Shown: positions 1-64,000 of the stretch, in pieces
Numbering within the stretch: position 1 is the first letter of the stretch
How the letters are laid out: the number at the start of each line of letters is the position of its first letter
DNA from: Chrysophaeum taylorii
Lineage: Eukaryota > Sar > Pelagophyceae > Pelagomonadales > Pelagomonadaceae
DNA length: 64,000 nucleotides
Direction of reading: 5' to 3'
Assembly (NCBI GenBank): GCA_029834535.1
Contig: JAQMWT010000009.1
Location: 466,232-530,231, forward strand
Made by a program: the position numbers and the translations under genes
Notes under the pieces: generated by a model
The model's input: the letters and a program-made list of their open reading frames with translations, nothing else
What the model was told of the DNA's origin: nothing
Database searches by the model: none

Positions 1-29
1 GTCAACCCACCATCGCTCGTAGGTAAACA

Positions 30-360
30 CAAGTAAGTTCACCTAGTCCCAATCTCTAACCCCAGTAAGTTCACCTGGTCCCAGTAAGTTCACCTGGCCA
101 GTAAGTTCACCGAGTCCAAATTTCTAACCCCAGTAAGTTCGGCGTAAACCCACTCGTGCTCACACCACTCCTTCGAGTTCGTCGCTGTCGCCTCCGCCAA
201 TCTAAGCTGCTTCGATCCGCACACGCCGCTAATCTTTGAGTTTACTCTAAACCCCCCAGTAAGTTCACCTGGTCCCAGTAAGTTCACCTGGTCACTATAT
301 TCACCTAGTCCCAATCTCAAACCCCAGTAAGTTCACCTGGTCCAAGTAAGTTCACCTACA
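30..360. repeat. Short tandem repeat array, core AGTAAGTTCACCTGGTCCC
   Basis: About ten imperfect copies of a 19-22 bp unit are separated by variants of CCCAATCTCTAACCC and by the ~70-bp module at about 130-255. The same array lies inverted at about 12025-12368. It sits beyond the end of the helicase fragment, where the 3' end of the original mobile element would be. Confidence 0.8.
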
Positions 361-369
361 GTGCGCGTG

Positions 370-960
370 TAGACGCCGGGAGGGGGCTTATCGGTATTGC
401 GCAGCACGTGTGGGGTAGGGTGGAGTCGTCGACTCAGAAGAGCATATCCCCGGGGTTGCCGATCGACAGAGAGCCACGTAGAGCTGGACGTGACAGAAGA
501 CGGGCTTCGCCAAGAGGACGCCGACCTCGCGGGGCGTCTGGCCCTGGCTCTTGGTGATCGTTTGGCGTCGGCGGGCCTTAAGGGATACAGGTTGGAGGAG
601 CCTCGGTGACAACGACACGATCGATCATGTATCTGGTACCGTTGCAGTGGCCGTGCGACGGGTCGAGGTTGCGAAGACTTTAAGCTCGCGATCAAAGTCA
701 GCATGCCGTTGGTTGTCAGGGAGTTGAAAACTCGACTCTTGAGAGCGAGGCGTCGTCTTCCGACCCAACCTAGTCGGCCGAAAAGAACTCCGACGCCTCG
801 TCTCCGGGAAAAAAAGGCCGCGGTCACGCGCGCGTTGTCAGCATCGACAACATCGTTTCGACGGGGCGTGAGAATGGCGCGCTGAAAGAGCCGCCGCGGG
901 TCGTGGAAATAGTCTGCGAGGTCGCCGTGGACGGCTTGGAGGATCAATGCCTGGCTCTCG
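370..960 (-). pseudogene. Pif1/Helitron-type helicase C-terminus, decayed (left copy)
   Basis: Read on the minus strand, three frames in succession carry Pif1-family helicase sequence. First comes a stretch with RAILTPRRNDVVDADN. Then comes the block reading LDPSHGHCNGTRYMIDRVVV. Then comes the terminal helicase motif with TITKSQGQTPREVGVLLAKP and FCHVQLYVALCR. In intact Pif1 and Helitron helicases these lie in one frame, so at least two frameshifts are present. The N-terminal helicase motifs and any Rep domain are missing. The right arm has the same frame breaks. Confidence 0.75.
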
Positions 961-1093
961 CGCCTACCTGATCCTTACTCTCGCGCCTACCTGATCCTTA
1001 CCCTAAATCGGGGGACAAACGGGAGGGTTAGTTAGCATCATCAGGTGCACATCATTTGCCTCTTCGGCGACTCGAGAAGAAGAAGAAGAAGCG

Positions 1094-2752
1094 ATGTCTG
1101 GGTGGCTGGGTCTGTTCGGGCCGGCGAAGCGCGCCCCCGGCGAGGCGTTGTTGAAGTCGGCGAAGGAAGCAGAACCCGGGAGCTACTCGGGAAGTGGGTT
1201 CGACCCGACGGGGCTCGAGCGCGCCGCCAAGGCAGCGCGCGAGATCGACGTGTCGGAGCACGCGTCGCTGGCCTTCGACGTGATCCAGCAGCAGGAGGTG
1301 ACAAAGCAGTTGGAACACGCGTCGCGGTCGGCCGCGTACGAGATGCAGGCGAGACAGTACGAGCTCGGGCGGCTCGCCGAGGAGGCGACCGAGGCCCGCA
1401 AGACGCTCGAGGCGCAGACGGAGCACGCGAACCGTCAAGCCAAGTACCAGGACGACCTCGAGCGGCACCGGTACGCGTCGCAGATCCAGGCGCAGAGGGA
1501 GGTGCGCGAGGCCGAGCTGCGGCGCCTCGAGGAGAGCGCCAAGCGGCAGGAGGAACTGCGTCGAAAGACGATCGTGTACGAGGCCGAGCTGCGCGAGAAG
1601 ACGGAGCTCGCGCGGGCAAAGGCCGAGGCGGACGCCAAGGCGCGGACCGACCGCGAGAACCACGACCTCTCGCTCGAGCTGATGCGCGAGGAAATGCGCG
1701 AGAAAAGGGAGACGTTGCTCGCCTCGATGCGCCTCGGCTTCTCGATGGCCGGCGGCGCCGCGCGCGACTTCCTCAACAATCCCTCGCAGATGATGTCGGC
1801 CGTCGGGGTCTGCTCGGCGATCGCCTTGGGGATCTTCGGGGCGCGGTCCGCCGCGGGCGTTGCCGCGCGCTACGTCGAAGCACGACTAGGCAAGCCGAGC
1901 CTCGTTCGCGAGACGTCGCGCGCGACGCCCTTCGCCAGAAAGGACGCGCCGGCGAGCGCTCTCGAGGGCGTCGTCCTCGCGCCCTCCCTCGAGCGCCGCC
2001 TCGAGGGCATCGCCGTCGCCACGAAAAACACAAAGGCGAATCGCGCTCCCTTTCGTCACCTCCTGCTCCACGGCCCCCCGGGCACGGGCAAGACTCTCTT
2101 CGCCAAGAAGCTCGCGCTCTCGTCTGGCCTCGATTACGCGATCCTCACGGGCGGCGACGTCGCCCCCCTCGGCCGGGACGCCGTCACCGAGATCCACAAG
2201 CTTTTCGACTGGGCCCGCACCTCCCATCGCGGCCTCTTGCTCTTCATCGACGAGGCCGACGCCTTCTTGCGCAGGCGCACGACCGAGGCCATGTCCGAGG
2301 ACCTCCGCAACGCCTTCAACGCGTTTCTTTACCGCACCGGCGACGTCTCGACCGACTACATGCTCGTCTACGCCTCAAACGCCCCCGAGCAGTTCGACTG
2401 GGCGATCAACGACCGTATAGACGAGATCATCGAGTTCCACCTCCCGACCTCTGACGAAAGAGACCGCATGCTCCGTTTGTACTTGGACGCCTACTTTGGC
2501 GACCCCAAGTCGGGCGCCACCGTCAAGCTCGACAGCATCGGCGAGGACCAGTTGAAGGCCGCGGTCGAGGCCACCGAGGGTTTCTCGGGCAGAGAGATCG
2601 CCAAGCTCGTCATCGCCTGGCAGTCGGCCGCCCACCGCACCGAGGGCGCCCTCTTCACGCCGGACACCATGCGCCAGGTCCTCACGGCCCACGTTGCCCA
2701 GCGACAGCAAAAGTCCCGCTGGATCTCGGACAAACAAAGTGCCCCCCTCTAG
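1094..2752 (+). CDS. ATAD3: ATAD3-like mitochondrial AAA+ ATPase
   Basis: A 552-residue protein with the ATAD3 layout. An N-terminal region to about residue 50 is followed by a long charged coiled coil (about 50-215), a hydrophobic segment (about 232-252) and a C-terminal AAA+ domain. Walker A is GPPGTGKT at residues 327-334 and Walker B is LLLFIDEAD at about 381-389. The sequence SNAPEQFDWAINDRIDE in the sensor/arginine region is characteristic of ATAD3. In known eukaryotes ATAD3 is an inner mitochondrial membrane protein that organises nucleoids and membrane contacts. The length is normal and no break is seen. It lies just inside the left inverted-repeat arm. Confidence 0.9.
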   Translation: MSGWLGLFGPAKRAPGEALLKSAKEAEPGSYSGSGFDPTGLERAAKAAREIDVSEHASLAFDVIQQQEVTKQLEHASRSAAYEMQARQYELGRLAEEATEARKTLEAQTEHANRQAKYQDDLERHRYASQIQAQREVREAELRRLEESAKRQEELRRKTIVYEAELREKTELARAKAEADAKARTDRENHDLSLELMREEMREKRETLLASMRLGFSMAGGAARDFLNNPSQMMSAVGVCSAIALGIFGARSAAGVAARYVEARLGKPSLVRETSRATPFARKDAPASALEGVVLAPSLERRLEGIAVATKNTKANRAPFRHLLLHGPPGTGKTLFAKKLALSSGLDYAILTGGDVAPLGRDAVTEIHKLFDWARTSHRGLLLFIDEADAFLRRRTTEAMSEDLRNAFNAFLYRTGDVSTDYMLVYASNAPEQFDWAINDRIDEIIEFHLPTSDERDRMLRLYLDAYFGDPKSGATVKLDSIGEDQLKAAVEATEGFSGREIAKLVIAWQSAAHRTEGALFTPDTMRQVLTAHVAQRQQKSRWISDKQSAPL

Positions 2753-2962
2753 CAGCAGCAGCAGCAGCAGACTATCATCCTTAGAGTTATATCTGACGAC
2801 GACGACGAGGACGGCAATAGCGACTGGCGTTTCTCCCTTCCTCTCTCTCTATCCTTTTCTTTCCGAGGAGATTGGTTTAGAGTGGCTTCATCATTAATTA
2901 TTATTGTCGTCGTCGAAGGTGGTGGTGGTGGCGGCGGGACTCCGTCGTGTCTCCTACGCATG

Positions 2963-3967
2963 CTAGCTCGCAGCGTCTGCGCCGCAGGCCCGTCGACGAG
3001 ATGTTGGGAATGCGGCGTGTTTTTGTTGTTGTTTTTCTTCCGGGAAGAAGAGGAGGACGCGAGTCTCGATGGACTGGCGGACGGGGGTCGTCGTCGCCCG
3101 CGAGGCGCCGCCGCCGCCGCCGCCGCCGTTCAGAAGAAAGGAATCGTCAAATGCCGAGTGGAAGCAGTCGCGCGCCGGTACGGAGGGATCCGAGTCCCAC
3201 TGCTTAAAGACAAGAAGCTCGCTCTTGGTCATGTTGGGGAAGTAGAACCATCGATGACGCGCGGCGTGCACGTTGGCAAGGTGCCACTGGTCGATGCCGT
3301 ACGAGTCGGTCTCGAGGCGGAAGTTAACGTAGTCGTCCGGCTTGACGACGCTCGTCGCGTCGCAGACGGCGAGCGGAAAGGCCGAGACCGGAGCCTCGTC
3401 GCAGATACTCCGCCACGCGTTGACGTAGACGACGCGACCCGGCGAGAGCGGTCTCCCCGCGTCTTCTTCGGCCCGCGGCAACAGCCCCTCCGCGATCGCC
3501 CGCGACTCGTGGGGCGCTGCGTCGATGTGGGGCGCGAGGCCGTAGGCCTGCACGACGGTGCCGGCGTCGCTCTCGCCCGCGCGCGCCACGTTCCGGACGG
3601 CGTGGGAAAAAACGAACGCGTGCGCCGCTCCGAACGCCGCCTTGAGGCTCTCGGCCACCTCGGCGTAGTACACGTCCGCCACGCCCGGACCATAAAAGTC
3701 GGCCGTGCGCAGTTGCGTCTCCGCCGTCACCAACTCGAACCCGCACGCGTCGAGTCGTTTTTCGAGGCCGCGCGCATTCACCACTTCCACCTTCTCGGGG
3801 GAGACGATGCCGCCCTCGCGCTCCTCGCCCGCCTCCATCTCGCGCGCGAGCTCCCAGTGCATCGACCCATCGTGCACCCGATAGTTCAACACGGCCTGCA
3901 GGCCCAAGGATTTTCTCGCAGCACCAAGGACGACGACGACGACGACAAATTGCCACCACCTCATCAT
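2963..3967 (-). CDS. CmcJ/AsaB-family oxygenase-like protein, secreted or ER-targeted
   Basis: A 334-residue protein. The first ATG follows an in-frame GTG, so I start at 3967. The N-terminus MMRWWQFVVVVVVLGAARKS looks like a signal peptide. The body resembles the CmcJ/NvfI/AsaB family of hydroxylase or desaturase proteins. Visible family-like stretches are an N-terminal YRVHDGS, a central HIDAAPHESR, VVYVNAWRSI, and near the C-terminus WFYFPNMTKSELLVFKQWDS followed by HSAFDD. The last ~50 residues, starting with a run of eight glycines, look like a low-complexity extension. The family is best known from fungal and bacterial secondary metabolism; a substrate cannot be inferred. It converges with ATAD3. 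Confidence 0.7.
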   Translation of the reverse strand: MMRWWQFVVVVVVLGAARKSLGLQAVLNYRVHDGSMHWELAREMEAGEEREGGIVSPEKVEVVNARGLEKRLDACGFELVTAETQLRTADFYGPGVADVYYAEVAESLKAAFGAAHAFVFSHAVRNVARAGESDAGTVVQAYGLAPHIDAAPHESRAIAEGLLPRAEEDAGRPLSPGRVVYVNAWRSICDEAPVSAFPLAVCDATSVVKPDDYVNFRLETDSYGIDQWHLANVHAARHRWFYFPNMTKSELLVFKQWDSDPSVPARDCFHSAFDDSFLLNGGGGGGGASRATTTPVRQSIETRVLLFFPEEKQQQKHAAFPTSRRRACGADAAS

Positions 3968-4080
3968 CGGCACCTGCTGACGTCATCACGAAAAACAAAC
4001 CACGTATCTATCTATCCCGAATGAACGAAAAAAAAACCGTTGTTGTTGTTGAACCGACGACGACGACGACGACGACGACG

Positions 4081-5823
4081 ATGGCTCTGTTCGCGTCGTC
4101 GTCGTCGTCTCGCGTGGTGCCCGCGGAGCTGTCCGGCGCCGCCGCCCCCTCGACGCGCAGCGCGCGCGTGGTGCCGTCGGAGCTGGTGGCGGATTGCGAA
4201 GAAGAACAGCCATTGATTGCGGCGACGAAGCGCCGCCGCGAGGTGAAGGACGAGGACGAGCGCGTGTGCTCGGGGTGGATCCGGGAGCTCGAGGTGTTCG
4301 GGCGCAGGAATCTGTGGCTCGACAAGGCGTGGCTGGTCGTGGACCGACTGCAGACGTTGGGCATCTTGTGGGTGTGCTCCCAGGCTTGGCCGTGGCCGAC
4401 GATCTGGCTCGCGTGGTCGCGCTGGTCGGTCGCCGCCAACGCCGACGCGCCGGCGCTGCGGGCCGGCATGGGCACGACCTCGGGACTCGATCGGTCGGTA
4501 TACGGCGAACTGCGGGGGTACGCGACGCGAGTCGCCGCGCCGATCGTGGGCGTCGCGGCACTCGCGGCGCTCGCCGACCGAGCGCTCCGGTCGTCGCGGG
4601 CGAGGCGCGTTTCGGGACGCGCCGGGCTGCTGAGTTCCGCGCGCGTGATCGGCGCGGCCATGGCGACGCGCGCGGCCATCGCCGCGTACGCGCCGTGCGC
4701 GCTCGCCGTCGCGCGGCTCTTTCGCTGCGAGTACCTGCCCGGGCGCGCCGGGCTCCGTCTGTCGGTCGACCCCGCGCTCTCGTGCTATTCGGGGTCGGTG
4801 TTTCTCGCGCGCGCTACGCTGGGGCCCGTCGCCCTCGTGTTTCTCGCGGTTCTTCCGCGGGCCCTCGCGCGCCGCGCGCGCGACGCGTGCGAGTTCGACG
4901 ACCCGACCGACCACGAGCGCGCGCTCCAGGCCCTCGAGATCGAGCACGTCCTCGACGTCGACGGCGGCGACGACACTATCGCTGGACGGGGGGAGTCGGA
5001 CTACGCGTCGGGCGAAGCGTGGTTGGTCGCGCCCTTTCGGCGGCGCGCGGTTTCTCGCGAGGCGCGGCTACTCGGGCGCAAAATCGCGCTCGCGGTCGCG
5101 TCGGTGGCTTTGGCGGGACGGGCGCAGGGCGTCGCGATCCTGGGGGTCGTGGTCGCCTACGGGGTACCCGACCTCGCGCGGCCGCCGTACCGCGCGGCCT
5201 CGACGAACGCCGTGCTCGCGGCGACCGAGATAGCGGCGATCGCGACGGCGACGTACGCGGCGCTGACGGCGTGGGGACTCCGGAGCGCGACCGTCATGCC
5301 CAAGCAACAGAGCGCGGCGCTCCTCGCCGTCAACGGTTTCGCCGCGGCTGTCGTCGTCTTCGGCATAGTCTTCGTGTCTGTCGCGCGTCCCGCGGCCGCG
5401 CGATCGCTCGAGCGCGCGACGCGCCTCCACGGCGCCGCGAGCGTCCGCGAGTGGCTGACGACGTCGCGTCGCGCGCGCGCCGCGGCCGCGCGGTGCCGCG
5501 CGTGGCGACCCGCCGCGTGCGCGCCCATGAATCTCCTCGAGCGCGAGATGGCCTCGACCCGAACCTGCTGGCTCCAGGCGAAGCGGCGCGCGAGCCTTTT
5601 GGAGCTCGTCCTTCGCAAGAGCCTCGACGACCTAATCCTCGCCCACCAAGGCGCCTCCTCGGCCCTCCACCTCAACCGCGCCTGGCTCCCCAGGGACGTC
5701 TTCGAGACGTTGCGCGCCTACCAGGACGCCCGCGTCCTGCTGCGGCACCGTCGCCTTCTCATCAAGCTCCTCGCCCTCTCGGCCTTCCTATCTTCTCCCA
5801 TATGTTGTCATGATGGGACCTGA
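4081..5823 (+). CDS. Multispanning membrane protein related to the TM region of the 40-45 kb receptor
   Basis: A 580-residue protein if translation starts at 4081. An in-frame ATG at 4021 would add a stretch encoded by an ACG microsatellite, which is more likely 5' UTR. It is rich in Ala, Arg and Val with about six to eight hydrophobic segments. The pattern of a CEYLPGRAGLRLSVDPALSCYSG-like region, then a TM, then a long charged loop, then RLLGRKIALAVASVALAGRA resembles the membrane portion of large stramenopile receptor-like proteins. No extracellular domain is present. Function is unknown. Its 3' end overlaps the widest reading frame of the next gene by 14 bp, though the likely start of that gene is 152 bp downstream. 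Confidence 0.6.
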   Translation: MALFASSSSSRVVPAELSGAAAPSTRSARVVPSELVADCEEEQPLIAATKRRREVKDEDERVCSGWIRELEVFGRRNLWLDKAWLVVDRLQTLGILWVCSQAWPWPTIWLAWSRWSVAANADAPALRAGMGTTSGLDRSVYGELRGYATRVAAPIVGVAALAALADRALRSSRARRVSGRAGLLSSARVIGAAMATRAAIAAYAPCALAVARLFRCEYLPGRAGLRLSVDPALSCYSGSVFLARATLGPVALVFLAVLPRALARRARDACEFDDPTDHERALQALEIEHVLDVDGGDDTIAGRGESDYASGEAWLVAPFRRRAVSREARLLGRKIALAVASVALAGRAQGVAILGVVVAYGVPDLARPPYRAASTNAVLAATEIAAIATATYAALTAWGLRSATVMPKQQSAALLAVNGFAAAVVVFGIVFVSVARPAAARSLERATRLHGAASVREWLTTSRRARAAAARCRAWRPAACAPMNLLEREMASTRTCWLQAKRRASLLELVLRKSLDDLILAHQGASSALHLNRAWLPRDVFETLRAYQDARVLLRHRRLLIKLLALSAFLSSPICCHDGT

Positions 5824-5974
5824 CTCTGAAAATTCAAACGCTGTCGTCGTTGGAGCAACAGCATCGCTGACGGAAGAAGAAAGTCGTAGAGTCGTGTCGC
5901 GCGCGTGTAGGGGCACACACACAGACCACCACAACACGACGACGGCGGCAAAATACTATAGGCGCCGCAGGAGG

Positions 5975-7159
5975 ATGATGAACTGGTTTCTCCCCGTGAA
6001 GCGCGTCGTGAAGCGGCCGCGGGAGGAGGAGGAGGAGGAGGAGGACGTCACTGCGACGTACCCGTCGGTCCTCAAGGCGGCCCTCAGGCTGTATCAGAAG
6101 CGGTGGGACGAGGAGGTCGCGGTGGTGACCCAGGACGCCGCCGAAGAGGTGGAGACCTGGGACGACGAGGGCGCCCTCGGGTGCGTCTCGCGGCCGGTGC
6201 GTCTCCTCGCCGGCGCGCTCGTTCGCGCCGAGGCGACGACCGTCGTCGGGACCCCGCGCCGCCAGAGCCGCGTGAGGTTCGCCGTCGCCGAGCTCGGGGC
6301 CCTCGACTACGAGCCCAACGAGACACCCGAAAAGCTCCTCGAACACCTGACGGCGGCCCTCGCGGCGGCGAGATCCGTCGACGACGCGGAGACTCGTCTT
6401 CAAGTCGACCGCCTCGTCGCCTGCTTGGAGGAGCTCGAGACGCGCACGGCGACATTCCTCGCCAAGGAACTCGCCGCTCTCTGCGACGACCGCCCCAACA
6501 GCATGGTGGCGGCGCGCCACGCCGAGGTCCTCTCTTCCGTGCTCCGCAAGGAGCTCAAGAAGCAGCTTAACTCGACGATCGGCATCACGCACGGCACGGG
6601 CTCCGTCCGCTTCAACTTCGACGATCCCGCCGCCCTCCTCCACCGCGCCCTCGAGGTTCTCCACGAGCACGGCGGCCCCTCGTGGCCCCGCCAGCGTCCG
6701 CCCGACGCGCTCGACGACGCTCACGACGCGATCGCCCTTGCCTCGGCCCACGCGTTTGCCCTCAACGTCCTCGACTACCCCGCCGTCAGGGCCAAGGAGG
6801 ACGCGGGCGACCTCGACCGCCTCGCCTCGCTCGCGGCGATGGTCAGACAAGTCCACGACCTCGACAGACTCCTCGTCGTCAAGAAACCCCATACTAGCCT
6901 CGTCTCCCTCGCGCCTCTCGCCGACGTTTCCGACCTCCGCGACCACCTCAAAAAGAACGCCCTCCTCGCCCGCGCGGCGGCATCCATGGCCGTCGACTTT
7001 ATCAACAACCTCGCCACCTCTGCTGCCGAGGACGCACCCGCCGAACCCTCGTCCCGCAAGCGCAAGCGCAAGTCGGCCGCCTCCGTCCTCACCCTCGGCG
7101 CGAACGCCCCCTCCATCTTCCTCTTTCCCGAGGTCGGCCCCTACGAGCCTTTCTTCTAG
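5975..7159 (+). CDS. Hypothetical acidic/basic protein, C-terminal nuclear-type basic patch
   Basis: I do not recognise this protein. Translation probably starts at MMNWFLPVKRVVKRPREEEE (5975 or 5978), because upstream in-frame sequence is low complexity and overlaps the preceding gene. It has 394 residues: a poly-Glu run near residue 18, a largely helical middle with Leu/Ala heptad-like spacing, a basic RKRKRK patch near residue 367 and a conserved-looking tail ending in FLFPEVGPYEPFF. The basic patch could be a nuclear localisation signal. There is no catalytic motif. Codon use matches its neighbours, and the long open frame supports a real gene. Confidence 0.6.
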   Translation: MMNWFLPVKRVVKRPREEEEEEEDVTATYPSVLKAALRLYQKRWDEEVAVVTQDAAEEVETWDDEGALGCVSRPVRLLAGALVRAEATTVVGTPRRQSRVRFAVAELGALDYEPNETPEKLLEHLTAALAAARSVDDAETRLQVDRLVACLEELETRTATFLAKELAALCDDRPNSMVAARHAEVLSSVLRKELKKQLNSTIGITHGTGSVRFNFDDPAALLHRALEVLHEHGGPSWPRQRPPDALDDAHDAIALASAHAFALNVLDYPAVRAKEDAGDLDRLASLAAMVRQVHDLDRLLVVKKPHTSLVSLAPLADVSDLRDHLKKNALLARAAASMAVDFINNLATSAAEDAPAEPSSRKRKRKSAASVLTLGANAPSIFLFPEVGPYEPFF

Positions 7160-7761
7160 GACGCGACCACAAACACCTCTCTTTCTAGACAAAAAAACAA
7201 AACACGCTCCCCTTAGCTTCTTGTTCCTTCTGCTTCTTCCTCTTCGTCTTCTTCATCGGCATATTGTTGTTGTACTTCTTCTAATTTATATTGAGAAGAT
7301 TATTATTAGTCCTACTGACTGACACACGTCTCTACGAAGGAAGAGGAGAAGCTCGCGTTGCCACCGCCGCCGTTATTACTCGATACGATCGACGATGATC
7401 GTGCGAGACACTCGATCTCATCAGGCCGTTGAAGAGTATTATATCTTTCAACCCCGGCGCGCAAATGACTCACCGGCTCGACCGTTTGACTTGACGTTAC
7501 CGTTGACCTGACATCATAACGTCATTTTGGTGACGAACTTACCACCAGAACGATAAGAGCTAGAAGCTCTCGAGGACAAAGTGGGCTTCAAGACGACGGA
7601 CGGACGGCGTCGTCGAGCATCTCCTGCAGCAGCTTCTTTCCACCCGGGCAAAAAAAAAACTACTACTACTACTAGAAGATCGAGACCAACTCGCGATCCA
7701 AACCGGAAATCGGCAAGAGTGAATGAATTCCTGCGGAGATCGATCGATCGATCGATCTTGG

Positions 7762-7793
<32 letters not shown>

Positions 7794-8282
7794 GTCCTGA
7801 AAAGCAGCCGCATGCACTGGAAGTATGCCCAAGTTCGCAAAAAAAAGGTCCCCTCGGTGGTGGTGGACTTCGGGACCATCTTCAGAATAATATTCTCACG
7901 TCGTCGTCACGTAACTTGCTTCATCATCTAGATATTATTTTCTAGACGAAAAAATTGATAAAGACGACATCTTATAAAAAATAGGATTCAAGTCTTTATT
8001 AAGTTGTTGTTGTAATGTTGTGCTCCGATTTATTCGGTTCTTAGAATAAAAAACCCGGTTTTTAACATCCTTTCCGTTTCCTTCAGAATCCAAACCTCGG
8101 CCTTCAAACAAATAAAAGGGTACTTTGCTCGACTCGAGAGTGCTCCATTGTATCGTCAGAAACTCTCTTTCTCCAAAGGAGGCGCGTGACGTCAATCTTT
8201 TACTCTTTGAGTGTTTGGTGATTTCCGATCGCGAGGCGAACGTTCCGTAGGTGTTCGCTCCATAGCCAAAAATCCTTACCCT
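7160..8282. other. Intergenic, no gene seen
   Basis: Only short low-complexity frames occur here, made by CGT/GAC and ACT repeats (for example 7660-7672 and 7760-7796) and a GATC repeat at 7740-7757. The last ~250 bases are less GC-rich and presumably hold the 5' UTR and promoter of the next gene. No RNA gene was recognised. Confidence 0.6.
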
Positions 8283-9125
8283 ATGCACGGGCGCAAGAAG
8301 GTGAAAGCGAGCGCCCAAGAGGTCGAGAGCAGCCGGCGCAAGGCCAGGAACTACCGGACCGTGAACGAGCACGTCCTCAAGCTCCGCGCCGCGGGGGACA
8401 CGAGCCCCGCGACCCTAGAGGTGTTGAAGAAGGTGTTGCTCGCCAACAGCGACTCGTACACGCTTTGGAACTACCGGCGTGAGCTCGAGGCAAACGAAGA
8501 GCTCGAGTTGACAGCAGCGTGCCTCCGGAAAAACCCAAAGTCGTACCCGACGTGGTTTCACCGCGAGTGGGCCGTGCGACGCATGGGTGCGGAGGTGGCG
8601 CGCAAAGAGCTCTCGTTGTGCGCGGAGTTGCTCAACGTCGACGAGCGAAATTTTCATTGCTGGAATTACCGCCGCGTCATGAGCGAGTTGGTCGGGGAGG
8701 ACGCGGCGGACTTTGCGCGGGAAAAGCTCGAGTCGAACTTTTCAAACTACTCGGCCTTCCACGAACTGGCGGCTTCGCTTCCGCAAAAACTCGACGCCGA
8801 CAGAGCGCGCCAAGAGCTCGATCTGGTTGCCCAGGCGATATTCACCGACCCCGACGACCAGTCGGCCTGGTGGTACGCCGAATGCATTCTTTCGCGCACC
8901 GACGATGGAGCCGTCCTCCGCGCCCAGGCCGACGCCCTCCGCGACCTCCGCGAACTCGAACCGAAGGCCAAGTGGCCCGCCATCGCGCTCCTCCGCGTAC
9001 TCGCCCGCCTTTCCGACCGTTGGACGCCCGAAATGATTGAGCTCCACGCGCTCCTCATCGACATGGATCCGGCCCACGCCAGGATGTACGGCGCGGTCCC
9101 AATTAATAATAATAATTATAACTGA
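8283..9125 (+). CDS. RABGGTA: Rab geranylgeranyltransferase alpha subunit
   Basis: A 280-residue protein starting at MHGRKKVKAS, the N-terminus typical of Rab geranylgeranyltransferase alpha rather than farnesyltransferase alpha. It carries the tandem prenyltransferase-alpha helical hairpins with their W-x-x-R/E cores: TLWNYRRELEAN, TWFHREWAVRRM, HCWNYRRVMSEL, a degenerate YSAFHELAAS and AWWYAECILS. The protein is about the length of the catalytic repeat region and lacks the Ig-like and leucine-rich extensions of animal homologues. With a beta subunit and Rab escort protein it would attach geranylgeranyl groups to Rab GTPases in the cytosol. An Asn-rich tail (AAT repeat) ends the frame. Confidence 0.85.
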   Translation: MHGRKKVKASAQEVESSRRKARNYRTVNEHVLKLRAAGDTSPATLEVLKKVLLANSDSYTLWNYRRELEANEELELTAACLRKNPKSYPTWFHREWAVRRMGAEVARKELSLCAELLNVDERNFHCWNYRRVMSELVGEDAADFAREKLESNFSNYSAFHELAASLPQKLDADRARQELDLVAQAIFTDPDDQSAWWYAECILSRTDDGAVLRAQADALRDLRELEPKAKWPAIALLRVLARLSDRWTPEMIELHALLIDMDPAHARMYGAVPINNNNYN

Positions 9126-9232
9126 CAATACCCCTTTTTTTACGAGAACGACGACTGCAGCCAGGCGCATGGGGTGCAATACGTAGGCTACTGATCCCAG
9201 CGCCGCCGTGGCACTGAGATGAGAGTCATCGG

Positions 9233-9496
9233 GTGTGTGGATGAGGGGCGAGCGACGAAAGGCGGTGAGTGGGCGGAGAGTGATCATCAAGGGTTTTTTT
9301 TTTTGACGCCATGCGACAAGGGGAGAGCGCGATCGATGTGACCGACGACGACCACCTCGTCGTCGCTAACTTTCCCGTAAGAGCCCCCCGGCCATGCATA
9401 CCCCGTCCCACTGCGAACGTTCCAGCTACCAACCGGCCCGCCCGGGAGGCGAACAGGTGCCAACCCCTGGGAGGGCGGATGCCCTCGCAAGGCGGC
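9233..9496 (-). repeat. SINE-like interspersed repeat, copy 1 (tail lost)
   Basis: This stretch matches 33440-33663 in the same orientation and 24025-24235 in the opposite one. The head is CCTTGCGAGGGCATCCGCCC on the minus strand and the body includes GGTTGGCA- and GTCGCATGGCG-like blocks. A poly-T run near 9294-9304 interrupts it. The 3' tail found in the 33.35 kb copy is missing. Confidence 0.7.
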
Positions 9497-9916
9497 GCAG
9501 GTTCAAAATAATTAATTTGGCACCCCTCTGTTCCGTGCGGTTCGCTAAACCCATCCGTTTAGTTCGAAAAAAAGCCTGCTCGCCCGGTTTTCCGAATAAC
9601 GAACCCAGGAAATAGACTCGAGATCCTTCAGCCCGGAAATAGGCTCGAAATCCTTCCCTCGGCGCAGTTTCGTGTCTAACGGTGAGGATCAGAACAGTTG
9701 AAGATCAGGCCTGACTTAAGCCCCTGACGTGGCACACCCCATTTATTTTAGTAGTTTTTTTGTACGGAAAAGTTTGGGCCCGACAACTCAGACTGAGAAC
9801 CGGCCCAAACAGCAGCAGCCCAGTCTGAGTAAGCTGCAGCCAAAGCTGCAGCCACATTCACTCCGCCGAAACGGTCGGTGGCCGGACGACGTCGTCAAGC
9901 ACACACACCCTTGAGC

Positions 9917-10774
9917 ATGCTCAACTGCTGGTGCGTCCGCGAGGAGGAGGAACGGGGGCAGTCGCGGCGACGGCAAGTCGCCCTCGTCCTCGACATCGAC
10001 GGGACGATGCTGTCGCTGGGCTGCGACCAACCTTACGCCATGGGGGCGATGCTGCGCCCGCACCTCGACGCGTTCCTCGACTTTTGCTTCGCCGAGTGCA
10101 TCGCGGTCGGAATATGGACGGCAGCGTCGCGCGGCTGGGCGCGAGCGTTTCTCGAAGCCGTCGGACCGCGGCCGTGGGCCTTCGTCTACAGTTCGGAGCG
10201 GTGCAGCGTCGACGGCTATTCGCTCCGCACCCTCAAAAAGCTCAAAAAGGTCTGGGGCAACCGCCGGCTCCGCGAGCTCGGGTATACCCGCGACTCTACG
10301 CTTATCATCGACGACGCGCCGGAAGCCTGTCGCGTTAACGCCGGCAATGCGATTTACATACCCTCGTATTTTGGCGGCGAGGACGACTGCCTCGTCAAGA
10401 TAGCGAGGTACATCGCCGCGCTCAGTGCGACTGCCACGCCCCTCTCGTTCCTCTCGCGCGCGATCTCCTCCCGCGAGAGACGCCGACCCCCCCAGCTCCC
10501 CGAGGCCGCGCTCCCCGCGATCTTCTCTTACCTCGGGAGACGGCATCTCCAGCTCCCGTGCGTCAACACCACCTGGGAGTACCAGTTCGCCCTCGCCCTT
10601 GGGCGCCTCGCGGACTATTACGACGACCCGCCTTCGCCCCAAAAATTCTTCGTCTCGGCTCCCTCCTACTACCCCCCGTGCCACCACCACCATCACCACC
10701 ACCACAAGGATCGCCGTCTCCTCGTCTACTTCGACGGCGACGACCACGACGACATTTTTTTCTCCGGCGGCTAG
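9917..10774 (+). CDS. FCP1/SCP-like HAD phosphatase fused to an F-box-like motif
   Basis: A 285-residue protein starting at MLNCWCVREEEER. Residues ~20-175 form an NLI-interacting/FCP1-like HAD domain. The catalytic loop is LDIDGT with nucleophile D26 and general acid D28, followed by GIWTAASRGWARAFLE (motif II region), a lysine-rich KKLKKVWG and the acidic loop LIIDDAPEACRVNAGNAIYI at about 129. These enzymes dephosphorylate phosphoserine, classically on the RNA polymerase II CTD. Residues ~194-225 (LPEAALPAIFSYLGRRHLQL then CVNTTWEY) match an F-box, which would recruit an SCF ubiquitin ligase. A run of eight histidines follows. The fusion is unusual, and the F-box call is weaker than the phosphatase call. 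Confidence 0.7.
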   Translation: MLNCWCVREEEERGQSRRRQVALVLDIDGTMLSLGCDQPYAMGAMLRPHLDAFLDFCFAECIAVGIWTAASRGWARAFLEAVGPRPWAFVYSSERCSVDGYSLRTLKKLKKVWGNRRLRELGYTRDSTLIIDDAPEACRVNAGNAIYIPSYFGGEDDCLVKIARYIAALSATATPLSFLSRAISSRERRRPPQLPEAALPAIFSYLGRRHLQLPCVNTTWEYQFALALGRLADYYDDPPSPQKFFVSAPSYYPPCHHHHHHHHKDRRLLVYFDGDDHDDIFFSGG

Positions 10775-11384
10775 GCTCTCGACGACGTCGTGGTCACGAC
10801 GGCAGGCGCGCTCTCCGTCTTCTGAACAAGAAGCGTTCAATAGCGCGCTGTCCGAGCTCGATTTTTCTTCCTTTTGTTGATCAACAGAAGCATCTTTTTT
10901 TTTTTCCCTTTCGACCAAGGAGAGCACCACCACGATGCTCTGCCATGTGCGCACCCCTCCTCCCACTAGCAGCTGTGAACAGCTGCTGCTGCTCACCCTC
11001 CTCCGTCTGCAAGGACGCGATCACACACAGAAAAAAAGCGCCGACGTGCGCGGCGAACACATGCAGACACTTTCGTCTTGCAGTGGCCGCGCCAATGACC
11101 TCTGCTCACCCGTTACAATAAATCGAAATTAACACGTGTCGTTAGAGCACCACGTCATCATCATATGCTTTTAGGACCCCGAAGAACGATCTTCGGCTTC
11201 TGACGCACCATCTCGTGCGTCGCCGTTGGAAACTTCCCAACGACATTATCCTTACTACTTATCGACAGATGTTTGTCTGTTTGTCTTTATATGTCGACTA
11301 CTAAGAGGGGGGTGTGTGTGGGGGGCATGAAGGGTGTGGGTGGGTTTGTGGGGTAGGAGGGATGTGCCTGACGGGCGGAGATAA
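10775..11384. other. Intergenic, no gene seen
   Basis: The reading frames here are short and low complexity. The last ~90 bases before the inverted-repeat arm are G/T-rich (GTGTGGGTGGG-like). No RNA gene or element was recognised. Confidence 0.55.
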
Positions 11385-12368
11385 GTTGTCCCCCGATTCA
11401 GGGTAAGGATCAGGTAGGCCCGCGAGCCAGCCATTGATCCTGCAAGCCGTCTACGGCGACCTCGCAGACTATTTCCACGACCCGCGGCGGCTCTTTCAGC
11501 GCGCCATTCTCACGCCCCGTCGAAACGATGTTGTGGATGCTGACAACGCCGCGCGCATGACCGCGACCTTTTTTTCCCGGAGACGAGGCGTCGGAGTTCT
11601 TTTCGGCCGACTAGGTTGGGTCGGATGACGACGCCTCGCTCTTTACAGTAGAGTTTTCAACTCCCTGACAACCAACGGTATGCTGACTTTGAGCGCGAGC
11701 TTAAGGTCTTCGCAACCTCGACCCGTCGCACGGCCACTGCAACGGTACCAGATACATGATCGATCGTGTCGTTGTCACCGAGGCTCCTCCAACCTGTATC
11801 CCTTAAGGCCAGCCTACGCCAAACGATCAACAAGAGCCAGGGCCAGACGCCCCGCGAGGTCGGCGTCCTCTTGCCCAAGCCCGTCTTCTGCCACGTCCAG
11901 CTCTACGTGGCTCTCTGTCGATCGGCAACCCCAAGGACATCCTCTTCTGGGTCGACGACTCCACCCTACCCAACACGTGCTGCGCAATACCTATAAGCCC
12001 CCTCCCGGCGTCTACACGCGCACTGTAGGTGAACTTACTGGGGCCAGGTGAACTTACTGGAACCAGGTGAACTTACTGGAGGTTGGAGATTGGGACTAGG
12101 TGAACTTAGTGACCAAGCGAACTTACTGGGACCAAGTGAACTTACTGGGGTTTTTAGAGTAAACTCAAAGGTTAGCGGCGTGTGCGGATCAGAGCAGCTT
12201 AGGTTGGCGGGGGTGAGAGCGACGAGTTCAAATGAGAGTGGGGTGAGTGGATGTGACCACGAGTGGGTTTACGCCGAATTTACTGAGGTTAGAGATTGGG
12301 ACTAGGTGAACTTAACGGGAACAGGTGAACTTTACTGGGGTTAGAGATTGGGACTAGGTGAACTTACT
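11385..12368. repeat. Right arm of the ~1-kb inverted repeat
   Basis: Reverse complement of 30-1019. It contains the helicase fragment (11430-12020), then the tandem AGGTGAACTTACTGG units (12025-12368) with the ~70-bp module at about 12155-12250. The inner edges of the two arms are about 10.37 kb apart. Confidence 0.85.
11430..12020 (+). pseudogene. Pif1/Helitron-type helicase C-terminus, decayed (right copy)
   Basis: The plus-strand homologue of the left copy. Frame 1 gives RAILTPRRNDVVDADN (from 11434). A second frame gives LDPSHGHCNGTRYMIDRVVV from 11717. A third gives TINKSQGQTPREVGVLLPKP from 11823 and FCHVQLYVALCR. CNGT and the INKSQGQ motif with its downstream QLYVALCR are diagnostic of Pif1-family helicases, including those of Helitrons. 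At least two frameshifts make it non-functional. Confidence 0.75.
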
Positions 12369-12416
12369 TTCCTGCACTTATTATTATTATCGCATGAGTC
12401 GTCGTCGGCGGACTCG

Positions 12417-12887
12417 ATGACCGTCTCGACACGAGAGGCCCTCGCCGCATTCGCAATGGTAGCACACCCGCGCCTCGGCGCCTCGTCGGCCGCCTCGCGG
12501 CTGCCCGACGTTGCCTTGAGGCGCATCGCGCTCTTCGTCGGCGTGCTCCCGACCGTGAGAGAGGCGGTGAGCATGACGCGCGGCGAGCTGCGCACCATCA
12601 TTTCGCGAACAACCAAGCGACACGTCCCCGCACGCGTCGGCTCGACCACGCTCATTCTCAGGTTCTTGTGTCCGCTCGTCTGGCCCGAACTCTCGCCCAG
12701 CGATCACAAGGCGCACTACGACGCTGCTCTCAAGGAACGCGCGAGCACGACACGTCGTGCCCTGCTGCAAAAACAGCGCGCGACTACCATCCGAAAACAG
12801 CTCGCGCTCTGTCGCACAGACGTCGCTCGGACCGCCGACCTTCTTCGACAGCTCCACGGGTGTCGGCCAGACAAAGAGTGGTCGTGA
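12417..12887 (+). CDS. Hypothetical 156-residue protein, possible F-box-like N-terminus
   Basis: Starts at MTVSTREALAAFAM just after the right repeat arm. The segment SRLPDVALRRIALFVGVLPT (about residues 29-48) has the spacing of an F-box, but the match is weak. The rest is basic and helical. A longer antisense frame covers the same bases; I prefer the plus strand because its protein is more ordinary in composition while the antisense one is Arg/Ser-rich. An unrecognised gene or gene fragment. Confidence 0.4.
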   Translation: MTVSTREALAAFAMVAHPRLGASSAASRLPDVALRRIALFVGVLPTVREAVSMTRGELRTIISRTTKRHVPARVGSTTLILRFLCPLVWPELSPSDHKAHYDAALKERASTTRRALLQKQRATTIRKQLALCRTDVARTADLLRQLHGCRPDKEWS

Positions 12888-13253
12888 TTGGGCGAACGAT
12901 TTAGATTGTTGTTTTGACCGGAAGCGTAGTCGACGCCGGCCGAGTATTGTATGGACACAGTCGGACTCGCTTTCGGTGCGGCTTCTCTTCGAAGAAGACG
13001 GCCAGCAGCGATGTTGTCGTTGTCGTCGCGACCGTACCGTGTCTGAAGGACATGGACGACCCAAAACACGCGGTCGCAGAGCGACGACTCGTAGTCCGGA
13101 GCAAATAAAGTAAAGACTCGCGCGCCTTGGACGGCGTTTTGTCGACAAGAGTGTCCGGACGCGCGCCAGCTCATGATCAGGCAATCCGTCAATCAATCCC
13201 CGGCGACTCTCAGGAGGCCGCGCGACATCGCAGTAACAGACGTGGCTTTCGTG
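12888..13253. other. Intergenic, no gene seen
   Basis: Short overlapping frames exist on both strands, with no recognisable protein. It probably carries 3' UTRs of the two convergent genes. Confidence 0.5.
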
Positions 13254-14780
13254 TTATGATGATGATGCACCTAGCTTGGTGGTCGTATGTATGCCCCGGA
13301 GAGCAGTGAGGAGCTCTTCCTCGCGTCGCTCGCGGTGCTGGGCGGCTTCCTTGAGCACGGCGTCTGCGAGGGCCTGGGTGTCGATGTAGGAGCAGCCGCG
13401 CATTTGCCCTTTTTCTGCGGCTCCGAGGGCAGCGACGGCGGCGAGCGTGTCGGACGCATGTTCTTCTTTTCCCCGAAGAAGACTGTTGGCCTCTCGTCGG
13501 GCCGGCGACGACGGCGGGCCGTGATCAGCGTCGCAACCACGATGATCAAAGGCGCGGGGAACGGGATCCTCCTCATTCTCCGACGATTCGATGTCGTCGT
13601 GGAGCTGGTGGAGAATGCCTTTCGCTGCATAGGTCTTGGCAGTTTTCGTGGTCGCGACCACGAAGGCTACTTCGGACGCCGCAACAGCGAGGTCGCCACC
13701 TTCGTTTTGAGAGGCGCCCATCACCGTACACCGGCGCAAATCGTAGAGGACGAGGTGGGCCTTCCCGACGGCGAGGGCGACGGGCGCGGCGTCGAGCGCG
13801 TGGAGCGCCGAGACATCATCAATGTCTCTTCGGAAGGCGACCGAAAAGTCGGGCGGCGCGGTGGTGAGATCGTAGACGTGGATTGAGCCGTCGGCGCCGG
13901 CCGATGCCAGGTATTTTCGCTGGTGAAAGGCGACGGCCGCACAGCGGGCCTTCGCGTGGCGCTTCAGCACGTACCGGCACACGTCGAGCTGTAAGTCCCA
14001 GATGGCTACGGTGCCCGAGTCAAACCCAAAGGCGCCGACAGCCGTCGCGCCGAGGCAGTCCGGGCGCGCGACGGCCGAGCACGTGACCGCGGACGGCAGC
14101 GTCCATTCGGCAGCGATCTCGGGCTCCTCGAGCGGAGTCTCCCCCTCGCCTCTATCGGGGTGCACGAGCGCCAGCTTGCGCGCAACATTTGCGCGGTGGC
14201 CAAGGATCATCGGGGGCTTGCCGGGCAGCCGCAAGAAGTGGATCCCGCGCACGGGCTCCAGGAGCTCGAAGACGGGGGAGAGCACCGTTCGTTCCACCGC
14301 GTAGACGCGCGTCACCGCTGCGCCCGTCGCGCACAGCCACGCGCTCGAGAGCGCGAGCGCCGTCGTTGCCTCGGGCGCGAGCCCGTGTGCCAGGACGCCG
14401 TTTTCACATACCTCGACCAACGCGACGACGTCGCGCCGGTCCTCGCTCGCGCCGGCGACAGCGACGCGGTTTTCGCACGGTTCAGACATGGTCGTAAGGG
14501 CGTCGAGGGCTTTGACAAAGGGTGGCCGCCCAGCGACACGGAGCGTGCCGTCTGTCGACGCGATCAGGAGCTCGTCGTCGCCACACACTTTTGCGCACGC
14601 GACCTCGCCACAAAAGCTCTTCTCGGGCTCGAGCCATCGTCGCTTTGATCGAGGCCTCCCCTCGATCGCGGTCCAGGCCTCCTCGATGATGCCGTCGAGG
14701 ACCTTGACGATGCTCCGGAACGGTTGCGGGAGCCGGGGGTACTGCACGACCTCAAAATCCACGAGTTCTTCCTCCTCCAT
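13254..14780 (-). CDS. WDR93: WDR93-like WD40-repeat protein
   Basis: A 508-residue protein. Start chosen at MEEEELVDFEVVQYPRLPQP (14780), because the open frame upstream is low complexity and crosses the divergent promoter. The N-terminal LPQPFRSIVKVLDGIIEEAW block resembles WDR93 of flagellated eukaryotes. WD-type strands follow: LLIASTDGTLRVA, AFGFDSGTVAIWDLQLDVCR, and YLASAGADGSIHVYDL. The tail is charged and helical. WDR93 is a ciliary/axonemal protein, so this suggests a flagellated life stage. The assignment rests on the N-terminal block and general architecture and should be confirmed by reciprocal search. It is divergently transcribed from the next gene, with a gap of about 73 bp. 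Confidence 0.6.
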   Translation of the reverse strand: MEEEELVDFEVVQYPRLPQPFRSIVKVLDGIIEEAWTAIEGRPRSKRRWLEPEKSFCGEVACAKVCGDDELLIASTDGTLRVAGRPPFVKALDALTTMSEPCENRVAVAGASEDRRDVVALVEVCENGVLAHGLAPEATTALALSSAWLCATGAAVTRVYAVERTVLSPVFELLEPVRGIHFLRLPGKPPMILGHRANVARKLALVHPDRGEGETPLEEPEIAAEWTLPSAVTCSAVARPDCLGATAVGAFGFDSGTVAIWDLQLDVCRYVLKRHAKARCAAVAFHQRKYLASAGADGSIHVYDLTTAPPDFSVAFRRDIDDVSALHALDAAPVALAVGKAHLVLYDLRRCTVMGASQNEGGDLAVAASEVAFVVATTKTAKTYAAKGILHQLHDDIESSENEEDPVPRAFDHRGCDADHGPPSSPARREANSLLRGKEEHASDTLAAVAALGAAEKGQMRGCSYIDTQALADAVLKEAAQHRERREEELLTALRGIHTTTKLGASSS

Positions 14781-14853
14781 CTGGGCGTTACGACCACCAC
14801 CAACAGACTGACTGACTAACCCCGTGCCTTGATCGATTCTTCTGGGAATTCTC
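14781..14853. promoter_or_regulatory. Short divergent promoter region
   Basis: Only 73 bp separate the start of the WDR93-like gene and the first ATG of the secreted protein, so both promoters must overlap here or extend into coding DNA. No TATA box is obvious. Confidence 0.4.
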
Positions 14854-16023
14854 ATGACACAACGCGCCACGAAAATTGTAATTATGTCTGTTTCCTTCTT
14901 CTTCTTCTTCTTCGCGTTGTTGGGTGTCGCCGAGGCCCAGCGCCCGTTCATCGAGGTCAACAACGTCCAATCAGACGGGTTTGTGCGCGTCGATGGACCC
15001 AATCAGGTTGCGAGACTCACGGTGGCTTGGGGTAACGACAGCGGCGACACGCTTTCGCACGTCCAGATGACCTGCGCCATCGACGATCCGCTCGCCGAAT
15101 TCACCGAGGGCGGCCGCGCCGACCTGTTGACCGAGTGGAGCTACAGCGACTCGAATCAACGCAAGGTCGCGGTGACGGACCCCGCCGACATGGAGATCAT
15201 CCAAGGCCAGTTTCGCACCATAGAACACCAGCTCGACTTTGACGCTGCCACGCCCGAGGCACACGAGACCTGCGTGGTTTGCCGCTTAGAGACGCTCGCG
15301 AGTGGGAGCATCGCAGTTCTTGGGACTGTCGAGGCGACGCTCAAGATGTTCAACTCGCAGACGCCAGAAGATACGACTCTCGACGGCGCGTGCCCCGTCT
15401 TTGACGCGGGCGTCGGCGATGACCCCCACGTTCACACGATGGATGGCCGTTTGATCGACATCAAGCTCCCCGTGGGATCCTGGGTCCCGATGCTCGCGGG
15501 TCCGCGCTTCGCGATAGCCGCCCGCGTCTTTGGTGTCAAAGGGAACGACGACGCCCAATGGTTCGACGGCATTTCGGTGCTCGACGCGACGACATTAGAC
15601 CCCATCTTGAACGCGACGCTCCAACACCCCTGGCATCCTCCCTCTTCTCAGAACAGGAACGAGTCCTCGCTCGCCTACATAACCGCCACGTTCGACGGCG
15701 TTCCCGTGACGGCCGTTGGTAACTATCGAGCCAGCGACGTCGCTCTCACCGTCTCCAAGCTCAATGGCAGCATGACGCGCCGTGGCTACCCCGACGACAA
15801 GCTGACCATCGCCACGCCGGACTTCACCATCTCGCTCCAGAACAGCCGCGAGACAAATCACGTCTTCACCAAGGACCAGCAGCGCAACGCGACGCACATC
15901 GACCTCCAGTTCCTCCGCGTCCCCCACCCCCAAGATCTCGCGGGGCCCCTCGCCGAACTCATCTTTCAAGCCTACGTTGCCTCCACCTCGGCCGAAGCCG
16001 CCAAGTGGACCGCGCGCCTCTGA
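14854..16023 (+). CDS. Secreted protein with VWD-like motif, function unknown
   Basis: A 389-residue protein. The N-terminus ends in FFFFFFALLGVAEAQ, a clear signal peptide with likely cleavage after AEA. A second in-frame ATG at 14884 would also give a good signal. The first half is beta-rich with a few Cys. Around residue 190 GDDPHVHTMDGRLIDIKLPV resembles the start of von Willebrand type D-like domains, which often begin GDPHF/V. Several N-x-S/T glycosylation sequons follow. No catalytic motif is seen. Probably extracellular or cell-surface. Confidence 0.65.
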   Translation: MTQRATKIVIMSVSFFFFFFALLGVAEAQRPFIEVNNVQSDGFVRVDGPNQVARLTVAWGNDSGDTLSHVQMTCAIDDPLAEFTEGGRADLLTEWSYSDSNQRKVAVTDPADMEIIQGQFRTIEHQLDFDAATPEAHETCVVCRLETLASGSIAVLGTVEATLKMFNSQTPEDTTLDGACPVFDAGVGDDPHVHTMDGRLIDIKLPVGSWVPMLAGPRFAIAARVFGVKGNDDAQWFDGISVLDATTLDPILNATLQHPWHPPSSQNRNESSLAYITATFDGVPVTAVGNYRASDVALTVSKLNGSMTRRGYPDDKLTIATPDFTISLQNSRETNHVFTKDQQRNATHIDLQFLRVPHPQDLAGPLAELIFQAYVASTSAEAAKWTARL

Positions 16024-16419
16024 TCTGACCGTCGTCTCCTTTTGACTCTCTCGCGCTCAAGACACTCAGGAGCCGCCCCACGACAACCAGGAGCCGCCCT
16101 ACCCCCCAACCATTGCCTGATAAAACATCGCAAACCCTGGCTGCTACTTGCTTGCTTGCTTCCTTCTTCTGCTTTTGTTTTGTCTTGTCTTGTTTTGTTT
16201 CGGCTTCTTCACTTCACTTCACTTCACTTCACTTCACTTCCCCCCGTTTCACGCACGCTGTTCCTCACTCACACATTGCTTGTCATCAAGATCCCCCCCG
16301 TCGAGTCTCGTCGGCTACTTTTTTGTCAAAGCAAGGGGTTGGTTATCAGTGACCCCTTGGTCAAACAAAGCCTGTCTCTGTTCTTAAGCTAAACCCCTGG
16401 TTGAAGAATTGACGTCAGC
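16024..16419. other. Intergenic with CTTCA pentanucleotide repeat
   Basis: A (CTTCA)n array occupies about 16207-16240. The remainder is T/C-rich and could serve as the promoter of the following plastid gene. No gene seen. Confidence 0.6.
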
Positions 16420-16928
16420 ATGTGGAAGGCGGTGATGATGGCGGTAACCGCGGGCGCGCTCAAGCCCGCTCCTCTCAGTCGAATTCCCTCTCTCAAAAGA
16501 GGAGACCACCATGCCGTCGGGCCCCGCGGTGCGGCCGCCGGCATCGTCACGACGCTCGCGCTGGCGCCGCTGCCCGCCTTGGCCGAGGCACCCGGGTGGG
16601 TCGGGCCCGTCTCAACGGTCCTCCAGCCCACGCTCTTCGTCATCCAGTTCGCCATGCTCTGCCGGATCCTCCTCTCCTGGTACCCCGAGATCAATCTCAA
16701 CAAACCGCCCTTCAACCTGGTCGCCTGGTCCGTTGTAATTTTTGTGTGGCTGACAGCATTCTCATCCATCTCCTCAGGCCCACCGAGCCGATCCTCCGGG
16801 CGACGCGAAGTGTCGTCCCGCCGGCGTTTGGTGTCGACATCTCACCCGTGGTGTGGATCGGTATCGCGAGCCTCCTTCAGGAGCTCCTCCTGGGCCAGCA
16901 GGGGGTCTTAGTTTTGCTGGCAAAATAA
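16420..16928 (+). CDS. ylmG: YlmG/YggT family plastid membrane protein, one 50-bp intron
   Basis: The coding sequence joins 16420-16727 and 16778-16928 (152 residues). Without splicing the frame breaks in the middle of a conserved motif. Removing the GT...CAG intron 16728-16777 restores W-P-T-E-P followed by IL and VPPAFGVDISPVVWI, the YggT family signature. The first exon has an N-terminal targeting-like region, an ALAEAP processing-like site and the hydrophobic helix TLFVIQFAMLCRILLSWYPE. YggT/YlmG proteins act in plastid nucleoid distribution or cytochrome b6 maturation (CCB3) in algae and plants; which one cannot be told here. Confidence 0.8.
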
Positions 16929-17183
16929 AACAAAATAAAATAAAACGTAGTGAAGTGAAATGGAAGAAGCGTCCTGATTGACTGGTATCACTGCGTGTCG
17001 GTCGAAGTGTCGATTCTCCATCGTCGACACACACAAATAGTGGCCTGGCATCGGGGTTAATTAATCCGATGACGCGGGCGAAAAGGGTTTGAAACCCTCC
17101 GAAACGAGAAGATAGATATCGTTGGTGCTCGTTGTCTTTTCAATGGGAACTGCCATCTGTTCAAAGTGAAGAAGATCAAAAAG

Positions 17184-18104
17184 ATGGCCGATACTCTGCA
17201 CAGCATGCTCGACGAGTACTATCAAAGGGTGGGGAAGGTCGCGGCCACCGGGGACGTCGAGGTGGCGCGGGAGCACCTCCGTGAAGCCGCGACATGGCTC
17301 AAGTGGATGGCCGCTCTCGTGGAGCAGGAACGCGACCGCGCCGACAAGGCGGAGTCGGTTGTGATGAGCGCGATTGCGCGGGGCGACGCCGACTCCGAGG
17401 ACCCCCGGGTGCAGGACGTGGGGCTCAAGCTCAAGGAGGGCCTCGAGCGTATCAAGTGCGCGGAGGCGGTCGTGGCCGAGGCCAAGCGGCAGAGCGCGGC
17501 GGAGAAAGATCGCGCGCTCGCCAACGCGGCGGTCGCCGCATGTCGGATCGACGAGGAGCGCCGGCGGCGCCGCAAGGCCGAGGACTGCCTGAATGCGATG
17601 CGCGAGACGTCTGACGAGGTCCATCAAGGCCCGTCCAAGGCAGAACTCGGCAAGGTTATGCGGCGGTGGGTCGAGCAGGCGCGGGGCGTCCTCATTAAGT
17701 TCAAGGGCGAGCGCAACCAGCTGGCCAAGGCGTGCGCAGAAGGGAACGCGATCATCGAGGACCAGGCAACGCAGATCCACAAGTTGGAGAGTCGCGTCGC
17801 GGAGCTCGAGAAGACGCAGCGTCAGAGCTCGCGAGACGAGCACGTCGAGGAGCGGGAGTGCGCGTACAACTTCATCGACGCCCAGTTTGGGCAGATCGAC
17901 ATGCTCAAGAAGCAGATCGCCGACCTCACGGCCGAGAACGTCCGCCACAAGAACACGACGACGACAAAGCAGAATAAGCCGCGGTCAAACAAGCGCGCCA
18001 GATCGCCGCCGTCGTCGTCGTCGCTGAGAGGTGGTGCCAAAAAGCAGCGCCGGTCTAGATCTAGGTCTACGTCTAGATCAAGATCTCCCCTCGCGGCGGA
18101 ATGA
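17184..18104 (+). CDS. Coiled-coil protein with RS-rich C-terminus
   Basis: 306 residues from MADTLHSMLDEYYQRVG (an in-frame ATG at 17166 adds six residues). It is almost entirely charged heptad-repeat coiled coil, ending with a Lys/Arg-rich tract and repeated RSRS dipeptides (about residues 270-303), as in RS-domain nuclear proteins. A long antisense frame over the same bases is a shadow. I do not recognise a family. A nuclear scaffold or splicing-associated role is conceivable from composition only. Confidence 0.6.
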   Translation: MADTLHSMLDEYYQRVGKVAATGDVEVAREHLREAATWLKWMAALVEQERDRADKAESVVMSAIARGDADSEDPRVQDVGLKLKEGLERIKCAEAVVAEAKRQSAAEKDRALANAAVAACRIDEERRRRRKAEDCLNAMRETSDEVHQGPSKAELGKVMRRWVEQARGVLIKFKGERNQLAKACAEGNAIIEDQATQIHKLESRVAELEKTQRQSSRDEHVEERECAYNFIDAQFGQIDMLKKQIADLTAENVRHKNTTTTKQNKPRSNKRARSPPSSSSLRGGAKKQRRSRSRSTSRSRSPLAAE

Positions 18105-18113
18105 TCACGATCA

Positions 18114-18143
18114 AACGACGACGACGACGACGACGACGACGAC
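18114..18143. repeat. GAC trinucleotide microsatellite
   Basis: An uninterrupted GAC run lies between two convergent genes. Similar runs occur at 4057-4080 (ACG), 24467-24495 (GAC), and 26549-26572 and 28296-28320 (GTC, inside a coding region), a general feature of this genome. Confidence 0.8.
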
Positions 18144-18225
18144 CATAAATAGGTGTGTTTTGTAGAAGACGCGCGCGCGAGGCAGCTGCTGCTGCTGCTG
18201 CAGCTGCTGCTGGGTTATAGTATTA

Positions 18226-19536
18226 CTAAACGTAGGCGCTTTGGTAGGACCGGTAGTCGAGATAGAGGGTGAAGGCGACGTAGAGCGCGACGAACCAGGG
18301 CGGAATTGAGACGATGGCGGTGAAGCCGGAGAACTTGACGTAGGCCTGGGCGTACTTGATGATGTCGTTGGTCTTCCACTCGGGGCACAGGGGCGGGTCC
18401 TCGCTGCAGAGGCTGCAGCCGTACAAGCCAATGTCGCAGGCGATGGTACCGAGGTCGTCCTTGTCCTTCAACCGGCCGGGGAGCGCGAAGAAGAGGGTAA
18501 GAGCGTAGGCGACGAGGACGGCGAGCAAGACGAGCGAGGCGAGGACGAGAGCGATGAAGGCGACGATGCCCGCCGTCGATCTCACGTGCGCGGCGGCGCG
18601 GCCGACGACGACTGCGACGATCATCGTGACGCTCGCCGAGCAGAACAAGGTGCCCAAGTTGTCGACTTGCGTCAGGAGCTTGTTGGCTTCGTGTTCGAGA
18701 TACGCGTCTCCGAGAAAGAAACTCGCCACGGCGATCGCGAGCAGCACGTAGAGATAGAAGCGCATCGCCGATTGCATCACGAGGGGAAAGGTGACGATGA
18801 TGACGACGAGGCGGACGCACCAGAACAACATCGCAACCTCGAGCCACGCGACGGCAGCCATGAACGCCGACGTCGACCGCACGACTTGCCAGGCCTCGCG
18901 GATGCCCTTGCTCCTGAGGTTCGCGCAGTCGGTCTGGCCAAACTTGGCGATGCACCACGCGGTGATGCCGACGATAGGGGCCTTGCACCGCTCGTGCGGG
19001 CTGCGCGGACACGCTTCTTCTCGCAGCAACTGAAGACTTCGCGATTGCCAGTGGTGCTTGATATACGATCGGAAGATGAAGCTCAGGTCGGTCATCGACA
19101 TCGCGAATAACGCCAGCGCGGGAATGATAAGAAGCACCGAAAACAGAAAGATCCCGACGTGCCCGATGTGTAAATTGACGGTCGCCGTGATACCCTGCGC
19201 CATCGACAGCGCGATAAACAGACCCAACGCTCCCATTGCCGTGAACTCCACGCCCAACGTCTCCGACTCCTCCTCCTGGCTGCTCACGACCTGCTCTTTG
19301 TTCAGCTGAACCGATATAAACAATGCCAACGCGCTCAGCGACACCGCGAAAAACAGCGTCAACGACTGGATCAAGATCAGCACGTGCCGCGACGATAGAA
19401 AGTCGCACCAGTTTCTGTGATGTCGCGCGCCGTCTCCCGTGGTCAAAGCCATCGCGAACACCCCGCGGCTGTTCGAGTTGGCGCGCCATCGCTCGATTCG
19501 ATGCGGCTTTCGACGCGACGACAGCCACCACACCAT
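18226..19536 (-). CDS. Multispanning membrane protein, unknown
   Basis: A 436-residue protein with about eight hydrophobic segments. One pair lies at about residues 52-75 and 100-120, then 125-145, four more in 215-335 and a last one near 405-425. The extracytoplasmic-looking loop near residue 370 has paired cysteines (CDIGLYGCSLCSEDPPLCPE). It does not match a transporter family I recognise. Antisense and alternate frames on this stretch are shadows. Confidence 0.6.
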   Translation of the reverse strand: MVWWLSSRRKPHRIERWRANSNSRGVFAMALTTGDGARHHRNWCDFLSSRHVLILIQSLTLFFAVSLSALALFISVQLNKEQVVSSQEEESETLGVEFTAMGALGLFIALSMAQGITATVNLHIGHVGIFLFSVLLIIPALALFAMSMTDLSFIFRSYIKHHWQSRSLQLLREEACPRSPHERCKAPIVGITAWCIAKFGQTDCANLRSKGIREAWQVVRSTSAFMAAVAWLEVAMLFWCVRLVVIIVTFPLVMQSAMRFYLYVLLAIAVASFFLGDAYLEHEANKLLTQVDNLGTLFCSASVTMIVAVVVGRAAAHVRSTAGIVAFIALVLASLVLLAVLVAYALTLFFALPGRLKDKDDLGTIACDIGLYGCSLCSEDPPLCPEWKTNDIIKYAQAYVKFSGFTAIVSIPPWFVALYVAFTLYLDYRSYQSAYV

Positions 19537-20058
19537 GATAGACTGATTGATTGATATGTTCGAAATATGTATGCGTCACGCAAGCGTCATCATCCCGTTT
19601 TTTGGATCCTGATTAATTCTTCCGGGGGCTGAACAACAACAAGATTGTTGTGGTTTGCAACTGCTGTAACTTTTAACTCCCAGCGAGGAGCCAGAATGTG
19701 GATGAGCGCAGAGGAAATAAAGACGGAGCAAGAACGCAAAGGGGGGCGGTGTAGAAGTAGGAAGAAGGGAGCAGGGCAAGGTGGAGGAGCGGCGCGAGGA
19801 GATGTAGATGAGGTCAAGAGAAAGAATTGAAGATGATGAGAAAGTAGGTTATGAATAAAGACGCGATAACACGACGCTAAACGACGGCCGCAGAATGATT
19901 GATGCCAGACCTCCCAAAAAAAAGGCCTCCGTATTTATATGATCATCACGCCAGTTCAGCATCGCGAGCCGACCGCACCACTCTCGTCTCGCGAGGAGTA
20001 TGGTGGGTTATCGACGCCGAGAACGCAGTCTCGTCGAAACGTCGTCAATCGCACCGTC
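19537..20058. other. Intergenic, no gene seen
   Basis: Short frames only. Probably holds the promoter of the minus-strand membrane protein and the 3' UTR of the GPCR-like gene. Confidence 0.5.
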
Positions 20059-20913
20059 CTAAACTTGAGGATTTAAGCGAGTGATTTTGTGAGGAGAGTT
20101 GATGGGGGTCAAGGAAAGCGTCGTCGCGTCCCCGCGGGGCTTTGGTGGTGGGTTCGCGAAGAGACGTCGGAGTTCACGGTTGAGATGTCGATCCGCGAGA
20201 CCAAACAAAAGAAAATTGAGAGTGCCCTGCGACGGGTCGCAGAGGCTCTGGAGTGCGTTCATCGTCTGCGACTCGCACCAGGCGCAATCCACTTTTAGGA
20301 GCGCGTGGCACCGGCGGATCGAGCCCGGGACGTGAAGTAGGATCCATAGGAGCGGAATAGCGGCGAGCCTTGCGACGGCGTAGGCGAGGTGTCCGTGGAG
20401 GCGCCGCATTGTTCTGAGAATGGCGACGGTCGAGGCCGCGATAGCGGCGAGTTCTACCCATAGCACGAAATACGAAACGAGCTGCCAGACTGCGTCAGGA
20501 CTCCAACACCATTCCCCCGCGCGACCGTCCTTTTTGAGCGCGAAAAGGAGCGCGGTACTGACACCGGCGTACGCGACGACGGCGACGTGCATCGGCACCG
20601 TTCGAGCCCGGTGGTTAACGTCCGCAAGACCGAGGGCGAGTTCGACGGCGACGAGCGCGGTATACGCCCAGGAGCACGCGATCTCGAAGAATTGCTGCAG
20701 GCTTGCTTGGAGGACGCACTGGGTCGGGTTACCGGGCGAGAGAAGGTATGCGGCGGCCATTACTATGTTCGAGATCGTCGCGGCGAGCAGCACGTGCTTC
20801 GCCCCCCGCGGCCTCGCGCGCCACTTTGGGAGCAAGAAACACAACAGCAGTAGTAGAGAGCACACCACGCTCACCCCGGCGGCGGCGACCACGATCCGCC
20901 GGGGCATGCCCAT
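20059..20913 (-). CDS. Seven-TM receptor, cAMP-receptor-like GPCR
   Basis: 284 residues with seven hydrophobic helices: VVAAAGVSVVCSLLLLLCFL (TM1), HVLLAATISNIVMAAAYLL (TM2), a Cys plus SLQQFFEIACSWAYTALVAV (TM3), VPMHVAVVAYAGVSTALLFA (TM4), VWQLVSYFVLWVELAAIAAS (TM5), AVARLAAIPLLWILLHVPGS (TM6) and TLNFLLFGLADRHLNRELRR (TM7). The C-Q-A-S-L-Q-Q-F-F start of TM3, the WCW before TM5 and the short C-terminal tail resemble the Dictyostelium cAMP-receptor/family-E group. The ligand is unknown. Confidence 0.65.
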   Translation of the reverse strand: MGMPRRIVVAAAGVSVVCSLLLLLCFLLPKWRARPRGAKHVLLAATISNIVMAAAYLLSPGNPTQCVLQASLQQFFEIACSWAYTALVAVELALGLADVNHRARTVPMHVAVVAYAGVSTALLFALKKDGRAGEWCWSPDAVWQLVSYFVLWVELAAIAASTVAILRTMRRLHGHLAYAVARLAAIPLLWILLHVPGSIRRCHALLKVDCAWCESQTMNALQSLCDPSQGTLNFLLFGLADRHLNRELRRLFANPPPKPRGDATTLSLTPINSPHKITRLNPQV

Positions 20914-22252
20914 CGTGCCTCCACACGGACATGGTCCACGACGACGAAATCCACGTAATATGGGAAAACTGGAAACATTCTGTAATCCTCAGTTTCCTTT
21001 AAAAAAAAAAAAAAATGATAAAGGAAAATTTCATGGATGTAGACTTTGCTTCGCATATCCTCATGACGTGTTTTTCTACACAGTGTAGACGGATCTTCTC
21101 TTTTCCAGCAAGCTCGAAAGGGATAATAACACGCGAGGTGGAGATCAAGGAGAAGACGACGACTGCGAATTCTATGAGAAGCACCGGCGGCTCGACGTCG
21201 ACTCAGAACTGGCCGCCATCACAACCTGTCGCGCCAAGCGCGGCGGATCTGCCGTGAGCGACTCGGCTGCTGGTCGATGAGACTTCCTTCACCCCTTGAC
21301 CCCAGGAATGTGGGAGCAGTTCGCCTCCTGCTTGATCAACAACGTCTACAAGATCCCAACTGGCAGCAAGAATAATTATTCTTGCGAAGCGCTCGCTAGA
21401 GACGCCATGTCGGTGTCTGGCAGGAGGCGATCAGCAATTATTCTGAGACCCAGTTTTTGTGCGAAAGGGATCCTCTCGACGACCCTATACAGCTCGAGAG
21501 GGTAACAATTGAAACTTTTGGCGCCAGAGTTTCCTCCGGGTCCCCGAGCGAGGCACGAAGAAGTCGGACAAGTCCTCAACGCACGTCTACTTCTCTTGAG
21601 CCGGCAAGTCCGATGATGCGCGCTGCCTCCGACGGAACCCGAGGCCGACTCGTGCTGCTGAACTGATAGCGCAGCTCGTGCTCCTCCCTATCGCAATGAT
21701 AGTCAGATTTTCGCCGAGGCACGAACAGGCGTCGAGATGACAGCGCGCCTCATCACGGCGGAAGCGTATCGGTCGAGAGCATATCGTGCACAGCGAAAGA
21801 ATATCAGTCCGTCGGCTGATGCGGATGCGCAGGAAAGCAGGTGAGCTCACTCTTGAGGACCCCTCCCCCGAGTGGTGTGCGACGACGAGAATAGGATGCA
21901 CGACGACCCTCGTCACCCTTTTTTTTCATCATGCCAAGTTGGTGCTTGGCTTACGCATGTGCAGGGAGAAGGGGTACGGTAACAGGCGGAATAAGATGCG
22001 CGCCGATCATCTTCGAGGACGATGAGAAGGAGGCGGCGGAGGAGGAGGAGCAGGAGGATCAACAGCATCATCACGAAGTATAGGGTGGCGAGGGCAACAA
22101 AAGGCCGAAGATATGGTCGATGGACAACAACTTGCGGGGCTGGCGCGGCGAGAGACCACACTCGCAAACAGACAAACAGATAGGGGTGTGTCAGTTCGTG
22201 ACCGAGGGGGGTTCCGTTCCGTTCCGTTCAGTTCAGTTCAGTTCCGTTGAGT
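20914..22252. other. Gene-poor stretch with short decayed frames
   Basis: More AT-rich than the flanks, with a poly-A run near 21003-21015 and several frames under 110 codons on both strands that I cannot assign. A GTTCC/GTTCA pentanucleotide array lies at about 22210-22256 next to the HERP-like gene. It may contain an old mobile element, but nothing diagnostic is visible. Confidence 0.5.
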
Positions 22253-23290
22253 TCAGTCGTCAGGACGGCGGGGTTGGTGGGGGTCCGGAGGCGCGGGGAT
22301 GATGGCCGTGGGGCGCCAGGCTGGGGCGAGGGAAACGGCAAAGGTCGCAAGGAAGATGGTCGCTTCGAGGAAGGGATTGAGGTTTGCGGTCCTGGAGGCG
22401 ATGCGTCCGGTCGCGAGAGTGCGACGAAGGAGCTGGCGCCAGTCGACGTCGCGGTCGTCGTCGTCGTCGAGGAAACGGAGTCTGGCCCCGAGGTCTTCGG
22501 CGAAGAGGCGCGCGAGCCCCGTCTGGACCGAAAAGGCGAGAAAAGCCAGGAGCGAGAGCACGACGAGGCGGGGAAGGTCGCCGTCGTGGCCGAGGAGAGC
22601 GACGACGACGGCGAGCTTGAGAGCGAGTTTGAGGTCCATTAAAGCAAAGACGCGGTTCGCGCGGAGCCGGTCCCAGGCGGCCGCGACGCGGTTCGGGCGC
22701 GGCGGGGGCGGGGGCTGTCGCGGAGAGAGGCCGGCGGCGGCGAGGACGCCGAGGCGGGGGGGAGTCGTCTCGAAAAGACGAGCGTTCGCGGCGGCTTGGT
22801 CCAGGACGCTTCGCGCTTGGTGCGTCCAGGCGCCCTGTCGCAGCGCCTCGGCGTAGACAGCCGCGAGCGCGAGGTGGAAGTCGTAGGCCGCGCCCGTCGC
22901 CTCGAGGACTTTGGCTGGCAGCGCGTGGCTCGGAGGAACCTTGGCCGGCCGCGCGGCGGGGGCTGGCTGCTGCTGCTGCCGGCACATGACGAGGTGGAAG
23001 GTCTGGGGTGACTCGAGGGACCGCAGCACGTCCCGCAGCGAGGCCTCGTCCTGGCAAATCTTCCCGCAGTAAATCAACCGCTGCTCGCTCGGGACTGGCC
23101 GCGACGCAAAAGAATTAAACAGCCTAGCTTTGAGGGATCCGATCGTCGTCGAGGCGGCCACCTCGAGCTCGACCGTCGCCCCCCCGGCGTAAACATTCGC
23201 CACCACCACCTTCACCACCTGGTGCTCCCCGACCATCGGACCCACACACGGGGAAATCTCCTGTCGCTCCTCCGCAGCAGCAGCAGACAT
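22253..23290 (-). CDS. HERP-like ubiquitin-domain ER membrane protein
   Basis: 345 residues. Residues ~25-108 form a ubiquitin-like domain (ELEVAASTTIGSLKARLFNS, then PSEQRLIYCGKICQDEASLR and a QTFHLVM strand), in the arrangement of HERP/HERPUD. A proline-rich linker leads to hydrophobic segments at about 218-250 (LALKLAVVVALLGHDGDLPR then LVVLSLLAFLAFSV), as in HERP, where a hairpin anchors the protein in the ER. A further hydrophobic stretch near the C-terminus (EATIFLATFAVSLAP) is extra. HERP proteins recruit the HRD1 ubiquitin ligase complex for ER-associated degradation. Divergent from the next gene. Confidence 0.7.
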   Translation of the reverse strand: MSAAAAEERQEISPCVGPMVGEHQVVKVVVANVYAGGATVELEVAASTTIGSLKARLFNSFASRPVPSEQRLIYCGKICQDEASLRDVLRSLESPQTFHLVMCRQQQQPAPAARPAKVPPSHALPAKVLEATGAAYDFHLALAAVYAEALRQGAWTHQARSVLDQAAANARLFETTPPRLGVLAAAGLSPRQPPPPPRPNRVAAAWDRLRANRVFALMDLKLALKLAVVVALLGHDGDLPRLVVLSLLAFLAFSVQTGLARLFAEDLGARLRFLDDDDDRDVDWRQLLRRTLATGRIASRTANLNPFLEATIFLATFAVSLAPAWRPTAIIPAPPDPHQPRRPDD

Positions 23291-23365
23291 GCGTTCTCCC
23301 TGCTTCCGCGTGGCACGACGAATCCGGTAGGAATAAATAAAAACCTAACGGAACGCATCTTGAAG

Positions 23366-23851
23366 ATGTTCTTCCTCCTCCAACTTGACGCAGCCTTGTC
23401 GCTTCTCGGCAGCACGCACCCGAGGCCACTTTCGATACGCCGCAGCAGCAGCGTCCTCATCGATCCGGAGGTTGGCGAGACCCTCGCGGCATACCTCTCG
23501 GCCCAGCAGATGTTGGACAAGGTCGCCAACGAGTCCCGCGTCGCCAAGGCGACCTACGCTGGGATCGTCTTCGAACCAAAACCCTACTCGGAGGCGATGC
23601 CGCGCGGCCTTCCTGCCGACCTCGACCACTATCTCGACAGCGACAGGCACGTCGTCGTCAACGTCCCGCCCATTGTCATGTTCCACGCCAAGTGCTTCAA
23701 GCCCGCTAAACTTTGCGCGATCTACGAGCTCGACGGCGCTCGACCCGCCGACGTCTCGTATTCCCGTCCATCAACGGCCGACGGCGGCGCCATCGGCCTC
23801 GTGGGCTTTGACTATGGCGATGACGATGACTTCGAAGACCAACTCCTCTAA
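23366..23851 (+). CDS. Hypothetical 161-residue protein with hydrophobic N-terminus
   Basis: Starts at MFFLLQLDAALSLLGST, which could be a short signal or leader followed by SIRRSSSV. The body includes IVFEPKPYSEAMPRGLPADL and HVVVNVPPIVMFHAKCFKPA, with an acidic C-terminal GDDDDFEDQLL. An upstream in-frame ATG at 23222 would overlap the divergent HERP-like gene. I recognise no family. Codon use is like that of the neighbours. Confidence 0.55.
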   Translation: MFFLLQLDAALSLLGSTHPRPLSIRRSSSVLIDPEVGETLAAYLSAQQMLDKVANESRVAKATYAGIVFEPKPYSEAMPRGLPADLDHYLDSDRHVVVNVPPIVMFHAKCFKPAKLCAIYELDGARPADVSYSRPSTADGGAIGLVGFDYGDDDDFEDQLL

Positions 23852-24024
23852 CTCGGCTTACGCGACATTATTCATTCTAATGTCCTCTTACCGCGAGACG
23901 AGACGAGACGAGACGACGTCTGGGGTCTCTCGGCTTTTTGCCCGTACTTCTTGTTTTTCCAGGGCTCTTGCCCTGCTCTCCAAACGCACGGTTGCGATGG
24001 AGGACGGTGCCTCATGAATCCGGA

Positions 24025-24235
24025 GCCTTGCGAGGGCATTCGTCCTCCCGGCGCACCTCCCGGGCGGGCCGGTTGGGAGCCGGAACTGTCGCAGCGGGAC
24101 GGGTTATGGTCGGAGGGCGCAGAAGGAAAAGGTTAACGACGAGGTGGTTGTCAGTCAAGTCGCGGTCCCCGCGCCGCAAGGCGACAGGCGTCAAATCTCC
24201 CCCGGCGCTCCTTCTCCGCGCCCCACGTCTCGTGA
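24025..24235 (+). repeat. SINE-like interspersed repeat, copy 2 (3' part diverged)
   Basis: Begins GCCTTGCGAGGGCATTCGTC and runs through GGGCGGGCCGGTTGG, GACGGG and GGTTGTCAGTCA blocks. It is collinear with the reverse complements of 9233-9496 and 33440-33663. The terminal LINE-like tail is absent. Confidence 0.7.
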
Positions 24236-25224
24236 CTTCTGCTGATCCCACGCGCCACGGTGCCCCTGGGACATGCTCTGGGCTGGCCTATAGCTTACCC
24301 TCGATACTATTCCGGCCACACACGACTGTCTACACATTTAACGCCTACTGACTGAAGCCGTTGGATTCATTCATTCTTCTTCCTGATATGATCCAAAGGT
24401 ACAAGTATCTTCGATATCCTGGGATACCGTGATTGATTGAACCAGTGACTGAGAGACTTCGATGACTGCGACGACGACGACGACGACGACGACGATGAAC
24501 TGCGAGATGGTGGTGCAGCATGCATAAAATATACTCAACGAGGGACGACACCAAAGATAACGACGAAAACCACGAACATGCTGACGAACTCTTATAAGAC
24601 CTTTCCGAACGAAGAAGTGGGCATCTCGTGGACTACTCTGTCCAACAACCAATAGCCTCTATCACACAAAAATGCTGGGGTACCCAAGTTTTCGGCAACT
24701 TAGATAATAATGAATGAGGTCAACAGCGGGCCCACTTTTCCCCTCTATGATTGGCCTCGGTGGTTGTAGTTGCCGACGCGCACGGATCGTCGTCGCGGCG
24801 TCAGAGTGGATCTTCCAGTGCGGTTGGGCCGACGAGTTCGATGACGTGGACCCAGGAACGCGTTATTTCTTCCTCAAGAGATGTGGTTGTTGCGCACCCA
24901 ATGGCCGTACCTATTTTTTTACGCCGAAACCACGTCGTGCGCCGATATTGTAAAACCCCCTTTGAGTCTACTCCTGCCGCTGCTTCTTCTTATGGACAGT
25001 AACCCAAATTAGTGCAGACAGGATCATGCGACCGAAGCCAAGACTCCGGTACTCGCAGCGGTCGGTGGTGTGGTGTAAGCATGCAATGCGCGCCAGACGC
25101 GCGCGTCCAGAATAGTAGGGGCACGTCCACGCGAAAATGGTTGGTTGGTTGGTTGGTTGGTTGGTAGCGAAACAAACACAGGCCCCGACATTAAAACATG
25201 AAGTAAGTAAAGTGTCGATGATGA
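24236..25224. other. Intergenic with microsatellites
   Basis: GAC microsatellite at 24467-24495 and a GGTT tetranucleotide run at about 25139-25165. Frames on both strands are below 95 codons and unrecognised. Confidence 0.55.
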
Positions 25225-28200
25225 TTAGATGACGGCGAGCTCGAGTTGGGCAGCTTTGTCGGGGGGCATGCGTCGGTAGACGTCAAAGTCGTGGGGGTGC
25301 GCGTAGACGCCGGCGGCGTAGGGTTTGGCGGCCGTGTGGACCCAGCGCGTGCGCTGGATGAGGGTGTCCTCGTCGTGGAGGAGACGCGATTTACGATCTG
25401 GTGCTGCTTTGTTGTTGGTCGCGTCGTGTCTTTTTTGGGTTCGCCATTCGACTTTGAGGAAGACCTCTCCCGAGACGGGCGAACTCTGGGAGAGGATGAG
25501 GCCGGCGCCGTCGTCGGTGAGCGAGAGTTGGTCGACGACGAACACGGTTCGAAGCTCGTCGGCCTCGAAGGTGGTGGAGACGGGCGTGTCGAGCGGGCCG
25601 GCGAAGCGGTGTTCGTAGCAGTCGCTCATGTAGATGATGCAGCGGTTGTCCTGGAGGTTGATCCAGAGGGCGGCGGCGGCGGACGAGAAGACGAGCCTCG
25701 TAGAGTAGGAGATGCCCTCGCAGGCGAGGAGGCCGTCGAGATCCGTTCCTCGCTTCTCGAGCTGCCACATGCCGTTGAGGGGGTGGAGAGCGCGGTACGA
25801 GGACCTCGGGGAGACGGCGGCGGAAGCGGCGTCGGTCGGGCAGCAGACGGCGACCGGGAGCGCGGCGCTCTTGCGTTCTACGACGACCGACGGACTGGAC
25901 TCCTTCTTTTCTTCCTCGAGATTTTGCGAGTCGTCGAACTGGCCCCTGCGGTAGAGGTCGACGAGGTTCCTGACTTCTGCCTCGGCCGTCACCCAGAGGT
26001 CGGAGAGGGCGGCGCGAATCGCGTCGCGCCACGCCGCCGCCGTGGTCGCGGGCGGCGTCCGGAATGCTTCGTCGTCCCAGGCAGCCGCGTTGAATCGTCG
26101 CCGTCCGCGATCAGAGGATACGGGCGTCAAAGAGACCCAGTGGACGAGACCGCGGTCGTCGCGCATCCCGAGGCGAAGCGCGGCGTCGTCGCACTCGAGC
26201 AGGAAGGACGACGCGTCGCGCGGCCGGAGGGTCGTCCCGTAGAGCCGATCGGTGTTGACGACGCGACGGAGATCTAGAGCTCTATCCTCGCCGCGTCGGC
26301 GGCGCGAGGCCGCGCCGGTGGTGCCGGCGATCTGGAAATAGTAGAGGGTCGCCCCGCGCAGGACGCACCGGCACGGCTTGGGCGCGGCGGTCTTGGACGA
26401 GGCGCGGAGCAGGACGCCCGCGGCCAGGACGGGCCGCGAGAGGTCGTCCGAGGCCCGGGCGTCCATTTGCTTGTGCGAGGGCCGCGCGAGCCCCAGCAAC
26501 AGCGCTATCTGCCGGTTGATGCGGCCCTGCACCTTGCAGGCTCCTTTGGTCGTCGTCGTCGTCGTCGTCGTCGGCTCTTGGTCGGCCGCGAGATTTTGAC
26601 TCGTCTCCAGCATCTCGTCGGCATCTCGAGAGGAGGAGGAGGAGGAAGGCCTCGCGTCGGCGTGGTGGAGCGCGCCGTAGCCGATCGCCGTCACGATCTG
26701 GCCGAGGACCGTCCCGACCCTCGAGATTGCGAGGGCGCGGTCGAGGAGGCCCCTCGCCAGCTTGCCGCAGGCCTGGTCGAGCGTGAGAGGCTCGCGCGGG
26801 AACGCCACTTCGAGTCGCGAGAGTGCGAGCGCTCGCTTCGGATCTCGCGCGTAATCGTCCAAGGCCGCCTTGTTTTTGCTGCGTCGCTTGCGCTCGAGCT
26901 CGCCCTGATGCGTGAGGAAGAGGTCGCGGACGTGCGCGATGGCCGTTCCGCGGATGCGGAACCCGCGGACCTCGAGCCATAAAGGAAACGACGCGAGCAT
27001 CAGGCGGATGTTGTCGAGGTTGCCGCACCGCAACGCCGTCTCCGTCGAGTTGGCCTTCATCTGGTCCATCGTCGAGGGGGGAGGGGGGTCGACCGACGTC
27101 GCGTCGTGCTCCCACCGGATCCGGAGCTTGACGGCGGGGTAGCCCGGACCGGGATCCTCCAAATTAGGGATGCTGGCGTCGCGGTCGTCATCCGGAGGGT
27201 ACTCGCCCGCGACCTCGAGGCCGTTCCCCGTGAAAGCGACGGGCTCGATGTACGAACAGACCCGGATCGGTTCCTTGTACCTCCGGACTTCGTAGACCCT
27301 CATCTTGTGATCCCTCAGAGGGACCCACCCCTCCATCTTTCCGCTAATCACCAGCTCCTTCAACGACGACGCCCACTGGCCGCGGCACACGTCCCGCAGC
27401 CCCTCGTCGTACAGCGCGACGTGGATCACCGTCGAAGGGTCCGCGACGCCGCCAAACGTGCTCGTCAAAGCGAACACGGGATTCGCGGTCGTCACGACGG
27501 TCTTCGATTTGGCCGTCTTCTGCCGGACCGACACCTTCGCGAACGTCGCGCGGCTCTTCAGGAGGTCGCGGGCCGCGATCACTTCGACCGTCAGCTTATT
27601 GTTTCCCTCCGTCTTTTTTTTTAAACCGCGCCGCTCCAATTCGCCGCGCGCGAGGGCCCCCGATATGGCGGCGCTGTTGAGCGCGCCGTCGCTCCGCTCG
27701 AACGCGACCTCGACGTCGCCGAGCGACAAGTCGATCTCCAACGTACCGAGCATCCTCCGGTTTCTCCATCGTTTCTCTTCGTAGACGGCCGCGAACCTCG
27801 ATGGCCGTCCGGGTCGGAGGGCCTGGTGGCGCGGGAACCAACTCCATACCTCAAAAATTTCCCGGATCCGGAAGAGCGCTTCCAGCCGGATAGCCAGCAC
27901 CAACTCGATGTCGCTCGCCGACACGAACGCCTCGCGACACCAGTTCGCGACGCCCTTGGGGTTTCCGAACTTGAACGCCTTCACGCGGACCTCGACGTAG
28001 AGCTTATCGCCGCCGACCCACGGCCAAACGCGGACTCCTTTGAACTCGAGGGAAACTCGGTCGAACAGCGCGATCCGAGTGATGATAGTCGAGAGAATCA
28101 AGCCCGTCGCGTCGGGAAGGAACACGACGGCGGCGCCGACAAAGCACGCCACCGCCAGGCTCCGCGCGAACCACCACGAGGCCAGGACGACGACTATCCA

Positions 28201-28521
28201 CCGGCGGACGGGAGGACTCGCAAAGAAGAAGAGCGGAGTCGTCGACGACTTGTTGTTGGCGGTGGTGGTGGTGGCGAGCCCTGATGATGACGACGACGTC
28301 GTCGTCGTCGTCGTCGTCGTCGCGGTGCTCTCCGCATCCGCCTCGATCTCGTCCCACCCGGCAGGGGTACTGATCAAGACGTTGGACCGCTCGCGCCGCA
28401 GCACGGCGCGCTTCAGGTGTGCCGGCACGCTCGAGCTCCGAACGGCGCCTGTACGACCACCACCACCACCAGCCGCGGCACTAGCGGGGACGGCTGCTTG
28501 TTTCTTGGTTCCCGCCTCCAT
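25225..28521 (-). CDS. Large membrane-anchored C2 / PH-like protein, possible lipid transfer or contact-site protein
   Basis: 1098 residues. N-terminal low complexity (Gly, Thr and Ser runs) precedes two hydrophobic helices at about 104-150 (RWIVVVLASWWFARSLAVAC, then VGAAVVFLPDATGLIL). A beta-rich section with VSLEFKGVRVWPWVG and KFGNPKGVANWCREA follows and looks chorein/SMP-like in style. A C2-type domain lies at ~308-410 (NKLTVEVIAARDLLKSRATF ... VHVALYDEGL). A PH-like segment spans ~705-815 (CRCVLRGATLYYFQIAG ... FLLECDDAALRLGM). The C-terminal ~170 residues (NGMWQLEKRGTDLDGLLACE ... STRLVF) resemble a lipocalin/START-like ligand sheet. Membrane anchor plus C2 plus lipid-binding-like modules suggests an ER contact-site lipid handler; this is inference. 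Confidence 0.6.
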   Translation of the reverse strand: MEAGTKKQAAVPASAAAGGGGGRTGAVRSSSVPAHLKRAVLRRERSNVLISTPAGWDEIEADAESTATTTTTTTTSSSSSGLATTTTANNKSSTTPLFFFASPPVRRWIVVVLASWWFARSLAVACFVGAAVVFLPDATGLILSTIITRIALFDRVSLEFKGVRVWPWVGGDKLYVEVRVKAFKFGNPKGVANWCREAFVSASDIELVLAIRLEALFRIREIFEVWSWFPRHQALRPGRPSRFAAVYEEKRWRNRRMLGTLEIDLSLGDVEVAFERSDGALNSAAISGALARGELERRGLKKKTEGNNKLTVEVIAARDLLKSRATFAKVSVRQKTAKSKTVVTTANPVFALTSTFGGVADPSTVIHVALYDEGLRDVCRGQWASSLKELVISGKMEGWVPLRDHKMRVYEVRRYKEPIRVCSYIEPVAFTGNGLEVAGEYPPDDDRDASIPNLEDPGPGYPAVKLRIRWEHDATSVDPPPPSTMDQMKANSTETALRCGNLDNIRLMLASFPLWLEVRGFRIRGTAIAHVRDLFLTHQGELERKRRSKNKAALDDYARDPKRALALSRLEVAFPREPLTLDQACGKLARGLLDRALAISRVGTVLGQIVTAIGYGALHHADARPSSSSSSRDADEMLETSQNLAADQEPTTTTTTTTKGACKVQGRINRQIALLLGLARPSHKQMDARASDDLSRPVLAAGVLLRASSKTAAPKPCRCVLRGATLYYFQIAGTTGAASRRRRGEDRALDLRRVVNTDRLYGTTLRPRDASSFLLECDDAALRLGMRDDRGLVHWVSLTPVSSDRGRRRFNAAAWDDEAFRTPPATTAAAWRDAIRAALSDLWVTAEAEVRNLVDLYRRGQFDDSQNLEEEKKESSPSVVVERKSAALPVAVCCPTDAASAAVSPRSSYRALHPLNGMWQLEKRGTDLDGLLACEGISYSTRLVFSSAAAALWINLQDNRCIIYMSDCYEHRFAGPLDTPVSTTFEADELRTVFVVDQLSLTDDGAGLILSQSSPVSGEVFLKVEWRTQKRHDATNNKAAPDRKSRLLHDEDTLIQRTRWVHTAAKPYAAGVYAHPHDFDVYRRMPPDKAAQLELAVI

Positions 28522-28608
28522 ACGACGACAGAACGACGACGTCTGTGGTACGCAGCAGTAGCAACAGCAGAATCTTCTTCGGAAGAAAAAGATCCGTTGA
28601 TTATTTGA

Positions 28609-29790
28609 TCATCGGATGAGCTGTTGTCGCTTGGTGGGGGAGGGTCGCTTCGGGAGGGGTCGGGAAAGGAGGGCCAGGAGGGCCGAGGTCTTTTTTTTGA
28701 GGATGTTGGCTTGGCGGGTGGCGAGAAAGATGGTGCGAAAGAGAAAACGGAGCGCGGGCGCGAGGAGGGCGCGGAGACCGTCCTTGAAAAGCTGGGAGAG
28801 GCCCTCGAGATCGGCTCGCTCGAAGGAAAGGCCCCGGTATCCGCGCTTGACGATGCGCTGGCCCTTAAAACGGGCCCCGAACATGGTGGTTGCCGAGCCG
28901 CGCTGGACGAGGAGTTCGCGGACGCGCTTGCGGCGGCGGGCCTCCTCGGAAAAGACGAAGCGGGAGAGGGGCTTGAGGAGCTTGAAGAGGCCGGCGCGAT
29001 TCGCCGAATTGGGGTTCGAGCGGACGGCGGCGTCGGCGACGGGCGGGGTTGGCGCGACGGCCCCCTGCTCCCCAAAGACCCCGATGCCGTACAAGTCGAC
29101 AGCAAAGAACCCGGGTTGGAAGTCTTCGAGGACGTCGCCGGACGGTCCGAACTTGGAGCACGTGAGTCCAAACCCAAATACCTTCTCGAGGTCCACTTTC
29201 GTGAGCGGTGGCGCGCCCGCGAGGGGTCGCGGGCCCCGCACGAGCCGAAACGCGCTAAATGGCACGAGGACCTTGGAGCGCGACGACGACGACGACTTCA
29301 AATCCACCTCGGCGTTGTACACGACTTCGCCGCGGTCTCGAGAGCACCGCAGCGTCAGCTTCCAGGACCGGGGTTTGTCGTCGGAGGTCTTCGCGTCGAC
29401 GTAGAGCCCGTCGAACCCCGACAGGTCCAGGGGATCGACGAAGGGCTTGGTGCGCGCGCCGCAGAAGCCGCCGCCCTCGACCCTAACGATTCCCGACCAC
29501 ACCGCGCGGCCCTCGGCCTGCCGGACCGACGAGGAGCTCACGCCGCCCATCACGACGTCGTCGATGCGCTCGAAGAGATTCAGCGCATCGGGCCCTCGGA
29601 ACTGGACGAGCGACGCCTCGGTCGTAACCATCTCGGCGCCGGCCGACAGCCACGGCGGCGAACTCGTGGTCCCTGGCAGGGGCTCCGAGGTGATCTCGTA
29701 CGACGCGAGCCACCGCGTCGGCACGGCGGTCGTCGCGAACGCGACCGCCGGGGTCGTCGACACCGCCGCCATCATAATAATCCGTCGCAT
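28609..29790 (-). CDS. CIA30 (NDUFAF1)-domain protein, likely plastid-targeted
   Basis: 393 residues. The N-terminus MRRIIMMAAVSTTPAVAFAT has a signal-like stretch ending AVAF, the phenylalanine motif of secondary-plastid presequences. Residues ~65-240 form a CIA30 domain: FERIDDVVMGGVSSSSVRQA, AVWSGIVRVEGGGFCGARTK, DLSGFDGLYVDAK and VLVPFSAFRLVRG. CIA30 proteins assist complex I assembly in mitochondria, and related plastid forms (HCF173-like) assist photosystem biogenesis. The leader favours the plastid. The basic C-terminal ~130 residues, with a hydrophobic patch, are not part of the domain. Confidence 0.8.
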   Translation of the reverse strand: MRRIIMMAAVSTTPAVAFATTAVPTRWLASYEITSEPLPGTTSSPPWLSAGAEMVTTEASLVQFRGPDALNLFERIDDVVMGGVSSSSVRQAEGRAVWSGIVRVEGGGFCGARTKPFVDPLDLSGFDGLYVDAKTSDDKPRSWKLTLRCSRDRGEVVYNAEVDLKSSSSSRSKVLVPFSAFRLVRGPRPLAGAPPLTKVDLEKVFGFGLTCSKFGPSGDVLEDFQPGFFAVDLYGIGVFGEQGAVAPTPPVADAAVRSNPNSANRAGLFKLLKPLSRFVFSEEARRRKRVRELLVQRGSATTMFGARFKGQRIVKRGYRGLSFERADLEGLSQLFKDGLRALLAPALRFLFRTIFLATRQANILKKKTSALLALLSRPLPKRPSPTKRQQLIR

Positions 29791-29880
29791 CTTCTACAAG
29801 TCCTTGTTGTTGCTGTTGTTCTGCCGATGACGCTGATGTCGTGTACTTACGTCTGCAGCCGTTGGATATTATAATTATTA

Positions 29881-31026
29881 TTAGGAGCGGGCATAGAGGC
29901 AGATGGCCCCCAAGACGCAGGTCGCCCCCGCAATGAATGGCGAGGTTATGTGGAAGTCGAACCAGTAGCACGAGGCGATCGTACTGAGGAGCATCGAAAT
30001 GCCCGTGGCGAACCCCTTGAGGAGGTTATCGGCGTACGCGATGACGGCGGCCGTGCAGAGGCCGCCCCCTGCCTGGAGGGCGACCACGGTCCACACTAAC
30101 GGCGTAAACCCGGCGAGGACGCCTCGCCGGCGGATCTTGTCGCCGTCCTTGAGGATGGCGCCCGTGGCGGCGATTATCGAAGACAACGTGGCGAGCTGTG
30201 CGTTCCGGGCCCACACGGATATCTTCGGCTTGTCGTTCGATTTCGCGGTCGCCGCGCGCTTCACGACTCGCTCGAAGTAGACCGAGGAAAAGCCCGAAGT
30301 GCAGCACGCGGCAAAGACGGCGGCGAAACCCGTCAGAAAGACCCCGTGGGCCGGCGGCCCTCGACGCCTCGGCGGCGCCGAGTTGGCCGAGCTCGCCTCT
30401 GCCAGGCCCGCGGCCAAGAGCGCGATCGACGCCCACTGCCGCACCTTGAGCCGCCGGCCCAAAAGAACCACCGAAAAGAAAGCCGTCGTCAGGAGCTTCA
30501 TCTGGTACAAGAGCTGGAAGATAGCGGGCTCCAAGTTGGAGGCCGCGACGTACTGCAAATTGTTCTGGACGGCGTAGAGGGCCGCGGGGACTAGCAACAC
30601 GTACGAACCGGGCTCGGCGTAGGCGTCGTGGGCCGCGTTCGCGAGCCGCGTCGCGAAGCTGCCGCGCCGCCCGTCGCCTGCGAGCACGGCAAAGAACAGC
30701 GACGCGACCGCCTTGAAGATCTCGCACAGCACGACCGCCTCCGACGCGAGGTACTTGTGCTTATGGGGGCGCGTCCGCGAGTACCGCATCGTCAGCGTCA
30801 AAGCCGAGTTTTGGACTGTCAGCACCACCAGCGACAGCGCCTTCTTGCGCTGCCGGGAAGACCAGCTCGTCGGCCGGAGCCAGCGACCGTCGGAGGTGCT
30901 GGTGGTGGTGGTGGTGCCGCCGCGGTTCTGCTTGACGGCAATGCACCGCTGACGACCCGGCCTCGCGAGCCGCGCCTGCCCGCACCGGACCAGCACCACC
31001 ACAACCGCCCAAAACCCCACCATCAT
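29881..31026 (-). CDS. SLC35A-type nucleotide-sugar transporter
   Basis: 381 residues from the ATG at 31026 (an alternative in-frame start at 31113 adds 29). The typical nucleotide-sugar transporter pattern is present: LVVLTVQNSALTLTMRYSRT near TM1, YAVQNNLQYVAASNLEPAIF followed by QLLYQMKLLTTAFFSVVLLG (the QNN and Q-x-K-x-L-T-T signatures), GFSSVYFERVVKR, and the final YADNLLKGFATGISMLLSTI. About ten helices are visible. It would exchange UDP-sugars or CMP-sialic acid for nucleotide monophosphate in the Golgi; the sugar cannot be read from sequence. The gene faces the SPCS3 gene divergently. Confidence 0.85.
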   Translation of the reverse strand: MMVGFWAVVVVLVRCGQARLARPGRQRCIAVKQNRGGTTTTTSTSDGRWLRPTSWSSRQRKKALSLVVLTVQNSALTLTMRYSRTRPHKHKYLASEAVVLCEIFKAVASLFFAVLAGDGRRGSFATRLANAAHDAYAEPGSYVLLVPAALYAVQNNLQYVAASNLEPAIFQLLYQMKLLTTAFFSVVLLGRRLKVRQWASIALLAAGLAEASSANSAPPRRRGPPAHGVFLTGFAAVFAACCTSGFSSVYFERVVKRAATAKSNDKPKISVWARNAQLATLSSIIAATGAILKDGDKIRRRGVLAGFTPLVWTVVALQAGGGLCTAAVIAYADNLLKGFATGISMLLSTIASCYWFDFHITSPFIAGATCVLGAICLYARS

Positions 31027-31162
31027 CGTCGTCCCCGCCGCCGCATCCACAGAAACTACCACCGCCAAAACGGGAGCCTTCCGGAGATGAATGGATACCC
31101 TTACCCTTCTCATTACGAATTAATTAATTAATTACCCTGCAAGAAAGAAGGCCTCGGCGACA

Positions 31163-31720
31163 ATGCTGCTGTCACTCGAGAGCGGGACCCGGAGCATGCA
31201 TACCTACTGGGTGCGGCTCAACGCGGTCTTTTTCTATGGGCTCAACGTGCTTTTGGGACTGGCGGTCATGACTTGGCTCTCGTGCCTCCAGCAGGACCTC
31301 GGGTTCGGGGACTACCCTCAGCCCGTCATCCACAAGATAAAGATGAACGACCTCCTAAGTCTCCGGTCCCACGGTGGCGTCGACCGCGCGCTTCTCAGCT
31401 TCGACCTGGCTGCCGACCTGAGGCCCGCCTTCCACTGGAATCTCAAGCAGCTCTTCGTCTTCGTGTTGGCCGAGTACGAGAGCGAGTCCAACAAGCTCAA
31501 CCAGGTCATCTTGTGGGACAAGATCGTCGAAACCGAAGAGGACGCCCAAATGGCGACCGATAACGCCTACATCAAATACGCCCTCGTCGACCAGGGCAAC
31601 GAGCTTCGCAACACAACGGTCAACCTTTACGTCGTCTGGGACCACATGCCCGTCACGGGCCGCCTCTTCATGAACCGGGGCAAGGGCTCGCCATTCGAGC
31701 TCCCCCCCTCTTATCGCTAG
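31163..31720 (+). CDS. SPCS3: Signal peptidase complex subunit 3 (SPC22/23)
   Basis: 185 residues; an internal ATG at 31196 (MHTYWVRLNAVFFYGLNVLL) fits the usual short SPC3 N-terminus better. A single N-terminal TM anchor is followed by a lumenal domain containing RALLSFDLAADLRPAFHWNL then KQLFVFVLAEYES, QVILWDKIV, and NLYVVWDHMPVTGRL. These are the conserved SPC22/23 blocks. The protein is an essential accessory subunit of the ER signal peptidase, facing the lumen. The length is normal. Confidence 0.9.
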   Translation: MLLSLESGTRSMHTYWVRLNAVFFYGLNVLLGLAVMTWLSCLQQDLGFGDYPQPVIHKIKMNDLLSLRSHGGVDRALLSFDLAADLRPAFHWNLKQLFVFVLAEYESESNKLNQVILWDKIVETEEDAQMATDNAYIKYALVDQGNELRNTTVNLYVVWDHMPVTGRLFMNRGKGSPFELPPSYR

Positions 31721-31808
31721 GGTTTGTTTTCAGCTCGAGAGAAGAAGAACTACTAGGGTAACGAACGAAGGACCACCAGTTGAAGAAAGTAAGTACGCGT
31801 GGTAGGCG

Positions 31809-32381
31809 ATGTTGTTGTGGTGGTTCGCGGCGGGTCCCGCGATGGCCTTTGTGGCGGTGGTGCCGAGCCCCCGGCGCGCCGTCGAACGCCAGCACCCCGT
31901 GGTCTACAAGTTCAAGACAGGGAACATCATGCAGGAGTTTGAGCAGGAGCAGCTCGAGAAGCTCGACACCGACAAACCGTACTTCTCGCCCGGCGACACC
32001 CTGACCGTCGCCGTCGAGATTACCGAGGGCACCACGACGCGCATCCAGAACTTCGCCGGCGTGTGCATCAAGCGCCACAACGCGGGGGTCTCGTCGACCT
32101 TTACCGTGCGAAAGATCGCGTCGGGCGTAGGAGTAGAGCGGACGTTCCCACTTTACTCGCCCATCGTCAAGAAGATCACCGTGACGCGCCGCGGCTCGGT
32201 CCGCCGGGCCAAGCTCTACTACCTCCGCAAGCTCACCGGCAAGTCGGCGCGCCTCAAGGAGCAGGTCCGCGGCCTAGCGTACGTCGCTCGCATGGAACAG
32301 GAGAACAAAGACCGCGAGGCAGCAAAGCAGGAAAAAAATGCCAAGGCTGCGGAAGCCGCGGATGAGGGAGACGAAAGTTAG
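31809..32381 (+). CDS. rpl19: Plastid-targeted ribosomal protein bL19
   Basis: 190 residues. The leader [20 protein letters not shown] is a signal peptide ending AMAF, followed by an arginine-containing transit segment: the bipartite targeting signal of algae with secondary red plastids. The mature part is bL19: [60 protein letters not shown] and [21 protein letters not shown] Lys/Glu/Ala-rich C-terminal extension of ~40 residues follows. This gene is the best evidence that the window is nuclear DNA of a photosynthetic stramenopile or relative. Confidence 0.9.
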
Positions 32382-33349
32382 ACACGGCGACCCATTGGTA
32401 TTTATTAACGGGGCGACTGCTAGGAGAGGTAGCACGTCAAGGAAACGGAGGTGGTACCCGGAAGGACGGCGTATGTAGGCAGTGTGGTGTCCTGCTTGGT
32501 GGGAGCTGCGGGATGCGAGGGCGTGTAAGGCGCAGCGGCGAGGCTATATCACTCGCGATGTATCTATTTATACGGCGAGTTTGGGCCGCACCTCGGCGGC
32601 AAAGTTGGCCCAACCACAATCAACCTACGTCTGTCTGCGCTGCGATCCGCGCGGCGTCGATTTTTGGCGACATGGTGGCATGCTGGACTGGCGAGCCCTT
32701 ACCGCGAAGGCGGCAAAGACGAGCGACGGCGCCGTAGCTGCGCAGGCGCATCTCGATAGGGTGAGGGAGGCTGGGCGGCGCTGCTGTGCATGTCGTTTAA
32801 TGTAGGTGCTGCGGACTCGTGCCGATCGAAAGGGGAAGGGCGGGAATGGCGTGTGGAATAAATATGCAGATTGCCTCCTTGGGCGTGCGTCTTGACGTCG
32901 AAGTCGTAGGTGCTCGCGTGCGGCGCGTCGGGGGAAGTTGGTTTGATACCGGCCGCAGAGGCGCACAGCAGGGGCGACGACGTCAGCACAAGATGCCGAA
33001 GATCTCGGAGAGGGTAACCAACGGCCTCGCGGAAGGTGGCCGAGCACGTCGTCAAGCCAGACGGTCCGTGCTAATTCGCAGTTTTGAGGCGGAGGAGGAG
33101 AACCATCTTACCGCAAGAATGGCGTGAGTACCCAGAACGTGTGTCCGTGGAGAAGGATAGCCAGAGTATTGGGCTTCGCAAATCCCGGACGCCGCGACCT
33201 GCAGGTCGAGCATCGGAAGCATGGTCTGTCTACCAGTCGATCGCGCAGAGATGGTGCCTGGTGAATAGCGTTGCCGGCACAATAGTAACTAACTAGTAAG
33301 AGGGGTGGAGGAGAGCATCTCGTTGAGTGGTTTTGCGCAAGCACACGAC
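32382..33349. other. Intergenic, no gene seen
   Basis: Short unassigned frames on both strands. Nothing repetitive was spotted apart from the AACT repeat that begins the SINE-like element at its right edge. Confidence 0.5.
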
Positions 33350-33663
33350 CAACTAACTAACTAACTAACTAACTTCAGACCTCTCCCGAGCATGGGAGCC
33401 AGGCCGGACCGACAGGAGCCAGTCCGGAATCACGGGCCTGTAGACGAGGGGCGCCGAAAGGTGGGTCGGCGGAGAGTGATCATCAAGCTTGTCGCCATGC
33501 GACGAGGAGACCGCGATGTGACTGACAACCAACTCGTCGATAACCTTCCGTCTGCGCCCCCCGGCCATACCCCGTCCCACTGCGAACGTCCGGCTGCCAA
33601 CCGGCCCGCCCGGGAGGCGAATAGGTGCCAACCTACGCCGGGAGGGCGGATGCCCTCGCAAGG
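33350..33663 (-). mobile_element. SINE-like element with complete LINE-type tail, copy 3
   Basis: Read on the minus strand, the element starts GCCTTGCGAGGGCATCCGCC, runs ~310 bp and ends GGCTCCCATGCTCGGGAGAG followed by GTCTGAAG and (TTAG)n. The same terminal ~45 bp and TTAG tail end the LINE at 48403-48470. A shared 3' end between a short non-coding repeat and a LINE is the hallmark of a SINE mobilised by that LINE. No clear tRNA-type A and B boxes were seen in the head. Confidence 0.7.
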
Positions 33664-34909
33664 CACACAACCAAAAGCACGTTTTTGTGAGGGTTTAGTG
33701 TCAAATTCGTTGTTCGTTCATCCTGGAGGGCCAAAGTCGCCTCGATCGGCATCCAGGAGGCCTAAGCCGGACGCAGCGACAGCACACATCTAGACTAGTA
33801 TAAAACTACATTTTCCTGTCGAAGTGTGCTCAGAGTCGCTAATGCCTTAGGCTACGATGCCGATCGACGCGCCCTCGACCTCCATCTGATATCCAATATC
33901 AATTTTGACCCAAAACCCTCGCAAAAATGTTCGAGGGTGAGCTAGTGAGCACGCAGTGGTAAGGAGTAAAAGGGTTTAGGACTAAACTCAAGAGTTAATG
34001 GGCGGAGCATGCGCTGATTAAAGCAGCTGAGATTGGCGAGGCTGAGAGCGTCGAGCGGAAAGGAATATAGCGGTATTAAAGTGTATGGGCGGCTTCTCCG
34101 GATTAGCCTTTTCGACCATACACTTTTCGCTACATAAAGCAGTAGTAACCGCAACACGGAGAACTGGGATGAAGAGAAAATTGGTTTATGAGTAAACTCA
34201 AAGGTTAGCGGACGTGCGCGTCATCAAAGCAGCTTAGATTGGCGGGGGTGAGAGCGTCGAGCTGAAATGAGAGTGGGGTGGGGGGGTGTAAGGGTTGTAA
34301 GGTGTAAGTAAGGACGGCAAGGCGTTAGCCTAACCGTCCGGGCGCCGCCAGTGGCCTGATGAAGACCAAAAGGGTAAGGGAGTAAACATAGGTGGTAAGG
34401 GATAAGGTATAAGGGTAAGGATGTAAAATTGCAGGGTTTGGGGCTTCTTGATTTTTCGCGTGGCGCTGTGGTTGCGCCTCGCTGAGGAACGCCGAGCGCG
34501 ATAACAGGTCGGCTGCGCATGTACTACTGGAAGTTGTTCTGGGCACTCCTGCAACTTCTTATGGCCTCCACGGACGAAACGCGCTTCACACGAACCCGAC
34601 TCCACGGGTTTTACCACTCAGGTGACATGCGTGACAAGCTTCGCCAAGTAACGACCAACGTGCAGGATCCCAACGTTTATAGAAGAACGACGACGACGAG
34701 GTCGACCTCAACGATCGATCCGAAACTCAAGCGCACCTTTGAAAAGGTCTTCCTCTTTGAGCGCGGCGGCGTCAAGCGGTTCCAGTCTCCGGCTCTCCAG
34801 CCGCTCGAGATTGGCAAGCAGCACCAAGGCTTCTGGGATTCGTACAATTTTCTTCTTCAGGACGTCCTCGATGTCATAGAGATTTGGTTTCCTCGTCACC
34901 TGTTCCTAA
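33664..34909. other. Gene-poor stretch before a dead transposase
   Basis: Apart from the repeat modules it contains GTAAGGG-like runs at about 34375-34430 and an open frame at 34519-34926 (MYYWKLFWALLQLLMASTDE...). That frame may be a fragment of the following transposable element but shows no motif. Confidence 0.45.
33960..34290 (+). repeat. Two diverged copies of the ~70-bp module from the inverted-repeat arms
   Basis: 34190-34281 (GAGTAAACTCAAAGGTTAGC onward, through AGCAGCTTAGATTGGCGGGG) closely matches 12160-12251 and, inverted, 130-255. A more diverged copy lies at about 33978-34070. Here the module occurs without the helicase fragment. Confidence 0.7.
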
Positions 34910-35850
34910 TTGAGGTCGACCACTAGCCGGGTCGCGACAAGTTCAAACCCGACGACGGCCTCGATGTCAACAACATGTCCGCGAGGGCGTCGGCTGCAAG
35001 ACGCAACTCGCCTCCTCCGAACCTCGACAAAACTCGATGCGGACTGCATCGGGCCCCGTCCAGCCGTCGTCAAACTCAAGATTAAGCGACAGAAGGTGGT
35101 CGAGGAGTCGTGGCGCAAGCCTGGCCAAGCCCAACACACATTATTTCAGCAGCCGGGTGACCCGCCGCGATTCAAGCACCCCGACTGGAAGCCCGAGGCC
35201 TTCGTTCACGAAGCTAAGGGCATCGACCAAGCCATCTTCGAGCGCGGTTGGTTTGATCCCGAGAAGCTGCTGTCGTATTGCTCGCTCCGCAGCCAGCTCG
35301 AGAAGTTCGGCGACGTCGATCCGGGGACCTCAACCAAGGAGATCCTCGGGAATTGCCCGGACTTTTTAAACGAACACAACCTCCTCCAGCAGCCCGTCTC
35401 TGACCGCGGTCACTCACATCCTACTCTCGTCACCGAAATGCAACCCATATCTTGCCGGGATGATGAGATGGTGTTGAGTACGGCTCGCGCCAGTCAAAGC
35501 GGCACCACCGATGACATAATATACCGGAGCAGACAGCGAATTGGCGCGTCGACAACGAGAGCGCGTCGTCTTCAACGGCATTGACCCCAAAAACCTTCCG
35601 CCTCTCCGGCTCACGCGGTTCTCTCGCGTCGCCCGACGCGAGTACAAACTCGTGTACCGCTCCGAGGTCGGGGGCACCGCCGAGTTCGAACACGCCAAAT
35701 CGCGCGAGCGACAAAGAGAGGCGGCTGCGCGTCTCAAGCGCAAACGCTCCACCCGTGCGTCAATTCTATCTGCCGCGGTCGGTCAACTCTGGAGGATAAG
35801 GTCGGTGACTAGCTATAATAATACGCATACCTCTGGTGATGGATGACCTC
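34910..35850 (+). pseudogene. Decayed DDE transposase, copy 1
   Basis: The frame around 35090-35410 reads FVHEAKGIDQAIFERGWFDP, then KEILGNCPDFLNEHNLLQQP and DRGHSHPT. This matches the pre-catalytic C-terminal region of a eukaryotic DDE transposase group in which an A-K-G-I ... E-R-G and C-x-DF ... E-x-x-L block is followed by G-H then PKFHCELN-x-IE. The catalytic end is broken: a shifted frame gives PKCNPYLAG, another gives VEYGSRQSKRHHR. Downstream, 35541-35750 (IDPKNLPPLRLTRFSRVARR) matches the second copy at 49.5-50.2 kb. Confidence 0.6.
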
Positions 35851-36016
35851 GGCCCTCGAGGACAAGGAAGTGTCCCCTCGAGTATGATGTGTATTGGGGC
35901 GGCAGCTCACAAAGTAAGAACAGAAGTGTTGAACAACGGACGTTCTACCGGTCTCTGACCTTTTCTCGATACCAAGAGAAGGGTGATGATATGATGGGCT
36001 GGGGTGTGTGAAAAAA

Positions 36017-36480
36017 ATGATGAATCGTCGCGCGACGCACCACCGTCGCATCAACAGCGATCCCCTGGGCGGGGAACTGAAGCTGCCCGAGGTTTTAGAT
36101 TTTGACGAGCCCGACCTCACAAAGTTGCTCGAGTTTGACCCCAATGATCTGTTTCCCCTCGGCGCAACAAAGAGTTTCGACGAAGAGACCGAGAAGCATC
36201 TGCTGGATTGCGGGGAATACAGCTATTCCCCCCGATCGCGACCATCGAGTGGCAACTTCGGGGGCCTGAACCTCGAGAACATACCATCGCCGCAGGTGAC
36301 GCAACACCACCAACTCGCCCCGCCGAGCGTCCCCGCGAGCGTGCCCGAGGTTCCGATGCAAATCGACGAGAGGCCGCAGCAGCCCAAGGCCGCGCATAAA
36401 AAGGGTCACCGCCGGACGGCCTCCGAGCCCTTCTTTTTTGGCAGCGCCTTCGACAACCTCGTCTTCGAGCCGTCGCACAG

Positions 36481-36512
<32 letters not shown>

Positions 36513-36940
36513 GACAACAGCACCATCCACCCCCCCCGATGCCCGCCGTCATCGCACCACCCCCCGCGCCGGTCCGACGAGACGACGACCGCCCGCGCAT
36601 GGCGCGTCCGGCGCTCGAGACGATACCCAGCGCTCGAAACCTCCCTTTTGCCGACGAATCTACCTCTCTCAACTTCGACCCCCTCTCGGCTGCCTACCTC
36701 AAGGTCCCCGACAAACCCCCGCCCGCGCGCGCGAGGCCACCCGACAAACACACCAACGGCAAGAAAGAAACAAAGACCTACAAGTGTAGCCGCTGCGGGA
36801 TGATTAAAGCGAATCACGTCTGTCGCGCCGTCCTTTATGACTCGGTCGCCGTCGGCGTGCAGGCCGACCCTACCGTCCTCATCCAGACCTACGGCGAGCG
36901 GACTATCGTCGTCCGCAAGTCACTCCAGACTACCTCATGA
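36017..36940 (+). CDS. Proline-rich protein with a C-terminal Cys cluster
   Basis: 307 residues starting at ATG 36017 or 36020. An N-terminal acidic part (PEVLDFDEPDLTKLLEFDPN), a serine/proline middle with a run of ten prolines (~156-165), and repeated HRR-x-x-SDP/SEP motifs resembling 14-3-3 or kinase-target sites. Near the C-terminus KTYKCSRCGMIKANHVC has CxxC and a third Cys nine residues later, a partial zinc-ribbon-like knuckle seen in some algal transcription factors. No database family is recognised. Probably a nuclear regulator. Confidence 0.6.
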
Positions 36941-38888
36941 GAAAAAAAAAAAAATCGCAAACTGATACCGCGAGGTCGATCGCGTTCTTCCCCGTAGGGA
37001 CCCAAATCTCGCGACACGACCTCTCCTCCCGCAGACCGCAGACCGCAGACCGCAGACCCCCCCCCTCTCTCTTTCCAAGACGCACTCTTCGCGCCGACAC
37101 CGTGTGACGGACTTCCCGGGCAACCCGCGTGCGAAACGCCCGACGCCCTTCTGATCGCCTCGGAGGTCCAACCAATTGTACCCCCTGCCCGACCCTTTCT
37201 TCTTCATCTGCCCTCGGGTGAGCGCAACCGTGCGCGAGTCGCCGCGACACCCCTGCTGCTCCTCGGGCGCCCACTCCACCTCAGACGTGCCTCGTTGTTT
37301 TGTTGGGGGCACCCGCGAGGGCGAAGCCATGCCTACTTGTAATCCGTCCTCCTTCTCTCATTGAAAGAAAGAAAGAACGGAAGAAAGAAAGACTGAAGCT
37401 TCTGTGGCGAGGTGAGGCGAGGCGGGGAGGAGCAGCTCGATTTAACAACATCGGGGACATCTCCGTCGCGTCACGGCACGGCCCGGCACGGCCCGGCCGC
37501 GAGGGGCGTTGAAGTCTGCCTCCACCTATGGTTGGGCAGGTCTCGACACCATTTGCTTTTAATGAACGAAATCCCCAATTCGGGCCTATTGACGATATGG
37601 GTGGGGGGCCTCGGCTGCCCTACAATTGTAGGTACTTCGCTCTATACTGTGCTCGTTTCTTCTCCCACTTCCTCGGGCCTTCACGGGAGGGAGTTGCTTC
37701 GAAGTAGTAAATTACCTCTTCGGACAGCCAGGGAGGTGTTGGATAAAGATTCCGCGTAACTTCTGCCTCTTTGAAAGCCTGGCGGGTGAACTTTTTTCTC
37801 TTCCTCGGCGTGGACTCGAAATAATCTTCGAGCCTGAGAGTTGCTCGCATCATACTTCTTCGCGAATTCGGTCTCGGAACAAGCCCTTACCGGCATTCGT
37901 ATCAGAAACCGCTCAAATTCCCGAAACTGCCCGTATAGCCGCCCGCACTTCACCTACGAAAATATACCGCGCGTTGCTGCCGACTGCGCCACGCGGGTCT
38001 TGCTCGCGACGAAAATGGTTGCGAGGCAACAACGACCACTTCAAGTTGGAGCAGACCCGCCAGCGACGCTACGTGCATCGACCTGACCTGTCTTGCGATG
38101 CGTATTCGCGTAAGCGATGTCTAAACGCTATCGCGGTGGACGGAGCCTGGTGGATTCATTGACCACCGCCATGTTCGCGATCGAGGACTTGGCCGTGTTC
38201 GTCTCGCGCGGGACGCGACTCGCGGTCGCGCCGGCTAAGAACGACGATGATGAGATAAACAATACTGTGATTCGAGTTGTCGGCGGCGCGACCCATCGTC
38301 GGTTGTTGATAGTCGAACAGCGCGGCTCGTTGCGCGGAAATGCCGCGAGCCGCGGCGTCGGCGCTGGCTGCGTCGCCATCGGATCGGGTTGGACGCTCGG
38401 AGCGCGTTTCATTCGAAGACTGCACGTCTGCCGCCTATTGGGGCGGGATACTCGGCATGATAGCTTCTCGACTGACTCTCCTGGGTGTGACGATGACTTG
38501 ATGCGATAGAGATTCGAGCGGGGATATCCACCACGTCCATTCACTGGGTTAAGCGACGGTTCGACGGCGGTACCTTCTAGGTTGCAACGAACGAGAGCAT
38601 CGAATGTCGAAACCCTTTCACCCAAGCAAACGGCATCTACACGAATGGCATAATATTCGTGAAAGCGGACTGCGTGTATGTCCGGCAATAGGTCTTTAAC
38701 CTAATGCTAGGCCCGGCTCGAAGGGGGTGTGACTTGTACGGCGAGTTGGCATGTGACTGCTTGCGGTTTTTTTGCTATCACGTAGTGTGCTCCGCTCTCG
38801 GGAATGAGTGGCGGGCTCATTTTTTTATGTCTATGTGTGTTTGATGACCCAAAGGACCTTTTTTTCTTTCGTTCGTTCATTCTTTCTT

Positions 38889-38921
<33 letters not shown>

Positions 38922-40064
38922 GGGAGCAGCATCTCAGCAAACGCTGCCGACAGTGCTCGATGCGATTCTCAGACCCGCGCATCGTGCTGATCCGGAATCT
39001 CGCCGCGAGTGTCCACCGCGCAGGTTTGAGATTGCCTCCGGAAGGTGTGCGTCGAAACTGCCGACGCGTTGTTTCGCGAAAATCGGGCAACTTGGGGCGA
39101 GGTAACTCCGCTGCCAATTTCTTCCTCAACATCACCTCCAAGAGTTTCACCGGGCGTCTCGGCTGAGTACTTGGGCATGAAATTATGCTCCCACAACCCC
39201 TGTCCTTTGCGATATCGGGAATTAAGAAAACTGCTGGCTCTTAAGAAAGAAATCCGCTGATAGCAATCGTGCGATGGCTTGAAGGCCGCTTTGTAGCGCG
39301 CGTCGCGTGCTTTGTCTTCCCTTGAAAACATAAAAAAAAAGGCCTGTGCTTACAAATATCTAGTACTATCAGGCGAGCCACGTTTGTCCCAGTATCTTAT
39401 AGCCGCGATGCGGCTCGCGGCGCCCAATACCGTGCTTAGTTCGCCGTGGCTTCTTCCAGATCCTGTTGTTCCTGGGAGATTGTGTAAACTCGTCGAAACA
39501 CTGCTCTTAATGTAACAGCCGCAGGACCCGTCATCCTGACTACCGTCCTCATTCTTATGAGAGCCTTTTGCTCCGGCACAAAGCGATCGGTGCATCGCGC
39601 GTCAAATTAAAAATTCTCGAAAGTCAAAAAAATGGGTTTTGAAGGCGTGCGTTCGAGAGCTGGAACGTGGCGACGCGATCTGATTGCGAATAGCCTACGT
39701 CTTCTATCCGATGACTACGCGCAGCATTCTGCCCTGCTTCGCCTATGACAAATACCACAACCCCAACGTATCGAGGCCGGCTATGCAAATATTGTTGTCG
39801 GCACGCCTACCTGGTACTTTTTTTTTTTATCCTTTGAGCAATAGCGACATATCGTTGACCCAGCCGTGGACGGCGCAAAGCCCCGTGTTGATCCAGGCAG
39901 CCGTGATGAAACAATGCGCGCCATCCTTTGCTTCCGGGAAACGACCACTCTTTCGTTTTTTTTTTGGGGGGGATGGCAGCTAAGCGAGTCAAAGGGAGAA
40001 AAGTTCCACCCCGTGTTACACTACGTGTTTGTTTTGCGCCACCATCATCCGCAGTGAGATTTCT
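36941..40064. other. Relic-rich intergenic region
   Basis: No intact gene. 37021-37058 carries a GCAGACC heptanucleotide array and 38869-38920 a CTTT/CTTTCTTTC tract. On the minus strand at 37953-37620 two frames in succession (MKCGRLYGQFREFERFLIRM, then MMRATLRLEDYFESTPRKRK) look like one protein broken by a frameshift. More fragments follow on the minus strand up to ~39990 (for example 39992-39807 and 39331-38969). This looks like one or more dead mobile elements whose family I cannot name. Confidence 0.45.
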
Positions 40065-40176
40065 TTATCGATTATTTATCGATTTATTTATCGATTTATT
40101 CGCCGATTTGTTTATCGATTTATTCGCCGTTTTGTTTATCGATTTATTCGTCGATTTATTTATCGATTTGAAGATC
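40065..40176. repeat. Tandem ~20-bp repeat at the 3' end of the receptor gene
   Basis: Units of TTATCGATTTATTCGCCGAT and variants (TTATCGATTTATT, GCCGTTTTG) repeat about five to six times. The last coding residues of the receptor gene (DLQIDK, stop at 40156) are encoded inside the array, so the repeat has probably replaced the original C-terminus. Confidence 0.75.
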
Positions 40177-43100
40177 GAAGTTCGCACGTGGGTGCCTTGA
40201 GTTCCGCGCAGCCGTCTGTGCGACGGACGAGGTCGGCGAATCCATCGGCAAAAGATCGGGCTCGGGACTGGCGAGTGACGGCGAGGTGTTGCGTGACGTC
40301 GAGCGCGATGACGACCAGAATGACGAGATCCACGGCATTCGCGTGGTGAGTCGAAGTCGTAGATCTCGACTGAAAGCGTCGAGTGACTTGGAGGATCCTC
40401 GCCGCAGACGGCGAGTCTTGCGCCTCCAGAAACGCTGGAGACGTTTGGCGGCAACATGGTACCTGTAGAGTTCGCGTTGCTGGGAGGCTCGCGGGTTGGA
40501 GGAGACGAGGCTGTCGACGAAGAGGCGGAGGAGGTCCACCTGTTGCGACGTGGCGAAGATTGCATAGTACAACACGGAGCTTCGGTCAACCTCCTCGATC
40601 ATCGACGCCGTGCGAAACCTGTGGCGCGATAGTCGGCGGTCGCGGATCGAGCGTTCGAGACGCGCGAGCACGACGGCGAGTCGTTGGCGCTCTTGTTCGG
40701 TACTTTCGAGCATGATGTCCAGGAGCTCCGGCATGAGGTGCTCGAGGCTACGATAGAAGATGGCCTTGAAACTGTTCGAATAGTTGTTCGTCATGCTCTG
40801 GTCGCTCACAAAGGGCGCGAGGCTGTTATTTAGGCTGAAGAAGTTTGCGATTTCGTGCGCCGGATGGACGGCGACCTTGCTCTGGACGTACGCCTTGAGC
40901 GCCTGCCCGCGGAAAGTGCTGAGGATCTCGAAGTCGTTCACGTGCTTGATAGACCGCTTCAACGCTCCCCAGTCGTTCGTCCTGAGCATGGGGACGATGA
41001 CTCGTTCTCCGCTGCTGTCGTCAGTTGATTCGCCGTCGTCGTCGTCGCGATTGTCTTTCTCTGCCTTGACTTCTTCTCGCGGACCTCGGTTTTGACAATT
41101 GGCAGTCCGCTTGTCGCGCACGCTCCTGTTAACTTTTTGGAGCTCGAGATCGTCGTCCGTGCCATCTCCTTTGACGTATTTTTCGACGCCCGACGAAAAC
41201 ATGAGCGGCGCGGACATGGGGCGCGTGAGTTTGCGACGACGATCAATTCGCGCGCGACACAAGCGGCAACACCTCTCGAAGCAAGAAGCGGTGGTAGCTC
41301 CGGCGTCGTCGGCGCGCAAGCCACTGAAGTGATGCGTGATGAGGGAGGGCTGGAGGGCCATGATCGAGGCGCGTCGATACTCTCGCCACGATGCCTCGAC
41401 GCCCTTGACGTTTTGCACGATTCTATAGCGCAGCATGTCGCGAACCGAGACGCTCCTGATATCATCGACGGTCGACCAGACGGCGAAGAACATGAATGCC
41501 GTGTGCACGAACTTGAACAAAATGTCGTAGATTCGTTCGAGGCGGTCCGCGTGGGTCGCGTCGTTGTCGCTCGGCAGGATTGCCACGAAGCTGAAGATAA
41601 AGCCGAGGAGGACGGTGCAGATGACGAGACCGGTTCCGGCGAGCTCGAGGTGGTTCATGCGAGTCTCGACGTTTGGTTTGACCCTCGACTGGGCTGCCAT
41701 GAAGAAGAGAAGGACTACGCAGGCGCTGGTCGCCTGGGCCGACGGCGACGTCCAGAGCAATACCTGAATCGCGACGAGGAGCGCTTGCTTGAGAAGTCTC
41801 GCGAAGCCCCAGAAGAGCGCCCCGGCGCGGAACGGCGCGTAGATGAAACCGAGGCGGTCGAGCAGGGTCGACGTGCAGAGCTCGTTGTCGAAACGAGCCT
41901 TGACCAGGGTGCGGCCAATGGCGACGAAAACGAGCGTCGTGACGCCCAAATACGCGATAGCAATATAACGGAGCACGTGGGTTCTGAGGCTACCCGACGA
42001 GCACGAATCGCCGGGCGAGTTCGCGTATACGATGCCGTTGGACTGGACGTGGCGACAAGAAAAGGTGTCGAGGCAGTTCGCGAGGAGCGACGGAAACGCG
42101 CCGACGAAAAAGGAGAGCATCGAGCCGATTTGGGTGTCCCGCATGTGTCGGAGGCCGCTGATGACGCCGCCGTTTTGGACAGTCGCCACGACGACGATCG
42201 CGAGGGCGTGCACGATCGGGAGGCCTAGCATGTTGAAGAAGATCTCGGGGAAGCCCCAGTTAGGGAACGAACAGCCCGGCGCAAAGATGTCCACGTCGAA
42301 GAGCGCGATCGAAAACACCAAAAACAAATGCCGCAGTTGCTTTGGCCAGTCGAACATGAAGCTCGCGACGATTCCCGCGTCCTGATAGACGGTGCAGACG
42401 AGGTCTAAGACGGGATAGTGCGCGCGGATGACGTTGTTGATGAGGATGAATATCGTGATGAGCGCGATCCAGCATGCGGCGGTAAATACCCCGGCGCTCG
42501 TGCGCTTGGGGCACCGTATCGCGTACGTCGCGATCGAGAAGTAGCCTTTTTGAGTACCGCCGCACATGGCTGAATGGGCGTTCCACCCCTTGCGGCACCA
42601 GTTGAGGATGTCGGTGTCGAGGACGACCGTGTCGCTGTTGCCGTCGATGCACACCTCTTTGTTAAACATCGATTCATTCATGCATCCCGTCGGTCCCGCG
42701 CCGCCCTTGCACTGGTAGCTCACGGGGCATTTGTAGGAATAGACGTGCTGGAGCTTGCCTCGGAAAAGGTCCTCGAGGGCCTCCGGCGAGATCCAGTATC
42801 CCCCCGCCGGATACGGCATCGTCATTCCGCCATCGCACATCGTTCCACTAGGACCTACAATAACGACAACAACAACAGCAGCGTAAGAGAGGAAAAAGAA
42901 AAGAACTCACATTCGACGCAGCCTTCGCGGGCGTTGAGAGGCCACGTTGGCGCGTAGTAGTCCTGGTTGCAGACGCAGTCTGAAATAGAGGTGGTGCCCC
43001 TGGCGTGGTTCTTGATGAAGGAGTTTGGCGGGCACATCTTGCATTCGTTTGCGCCATAGTCGCTGTTGTACCGCTCTTGCGAACACGAGACGCAGGAGGT

Positions 43101-45520
43101 GGCACCGCGTTGGTCCTGGTACCAGCCGGGCTCGCAGAGGTCACACGCGAGGCGGTAACCGCCGGGGTCGGCGGCGTAGGAGCCAGGCTTGCACGAGACG
43201 CACATCCGCGTGACGTTGTCGTAGAACTGGCCCACGTCGCACGCCAAGATCTCGCCGCAATACTGCGAAGAAGAAGAAGAAGAAGAAGAAGAAGAAGAAG
43301 AAGAAGAAGAAGAAGGAGGCGTCGTCGGTTTTCGGATTTCGATCTCAACCGTCGCCGAGGCAGACATGCGCGAGATCGTGTAGAAGCAGTCGCAGGACTG
43401 CCACGCGAAGGTGTCGGTGCCGCAGAAATGGTCGACGTTGGCGTCGTACTGCAGGAGCTGGGTCGTTGGCGAAAAGGCCCCCGGAATGAAGCTGGCGTCG
43501 CCCTCGATCATGACATAGTCGATCTCGTTCCAGTCGTTGACACCCTGGGTATCGAGCTCGAGCCTCAAGCGTCGCGAGGCAAAGGGGAGCGAGCAGAGGT
43601 TGACGGGTTCGAAGATCCGGTATTCGGTGGTCTTCTGATGCCTCGCGTCGACGCGCTTGTCGACGAAGTCGTCCGACCATAAGACGCCCCACGACGCCGT
43701 GTCGTTGTCCCACAGCTTGATCGCGACGACGCTGCCCGCGCCCCTCGGCTCGCCGATGAGGACGCGCGACACGTACACCGGCTCCTCGAAGTCGAGCTCG
43801 ATGTATTCCGTGTACCCGTTCCTTCTGAGGCTCGTAGCGGGGGACCACGCGAAGCTGCCCGTGGCATCCTCGCCGCTCTGAAAGCCCTTCTCGGCGGCTT
43901 GAGACGAGGGGCTCCACGCGAGCTCGGTGTCGCCGTAGGCGTCGGGGGCGTCGGGCTCGCCCAGGATCTGCAACGCACCCCACGAGGGATTGCCATTCGC
44001 CGCGACGCGGCTCGAAATCCACCACGTCGAGACGTCGTGGACGGCGGACGCGTACTGGACGATGCTCGCGGCCGCATAGGTAATCGACTCGGCCGTAAAC
44101 ACCTCGAGCGCTCCAAGATTTACTCCCGTTCGCGCGTCGACGAGCGACAACGTCCCATACGTGGGGAGTCTCGTCACGAACGCGACGATGTGGGTCGTGT
44201 CGACATCGTAGGTCGGCACGGCAAATCTTATCGTACCGTTGGTCGTCGCGTTGACCGAGAGGTCGGAAACGACCGGAAGGTCGTCGATCGCGTACGAGAT
44301 CTGGAAATAACGACGCGCGACGTTGGTCCTCCGACCGTCCGAGGTCTCGCCCACCAGATCGATCGAGTCCGTGCCGTCGAAGCTGTCGTCGGGCGAATAC
44401 TTAAACCGAGACAAAGCGTACCGTTGCGCGTACGGAACCGCGGTTATCTCGACGTTCGAGTTCACCCCCGCCGCGTCCACCTCCTCGAGGGTTCCGTTCG
44501 CTGGAAGCCTCAGAATCTCGTAGGTGAACCGTCGACCAGCGGGGTCGTAGGCCGCTGGCACGAATTCCACGCCGACGCCCTCGGCGAGCTCCTCGGTCAC
44601 GTTCGCAAAGCTCGCCGCCACCGCTTTTGTCGCGTTCGTGCTCTCGCTCCACCACTCGGGCGACGTCAACGAAGAGACGAATTGGCACCCGTCGGTCGCC
44701 ATGTCGAAGAAAAGCCGCATCGTCTTGTCGACCCCCGAGGCATAGGCCCCCAGAACTAGATCGTACCGCGACCCGGCGATCCCCAGATTTGACGTGCTTC
44801 CGCCCCCTCCGAGATCGTAGTAGATGCTCGCCAGATCGTACGCTGGCAACGAGGACGCGACGACCGGCCACACGGCGAACTCGGCCAGCTGTCCGGAGAA
44901 ACCGCTGTCGGTGTTCACCCTCGTCAGGTCCCCCGCATCGTCGTATGCCGAAAACGCCTGTCCAAACGAGATCCCCTCGACGCATCCGGGCCCGAACACC
45001 CCCGCGACCGTTCCCCGTTTGTTCGCCAGATAAGACGCCGCGAGGACGCCGTCGACCCACAGCCGGATCTCGTCGGACGAGGTCTCGTACGCGACCGTGT
45101 ACCGGTGCCACTCCTCGATGCTCCACGCCTCATCCTCCATCTCGACCACGTCCCCGAAATAAGCCGTCGACTCCATGTTAAACAGCACCCGAAGCGTCCC
45201 CGGCGCCGACACCTCGATCAGCAAATCAAAGTCGTACCCCGCATCGAAGACGTGGATCGTGTCGGAAGAGTACGCGGCCCACACCCGCGCCACCACGCTC
45301 ACCGTGAAGTTTCCCTGCGGCAGCACGCCCGCGTCCCCGGAAGCGAACATCGATCCCACTCCCGCTGCGTCTGAAGACCTATAATACGACGAGGCTTCAT
45401 GAATGAAATGATGATTCCCATAATCAATAAATATTAAAGTGCTCACGCTTGAAAGGTCAGCGCGTGCTCGTACGCCGCCGCGACCCCGCCCGCCAAGGCG
45501 ATGATGATGATGCAAACCAT
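40156..45520 (-). CDS. Large receptor-like protein: signal peptide, LamG-like, discoidin-like, Cys-rich, polytopic membrane domain
   Basis: Three exons on the minus strand: 45520-45447, 45378-42911 and 42854-40156 (1746 residues). Splicing GTGAGC...TTATAG (45446-45379) joins a signal peptide MVCIIIIALAGGVAAAYEHA to the body. Splicing GTGAGT...TTGTAG (42910-42855) restores GCVECPSGTMCDGG across what otherwise looks like two ~890-residue proteins. Domains: concanavalin/LamG-like (~35-215), discoidin/F5-8C-like (~525-660, YIELDFEEPVYVSRVLIGEP ... NEIDYVMIEG), a 17-Ser run, EGF/ephrin-receptor-like Cys-rich (~730-870), about eight to ten TM helices (~965-1310) and a long charged cytoplasmic tail. 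Cell-surface sensing or adhesion is likely. A damaged paralogue ends the window. Confidence 0.75.
42855..42910 (-). other. 56-bp spliceosomal intron
   Basis: On the minus strand it starts GTGAGTTC and ends TTATTGTAG. Removing it keeps frame and restores a C-x-x-C-P-S-G-T-M-C pattern typical of the Cys-rich repeats in this family. Unspliced, translation would stop within the intron. Confidence 0.8.
45379..45446 (-). other. 68-bp spliceosomal intron
   Basis: Starts GTGAGCAC and ends TATTATAG on the minus strand, and is AT-rich against GC-rich exons. Splicing yields Q-A-S-S-D-A-A-G and gives the protein a signal peptide. The alternative unspliced start at 45536 gives a His/Arg-rich N-terminus without a signal. 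Confidence 0.7.
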
Positions 45521-45792
45521 CGTTTGGAACATCCACCAGTCGCGACCACTTTAATTTGCCACAACCGAGAACCGGTTCATAAGACCCGTTCTCTTCGAAG
45601 ATAAAGGTAGTTTTTAAAGGTCGACTGACTGCTAAGAGGGGGGTGTGACAGAGATAAAGTTGGCCAAATAATGAAATTGGCCAAATAATCAGGGCGGGAT
45701 ATTTGGAGGATTTTCAAATAATCCGACCTGACTTGGGTCGGGTTTTTCGAGGCGGGCGCCAAAGTGAAAAAACTTAAGCAAATATACCGACC

Positions 45793-46620
45793 ATGGCGAG
45801 GACCACGAAGGAAGCGCAGCGGCGGGCTGCGACGCTGAAGATCAAACCCGGCTGGGCTGCGATGACGATGCAGAGCTGGACCCCGAAGTTTTCGCGGCCG
45901 GAAAACAAACACCTCATGGCGGAGATCAAGCGCCGGGCGGCAGAGCAAAGCGTGCCGGAGCACAGGTGCAAGGCCTGGAACTGGTCCGCGCTCGTGGCTT
46001 GGCTCGAGAAGGTGGAAACGAGTGCCACGCTCTTCACACTGAGTGACTCGGCCGAGTCGGAGCCGGAGGGCGCAGAGTCAAAGGCTGCATCTGTCGACGC
46101 AGCGCGTGAGGCGGAACCTGCGGTCGCGTCCCCGAACCGGCGCAACCCGCCGCGTGCAGCTCGCTCGCCGCCGTCGCCGTCGAAGAATCACTGGTCGAAG
46201 GATCCCTGCCGATCGCGGATGGTCATGTCCATCGTCCAGACGCGAGACGTCCACCTTTTGCGGGTCATAACGCCATCTTGGCAAAACCTTGACGCCGAGG
46301 AGCCCAGCTTGCACTGGGAGGAGCTGGCCAAGGTCTGCAAATCGAACGATCCAGCAGTGGACGACATCCTGTATGCCGCCGATCCTGATGTTCCCGAGCT
46401 CGTCAGGAACCTACAACTCCCTCCTTACCTTCTTGACTCCACCTCCGCGCCTCGTCACCAAAAAATCCTCCTCTGCCCCCTGGCGGCCGGCCCGCCCCTG
46501 CCACCGGCCGCCTCCTCCGATATGAAGAGTGCTATATCGTTATACTTAGCGCTACCGAGGGCGCCGAAGCCCCTCCTCGCGGAGGAGCGCCTCAAGCATA
46601 GTGCGCGGGGTGGGACTTGA
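45793..46620 (+). CDS. Harbinger-associated ORF, hypothetical
   Basis: 275 residues starting MARTTKEAQRRAATLKIKPG. The N-terminal ~85 residues (W-x-M-x-x-W-x-x-K-F-S-R-P-E-N-K-H-L, then CKAWNWSALVAWLEKVE) look like a small helical DNA-binding module, followed by an acidic linker. Position next to the left terminal repeat and convergent with a PIF/Harbinger transposase suggests it is the element's second ORF, which in that superfamily is a Myb/SANT-like accessory protein. I cannot confirm a Myb domain by eye. Confidence 0.45.
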   Translation: MARTTKEAQRRAATLKIKPGWAAMTMQSWTPKFSRPENKHLMAEIKRRAAEQSVPEHRCKAWNWSALVAWLEKVETSATLFTLSDSAESEPEGAESKAASVDAAREAEPAVASPNRRNPPRAARSPPSPSKNHWSKDPCRSRMVMSIVQTRDVHLLRVITPSWQNLDAEEPSLHWEELAKVCKSNDPAVDDILYAADPDVPELVRNLQLPPYLLDSTSAPRHQKILLCPLAAGPPLPPAASSDMKSAISLYLALPRAPKPLLAEERLKHSARGGT

Positions 46621-46660
46621 CGAGGTAGGACTGGACCTTTCGCCGAGATTCGACGACGCT

Positions 46661-47282
46661 TTACCGCAGCCAAATGCAACAACCGTCGATGGCACCCACC
46701 ACGCTTCGAAGGACCACGAGGCGTGACTTGCGAGCCCAGCCCGCCTCCAGTTTCTCGAGTTCCGTCTCGTCGTCCAGTGGGAAGTCTGTAGTTAACATGT
46801 TGTTGATGGCTTCAACACATCTCCAAATCGATCGATAAAACTCCGCCGGAGACACCCCAAAGTTAGAGCAGATATCGAGCTAGCTCCCCCCAGCAAGGTA
46901 GCATATGCTGATCGCAAGTCGGACCTCGGCGCATACCTCAGACCCAGAAGAACGCACGGCTCTCTCGATGTCTTGCGTCTGTATCTCCCTCCGCACCAAC
47001 TCCAGCAACTCGTTGAAATGCTAGACCTCCATGCGATACATCCGTCGAAATTTTCGTGGACCCTCTGTCCGCACGTGATGATACCACTTTACGCGACGCA
47101 CGAAGCTTGGGCCCCGACGGCCCAAAGCGCTTCTCACGGTCAAACGCACCAAATGCGGAGATCGCTGCGATTCGACGACGCTTTATCGCTTCGGTGATGC
47201 CGCCCAGGCGGCCGTCGTCGTCGCTGTCCGATTCGGAGTCGCTCGTATCAGCGCGCCGTCGTTCAAGTCGTGACCCGGACAT
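46661..47282 (-). pseudogene. PIF/Harbinger transposase N-terminal half, decayed
   Basis: Frames read in order MSGSRLERRRADTSDSESDS, then (shifted) KWYHHVRTEGPRKFRRMYRM, EVRLAISICYLAGGS, CSNFGVSPAEFYRSIWRCVE, DFPLDDETELEKLEAGWARK and finally VVLRSVVGAIDGCCIWL. This is the F-R-M ... LA-x-G ... S-x-x-x-x-x-R-x-x-W ... FP ... VVGAIDG series of PIF/Harbinger (DDE_Tnp_4) transposases, with the first catalytic Asp in AIDG. There is one frameshift and there are two in-frame TAG codons. The second and third acidic residues are missing because the frame ends at 46661. Confidence 0.7.
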
Positions 47283-47283
47283 T

Positions 47284-47358
47284 TAACTAACTAACTAACT
47301 AACTTCAGACCTCTCCCGAGCATGGGAGAGCCAGGCCGGACCGACAGGTGCCAGTCCG
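47284..47358 (-). repeat. Isolated LINE/SINE 3' tail
   Basis: Minus-strand (TTAG)n preceded by the GGCTCTCCCATGCTCGGGAG block, matching the tails at 33350-33425 and 48403-48470. The upstream body is missing, so this is a heavily 5'-truncated insertion, lying inside the Harbinger element. Confidence 0.7.
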
Positions 47359-47472
47359 CAAAAACACCCATCAAATCCATTTCAGTTTACATGACCAGTA
47401 GAGAACCGGCACTTAAAACTGGCCAAATAGTCAGGCCAAATTAACCCTGATTAGTTGGCCAGTTTCATTTGG

Positions 47473-48470
47473 AGTTGGTCCGCTCGCGGCGACGAGTTTC
47501 CCTTCGATGAATCGGCGTACGCCGACGACGTTGCCTTTCTCTTCTGGGGCCGCCACATCGCCGCCAGCGAGACACCGCGCCTCATCGAACACTGCGACGC
47601 CTGGGGCATGGAGGTGCATTGCGGCAACCGACACACGAAAGCGGCGTCCAAAACGGAGATGCTGTTCGTCGCTCGCCCGGCAAACCTGTACGGCGACCCA
47701 AAGTCGTTCGACGACACGAACCTCTCGGACATCGAGCTCGGGCGCGGCCGCTTCATACCGGTCGTCGACCAGTTTAAGTACCTCGGCTCGGTCCTCTCGC
47801 GCGACTGCCGCGACGACTCAGACGTCGACGCGCGGATCAAGAAGGCGTCTCAGGCCTTCGGTGCCTTGCGGGACTGCATCTTCGCCTCAAAGTCCGTCTC
47901 TGCTCGCGCCAAGCGCCTCGTCTATGTCTCGCTCGTCCTGGCCATCCTCCTTCACGGTGCGGAATCGTGGTGCCTCACCGAGGTCCTGTTCCGCCGGCTG
48001 CGGTGTTTCCACGCGCAGTGCGCCCGCGTCATGTGTCGTGTGACCCGGAAACACACCTGGTCCCACCACATCTCAACGGAGATCCTGCGGCGGCGCCTCG
48101 GCCTCGAGTCCATCGACGTCTACGTCACGCGCCGCCAGCTCCGCTGGGCCGGTCACGTCGCCCGCATGCCCTTCTCCCGACTCCCTCGCAAGATGCTCTC
48201 GTCTTGGGTCCGCTCCAAGCGCCCACCGGGGGCTCCGCAGATGACGTACGGGAGGTCGCTCGCCAAGGCACTCCGGAAATGCGACATCCCCTTCAACTCG
48301 TGGCACGACCTCGCACAAGACCGCGCGCAGTGGCGGTCCGCCATCCATGCACTTTCCCAAGCTTCTACCCCAACTGTGTGATTTTTTTTGCTCTGTGATC
48401 CTGGACCGGCTACTACCGGCCCAGCCTGGCTCCCATGCTCGGGTGAGGTCCGAAGTTAGTTAGTTAGTTC
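47473..48470 (+). mobile_element. 5'-truncated LINE (non-LTR retrotransposon)
   Basis: Contains the C-terminal third of a LINE reverse transcriptase, a short 3' UTR and a terminal (TTAG)n tract at about 48454-48468. The 3' UTR includes a G/C-rich stem-like segment (CCGGCTACTACCGG) and the ~45-bp tail shared with the SINE-like repeat. The 5' side is cut at the Harbinger right end. Confidence 0.7.
47479..48381 (+). pseudogene. LINE reverse transcriptase C-terminal fragment
   Basis: An unbroken open frame beginning just upstream of the RT catalytic motif: SAYADDVAFLFWGRHI (YADD), then KTEMLFVARPANLYG, FKYLGSVLSRDCRDDSDVDA and RIKKASQAFGALRDCIF. These are followed by VLAILLHGAESWCLTE and the C-terminal WAGHVARMP typical of LINEs (RT thumb and connection). 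Endonuclease and the N-terminal RT motifs are missing, so it is a fragment despite being open to its natural stop at 48381. Confidence 0.75.
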
Positions 48471-49437
48471 ATTCTGTAAAGAGAACGGGTCTAAAACTGC
48501 ACACGCGACACCGCGGGCGCTCGATCCCCCCAGCGTCGGTTCTGAGACCACCCATCACCACTCTAGAGCTGTGCGTGCTCGGGTGGGCAGACCTGTCTTG
48601 ACAGATAGACAGACAGACAGACCGACCGACCGACCTGAGAGGGAGAGAGGGTTGGCGTGTGTCGCCGCCTCCGCATCAGGACCAGGGGGATAGCCAGCCA
48701 GCAGGCGACCGGACGTCCTCTCCCCCGGCAGGCACGAGTGACTTCGCCGCGCTCTGCCGCCCTGACTTCTCTCAAGCTCAGGCATTTTGTCCTCATTTTC
48801 GAGGCTCACGACGGTAACATAATGTAAGACGTTGTACCTGAAATTACTAGCCGATGACGACAATGTGAATTCGGCGAAAACTCGGCTCGACAACGACGAC
48901 GCCGCCGCCATTAAGGTGTGACTATAGCGTGCTTGTCGTACCAGAGCGCGCGTGTGTGCGCCCTCTACCAGCGAGTGACTGGTAGTCCGCCCGCTTTCGC
49001 GCGTCCGCGTTTCATCCGACGGCTTCATTGTGGACTCTAAAATTGGTTAATTTCACGTCGGCGTTTGAACGCAAGGTATTCATTAGTTTATAATTAACCA
49101 CGTCCCATTGCTGACCCTCACCAGTGCAGTACGCTCGAGCTGTCCGTCCATACGTTTTCGCGCGTGCTGAGAGCCAAGGGGTTGGTTCATCATGGACCTC
49201 CTCTATGGCCAGCGCTTTTGCGATGGGCTCTGAGCCATCGCCCCCCCCAACACTTCTAACACCCCCCCCTCATCCTACCCCGCTTCCATCACCCTAGACC
49301 AACTCCCACCTCCATCCTTGCTCTTGCTCTCCTCTATGTGCTTCTCCGCTGGCAATATAGGTCCTCTAGCGTTCACCAACGTATGCCCCCTCTCGTCCAC
49401 ATTTGCCCTACAAGCGGGTTTGAGCATAAAGCCGATT
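48471..49437. other. Intergenic, no gene seen
   Basis: A GACA/GACC tetranucleotide run at about 48600-48633 and C-rich sequence at 49240-49280. No frame longer than ~160 codons and none recognisable. Confidence 0.5.
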
Positions 49438-49499
49438 TCAGTTCGCGCTAAAAGCCAACACCCCCCCGGGCCTGGCCGGACAAGCGGCCGACGGAGTCG

Positions 49500-50185
49500 T
49501 CGGAAGGGGTGTCTTGGGCGGTCCGTGAAGATTCGAATGGGGCTCGGCGGACCCAGGAACGTGGTGATCTCGTGTTTTCCGTCCAGGGCGGCGATTTTGC
49601 GACTTTGGGAGGTTTATCGCAGACACAACTCCTCCATACCAGCCGATTTCGAAGCGGATTCGGGTGTGCGGGACAGCCAACGTGCCCTCCCGATCACCCT
49701 CGATAAAGTCGATCATAAATCGCGTTAGATGTGTATTAAAGTCGTGATATGGTCCTGTTTCCACCTCGTCGAGGCGAGTAAGCTTACTTTGCGGGATAGA
49801 GCGATGCGTGTGGTGCTCCCGGCGGAGTTTCTGGGTCTGCTTGGCGGCCTCGATGGCGGTGTTGCCCATTTCGGCGCCACCTTGGTTTTCGCTGGCGTAC
49901 GCGAGCTCGTACTCGCGCGCCTTCCGCGAGTAGCGCACGAGGCGAGCGACAGGCAGGTTGGCAGCATCAATGGACTCGAAGGTGAGGGTTAGTTGGTTGG
50001 CAGTCATCTGCGCCGCAGTGCCGACGTTGTTCCGACGGTAGTACTGCTTGGACTTGCCCCACCCGTACTCGACACTGTTGCCTGCGAGCTCGGGATGGCA
50101 CTTCGGGGGAGGTGGCCGCGGTCCTCGGCGAGCTGTTGGAGGAGGTTCTTTTATCCTTGAAGTCGGTGCACTTCGCCAAGATCCG
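49500..50185 (-). pseudogene. Decayed DDE transposase, copy 2
   Basis: On the minus strand, a broken stretch with NLLQQLAEDRGHLP is followed by a frame reading KCHPELAGNSVEYGWGKSKQ then YYRRNN. This is the PKFHCELN-x-IE-x-x-W-x-x-K catalytic Glu region of a DDE transposase. The frame continues through FESIDAANLPVARLVRYSRK, which aligns with IDPKNLPPLRLTRFSRVARR in copy 1 at 35.6 kb. The catalytic E of this copy is retained, but a frameshift separates it from the upstream block. Confidence 0.6.
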
Positions 50186-50223
50186 TCGTGATTCTGCTTG
50201 GACTGGTGCGGTCGAGCGAACTG

Positions 50224-50643
50224 CTAGCTACTAGAGCTGCGGCGAGGCCCGGTGGGAGCTCCGAGTGAAACCGCCGCGGTCGCGCGCGCCGTCTTCGCTG
50301 GCGAACCGGCACCGGGGCCCGCCTCGGCCTCTTTCGTTTTCTTCTTGCGACCGGCAGCATTGGCCTTGAGCTCACGTGTGAGGCGATGCTTGTTGACGAG
50401 CAGGACGGCTTCCGCGACAGTGTCGTAGACACCTACCTTGACGATATCGGTCCTTCCTCGCTCCAGCCCTCGCTTGTGGTAGTCAAAGCACACAAAGTAC
50501 TTCCTCGCGTGCTTGTGCGACTTCGAGTACTGCCCCACGCCCTGCCGGGAGTGGGTCAAAAGAGTCCTCCCGTGCCTTTGGAGGCCAGAGCACACTTCTG
50601 GTGTACTCCGTCTCTTTACCTCCGACTGCAGATATGATGACAA
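50224..50643 (-). CDS. Small ORF with AP2-like segment, upstream of the dead transposase
   Basis: 139 codons. The middle (KYFVCFDYHKRGLERGRTDI, then VKVGVYDTVAEAVLLVNKHR) has the strand-strand-strand-helix pattern of an AP2/ERF-like DNA-binding domain (VGVYDTVAEAV resembles the typical G-x-F/Y-D-T-x-x-x-A). A basic, Ala-rich tail follows. It lies on the same strand and just 5' of the transposase relic, so it may belong to that element or be an unrelated fragment. Low confidence that it is expressed. Confidence 0.3.
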   Translation of the reverse strand: MSSYLQSEVKRRSTPEVCSGLQRHGRTLLTHSRQGVGQYSKSHKHARKYFVCFDYHKRGLERGRTDIVKVGVYDTVAEAVLLVNKHRLTRELKANAAGRKKKTKEAEAGPGAGSPAKTARATAAVSLGAPTGPRRSSSS

Positions 50644-50803
50644 AAGCCACCAGGCTGCGTGGATGCATCGACACTGTCTGGACGCGCTCGGACTGCGCGT
50701 CAGGCGTCAGACACACCGCAACGCTTCTGCATTTCCGTGAAATGAGGTAGAATCGGTCCGTTGCGCGTTCTTTTGAGTACGTGCGCCCAAAATGGACAAA
50801 AAC

Positions 50804-50869
50804 AGAAGGTGAGGGTAGGAATGCCGGTCCTGGTGTGTGCGAGTGCCCGGGGCTATATATACCCCTGTG
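50804..50869 (+). repeat. ~65-bp TATA-containing repeat, copy A
   Basis: GAAGGTGAGGGTAGGAATGC continuing through GAGTGCCCGGGGCTATATAT and ACCCCTGTG. Nearly identical to 51171-51235, and to 51321-51374 in inverse orientation, with a shorter version at 61977-62030. Confidence 0.85.
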
Positions 50870-51170
50870 CTTCCCCATCATAGTGAAACGTGAACACCTG
50901 GGGCGAGTCAAGCATGTATGCGAGACGGTGGGGACCCAGCAGACGACGACGCCATCTGCTTAAGATGAACATCTGCGTCGGAGATGTACACCCGGTCCTG
51001 GTAAGTGAAAGCGCCCAGATGAGGGGGGTCTAGTGTTTGTGCTAGACGATGGGACTCCAGCAGTTGGCGACGGCAACTGCTTCGTAGACACTCACACACT
51101 CCTTGCGGCGCAGCGGTGAGGCGGATTCGAACGCGCGATCCACCTCGAGCGCTTTAAGGGCCCATAACCA

Positions 51171-51374
51171 GAAGGTGAGGGTAGGAATGCCGGTCCTGGT
51201 GTGTGCGAGTGCCCGGGGCTATATATACCCCTGTGAAAAAAGCTTCCCGCAACTGAAGATATCATCATCCCACATGATCTGACGAAGCAAGCCCCCCCCA
51301 AAGTCGACTAAGGGCTATCTCACAGGGGTATATATAGCCCCGGGCACTCGCACACACCAGGACCGGCATTCCTA
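51171..51374. repeat. Fold-back pair: TATA-containing repeat copies B and C, inverted
   Basis: Copy B (51171-51235) and inverted copy C (51321-51374) are separated by ~85 bp, giving a structure like a small MITE or fold-back element. Each arm includes the imperfect palindrome GGGGCTATATATACCCC. Just upstream, 51141-51170 (CACCTCGAGCGCTTTAAGGG onward) matches 61950-61976 beyond the retrotransposon. Confidence 0.75.
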
Positions 51375-51454
51375 GTAGTAAAAAAATCCTACCCGCACCT
51401 TTTGCCACTGGGTCGGATAAGAAAACGAGACTAGCCCGCGCCGCAACGACGGGT

Positions 51455-51459
51455 CCTAC
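51455..51459. repeat. Target-site duplication, left (CCTAC)
   Basis: CCTAC immediately before the left LTR, repeated directly after the right LTR at 61680-61684. Five bases is the usual size for Ty3/gypsy integration. Confidence 0.85.
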
Positions 51460-51796
51460 TGTGGCGTAAGGAGAATTTTAGGGGCTACCTGGCGTGCCTT
51501 CGAATCCTGGCTCGCCGATCGCGTCCGTGCCTTTGGAGGGATCACTGGACGAGGATGGCCGTTCTCCCGCCACGCGACCACAAACAACTCCTGCGCCTGG
51601 TCCTCTCAACTTGAGGATCGGCTGTTGCTTTATGATCAAGGATAATCGAAAATCAGAAATCAGGGTGACACGTGTCACGGAAAAGGAAGATGATGTCATA
51701 GAAAACTCTGACATCATCGGAACGGAGTAGGGTGCCCCTGATAAGGGGGGGCCCTAGAAGAGGGGTAAGCCTTAGGAGGCGGGATTTGCCGCCACA
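51460..51796 (-). repeat. 3' LTR (337 bp)
   Basis: Ends are the short inverted repeat TGTGGCG / CGCCACA. On the element strand a G-rich stretch (ACCAGGGGAGTCC) lies directly before it and may act as a weak polypurine tract. It is 14 bp longer than the other LTR; almost all differences are bases missing from the right copy. Confidence 0.9.
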
Positions 51797-51836
51797 GGAC
51801 TCCCCTGGTAAGAATTCGAGCTGCCCCAGCGAGGTG

Positions 51837-52973
51837 CTAGCGCGAGGAGCGCGGCTTTGCCTTACGAGCATCTCGTGAACGAATCTTCTGGTAAACGCGG
51901 GTGATGATCGGTTCAGGAACTCGACCACTGCGTAAAGTAAACTTGGGGACCAACACGTCAATCTCGTGCGGAGCGAAATCCGTGACACAAGGAGTTGTGT
52001 TGGAGGAAATTCGGGACTTGTCGGTGAAGCTTCGACCTTCAACGTCCTTGAATTCGGGCTTGAGCTTGCGGTGCGAAAGGTGAGAGGTCGGCTTGAAATA
52101 AGCGACATCATCGTTCGGACCCAAATCGGAATAGAAATGTAGAGCGACACGATCATTTTGGTAATCGTAAGGCTCGTAAACTTCGGCAACATAAATCTTC
52201 TTGCGCCAATCAGAGCGCTTCCGGTCAGGAATCCGGAAAACAACAAACTTACCGTGCTGATAATCATCACGGAAGGTTTCTTCGGGTTTGCGGATGGTTT
52301 GATCAACGATCGGAGGTACCATCACCGGCGTGATCTGACTTACATGAACACGCCGCTCTTCGGGCGGAGAGTCGAGAGACTCAATCCTATAGGTGACCGG
52401 GGAGAGGCGTTCCTTGATAATAAACGGCCCTCGCCATTCCGGTCGAAGTTTGTTCTGAAGAAAAGGGATGTAGAGCAAAACGTGCGATCCTTCCTTGTAT
52501 TCAACATCAACATGATCAGCATTGTAAGCCAATCGCTGTTTCTTCAAAGCTTTATCACGAGCCTCGCGGACGATCTTTGTATAATATTTCAATCGTTCGC
52601 GAGTCTCGGCGACTGCATCAGAGCGAGTCTTCGGCAACAATCGTGTATCAAAATCCATGAGCGTGTAGTCAGTCGGCAGCATCGGCTGACGGTTCAGGCG
52701 CAGCATAAAGGGAGAAATCTGCGTGCCTGGAATAAACTTGCGGTTGTAGCAAAACGCAATATAATGAGCAAAGTCAGGCCAATCCGTGATGTTCCGGCCT
52801 TGAAGGCAAGCTCGGAGGAAGGCCTTGATAAATCGGTTGACACGCTCAGCCGGGTTCGACTGGGCATGATAAGGAATCGTAGTTTGGTATCGGGTGTTAA
52901 AGAGATGGCAAAACTCGCGCATCAACTTGTTCACGAACTCTTTACCGTTGTCGGTATGAATCATCTGGGGCAA
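51837..52973 (-). pseudogene. Integrase C-terminal part, after an in-frame TAG
   Basis: In the same frame as the main Pol ORF, separated only by the TAG at 52974-52976. It starts LPQMIHTDNGKEFVNKLMRE with the second integrase catalytic Asp, then PYHAQSNPAERVNRFIKAFL with the catalytic Glu. A GPX-type C-terminal section follows (GSHVLLYIPFLQNKLRPEWR, GPFIIKERLSPVTYRIES). The tail of ~150 residues (RIPDRKRSDWRKKIYVAEVY ...) has no obvious chromodomain. Ends 40 bp before the 3' LTR. Confidence 0.85.
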
Positions 52974-55900
52974 CTAGCCCTTGAGGAGGATGTTAATGAC
53001 AAAAGACTCGAGGACAGACTCAGCAGTCTTATCGTTCAAAACATCCAGAATCAAGAAATGCGAGAACGGATCAAAAAATACTAGGAGATACGTCTCGGGA
53101 CCAGCGCTGGGCAAGGGCCCAAATAAATCCAAGCAAAGAACAGCACCATCAGCGTCGTATACGGGCTGCTGCAAGAGTCCAGCTCGTTTCGGCTCCGGTG
53201 TACGAGCTTTCTGACAAACTAAGCATTCAGCAATGAAGACTCCAACTTCGTTTGACATGTGAGGCCACCAAAATCGTTCTTGGATAGCCTGGACGGTACT
53301 GTGACGTCCCATATGACCACCGTTAACCGGAGTGTCATGATAGAGTCGAATAATGCGTTTTCGCAACGTAGCAGGTGCAACAATCATCGGGTGCGAATCA
53401 GCAGAAATGCGGTAAAGAACATCTTTAACGACTTCGAATCGTTCGTTCGCTCGGGAAAGTCGCGGCGCCTGACCTTGGGCCATTCGGTGGCGAATATCCT
53501 CGCACGTAGCATCAGATTCTTGCTCACGTGCGATCTCAGCGAGCGTCATATTATCGGGTATCTTATCGATATAATCTTTGTAAGCGGCTGCGTCCTTGAA
53601 GATCTGTGGCTCATCACGCGCACGGTTCTTCCGACGTTGTCTCGTAGCGTGAGACGTAGCCAATTTCATCGGATCCTTTTCAGGGTCTTCGTCTTCGTCT
53701 TCCGGCAGTTCGGTCGTAATAAACGACATTATGAAGTGGCAGCCAGAGACGGGAACTCCTCGGTCATCAACAGGTCGGGGAAGCTCTTGGAACACTAAAT
53801 ACGCGTGGTTCAAAGGTTCTCCAAACTCGTCAGTCTCGATGACATGATCAATCGGGTTGCGGGAGAGACAGTCAGGGATACTCATTCCCGGTGACTTTCC
53901 CGGCTTGTAACCAAGTTCAGGGTCAAAATTGGCGAGGCGCATCGCCCAACGAGCAAGCTGCCCAGACGAGTGCGTCGCCTTACGTAAAAACGTCAAATTT
54001 CGGTGATCGGTCTCCAAAACAGTACGGTGCCCTTCGATGTAGGCTCGAAAGTGCTCTAGAGAAAGTATAACTGCCAGCAGCTCTAGCCGACGGGGCTCAT
54101 AATTCCGCATCTCCTTCGGCACAGCTCGGCTCCAGTATTCAATTACTCGTTCTTCTCGAGTCACCCTTCCGGCATCGTCCTTGACTTCGACAATCTGGAA
54201 GAGATATGCTCCAAGTCCATCCTTGGAAGCATCGGATCGGATCTGAAAAGGCAGATCATAATCGGCGTGGTAGACTCCACGGGAATCAACCAAAGCTTCA
54301 ATAATCGTATCCCAAGCTTTCTGACACTCGGGCGTCCACTCGAACTTTACACTTTCGAGGCATAATCGTCTCAACGGTTCCACAATCTTCGAGTAGCCCT
54401 TCACATATCGCCGGCAATAATTACTCATGCCGATGAAAGAGCGTATCTGGGTCTTCGGGGAAGTATTCGGTAAAGTACCTGGAATCGGCATCTTCTGCAG
54501 TGCTTCCAGCGTCTTCGGATTCGGCTTCAAGCCTTCAGGGGTAGAAATGTGTCCCAGAAATTCTATATTATCCTTGAGAAGGTGGAACTTCGCGGTTCGA
54601 CCGCTGTACCCTCTCTGTGCCAAATGACACATCACTTCGATCAAAACTTGTAAATGTCGATGAAGATTGTCGGATCCCATCATAATATCGTCAACAAACG
54701 CAACCAAGTCTTGATACATCCATTTCGAAAGGTCGCTCGCCATTTGCTTGCAGAAAAGAGCTCCGGCCGTCTTCACACCTAGAGGTAATCGCAAGAAACT
54801 ATGAGCGCCAAGTGGGCTAACCATCGTGACAGCGTCTTGCGCTGCCGGATCCAGACGAAGGTTGTGGTATCCCCATCTAATATCAATGCATGTCCGCCAT
54901 CGTCTCATCGCGAGAAAGGCTAAAGCATCATCTTGTCGAATGTTTGGCCAACTGTCATTGACCAATTGATCGTTGAGCTGACGTAAGTCAACTGCAGCAC
55001 GGAACGCGTTTGACGTTCCAATCTCAGCTCCTTTCTTCGGAAGCATCAACACGGGAAAGCCCCAAGGTGAGTTGGCCGGACGAATGACTCCATCCCGGCA
55101 CCACTCGCTGATCTGCTTGCGGAGACACTCGAGTTTCGCAGGCGTCAATCGGTAGGGCGTCATCTTTATCGGTCGCGGATTCGCGTCTTTGAATCGTAGA
55201 GACACAGGAGGCGAGTCCACAGGTCTCATAATCGGGTCGAAAAAGGCCCAAGAATATTGCACACAGTGACGGAGCATCAGTTTCGCCTCGTCATCTAAGT
55301 GCGGATTGTCAGGAATTCCCAGCTCCTGCACAACCTTGTCAACTTCTTCCTTCGTAGGAATTTTAACTTTCATTGCTTCGTTGTCCTTGACATGCTCAGG
55401 AGTCTGCGGCAGTGGTGCACCCTCGGCATCGCGCGGCGCATCTTTCCATGGCACATCGAACTTTTTCTTATATTTTAGTTTCACTTCCGGGTGGCTTTTG
55501 TTGATCCTCTCGCCTTTGACACGAACACTCGGTTCACTCTTAATCTTCGGTTCCCGATCTCGCTCAGGATCTGGTGGAACGTCTAAATTTGGTTGTCGGG
55601 GGGGGGTAGCAGAAGAAGCATGAGACGTCCCCGGCTCATCTGTTGCAGGCGGAATCAACGGTACATCTGGAGGTTTCCATTTGGTGCGATCTTGGAGATC
55701 ATCAGTCGACACCCATCTTACGACACGTGTGCGCGTGTTTAACAGCGGAACTTGTACGTGACGAAGGGTGGTTTCATCAATTTGTAAATAATAATCAAAC
55801 GGTCGGTCTGCAGGACTCAACGCTGACGGCAAAGCTTCGCCGCTCAGGCGAAATTCCTTGGTCACAGAATTGTGCAGATCGAGCATTAATAAGGCCATCG

Positions 55901-56729
55901 TGTCAGGTGGCACGACGGACGCCAAGTGTTTCAACGAGGTCGTCCTGGAGAGGCCGGCCCAATCAAAATCAGGGGGCATCGTCAGCAACTCCGAAGTCAT
56001 TTCCAAATTCAGAGATCTGTAATCGGAACGGTGCGGTCCTACGCGAAGCGGGACACGCGTAACAGTATAAGCTGCGTCTGTCGCGGCTCGTGATGATCCT
56101 AAATTGTTCATCTGAAGTAAATGTCGTTCGTCGGCGTAGCCAAGTGCTGCGGCGAACTTTTGCTGCATATTCTTGCAAGTCTTTGGAACTGCGCGCAAAT
56201 GGAGCGGATGGCTGGAAACCAACAATCGCACGCGACAGCTCATCAAACTGGGAGTTATGTCGTAAAAATTGACGACGTATACGTACGGGTGCAAACGTGC
56301 AACGTAAGAAATAATCGAATCGAAGCCTCCTGCTCTATCAACCACATGAAGAAACCAGCCATCTTGCATAATTTCATCGTCCAGTGGGTAGCGGTAACTC
56401 CTTTCCAACATCTGGAGGTCAAGTTGCACAGAGCGGAGTGTACGCAGGGTGGCGACGCGACACACATCGACGACGACCATTCCGCGTAGGGTAAATAAGA
56501 TTCGATCAACCGTAAGGTTGTAACATAGCGACCACACAATGTGTGCTGCACCACAGGAATATTCGGAAAGTTCTTGTGGTGGATCTGGTTGGCGGTGTCC
56601 GACGCATCGAGTGCTAGCACGACTCGAAACGACGTCCCACACGTTTTGTTGGCTCGTTGGAGACCCAAAGTACTGCCTCCGGCTCCACTGAACAGCATCA
56701 CCACCTTGCGATAAGTGATTGGAAGCCAT
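52974..56729 (-). CDS. pol: Pol: C5-methyltransferase C-terminal half, reverse transcriptase, RNase H, integrase N-terminus
   Basis: An open frame of 1251 codons. The first ~100 residues are out of the methyltransferase frame. From about residue 105 the frame carries methyltransferase motif VIII (VNFYDITPSLMSCRVRLLVS) and motifs IX-X (LNLEMTSELLTMPPDFDW then ASVVPPDTMALL, to ~285). A charged linker follows, then RT (~500-760: DGVIRPANSPWGFPVLMLPK, AVDLRQLND, catalytic FVDD at ~680). RNase H is at ~830-960 (SDASKDGLGAYLF, the E in RLELLAVILSLEHF, TDHRNL), then integrase HHCC (HDTPVNGGHMGRH ... CLVCQKAR) and the first catalytic Asp (LCLDLFGPLP). It ends at TAG within the integrase core. Confidence 0.9.
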   Translation of the reverse strand: MASNHLSQGGDAVQWSRRQYFGSPTSQQNVWDVVSSRASTRCVGHRQPDPPQELSEYSCGAAHIVWSLCYNLTVDRILFTLRGMVVVDVCRVATLRTLRSVQLDLQMLERSYRYPLDDEIMQDGWFLHVVDRAGGFDSIISYVARLHPYVYVVNFYDITPSLMSCRVRLLVSSHPLHLRAVPKTCKNMQQKFAAALGYADERHLLQMNNLGSSRAATDAAYTVTRVPLRVGPHRSDYRSLNLEMTSELLTMPPDFDWAGLSRTTSLKHLASVVPPDTMALLMLDLHNSVTKEFRLSGEALPSALSPADRPFDYYLQIDETTLRHVQVPLLNTRTRVVRWVSTDDLQDRTKWKPPDVPLIPPATDEPGTSHASSATPPRQPNLDVPPDPERDREPKIKSEPSVRVKGERINKSHPEVKLKYKKKFDVPWKDAPRDAEGAPLPQTPEHVKDNEAMKVKIPTKEEVDKVVQELGIPDNPHLDDEAKLMLRHCVQYSWAFFDPIMRPVDSPPVSLRFKDANPRPIKMTPYRLTPAKLECLRKQISEWCRDGVIRPANSPWGFPVLMLPKKGAEIGTSNAFRAAVDLRQLNDQLVNDSWPNIRQDDALAFLAMRRWRTCIDIRWGYHNLRLDPAAQDAVTMVSPLGAHSFLRLPLGVKTAGALFCKQMASDLSKWMYQDLVAFVDDIMMGSDNLHRHLQVLIEVMCHLAQRGYSGRTAKFHLLKDNIEFLGHISTPEGLKPNPKTLEALQKMPIPGTLPNTSPKTQIRSFIGMSNYCRRYVKGYSKIVEPLRRLCLESVKFEWTPECQKAWDTIIEALVDSRGVYHADYDLPFQIRSDASKDGLGAYLFQIVEVKDDAGRVTREERVIEYWSRAVPKEMRNYEPRRLELLAVILSLEHFRAYIEGHRTVLETDHRNLTFLRKATHSSGQLARWAMRLANFDPELGYKPGKSPGMSIPDCLSRNPIDHVIETDEFGEPLNHAYLVFQELPRPVDDRGVPVSGCHFIMSFITTELPEDEDEDPEKDPMKLATSHATRQRRKNRARDEPQIFKDAAAYKDYIDKIPDNMTLAEIAREQESDATCEDIRHRMAQGQAPRLSRANERFEVVKDVLYRISADSHPMIVAPATLRKRIIRLYHDTPVNGGHMGRHSTVQAIQERFWWPHMSNEVGVFIAECLVCQKARTPEPKRAGLLQQPVYDADGAVLCLDLFGPLPSAGPETYLLVFFDPFSHFLILDVLNDKTAESVLESFVINILLKG

Positions 56730-56800
56730 TGAACCTTTTCACATCGGCGGCGGATCTCCGCTTCAGTGATCTCGCGGCATTTCTTTTCATCTTCCGTCAT
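55880..56800 (-). CDS. C5-cytosine DNA methyltransferase domain inside Pol
   Basis: Spread over two frames. The ORF 56800-56255 starts ATG (overlapping the preceding stop as ATGA) and holds motif I (VVMLFSGAGGSTLGL, 56672-56692 for the FSGAGGS core). It also holds motif II (VVLALDASDTANQIHHKNFP) and motif IV with the catalytic Cys (VASPPCVHS, Cys codon 56444-56446). After motif IV the homology passes by a -1 shift into the Pol frame: a degenerate motif VI region (GWFLHVVDRAGG), motif VIII, a variable ~100-residue target-recognition-like stretch, then motifs IX and X. That is a complete DNMT core of about 290-300 residues lacking regulatory domains. It could methylate element cDNA or host chromatin; this is inference. 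Confidence 0.8.
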
Positions 56801-57132
56801 AGCGGCGTGTCGTAGCGTCCTTCTGCACCGTGCTCAGCAGCATCGCGGGGGGGAGATTCGTCGCATCGCGTCAAGTGACTAGCGACAGAAACGGTGAAAG
56901 AAAGGTTCCCCTTGTCGTATCCTTCTTCACATTCTTTCGTAAGTTCGTTGATCGTAGAGACGTTCAACTCATCTTCGTACCTAACGATATCACCAATCGC
57001 AAGGACTTCGCCTTGAGTGACGACCGTCGGCACTTCTCCGTGGCAGCAACCGCCACCCGAGCAGCGGACCGGTCGCGCTCTTCGCAAGAAGAACACATTC
57101 CTTCGACACTCCCAACTGCTCGTTCTCAGCAA
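56797..57132 (-). pseudogene. Pol segment between protease and methyltransferase, shifted frame
   Basis: The frame carries VVTQGEVLAIGDIVRYEDEL, ELTKECEEGYDKGNLSFTVS and ends CTATGA, whose TGA overlaps the ATG of the methyltransferase frame. It continues the protein that ends at 56990 in another frame, implying a frameshift near 57040. No enzymatic motif. Confidence 0.5.
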
Positions 57133-58198
57133 ACGTAGCGACGAAAACCTGTCCCATTTCCATAGGTTTCGACAAAATAACCGGTAGATTGTAAGTTCGA
57201 CCGGGCTCGATTTGAAGCGTGCGCGCAGCGTAAGCCACTACTCCTCGCGCGTCTTCTCCCGGAGCTGGGGAGAATTTGGTCGTAGCATGTCCCCGCGTAG
57301 CCAAGGCTACCTTACGTTCCGGCGGCGGGCTTCGGAGATCTTTAATCGTGCTCAAACGAGCGTAAACTCGAGTCTTGACCAGGTCGAGACTCTGCCGAAA
57401 GGCATCGTGTTGATGATTGTAAATCGGTACGGTTATCGGATTTCGATCGTAAATAGACCGAAAGGTCACGATTGGTGCATCGACTCGTTCATCCTTAACT
57501 TTAATCTTCTTGCGCCCGTAGACGACTTGGGTTCGACAAAAACAGATCCGATCATGGGGAAAATCCACGATGGCTCCTAAAACTCGTATATCGCGCCCTC
57601 CCAACAGGAACAGATAATTCGTATCGGCTACAATAGCAACAATGGGGGCAGCGAAGTCGTCGGCGGCGAAAGCGACCCGAAGGGCGATCCAACGATGGAT
57701 CGTCGTCGTATTCAACCCTGATCCGTACAGCTTGCGCTTAATCGGAAGTTCGCCTTCATCGAAAATCAACTGATCTTTGGTCAACTTTTGACCATTTCTC
57801 GGCAAATATAAGAAACATCTGCCATTCCATCGACACCAATGGTCGTCGAGAATTTCGGTCCGTCACGATTCCTGTAGATGTGACAGGCTAATAAACGTTA
57901 AAGTACCCGTATCTAAACAACTGAGGGTAATCAAATCATCTTCGATCGTCTTGCCATCTCGCGGCGTCAACGAAGTGTGAGCACATCGGGCTCTGAATCG
58001 CTCATCTCCGGGGTTGGGCATCGATACCGCGGCTTGAGCTTTCGTATTATCTGTTGTTGGCGTCTTCGCCATAATGCTCGCGGCAGCCTCTTTATCTGGC
58101 GGCTTCCGCTCTTCCTCCAAGACAATCTCGAGGAATAAACGCGGTAGGGGATCCTGGTCTTCGTAATCCTGGAAGCAAACAACCCTCCCATAAATCAT
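56990..58198 (-). pseudogene. Retropepsin-type protease region with in-frame TGA
   Basis: One frame interrupted by TGA at 57863-57865. Upstream of the stop is the catalytic motif LSCLDTGTLTFISLSHLQES (LDTGT). Downstream, PIVAIVADTNYLFLLGGRDI then VLGAIVDFPHDRICFC matches the second half of a gypsy protease (Y-x-x-L-L-G-R-D, IDF). The stop separates the two halves of one domain, so it is a nonsense mutation and not a gag/pol boundary. Probable C-to-T change of CGA. Confidence 0.7.
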
Positions 58199-58199
58199 T

Positions 58200-61100
58200 C
58201 ATTTCGTCGTTCCAGAATGCATCTGTGAATTCATTCGTCGCCTGCTGATCCTCATCAGCATCGGCGATCGGTTCCGTGTCAGCTGCGGCTTTGAGTCTGC
58301 AGCTGCGCGGTGTTCCGGGTGGCTTCTTTAGTAAGAAATTCCGAGCTTTCGTCCACCAATCCTGCAGGTTCCACGTCTGCTCGTCTTCGTCACACATTTG
58401 AGAACGCTGCTAATCTTCTTCATAAATCTATCCTTTTCTTCCGGCGCGCGGCGTATCCGTGTCTCGATCCGTAGTAACGAAACCGTTTCGGGGGGTCCGC
58501 AGGAAAAGATGGCGTCCGTCCCCATCCCCGACGCCTCCGGTCCACCTGAGGGTCAAAATCTTGCGTAAAATCGTTTTTCCGTCTGCAATACTCGCGCTTG
58601 TCACGTATCGTTCAGTCCGACATGGCGCGCACGAGCTATCACTGCAGAAATTCATGCGTCTGGTCACAGCCAGTTCGGTCGCAATCGGTCGTCTCTGGAG
58701 GGTCAAAGATAAGCCGATTGGCATCGAGGGCCTTCCTCATCAAAAATAAACGTGTGGTCGTCGTGGACGCACTTGTCAAATAACATTAACGCGGACACTG
58801 GTTCAAAAGTGTAGCTGCTTCATCTTCCGAATCTGAATCGCCTTCCCAGTATCGTGGAGCTTCAAGTTCTTCGCCTCGAGATGCTTCGAGCTCATCGTCG
58901 ACATCTGCTCTTACCCCCACCCCCAATAAATCTGTGCCAAAGACCGACGATGGTCAGCACGTCGTTGGGTGGCTCGTCCATCGGTAGGGCGAGCAAGATA
59001 TTCGAATGCGGCCGGCGGCAAGGGCGGAGGCGGCGTCCGTCGGTGCGGGTGTCAATTGTTCAGGGTTAAACCGTCACTCACTAATGGTAATTGTGACCGC
59101 AAAGGTCGTAAATGCGAGCGTTGCGCTCAAAAAAATCGAATTTATATTACGTCGGCCTCCGTCGTATTAGTCCAAAAAAGAGTTACAGCGTCGTCTGTGC
59201 CGGCGCGAACTTCGACTGGGGCTCTTGTTATCTTTGTCTCTCTCTGGCGTCAGTTCGGCAGGTCCTAGTACCTCTGGATCATCCCTGTAGGCGACTGGTG
59301 CTTCCAAGTCTATCCGAACTGGCTCAATCGTCTCGTCTATCGAAACATCGACGCCTCGTCTTTTTAAAACTCCGACCAAACGTAAATTAAATCTCGGTTG
59401 TGCCAATAAATCCGTGCCTCGGGGTCGGAATTGTACTTCTTTCCACTCTGGCGGTTTCTTCGTCAGGAAACATTGAGCTCGTATCCTTATCGTCGGTACG
59501 CTCATCTTCCTATTATCCATGCTGATCGTCCCATCCAAATTCGGTTCCGGGCGGCAGCTATACTCATCCCTCATAGTATGTTCGGGATCTTTCTTTATCA
59601 CGTAACCATCATCATATGCAGGCTAAAAATGTGAACTCTTCGTTCGTGAGCAATACGCCAGGGCTTTCACTGAGCTCCAAAGGCAGTTCATGCGTTATAA
59701 GATTCTTCATCTCTTCCGCTTTCGTATTCATTTTCTGGCCGTTTCACTCGGCCTCTCATCCACTCCATCGCTTCGAATATCGGCAATCGCCTCGTCACTA
59801 AAATGCAGCACACGAATTGTGCGCCATCGTCAAAGGGAATAAAACATGCAAAAAACGTCTGCAGTCGGTTCGTCGGGGGGCTGCAAAAGAAGAAGGCGTC
59901 GTCCCCCACGTCATATCTGTCAAAAACTGGCCACCAAAGGGCACGTGACGTTCGATGGGTGTGTACTCAGGTGCGCGCTTATCATTCGAGGTAATCCTGC
60001 GACGCATCGTCGATCGATCGTGGAGGCGACGTGCCATCCACTTGAATGTTCGGAGGTAAACTCATAGCATCGAGCGTAGCAGCGGCGGGTCCCTTACTTT
60101 GGGCGTCATCGGCTGCACGGGGCTCGTAAATCGGATTCGCACATAACTCCGGCGCGTCGTCAAGACCGAGGGTTGTGTCAGCTGACGACAAATAATATCG
60201 TGCCACCAACGGTGACACCGGGTTAAAGCGTTGTCGGCTTCGACCCGTAGTTGCTAACGACGTTTCGGTCAAATTCTTCATTCTGTGGGGATTTTAGTTT
60301 GGGTGAGCTCCTTCGACTTGGATTGCTCTTGATCGTAGTTTAACGACGTTTCGGTCATCTCGGACGACTCGTCGTAGTCGTCGCCGCGGCTTCCTAACGC
60401 TCGCGTTCGCGTGGGCGGCGGTACCTCCGAAGGTCGGAATTCTCCCTCGAGACTGTTCGCTCGCCTCGGGCGATTCGGCATACGCAACTCATCTCTTTCA
60501 CGTGTCAACGCGCTTGCTTGATCTTGGAGGCGTCTGCTCGAGCATTGGCCATACGCAGCTGTCGCACTATTTTTATCTCCTTCCGGTGTAGCCGTTCCTT
60601 TTCGTTCGTTCTCTTCCCCTATTTTAAAAAAGTCCTTCTTGCGCGCGTTCTCTTCGCGTAATGCCCGCAAGTGAGCCTCGTAGAACTCATTCATTTCGTT
60701 GCATCCGGGGTTCTGCGCGGACGCTGTCGATCGTCCTCCCGCCGGTCTCTCCGTGGGCTTGCCGTAGTTGTAGTTTAGCTCTTCCTCGTCAACTTCTATC
60801 GTGCTCTTCTTCATCGCCATCATCATCATCATCATCATTCCGCTCGTTCGTCTCATCCTGACGGCTTGGCGGTTCTTCATATCGTTGCTCGACGGCAGCA
60901 TCATCGTCTTCCATATCGGCTCTGGCTCGTTCTAGTCGGCCGAGATCAGAGCGGGTCCAAAATGGTTGAGTCGTCGTCGTTCTCGTGCTCCTTCGGCTCT
61001 GGAACTTCTAATCGTCCACGACACGCGTAATATCGTCGTTGCGTGCGTCTTCCACCGACAAATCTATCCGTACGGTGGGCGGCAGAACTCGTCTCTGCCC

Positions 61101-61356
61101 GGCAAACAATGCCTTCCGTGAGCTGCGATCTCATCCGCTCGCCTGCGGCAGCGGTACCCGGTTGCGCGTCGGTTAGCACAAATCGCGCGTCGTCACTTCC
61201 GACGACTATCCGGCCGGGAACTTTCCCACGGCAATGGTCCTTCTGGAATTCCTTGTCGGCGCGCTTGATCAGGGCGCGCACGGCGTCCGGACCGTGTAGA
61301 GTGCAAAGATGCGGTGGTGCAACCGATATGGTCGCTCGAATCTCATATCCTCCACC
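58200..61356 (-). pseudogene. Gag-like region, fragmented
   Basis: Successive minus-strand frames in different registers cover this interval: 61356-60946, 60904-60278 (MKNRQAVRMRRTSGMMMMMM, ELNYNYGKPTERPAGGRSTA), 60281-59982, 60037-59798, 59909-59688, 59601-59167 and 58724-58428. Position between primer-binding site and protease identifies it as gag. I could not see an intact CCHC zinc knuckle; a CGHNYH string near 59065-59085 may be a remnant. At least five frameshifts. Confidence 0.6.
61333..61355 (-). promoter_or_regulatory. Primer-binding site complementary to a tRNA 3' end
   Basis: Directly next to the 5' LTR (after one base) the minus strand reads GGTGGAGGATATGAGATTCG then AGC. Its complement, CGAATCTCATATCCTCCACC, has the layout of a tRNA 3' end: T-loop TCGAAT, T-stem strand, acceptor strand ATCCTCC, discriminator A and CC(A). 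I cannot name the tRNA isoacceptor. Confidence 0.7.
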
Positions 61357-61679
61357 TTGTGGCGTAAGGAGGATTTTAGGGGCTACCTGGCGTGCCTTCG
61401 AATCCGGCTCGCCGATCGCGTCGTGCCTTTGGAGGGTCACTGGACGAGGATGGCCGTTCTCCCGCGCGACCACAAACAACTCCTGCGCCTGGTCCTCTCA
61501 ACTTGAGGATCGGCTGTGCTATGATCAAGGATAATCGAAAATCAGAAATCAGGGTGACACGTGTCACGAAAAGGAAGATTGTCATAGAAAACTCAGAATC
61601 ATCAGGAACGGAGTAGGGTGCCCCTGATAAGGGGGCCCTAGAAGAGGGTAAGCCTTAGGAGGCGGGATTTGCCGCCACA
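61357..61679 (-). repeat. 5' LTR (323 bp)
   Basis: Begins TGTGGCGTAAGGAGGATTTT and ends CCGCCACA on the plus strand. Compared with the 3' LTR it lacks about 15 bases at scattered one- to three-base sites and has few substitutions. Confidence 0.9.
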
Positions 61680-61684
61680 CCTAC
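61680..61684. repeat. Target-site duplication, right (CCTAC)
   Basis: Direct repeat of 51455-51459. Confidence 0.85.
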
Positions 61685-61892
61685 AACGCGTGTTTTTCCT
61701 TTTTTGCGAGGGGAGAAAGATATCGACTTCACTATGGGGACTAGTTCCATCGCGACGATCTCGCGGCGTGGCGACACATACTGCTTGAGTGCAAATGAAC
61801 ATAGCTCAGCGATCCGTTGAGTATGTCTTAGTACAAACTGAAACATAGTTAACGGCTCGTACGAACTTTCTTATCCGACCCTGCAAGTTTTG

Positions 61893-62030
61893 GTTATGGG
61901 CCCTTACAGCGCTCGAGGTGGGCCTTTGCGCGCGCGAGGGGATCGCGCTCACCTCGAGCGCTGTAGGCCATAACCAAGGTGCGGTAGGATGCCGGTCCTG
62001 GTGTGCGAGTGCCCGGGCTATATCAGCCCG
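61893..62030. repeat. Fold-back repeat plus TATA-containing repeat copy D
   Basis: 61893-61921 (GGTTATGGGCCCTTACAGCG onward to CTCGAGGTG) is the inverse of 61950-61978, giving a hairpin with ~29-bp arms and a G/C-rich loop. Copy D of the ~65-bp repeat follows directly (GCGGTAGGATGCCGGTCCTG ... GGGCTATAT), shortened relative to copies A-C. Confidence 0.75.
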
Positions 62031-62390
62031 CCGTGTATCTATCAGCACCAAGACCCGCAGAGCTCGATGGTCTTGCCCCCGAAGCCCAGTGCCCCAAGAC
62101 GTCTCCGCCCTAAAACTCGCTAATCGGGACATTTTCTAGGTCTCCAGGTGCGGATCGACGCCAGGCGTGAAAGTGGTCAAGCGGTGGTTGCGACGGTCGA
62201 TCAGTTGCGGGAATAAAACGGGTTTATGCTCAAACGCGCTTGTAGAAAACTCGTGAGTATATTAACAACAGTAGGGGTGGTGGGGTCTTTGTGGCCTTGT
62301 TGGTGGAAGTTGTCGTACGCGTTCAACACGGGCGCCTGCTCGAACGCGGATGTCGTCGACTCTTTCCGTACGGGAAACAGAGGTGGCGTC
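62031..62390. other. Spacer between fold-back repeat and receptor paralogue
   Basis: No recognisable gene. A plus-strand frame runs through it into the pseudogene (62226-62912) but is the antisense of the receptor-like sequence. Confidence 0.45.
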
Positions 62391-63157
62391 GAGGCAGAAC
62401 GCTGCTTCGAGCGTGATGCGCCCCATGAATTGGAGCGTCGAGGGCGCCAGGACGCGCGACCCACGCCGCCGCGCCGTCATCCAGCGTCGTGTCGAGTCCA
62501 ATCTGGCGTAGCTACGTCCGATGTGTTGTGCGCCTGCCGTAGCATGGTAGCCTTGAGCTTCCAGGCACGCTGGAGCCTCCAAGCGCGCTGGAGGCGCAGG
62601 GCAGCGATGTGCCGCTTGTGGAGTTCGCGTTTCTTGGAGCTGCGAGGATTCGAGGAGACGAGGCTGTCGACGAACCGGCGAAGGAGGCGAACTTGTTTCG
62701 ACGTAGCAAGAGCGCATAGTACAAAACCGAGCTCCGGTCAACTTCCTCGATCATTGAGACCGTGCGCGTTGGCGCGTTTCGACGGTGAATATCGCGCTCG
62801 AGGCGCGCGACGTGACCGCGAGGCGCTGGCGCTCGTCTTCGGTACTTTCGAGGATGATATCAAGGAATTCCGGCATGAAGTTCTCGAGGCTGCGATAGAA
62901 GACAGCGCTTGAAGCTGCTCGAGTAATTTGTTGGTCACGCTTTGGTCGCTCAAGGCGCGAGGCTGTTGTTGAGGCTAAAAGTTAGCAATCTCGTGCGCCG
63001 GATGGATCGCGACCTTACTCTTGACGTAAGCCCTGAGTGCCTGCCCGCGGAATGTGTTGAGAATTTCAAAACATCTCCAAGTTATGCAGGGACCGCTTCA
63101 TCGCGCTCCAGTCGGTCGTCTCGAGCCTGGCGAGCCCCGCTTACTACAATCTTCCTC

Positions 63158-63189
<32 letters not shown>

Positions 63190-64000
63190 AAGCGTTCTTC
63201 CGACGATTTGCGTTGTTGTTTCGTCTCCTCGCCTTTGGGCAAACGCAAACGGCCTCGAACTCTAGCGGCAACTCGAGGTCGTCGTCGCTCGCATAGATGA
63301 CGACAGCGTCTTTCTTTCCTCGCGCGAAAATCAGAGGAGTGGACATGGCGCGAGTGACTTTTCGACGCAAACCGGCCAATCGCGCGAGCCTGCCCTGCGT
63401 CTTGCTACTACGTCCAACACCCAGTCGGGCGATCGAGGCCCGTCGATATGCGCCACGAGGCTTCGACACCCTTGAGATTTTGCATGATGCGGTAGCGTAG
63501 CATGTCGCGGATCGAGACGCCCTTGATGTCTTCGAGCGTCGACCACGCGGCGAAGAAGAGGAACGCCGCGTGGACGAGCTTGAAAAGGAGGTTGTAGATG
63601 CGTTTTAGGCGAACCGCTTTTTTCTCTTCGCTATCTAAAATTGCGAGGTAGCTGAAGACCACGCCGAGGAGAACCGTGCACATGACAAGACCTGTCCCCG
63701 CGAGCTCGAGGTGATTCATGCGCGTCTCGACGTTCGGCTTGACGCGCGACTGGGCGGCCATGAAGACGAGGAGGACGACGCAGGCGCTAGTCGCCTGGGC
63801 CGACGGCGACGTCCATAGCAATACCTGGATCGCGACGAGGAGCGCCTGCTTGAGGAGCCTCGCGAAGCCCCAGTAGAGCGCGCCGGCTCGGAACGGCGAG
63901 TACATGAAGCCAAAGCGGTCGAGGACGGTCGAAGTGCAGAGCCTGTTGCGCTCGTGTGCCCTGAAGAGGACGCGGCCGATGGCGATGATACGAGCGCTGT
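62391..64000 (-). pseudogene. Second copy of the large receptor gene, C-terminal part, frameshifted, continues beyond the window
   Basis: Minus-strand frame 63905-63408 (FRAGALYWGFARLLKQALLV, AAQSRVKPNVETRMNHLELA, GVSIRDMLRYRIMQNLKGVE) is nearly the same as residues ~1190-1360 of the receptor at 40-45 kb. After EASW the match changes frame (63469-63098, AMSTPLIFARGKKDAVVIYA). It changes again through the FNTFRGQAL region and at MIEEVDRSSVLYYALLLRRN (62754). At least four frameshifts, mostly single missing bases. Either a pseudogene or a real paralogue read with indel errors. Confidence 0.75.

Follow-up and report, generated by a model that had tools for sequence, protein, structure and literature searches.

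Cytosine methylation silencing is a main host weapon against transposons, which makes elements that keep a methyltransferase of their own paradoxical. In the charophyte Klebsormidium nitens, de Mendoza et al. (2018; PMC5890265) described KnitGypsy-Dnmt3, an LTR Gypsy element with a DNA methyltransferase (DNMT) in its Pol ORF; its key residues are reported to be kept and its DNMT to be under purifying selection and to group with Dnmt3, with copies said to be fewer than those of Symbiodinium. In yeast, the KnitGypsy DNMT gave no activity, a result that the authors call inconclusive. The same study describes hundreds of retrotransposon-borne DNMTs in one Symbiodinium genome, i.e., SymbioDIRS-Dnmt3 and SymbioLINE-Dnmt (PMC5890265); SymbioDIRS carries its DNMT in Pol with the reverse transcriptase (RT), and SymbioDIRS-Dnmt3 domains performed de novo CG methylation in yeast. 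In Ectocarpus, the DNA transposon Sola1-1_Ec32 is reported to have a ParB domain and a methylase predicted to be of the N4-cytosine or N6-adenine type (PMC12477816).

The original prediction for the locus studied here named dinoflagellates and charophytes as groups with retrotransposon DNMT capture, for which SymbioDIRS-Dnmt3 and KnitGypsy-Dnmt3 are indeed precedents (PMC5890265), and held that no stramenopile case with the domain N-terminal to RT in a gypsy Pol was known to be described; the literature searches listed no stramenopile case. Two further groups of organisms are known to have retrotransposon-borne DNMTs, and the presence of these in a stramenopile alga looks new. We analysed a 64,000-nucleotide stretch of the Chrysophaeum taylorii genome (hereafter, the window) and related copies throughout this genome.

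Architecture of the element in the window

A Ty3/gypsy LTR element spans positions 51460-61679 of the window on the minus strand; RT and RNase H lie ahead of integrase, as is typical of Ty3/gypsy, and the element ends in a pair of LTRs, with a 5-bp target-site duplication on both sides:

61680..61684, no strand: target-site duplication CCTAC, right
61358..61679, minus: 5' LTR, TG...CA, 322 bp
56993..57862, minus: upstream Pol region, apparently retropepsin-like by eye
55857..56749, minus: C5-cytosine methyltransferase domain, predicted from a Pfam piece (E 2.1e-4), motifs and a family profile-profile match
56672..56692, minus: motif I, FSGAGGS (AdoMet-binding)
56600-56614, minus: motif II region, ALDAS
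56444..56455, minus: motif IV, SPPC (catalytic Cys)
56321..56341, minus: motif VI, LIEQEAS (canonical ENV; Glu kept, N and V replaced)
56256-56270, minus: motif VIII, NFYDI
56217..56234, minus: motif VIII, RVRLLV (R-x-R)
55971..55994, minus: motif IX, SELLTMPP, aligned to the canonical profile
55899..55919, minus: motif X-like, SVVPPDT (PP instead of the canonical GN)
52977..56738, minus: 1254-aa ORF with the DNMT C-terminal part, linker, RT, RNase H and integrase N-terminus
54546..55040, minus: reverse transcriptase, RVT_1 (Pfam E 6.3e-13)
53925..54338, minus: RNase H-like, RT_RNaseH_2 and RT_RNaseH overlapping (Pfam E 5.2e-22 and 9.8e-26, respectively)
53199..53375, minus: integrase H2C2 zinc-binding domain (Pfam E 2.4e-18)
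51840..52973, minus: end of the integrase core and C-terminal domain (rve, Integrase_p58_C)
51460..51796, minus: 3' LTR, 337 bp
51455..51459, no strand: target-site duplication CCTAC, left

The alignment of the two LTRs covers 321 positions and has 2 substitutions and 12 runs of gaps. The last integrase piece is in the frame of the 1254-aa ORF, beyond an in-frame stop, with Pfam values of E 2e-5 for rve (25.2 bits, below the 32.6 cut-off) and E 1.6e-6 for Integrase_p58_C. An Rfam scan of the window gave 0 matches.

The DNMT domain sits N-terminal to RT in Pol, and its predicted motifs were all located, in order, on the minus strand; motif VI was absent from the motifs originally listed. The predicted location inside two LTRs with a target duplication was likewise borne out. 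The further claim that the domain lies between protease and RT held on the RT side, which was identified by Pfam; on the other side, the retropepsin-like appearance suggests a protease, and Pfam matched 0 families, including no protease, in the upstream Pol region. Motifs I-VI are found in ORF 56258-56833 and motifs VIII-X in ORF 52977-56738, which is in another frame; the window copy is therefore broken between motifs VI and VIII.

Assignment to the C5-methyltransferase family

Taken alone, the N-terminal piece of the window copy scored 21.3 bits against Pfam DNA_methylase, just below the 22-bit cut-off. Isolated DNMT domains from two other copies scored 26.0 and 28.6 bits, above this cut-off; the whole 1265-aa frame of copy L025 scored 20.7 bits, and PF00145 was matched in 15/15 aligned copies (best E 4.9e-10). 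Two gypsy families, A and C, carry the domain. DNA_methylase matches cover motifs I-II only in the family A copies listed (profile positions 2-52) and both N- and C-terminal stretches, including motifs IX-X (profile positions 257-321), in family C. A joint A+C profile aligned to canonical C5-methyltransferases by hhalign over 258 columns (prob 97.3, E 2.3e-11, score 83.8), as compared to scores of at most 23.4 for 100 column shuffles and 13.2 for the reversed profile. Its N- and C-terminal pieces alone also matched canonical enzymes (E 1.4e-9 and 1.7e-5, respectively), and its middle piece (columns 76-180, the part that holds SPPC and motif VI) alone gave no canonical match (prob 0.9). For motifs VIII-X, where the original prediction called for a DNA_methylase hit, matches came from family C (motifs IX-X) and from the C-terminal piece. 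Searches of the PDB gave best matches at motifs I-II, with E 0.03 for a single sequence (DNMT2, not significant) and E 0.11 for the gypsy DNMT profile.

Motif counts were made on copies with the segment unbroken, after removal of identical DNA (31 copies of family A, 5 of family C and 10 of the copia family B described below). SPPC is kept in 30/31 family A and 5/5 family C copies, the motif VI Glu in 31/31 and 5/5, with N and V replaced (EQE), and the motif VIII RxR in 30/31 and 5/5, with the leading Gln of QxRxR not kept. Residues replaced relative to the usual active enzymes are the Q after PC, the N and V of ENV and the GN of motif X. Judged from these sequence comparisons, the domain is a member of the C5-methyltransferase family, with motifs I-X in canonical order.

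The A+C profile had three matches in the protein database, i.e., P0002 (E 1.9e-36), a metagenome relative that keeps the catalytic Cys, Glu and RxR and ends after motif VIII, and two canonical PF00145 proteins (E 0.016 and 0.084); searches with single sequences gave one match at E 0.76 for the family A domain and none for the L010 frame, and no gypsy DNMT relative was found in IMG/VR. In a tree that included no DNMT3 reference, the gypsy DNMTs and P0002 group into a single clade (100/100) whose stem is very long; with such branches and the references at hand, the element DNMT is not placeable among DNMT1/3/4/6. The DNMT2 and DNMT5 of the host belong to the same PF00145 family and fall far apart from the element DNMTs, on branches too long to trust.

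Recurrence and selection across the genome

The family A DNMT is encoded at no fewer than 192 merged genomic places, partial and broken copies included, and several copies have it in one unbroken frame with RT. Family C, whose RT and DNMT are 62% and 41-42% identical to those of family A, respectively, gave at least 153 matches (best 146 of 840 candidates scored). These copy numbers are lower bounds since the genome search scored the best candidates only, and they are also inflated in that contig pairs C10/C297 and C25/C521 look like duplicated haplotypes. The original prediction would have been undermined by family members lacking the domain, and a search for further copies was proposed; a DNMT was listed just upstream at 67/99 family A RT places, and among three sampled from the other 32, two have residues 40/42 to 296, i.e., a nearly complete domain. 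Exceptions seen are the third sampled place (L164), with residues 187-296 only and no match in the next 431 bases upstream, and a family C element (L068) without the domain. The DNMT domain predates the split between families A and C.

Between subfamilies A1 and A2, dN/dS was about 0.055 for the DNMT (a rough value, as dS is saturated), 0.149 for the linker, 0.172 for the upstream region and 0.017 for RT; only copies with the segment unbroken were used, with 32 DNMT loci among which L040 and L043 are one copy counted twice. A similar DNMT value (0.063, 5 copies) was obtained for family C. Within A1, dN/dS was 0.37 for the DNMT versus 0.085 for RT, indicating weaker DNMT constraint among recent copies. 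The domain keeps its catalytic residues and shows these signs of purifying selection, and thus appears to have been maintained by natural selection; by these measures it belongs regularly to the gypsy Pol and is not a private insertion. That the motifs reflect such an insertion or chance resemblance, unrelated to the element, could draw on the sub-threshold Pfam score of the window copy alone; family-wide recurrence, the shuffles and selection rule this out, leaving it a negligible probability.

Another DNMT, which looks unrelated to the first, is present in a Ty1/copia family (B) of this genome. In family B, the RVT_2 RT lies downstream of integrase with the DNMT in the same frame, as in the 1952-aa frame of L041 (RVT_2 E 1.6e-38; rve E 0.006, below cut-off; DNA_methylase E 1.1e-7). 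No direct relation was detectable between the gypsy and copia DNMT profiles, both of which are shallow (prob 0.1). In the PDB, the copia profile had a best E of 0.12 and a single sequence had no methyltransferase match; in IMG/VR, the copia query had one match, a canonical methyltransferase on a phage-like contig. Recurrence in two LTR superfamilies of one genome, together with selection across the family, speaks for an enzyme that benefits the element.

Possible functions and comparison with known systems

The host genome encodes a DNMT2 (L001) and a DNMT5 (L002), each matching PF00145 over nearly the whole profile, the latter being of maintenance type (E 3e-143 to Cryptococcus Dnmt5), as well as an SRA-domain protein; an LHC/VCPI-like protein adjoins a host gene, which makes a stramenopile host plausible. 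No DNMT1- or DNMT3-like gene was among the 57 PF00145 matches listed (best 123 of 474 candidates), and DNMT5 is the only DNA cytosine methyltransferase gene detected in the host. CpG depletion was not seen (1.30 in the element and 1.30 in the left flank), nor were CpG transitions consistently over-represented between copies after removal of identical DNA (ratios 0.58, 1.37 and 0.91).

Self-methylation of element cDNA is plausible, and as a putative function of the DNMT we regard it as slightly more likely than not. The window element is a single copy, broken in its frame, from a large Ty3/gypsy lineage with a DNMT built in between a protease-like region and RT. Released from Pol, or tethered beside RT, inside the virus-like particle, the DNMT may methylate cDNA during or after reverse transcription, and new copies would integrate pre-methylated; the maintenance-type DNMT5 of the host could then preserve this methylation, so that the copy passes for resident DNA or has its expression lowered in cis. 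Copia elements may have arrived at the same solution through a separate capture. The yeast activity of SymbioDIRS-Dnmt3 domains and the DNMT5 and SRA-domain protein of the host speak in favour of this reading. Against it stand the weaker DNMT constraint within A1, the replaced motif residues, the unmatched middle piece of the profile, the missing CpG footprint, the elements L068 and L164 and the result for the KnitGypsy DNMT in yeast.

DNMT2 is a tRNA methylase, and the element domain could have kept the C5-methyltransferase fold to act on RNA (element RNA or the tRNA primer) or to serve mainly in Pol architecture or in binding nucleic acids. We consider this unlikely, albeit worth weighing: the replaced residues of motifs IV (Q), VI (N/V) and X (GN), the DNMT2 identity of the best, non-significant single-sequence PDB matches and the missing CpG footprint agree with it, whereas the catalytic Cys, Glu and RxR, which would be superfluous in a pure scaffold, are kept in nearly all unbroken A and C copies and in P0002. 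Less probable still is action in trans, i.e., de novo methylation of host chromatin, of rival elements or of DNA viruses that enter the cell, from which the element or the host would profit. Here, the large copy number and a PF00145 scan that gave DNMT2 and DNMT5, with no de novo-type host gene among the matches listed, are favourable, and transposon methylases have been suggested to act against viruses (PMC6338049); a DNMT embedded in Pol is, by contrast, expected in particles. It is similarly doubtful that hundreds of retrotransposon DNMTs, captured separately by gypsy and copia elements, are the main source of de novo cytosine methylation, with the host DNMT5 copying the mark; if true, parasites would write the methylation mark and the host would perpetuate it. 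Self-methylation or camouflage could be studied here in a natural system, which is also relevant to the question of how new methylation could arise in lineages that have DNMT5 but no known de novo enzyme.

Set beside the published systems, the families resemble KnitGypsy-Dnmt3 in being gypsy LTR elements with a DNMT in Pol (many copies have it inside the Pol frame), key residues kept and purifying selection, but differ in the non-charophyte host, the very high number of copies, a strongly diverged DNMT of an unplaced clade and the second, copia DNMT-bearing family in the genome. As with SymbioDIRS-Dnmt3 and SymbioLINE-Dnmt, hundreds of retrotransposon DNMTs occur in a single algal genome, and SymbioDIRS likewise joins its DNMT to RT in Pol; however, the elements here are LTR elements with integrase, unlike SymbioDIRS, which has a tyrosine recombinase, and SymbioLINE. 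Sola1-1_Ec32 shares with them a DNA methyltransferase within a transposable element of a stramenopile alga, while the C. taylorii enzyme is a predicted C5 methylase carried by a retroelement rather than by a DNA transposon.

Structure of the gypsy element

The host genome comprises 70.8 Mb in 697 contigs, and the window is part of contig C9. Features located in the window are as follows.

51460-61679, minus strand: LTR retrotransposon (LTR pair, target site duplication and Pfam domains)
55857-56749, minus strand: C5-cytosine DNA methyltransferase (DNMT) domain (motifs I, II, IV, VI, VIII and IX, followed by an X-like stretch, all in order)
1007-2749: ATAD3-like AAA ATPase, host-type gene (Pfam)
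25228-28608: C2-domain protein, host-type gene (Pfam)
42858-45713: ephrin-receptor-like repeat protein, host-type gene (Pfam)

The original prediction of a DNMT motif series (I, II, IV, VIII, IX, X), in order on the strand of a Ty3/gypsy element and inside two LTRs with a target duplication, was borne out; the LTRs measure 337 and 322 bp, with TG...CA ends, the 5-bp duplication is CCTAC, and the last motif is X-like. Because many gap runs separate the LTRs (2 substitutions and 12 gap runs across 321 aligned bases), real decay and assembly error are indistinguishable for this element. Pfam matches to RVT_1, RNase H, H2C2 and pieces of rve follow the gypsy order, with the rve piece located beyond an in-frame stop and scoring under the Pfam cut-off. 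The predicted position of the DNMT between protease and reverse transcriptase (RT) holds on the RT side, where RVT_1 lies downstream; on the protease side it represents a likeness seen by eye, with 0 Pfam matches in the upstream Pol region. Similarly, no Pfam match to a protease was found in the frames scanned of family A (the lineage of the window element, with subgroups A1 and A2) and family C (a second gypsy family); by eye, upstream Pol in these families (e.g., in loci L042 and L068) shows VDGMAD or LDGMAD at the usual position of the DS/TGA active site. The window copy has a frame break between motif VI and motif VIII, and unbroken DNMT copies are present elsewhere in the genome.

Just outside the 3' LTR, a 90-nt direct repeat is found at 50780-50869 and 51146-51235, 366 bp apart. 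A 308-aa frame at 47455-48381, which by eye is like the last part of a reverse transcriptase of LINE type, had no Pfam match at E 1e-4.

Assignment of the gypsy domain to C5 methyltransferases

When searched against Pfam DNA_methylase (PF00145), the N-terminal DNMT piece of the window copy alone scored 21.3 bits, just below the 22-bit cut-off, the long frame of locus L025 scored 20.7 bits, and the isolated domains of two other copies passed (26.0 and 28.6 bits). At E up to 10, PF00145 matched all 15 copies that were aligned from families A and C (best E 4.9e-10); the match was limited to motifs I-II in the family A copies with ranges inspected, and family C was matched at both profile ends. 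Comparison of a profile of these 15 copies with a profile of 68 canonical C5 methyltransferases (bacterial, IMG/VR, protein P0001, host DNMT2 and host DNMT5) aligned 258 columns with E 2.3e-11 and a score of 83.8, as compared to at most 23.4 for 100 column shuffles and 13.2 for the reversed profile. In the alignment, the gypsy SPPC falls on PPCQ, and a stretch reading RPLT..E...P coincides with motif IX. N-terminal and C-terminal pieces of the profile each match canonical enzymes separately; the middle piece alone gave no match to them. Lack of a hit for motifs VIII-X, which the original prediction had named as grounds for rejection, is thus countered by family C and by the C-terminal piece. 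In C5 methyltransferases, the Cys of PC, the Glu of ENV and the Arg of RxR are catalytic, as established by M.HhaI biochemistry. The Q after PC, the N and V of ENV, and the GN of motif X are replaced in the gypsy domain, and these replacements are weak points of its assignment as a methyltransferase.

Among database proteins, the gypsy DNMT has a single convincing relative, P0002, a JGI metagenome protein of 322 aa (29-33% identity) with motifs SPSC and LEQV, whose C189, E227, R258 and R260 fall in invariant columns of an alignment with 31 canonical enzymes. This match suggests that the lineage exists in other organisms. In a tree, the gypsy domains group with P0002 in a single clade (100/100); the stem of this clade is long, and its attachment is not trustworthy.

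Copy number and selection

A 277-aa query from the window DNMT yielded at least 142 genome matches with 71-100% identity (140 of 1043 candidates scored), many of them lying in frames that span 1000-3067 aa and have no stop codon within the matched segment, so that other copies with an intact frame, for which a search had been proposed, do exist. An A2 query gave at least 125 matches (125 of 1018 candidates scored), and the merged lists comprise at least 192 places encoding the family A DNMT. The alternative that other members lack the domain, making it a private insertion, is rejected for family A: a listed DNMT lies no more than 1.5 kb upstream at 67 of 99 scored RT places (99 of 1300 candidates), and two of three places sampled from the other 32 retain a nearly whole domain (residues 40/42-296, split among two or more frames). 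The remaining sampled place, L164 (G000:C127:79832-81032), is partial, with only the C-terminal 110 residues (187-296) and no DNMT match in 431 bases further upstream. Family C, with an RT 62% identical to that of family A over 324 aa, carries the same domain at 41-42% identity, and its query gave at least 153 matches (146 of 840 candidates scored). One C-type element, L068 (G000:C335:25600-28700), had no match to the family C DNMT at E up to 1; it looks like an internal deletion and is perhaps a non-autonomous or complemented copy. The downstream frame of L068 is 87% identical to locus L070 over 439 aa. Near-identical match coordinates and equal scores for contig pairs C10/C297 and C25/C521 suggest duplicated haplotypes in the assembly.

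Values of dN/dS (NG86, unbroken segments)
A1 versus A2 (dS approximately 0.9-2.3, largely saturated): DNMT 0.055, RT 0.017, linker 0.149, upstream 0.172
Within A1: DNMT 0.37, RT 0.085, linker 0.20, upstream 0.31
Within A2: DNMT 0.17, RT 0.21, linker 0.52, upstream 0.25
Family C: DNMT 0.063 (n=5 copies)
Copia family: DNMT core 0.126 (n=18 copies)

A copia DNMT, host genes and known systems

A PF00145 scan of the host genome gave at least 57 matches (123 of 474 candidates scored), 55 of which overlap places of a Ty1/copia family that itself has at least 156 matches (150 of 657 candidates scored), as exemplified by locus L041.

3097-8952 of L041: copia element, 1952-aa frame (DNA_methylase 1.1e-7; rve 0.006, under cut-off; RVT_2 1.6e-38)

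In L041, L039 and L055-L066, the DNMT follows a protease motif, DGGAS (by eye), and precedes the integrase. Canonical motifs are retained (PCQ in 9/10; ENV in 10/10, ENA counted), and alignment of the copia profile with canonical enzymes covered 132 columns, with E 1.7e-9 and a score of 70.8 (100 shuffles at most 24.6). Profile comparison detected no relation between the copia and gypsy DNMTs, suggesting separate origins.

Host genes include DNMT2 (L001; PDB 1g55, E 5e-39) and DNMT5 (L002; Cryptococcus Dnmt5 chain 7r76, E 3e-143), the latter described as a maintenance enzyme (PMC10538959), as well as one protein with the 5mC-reader domain SRA (L067, contig C594). By eye, L067 contains PHD-like clusters of cysteines, and its N-terminal part resembles an AlkB/2OG oxygenase; the frame opposite L001 encodes an LHC protein (best PDB match VCPI-6, E 2.3e-17), in keeping with a photosynthetic stramenopile as the likely host. 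No host DNMT1, DNMT3 or DNMT6 gene was among the scored PF00145 matches, in a scan that goes exon by exon over the best candidates, such that intron-rich genes could escape; further DNMT classes do occur in other stramenopiles, e.g., diatoms (PMC9998398). CpG depletion was not found at the window element, and a CpG transition excess among copies was not consistent; this absent footprint is compatible with methylation, yet gives no support for it.

Retrotransposons with a DNMT have been described from dinoflagellates and charophytes (PMC5890265), as originally stated. With regard to stramenopiles, a 2019 opinion lists them among hosts of elements with adenine or cytosine methylases, both kinds pooled (PMC6338049), and the main text of PMC12344493 never uses the word stramenopile. 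Among the papers listed, from mostly open-access journals, no title or abstract opening recognisably described a C5 methyltransferase in an LTR element of a stramenopile, consistent with the originally stated lack of a known case. SymbioDIRS-Dnmt3 domains perform de novo CG methylation in yeast, and action on cDNA has been proposed for them (PMC5890265). The C. taylorii gypsy DNMT likewise adjoins RT in Pol, a placement suggesting that it would also act on the cDNA of its element.
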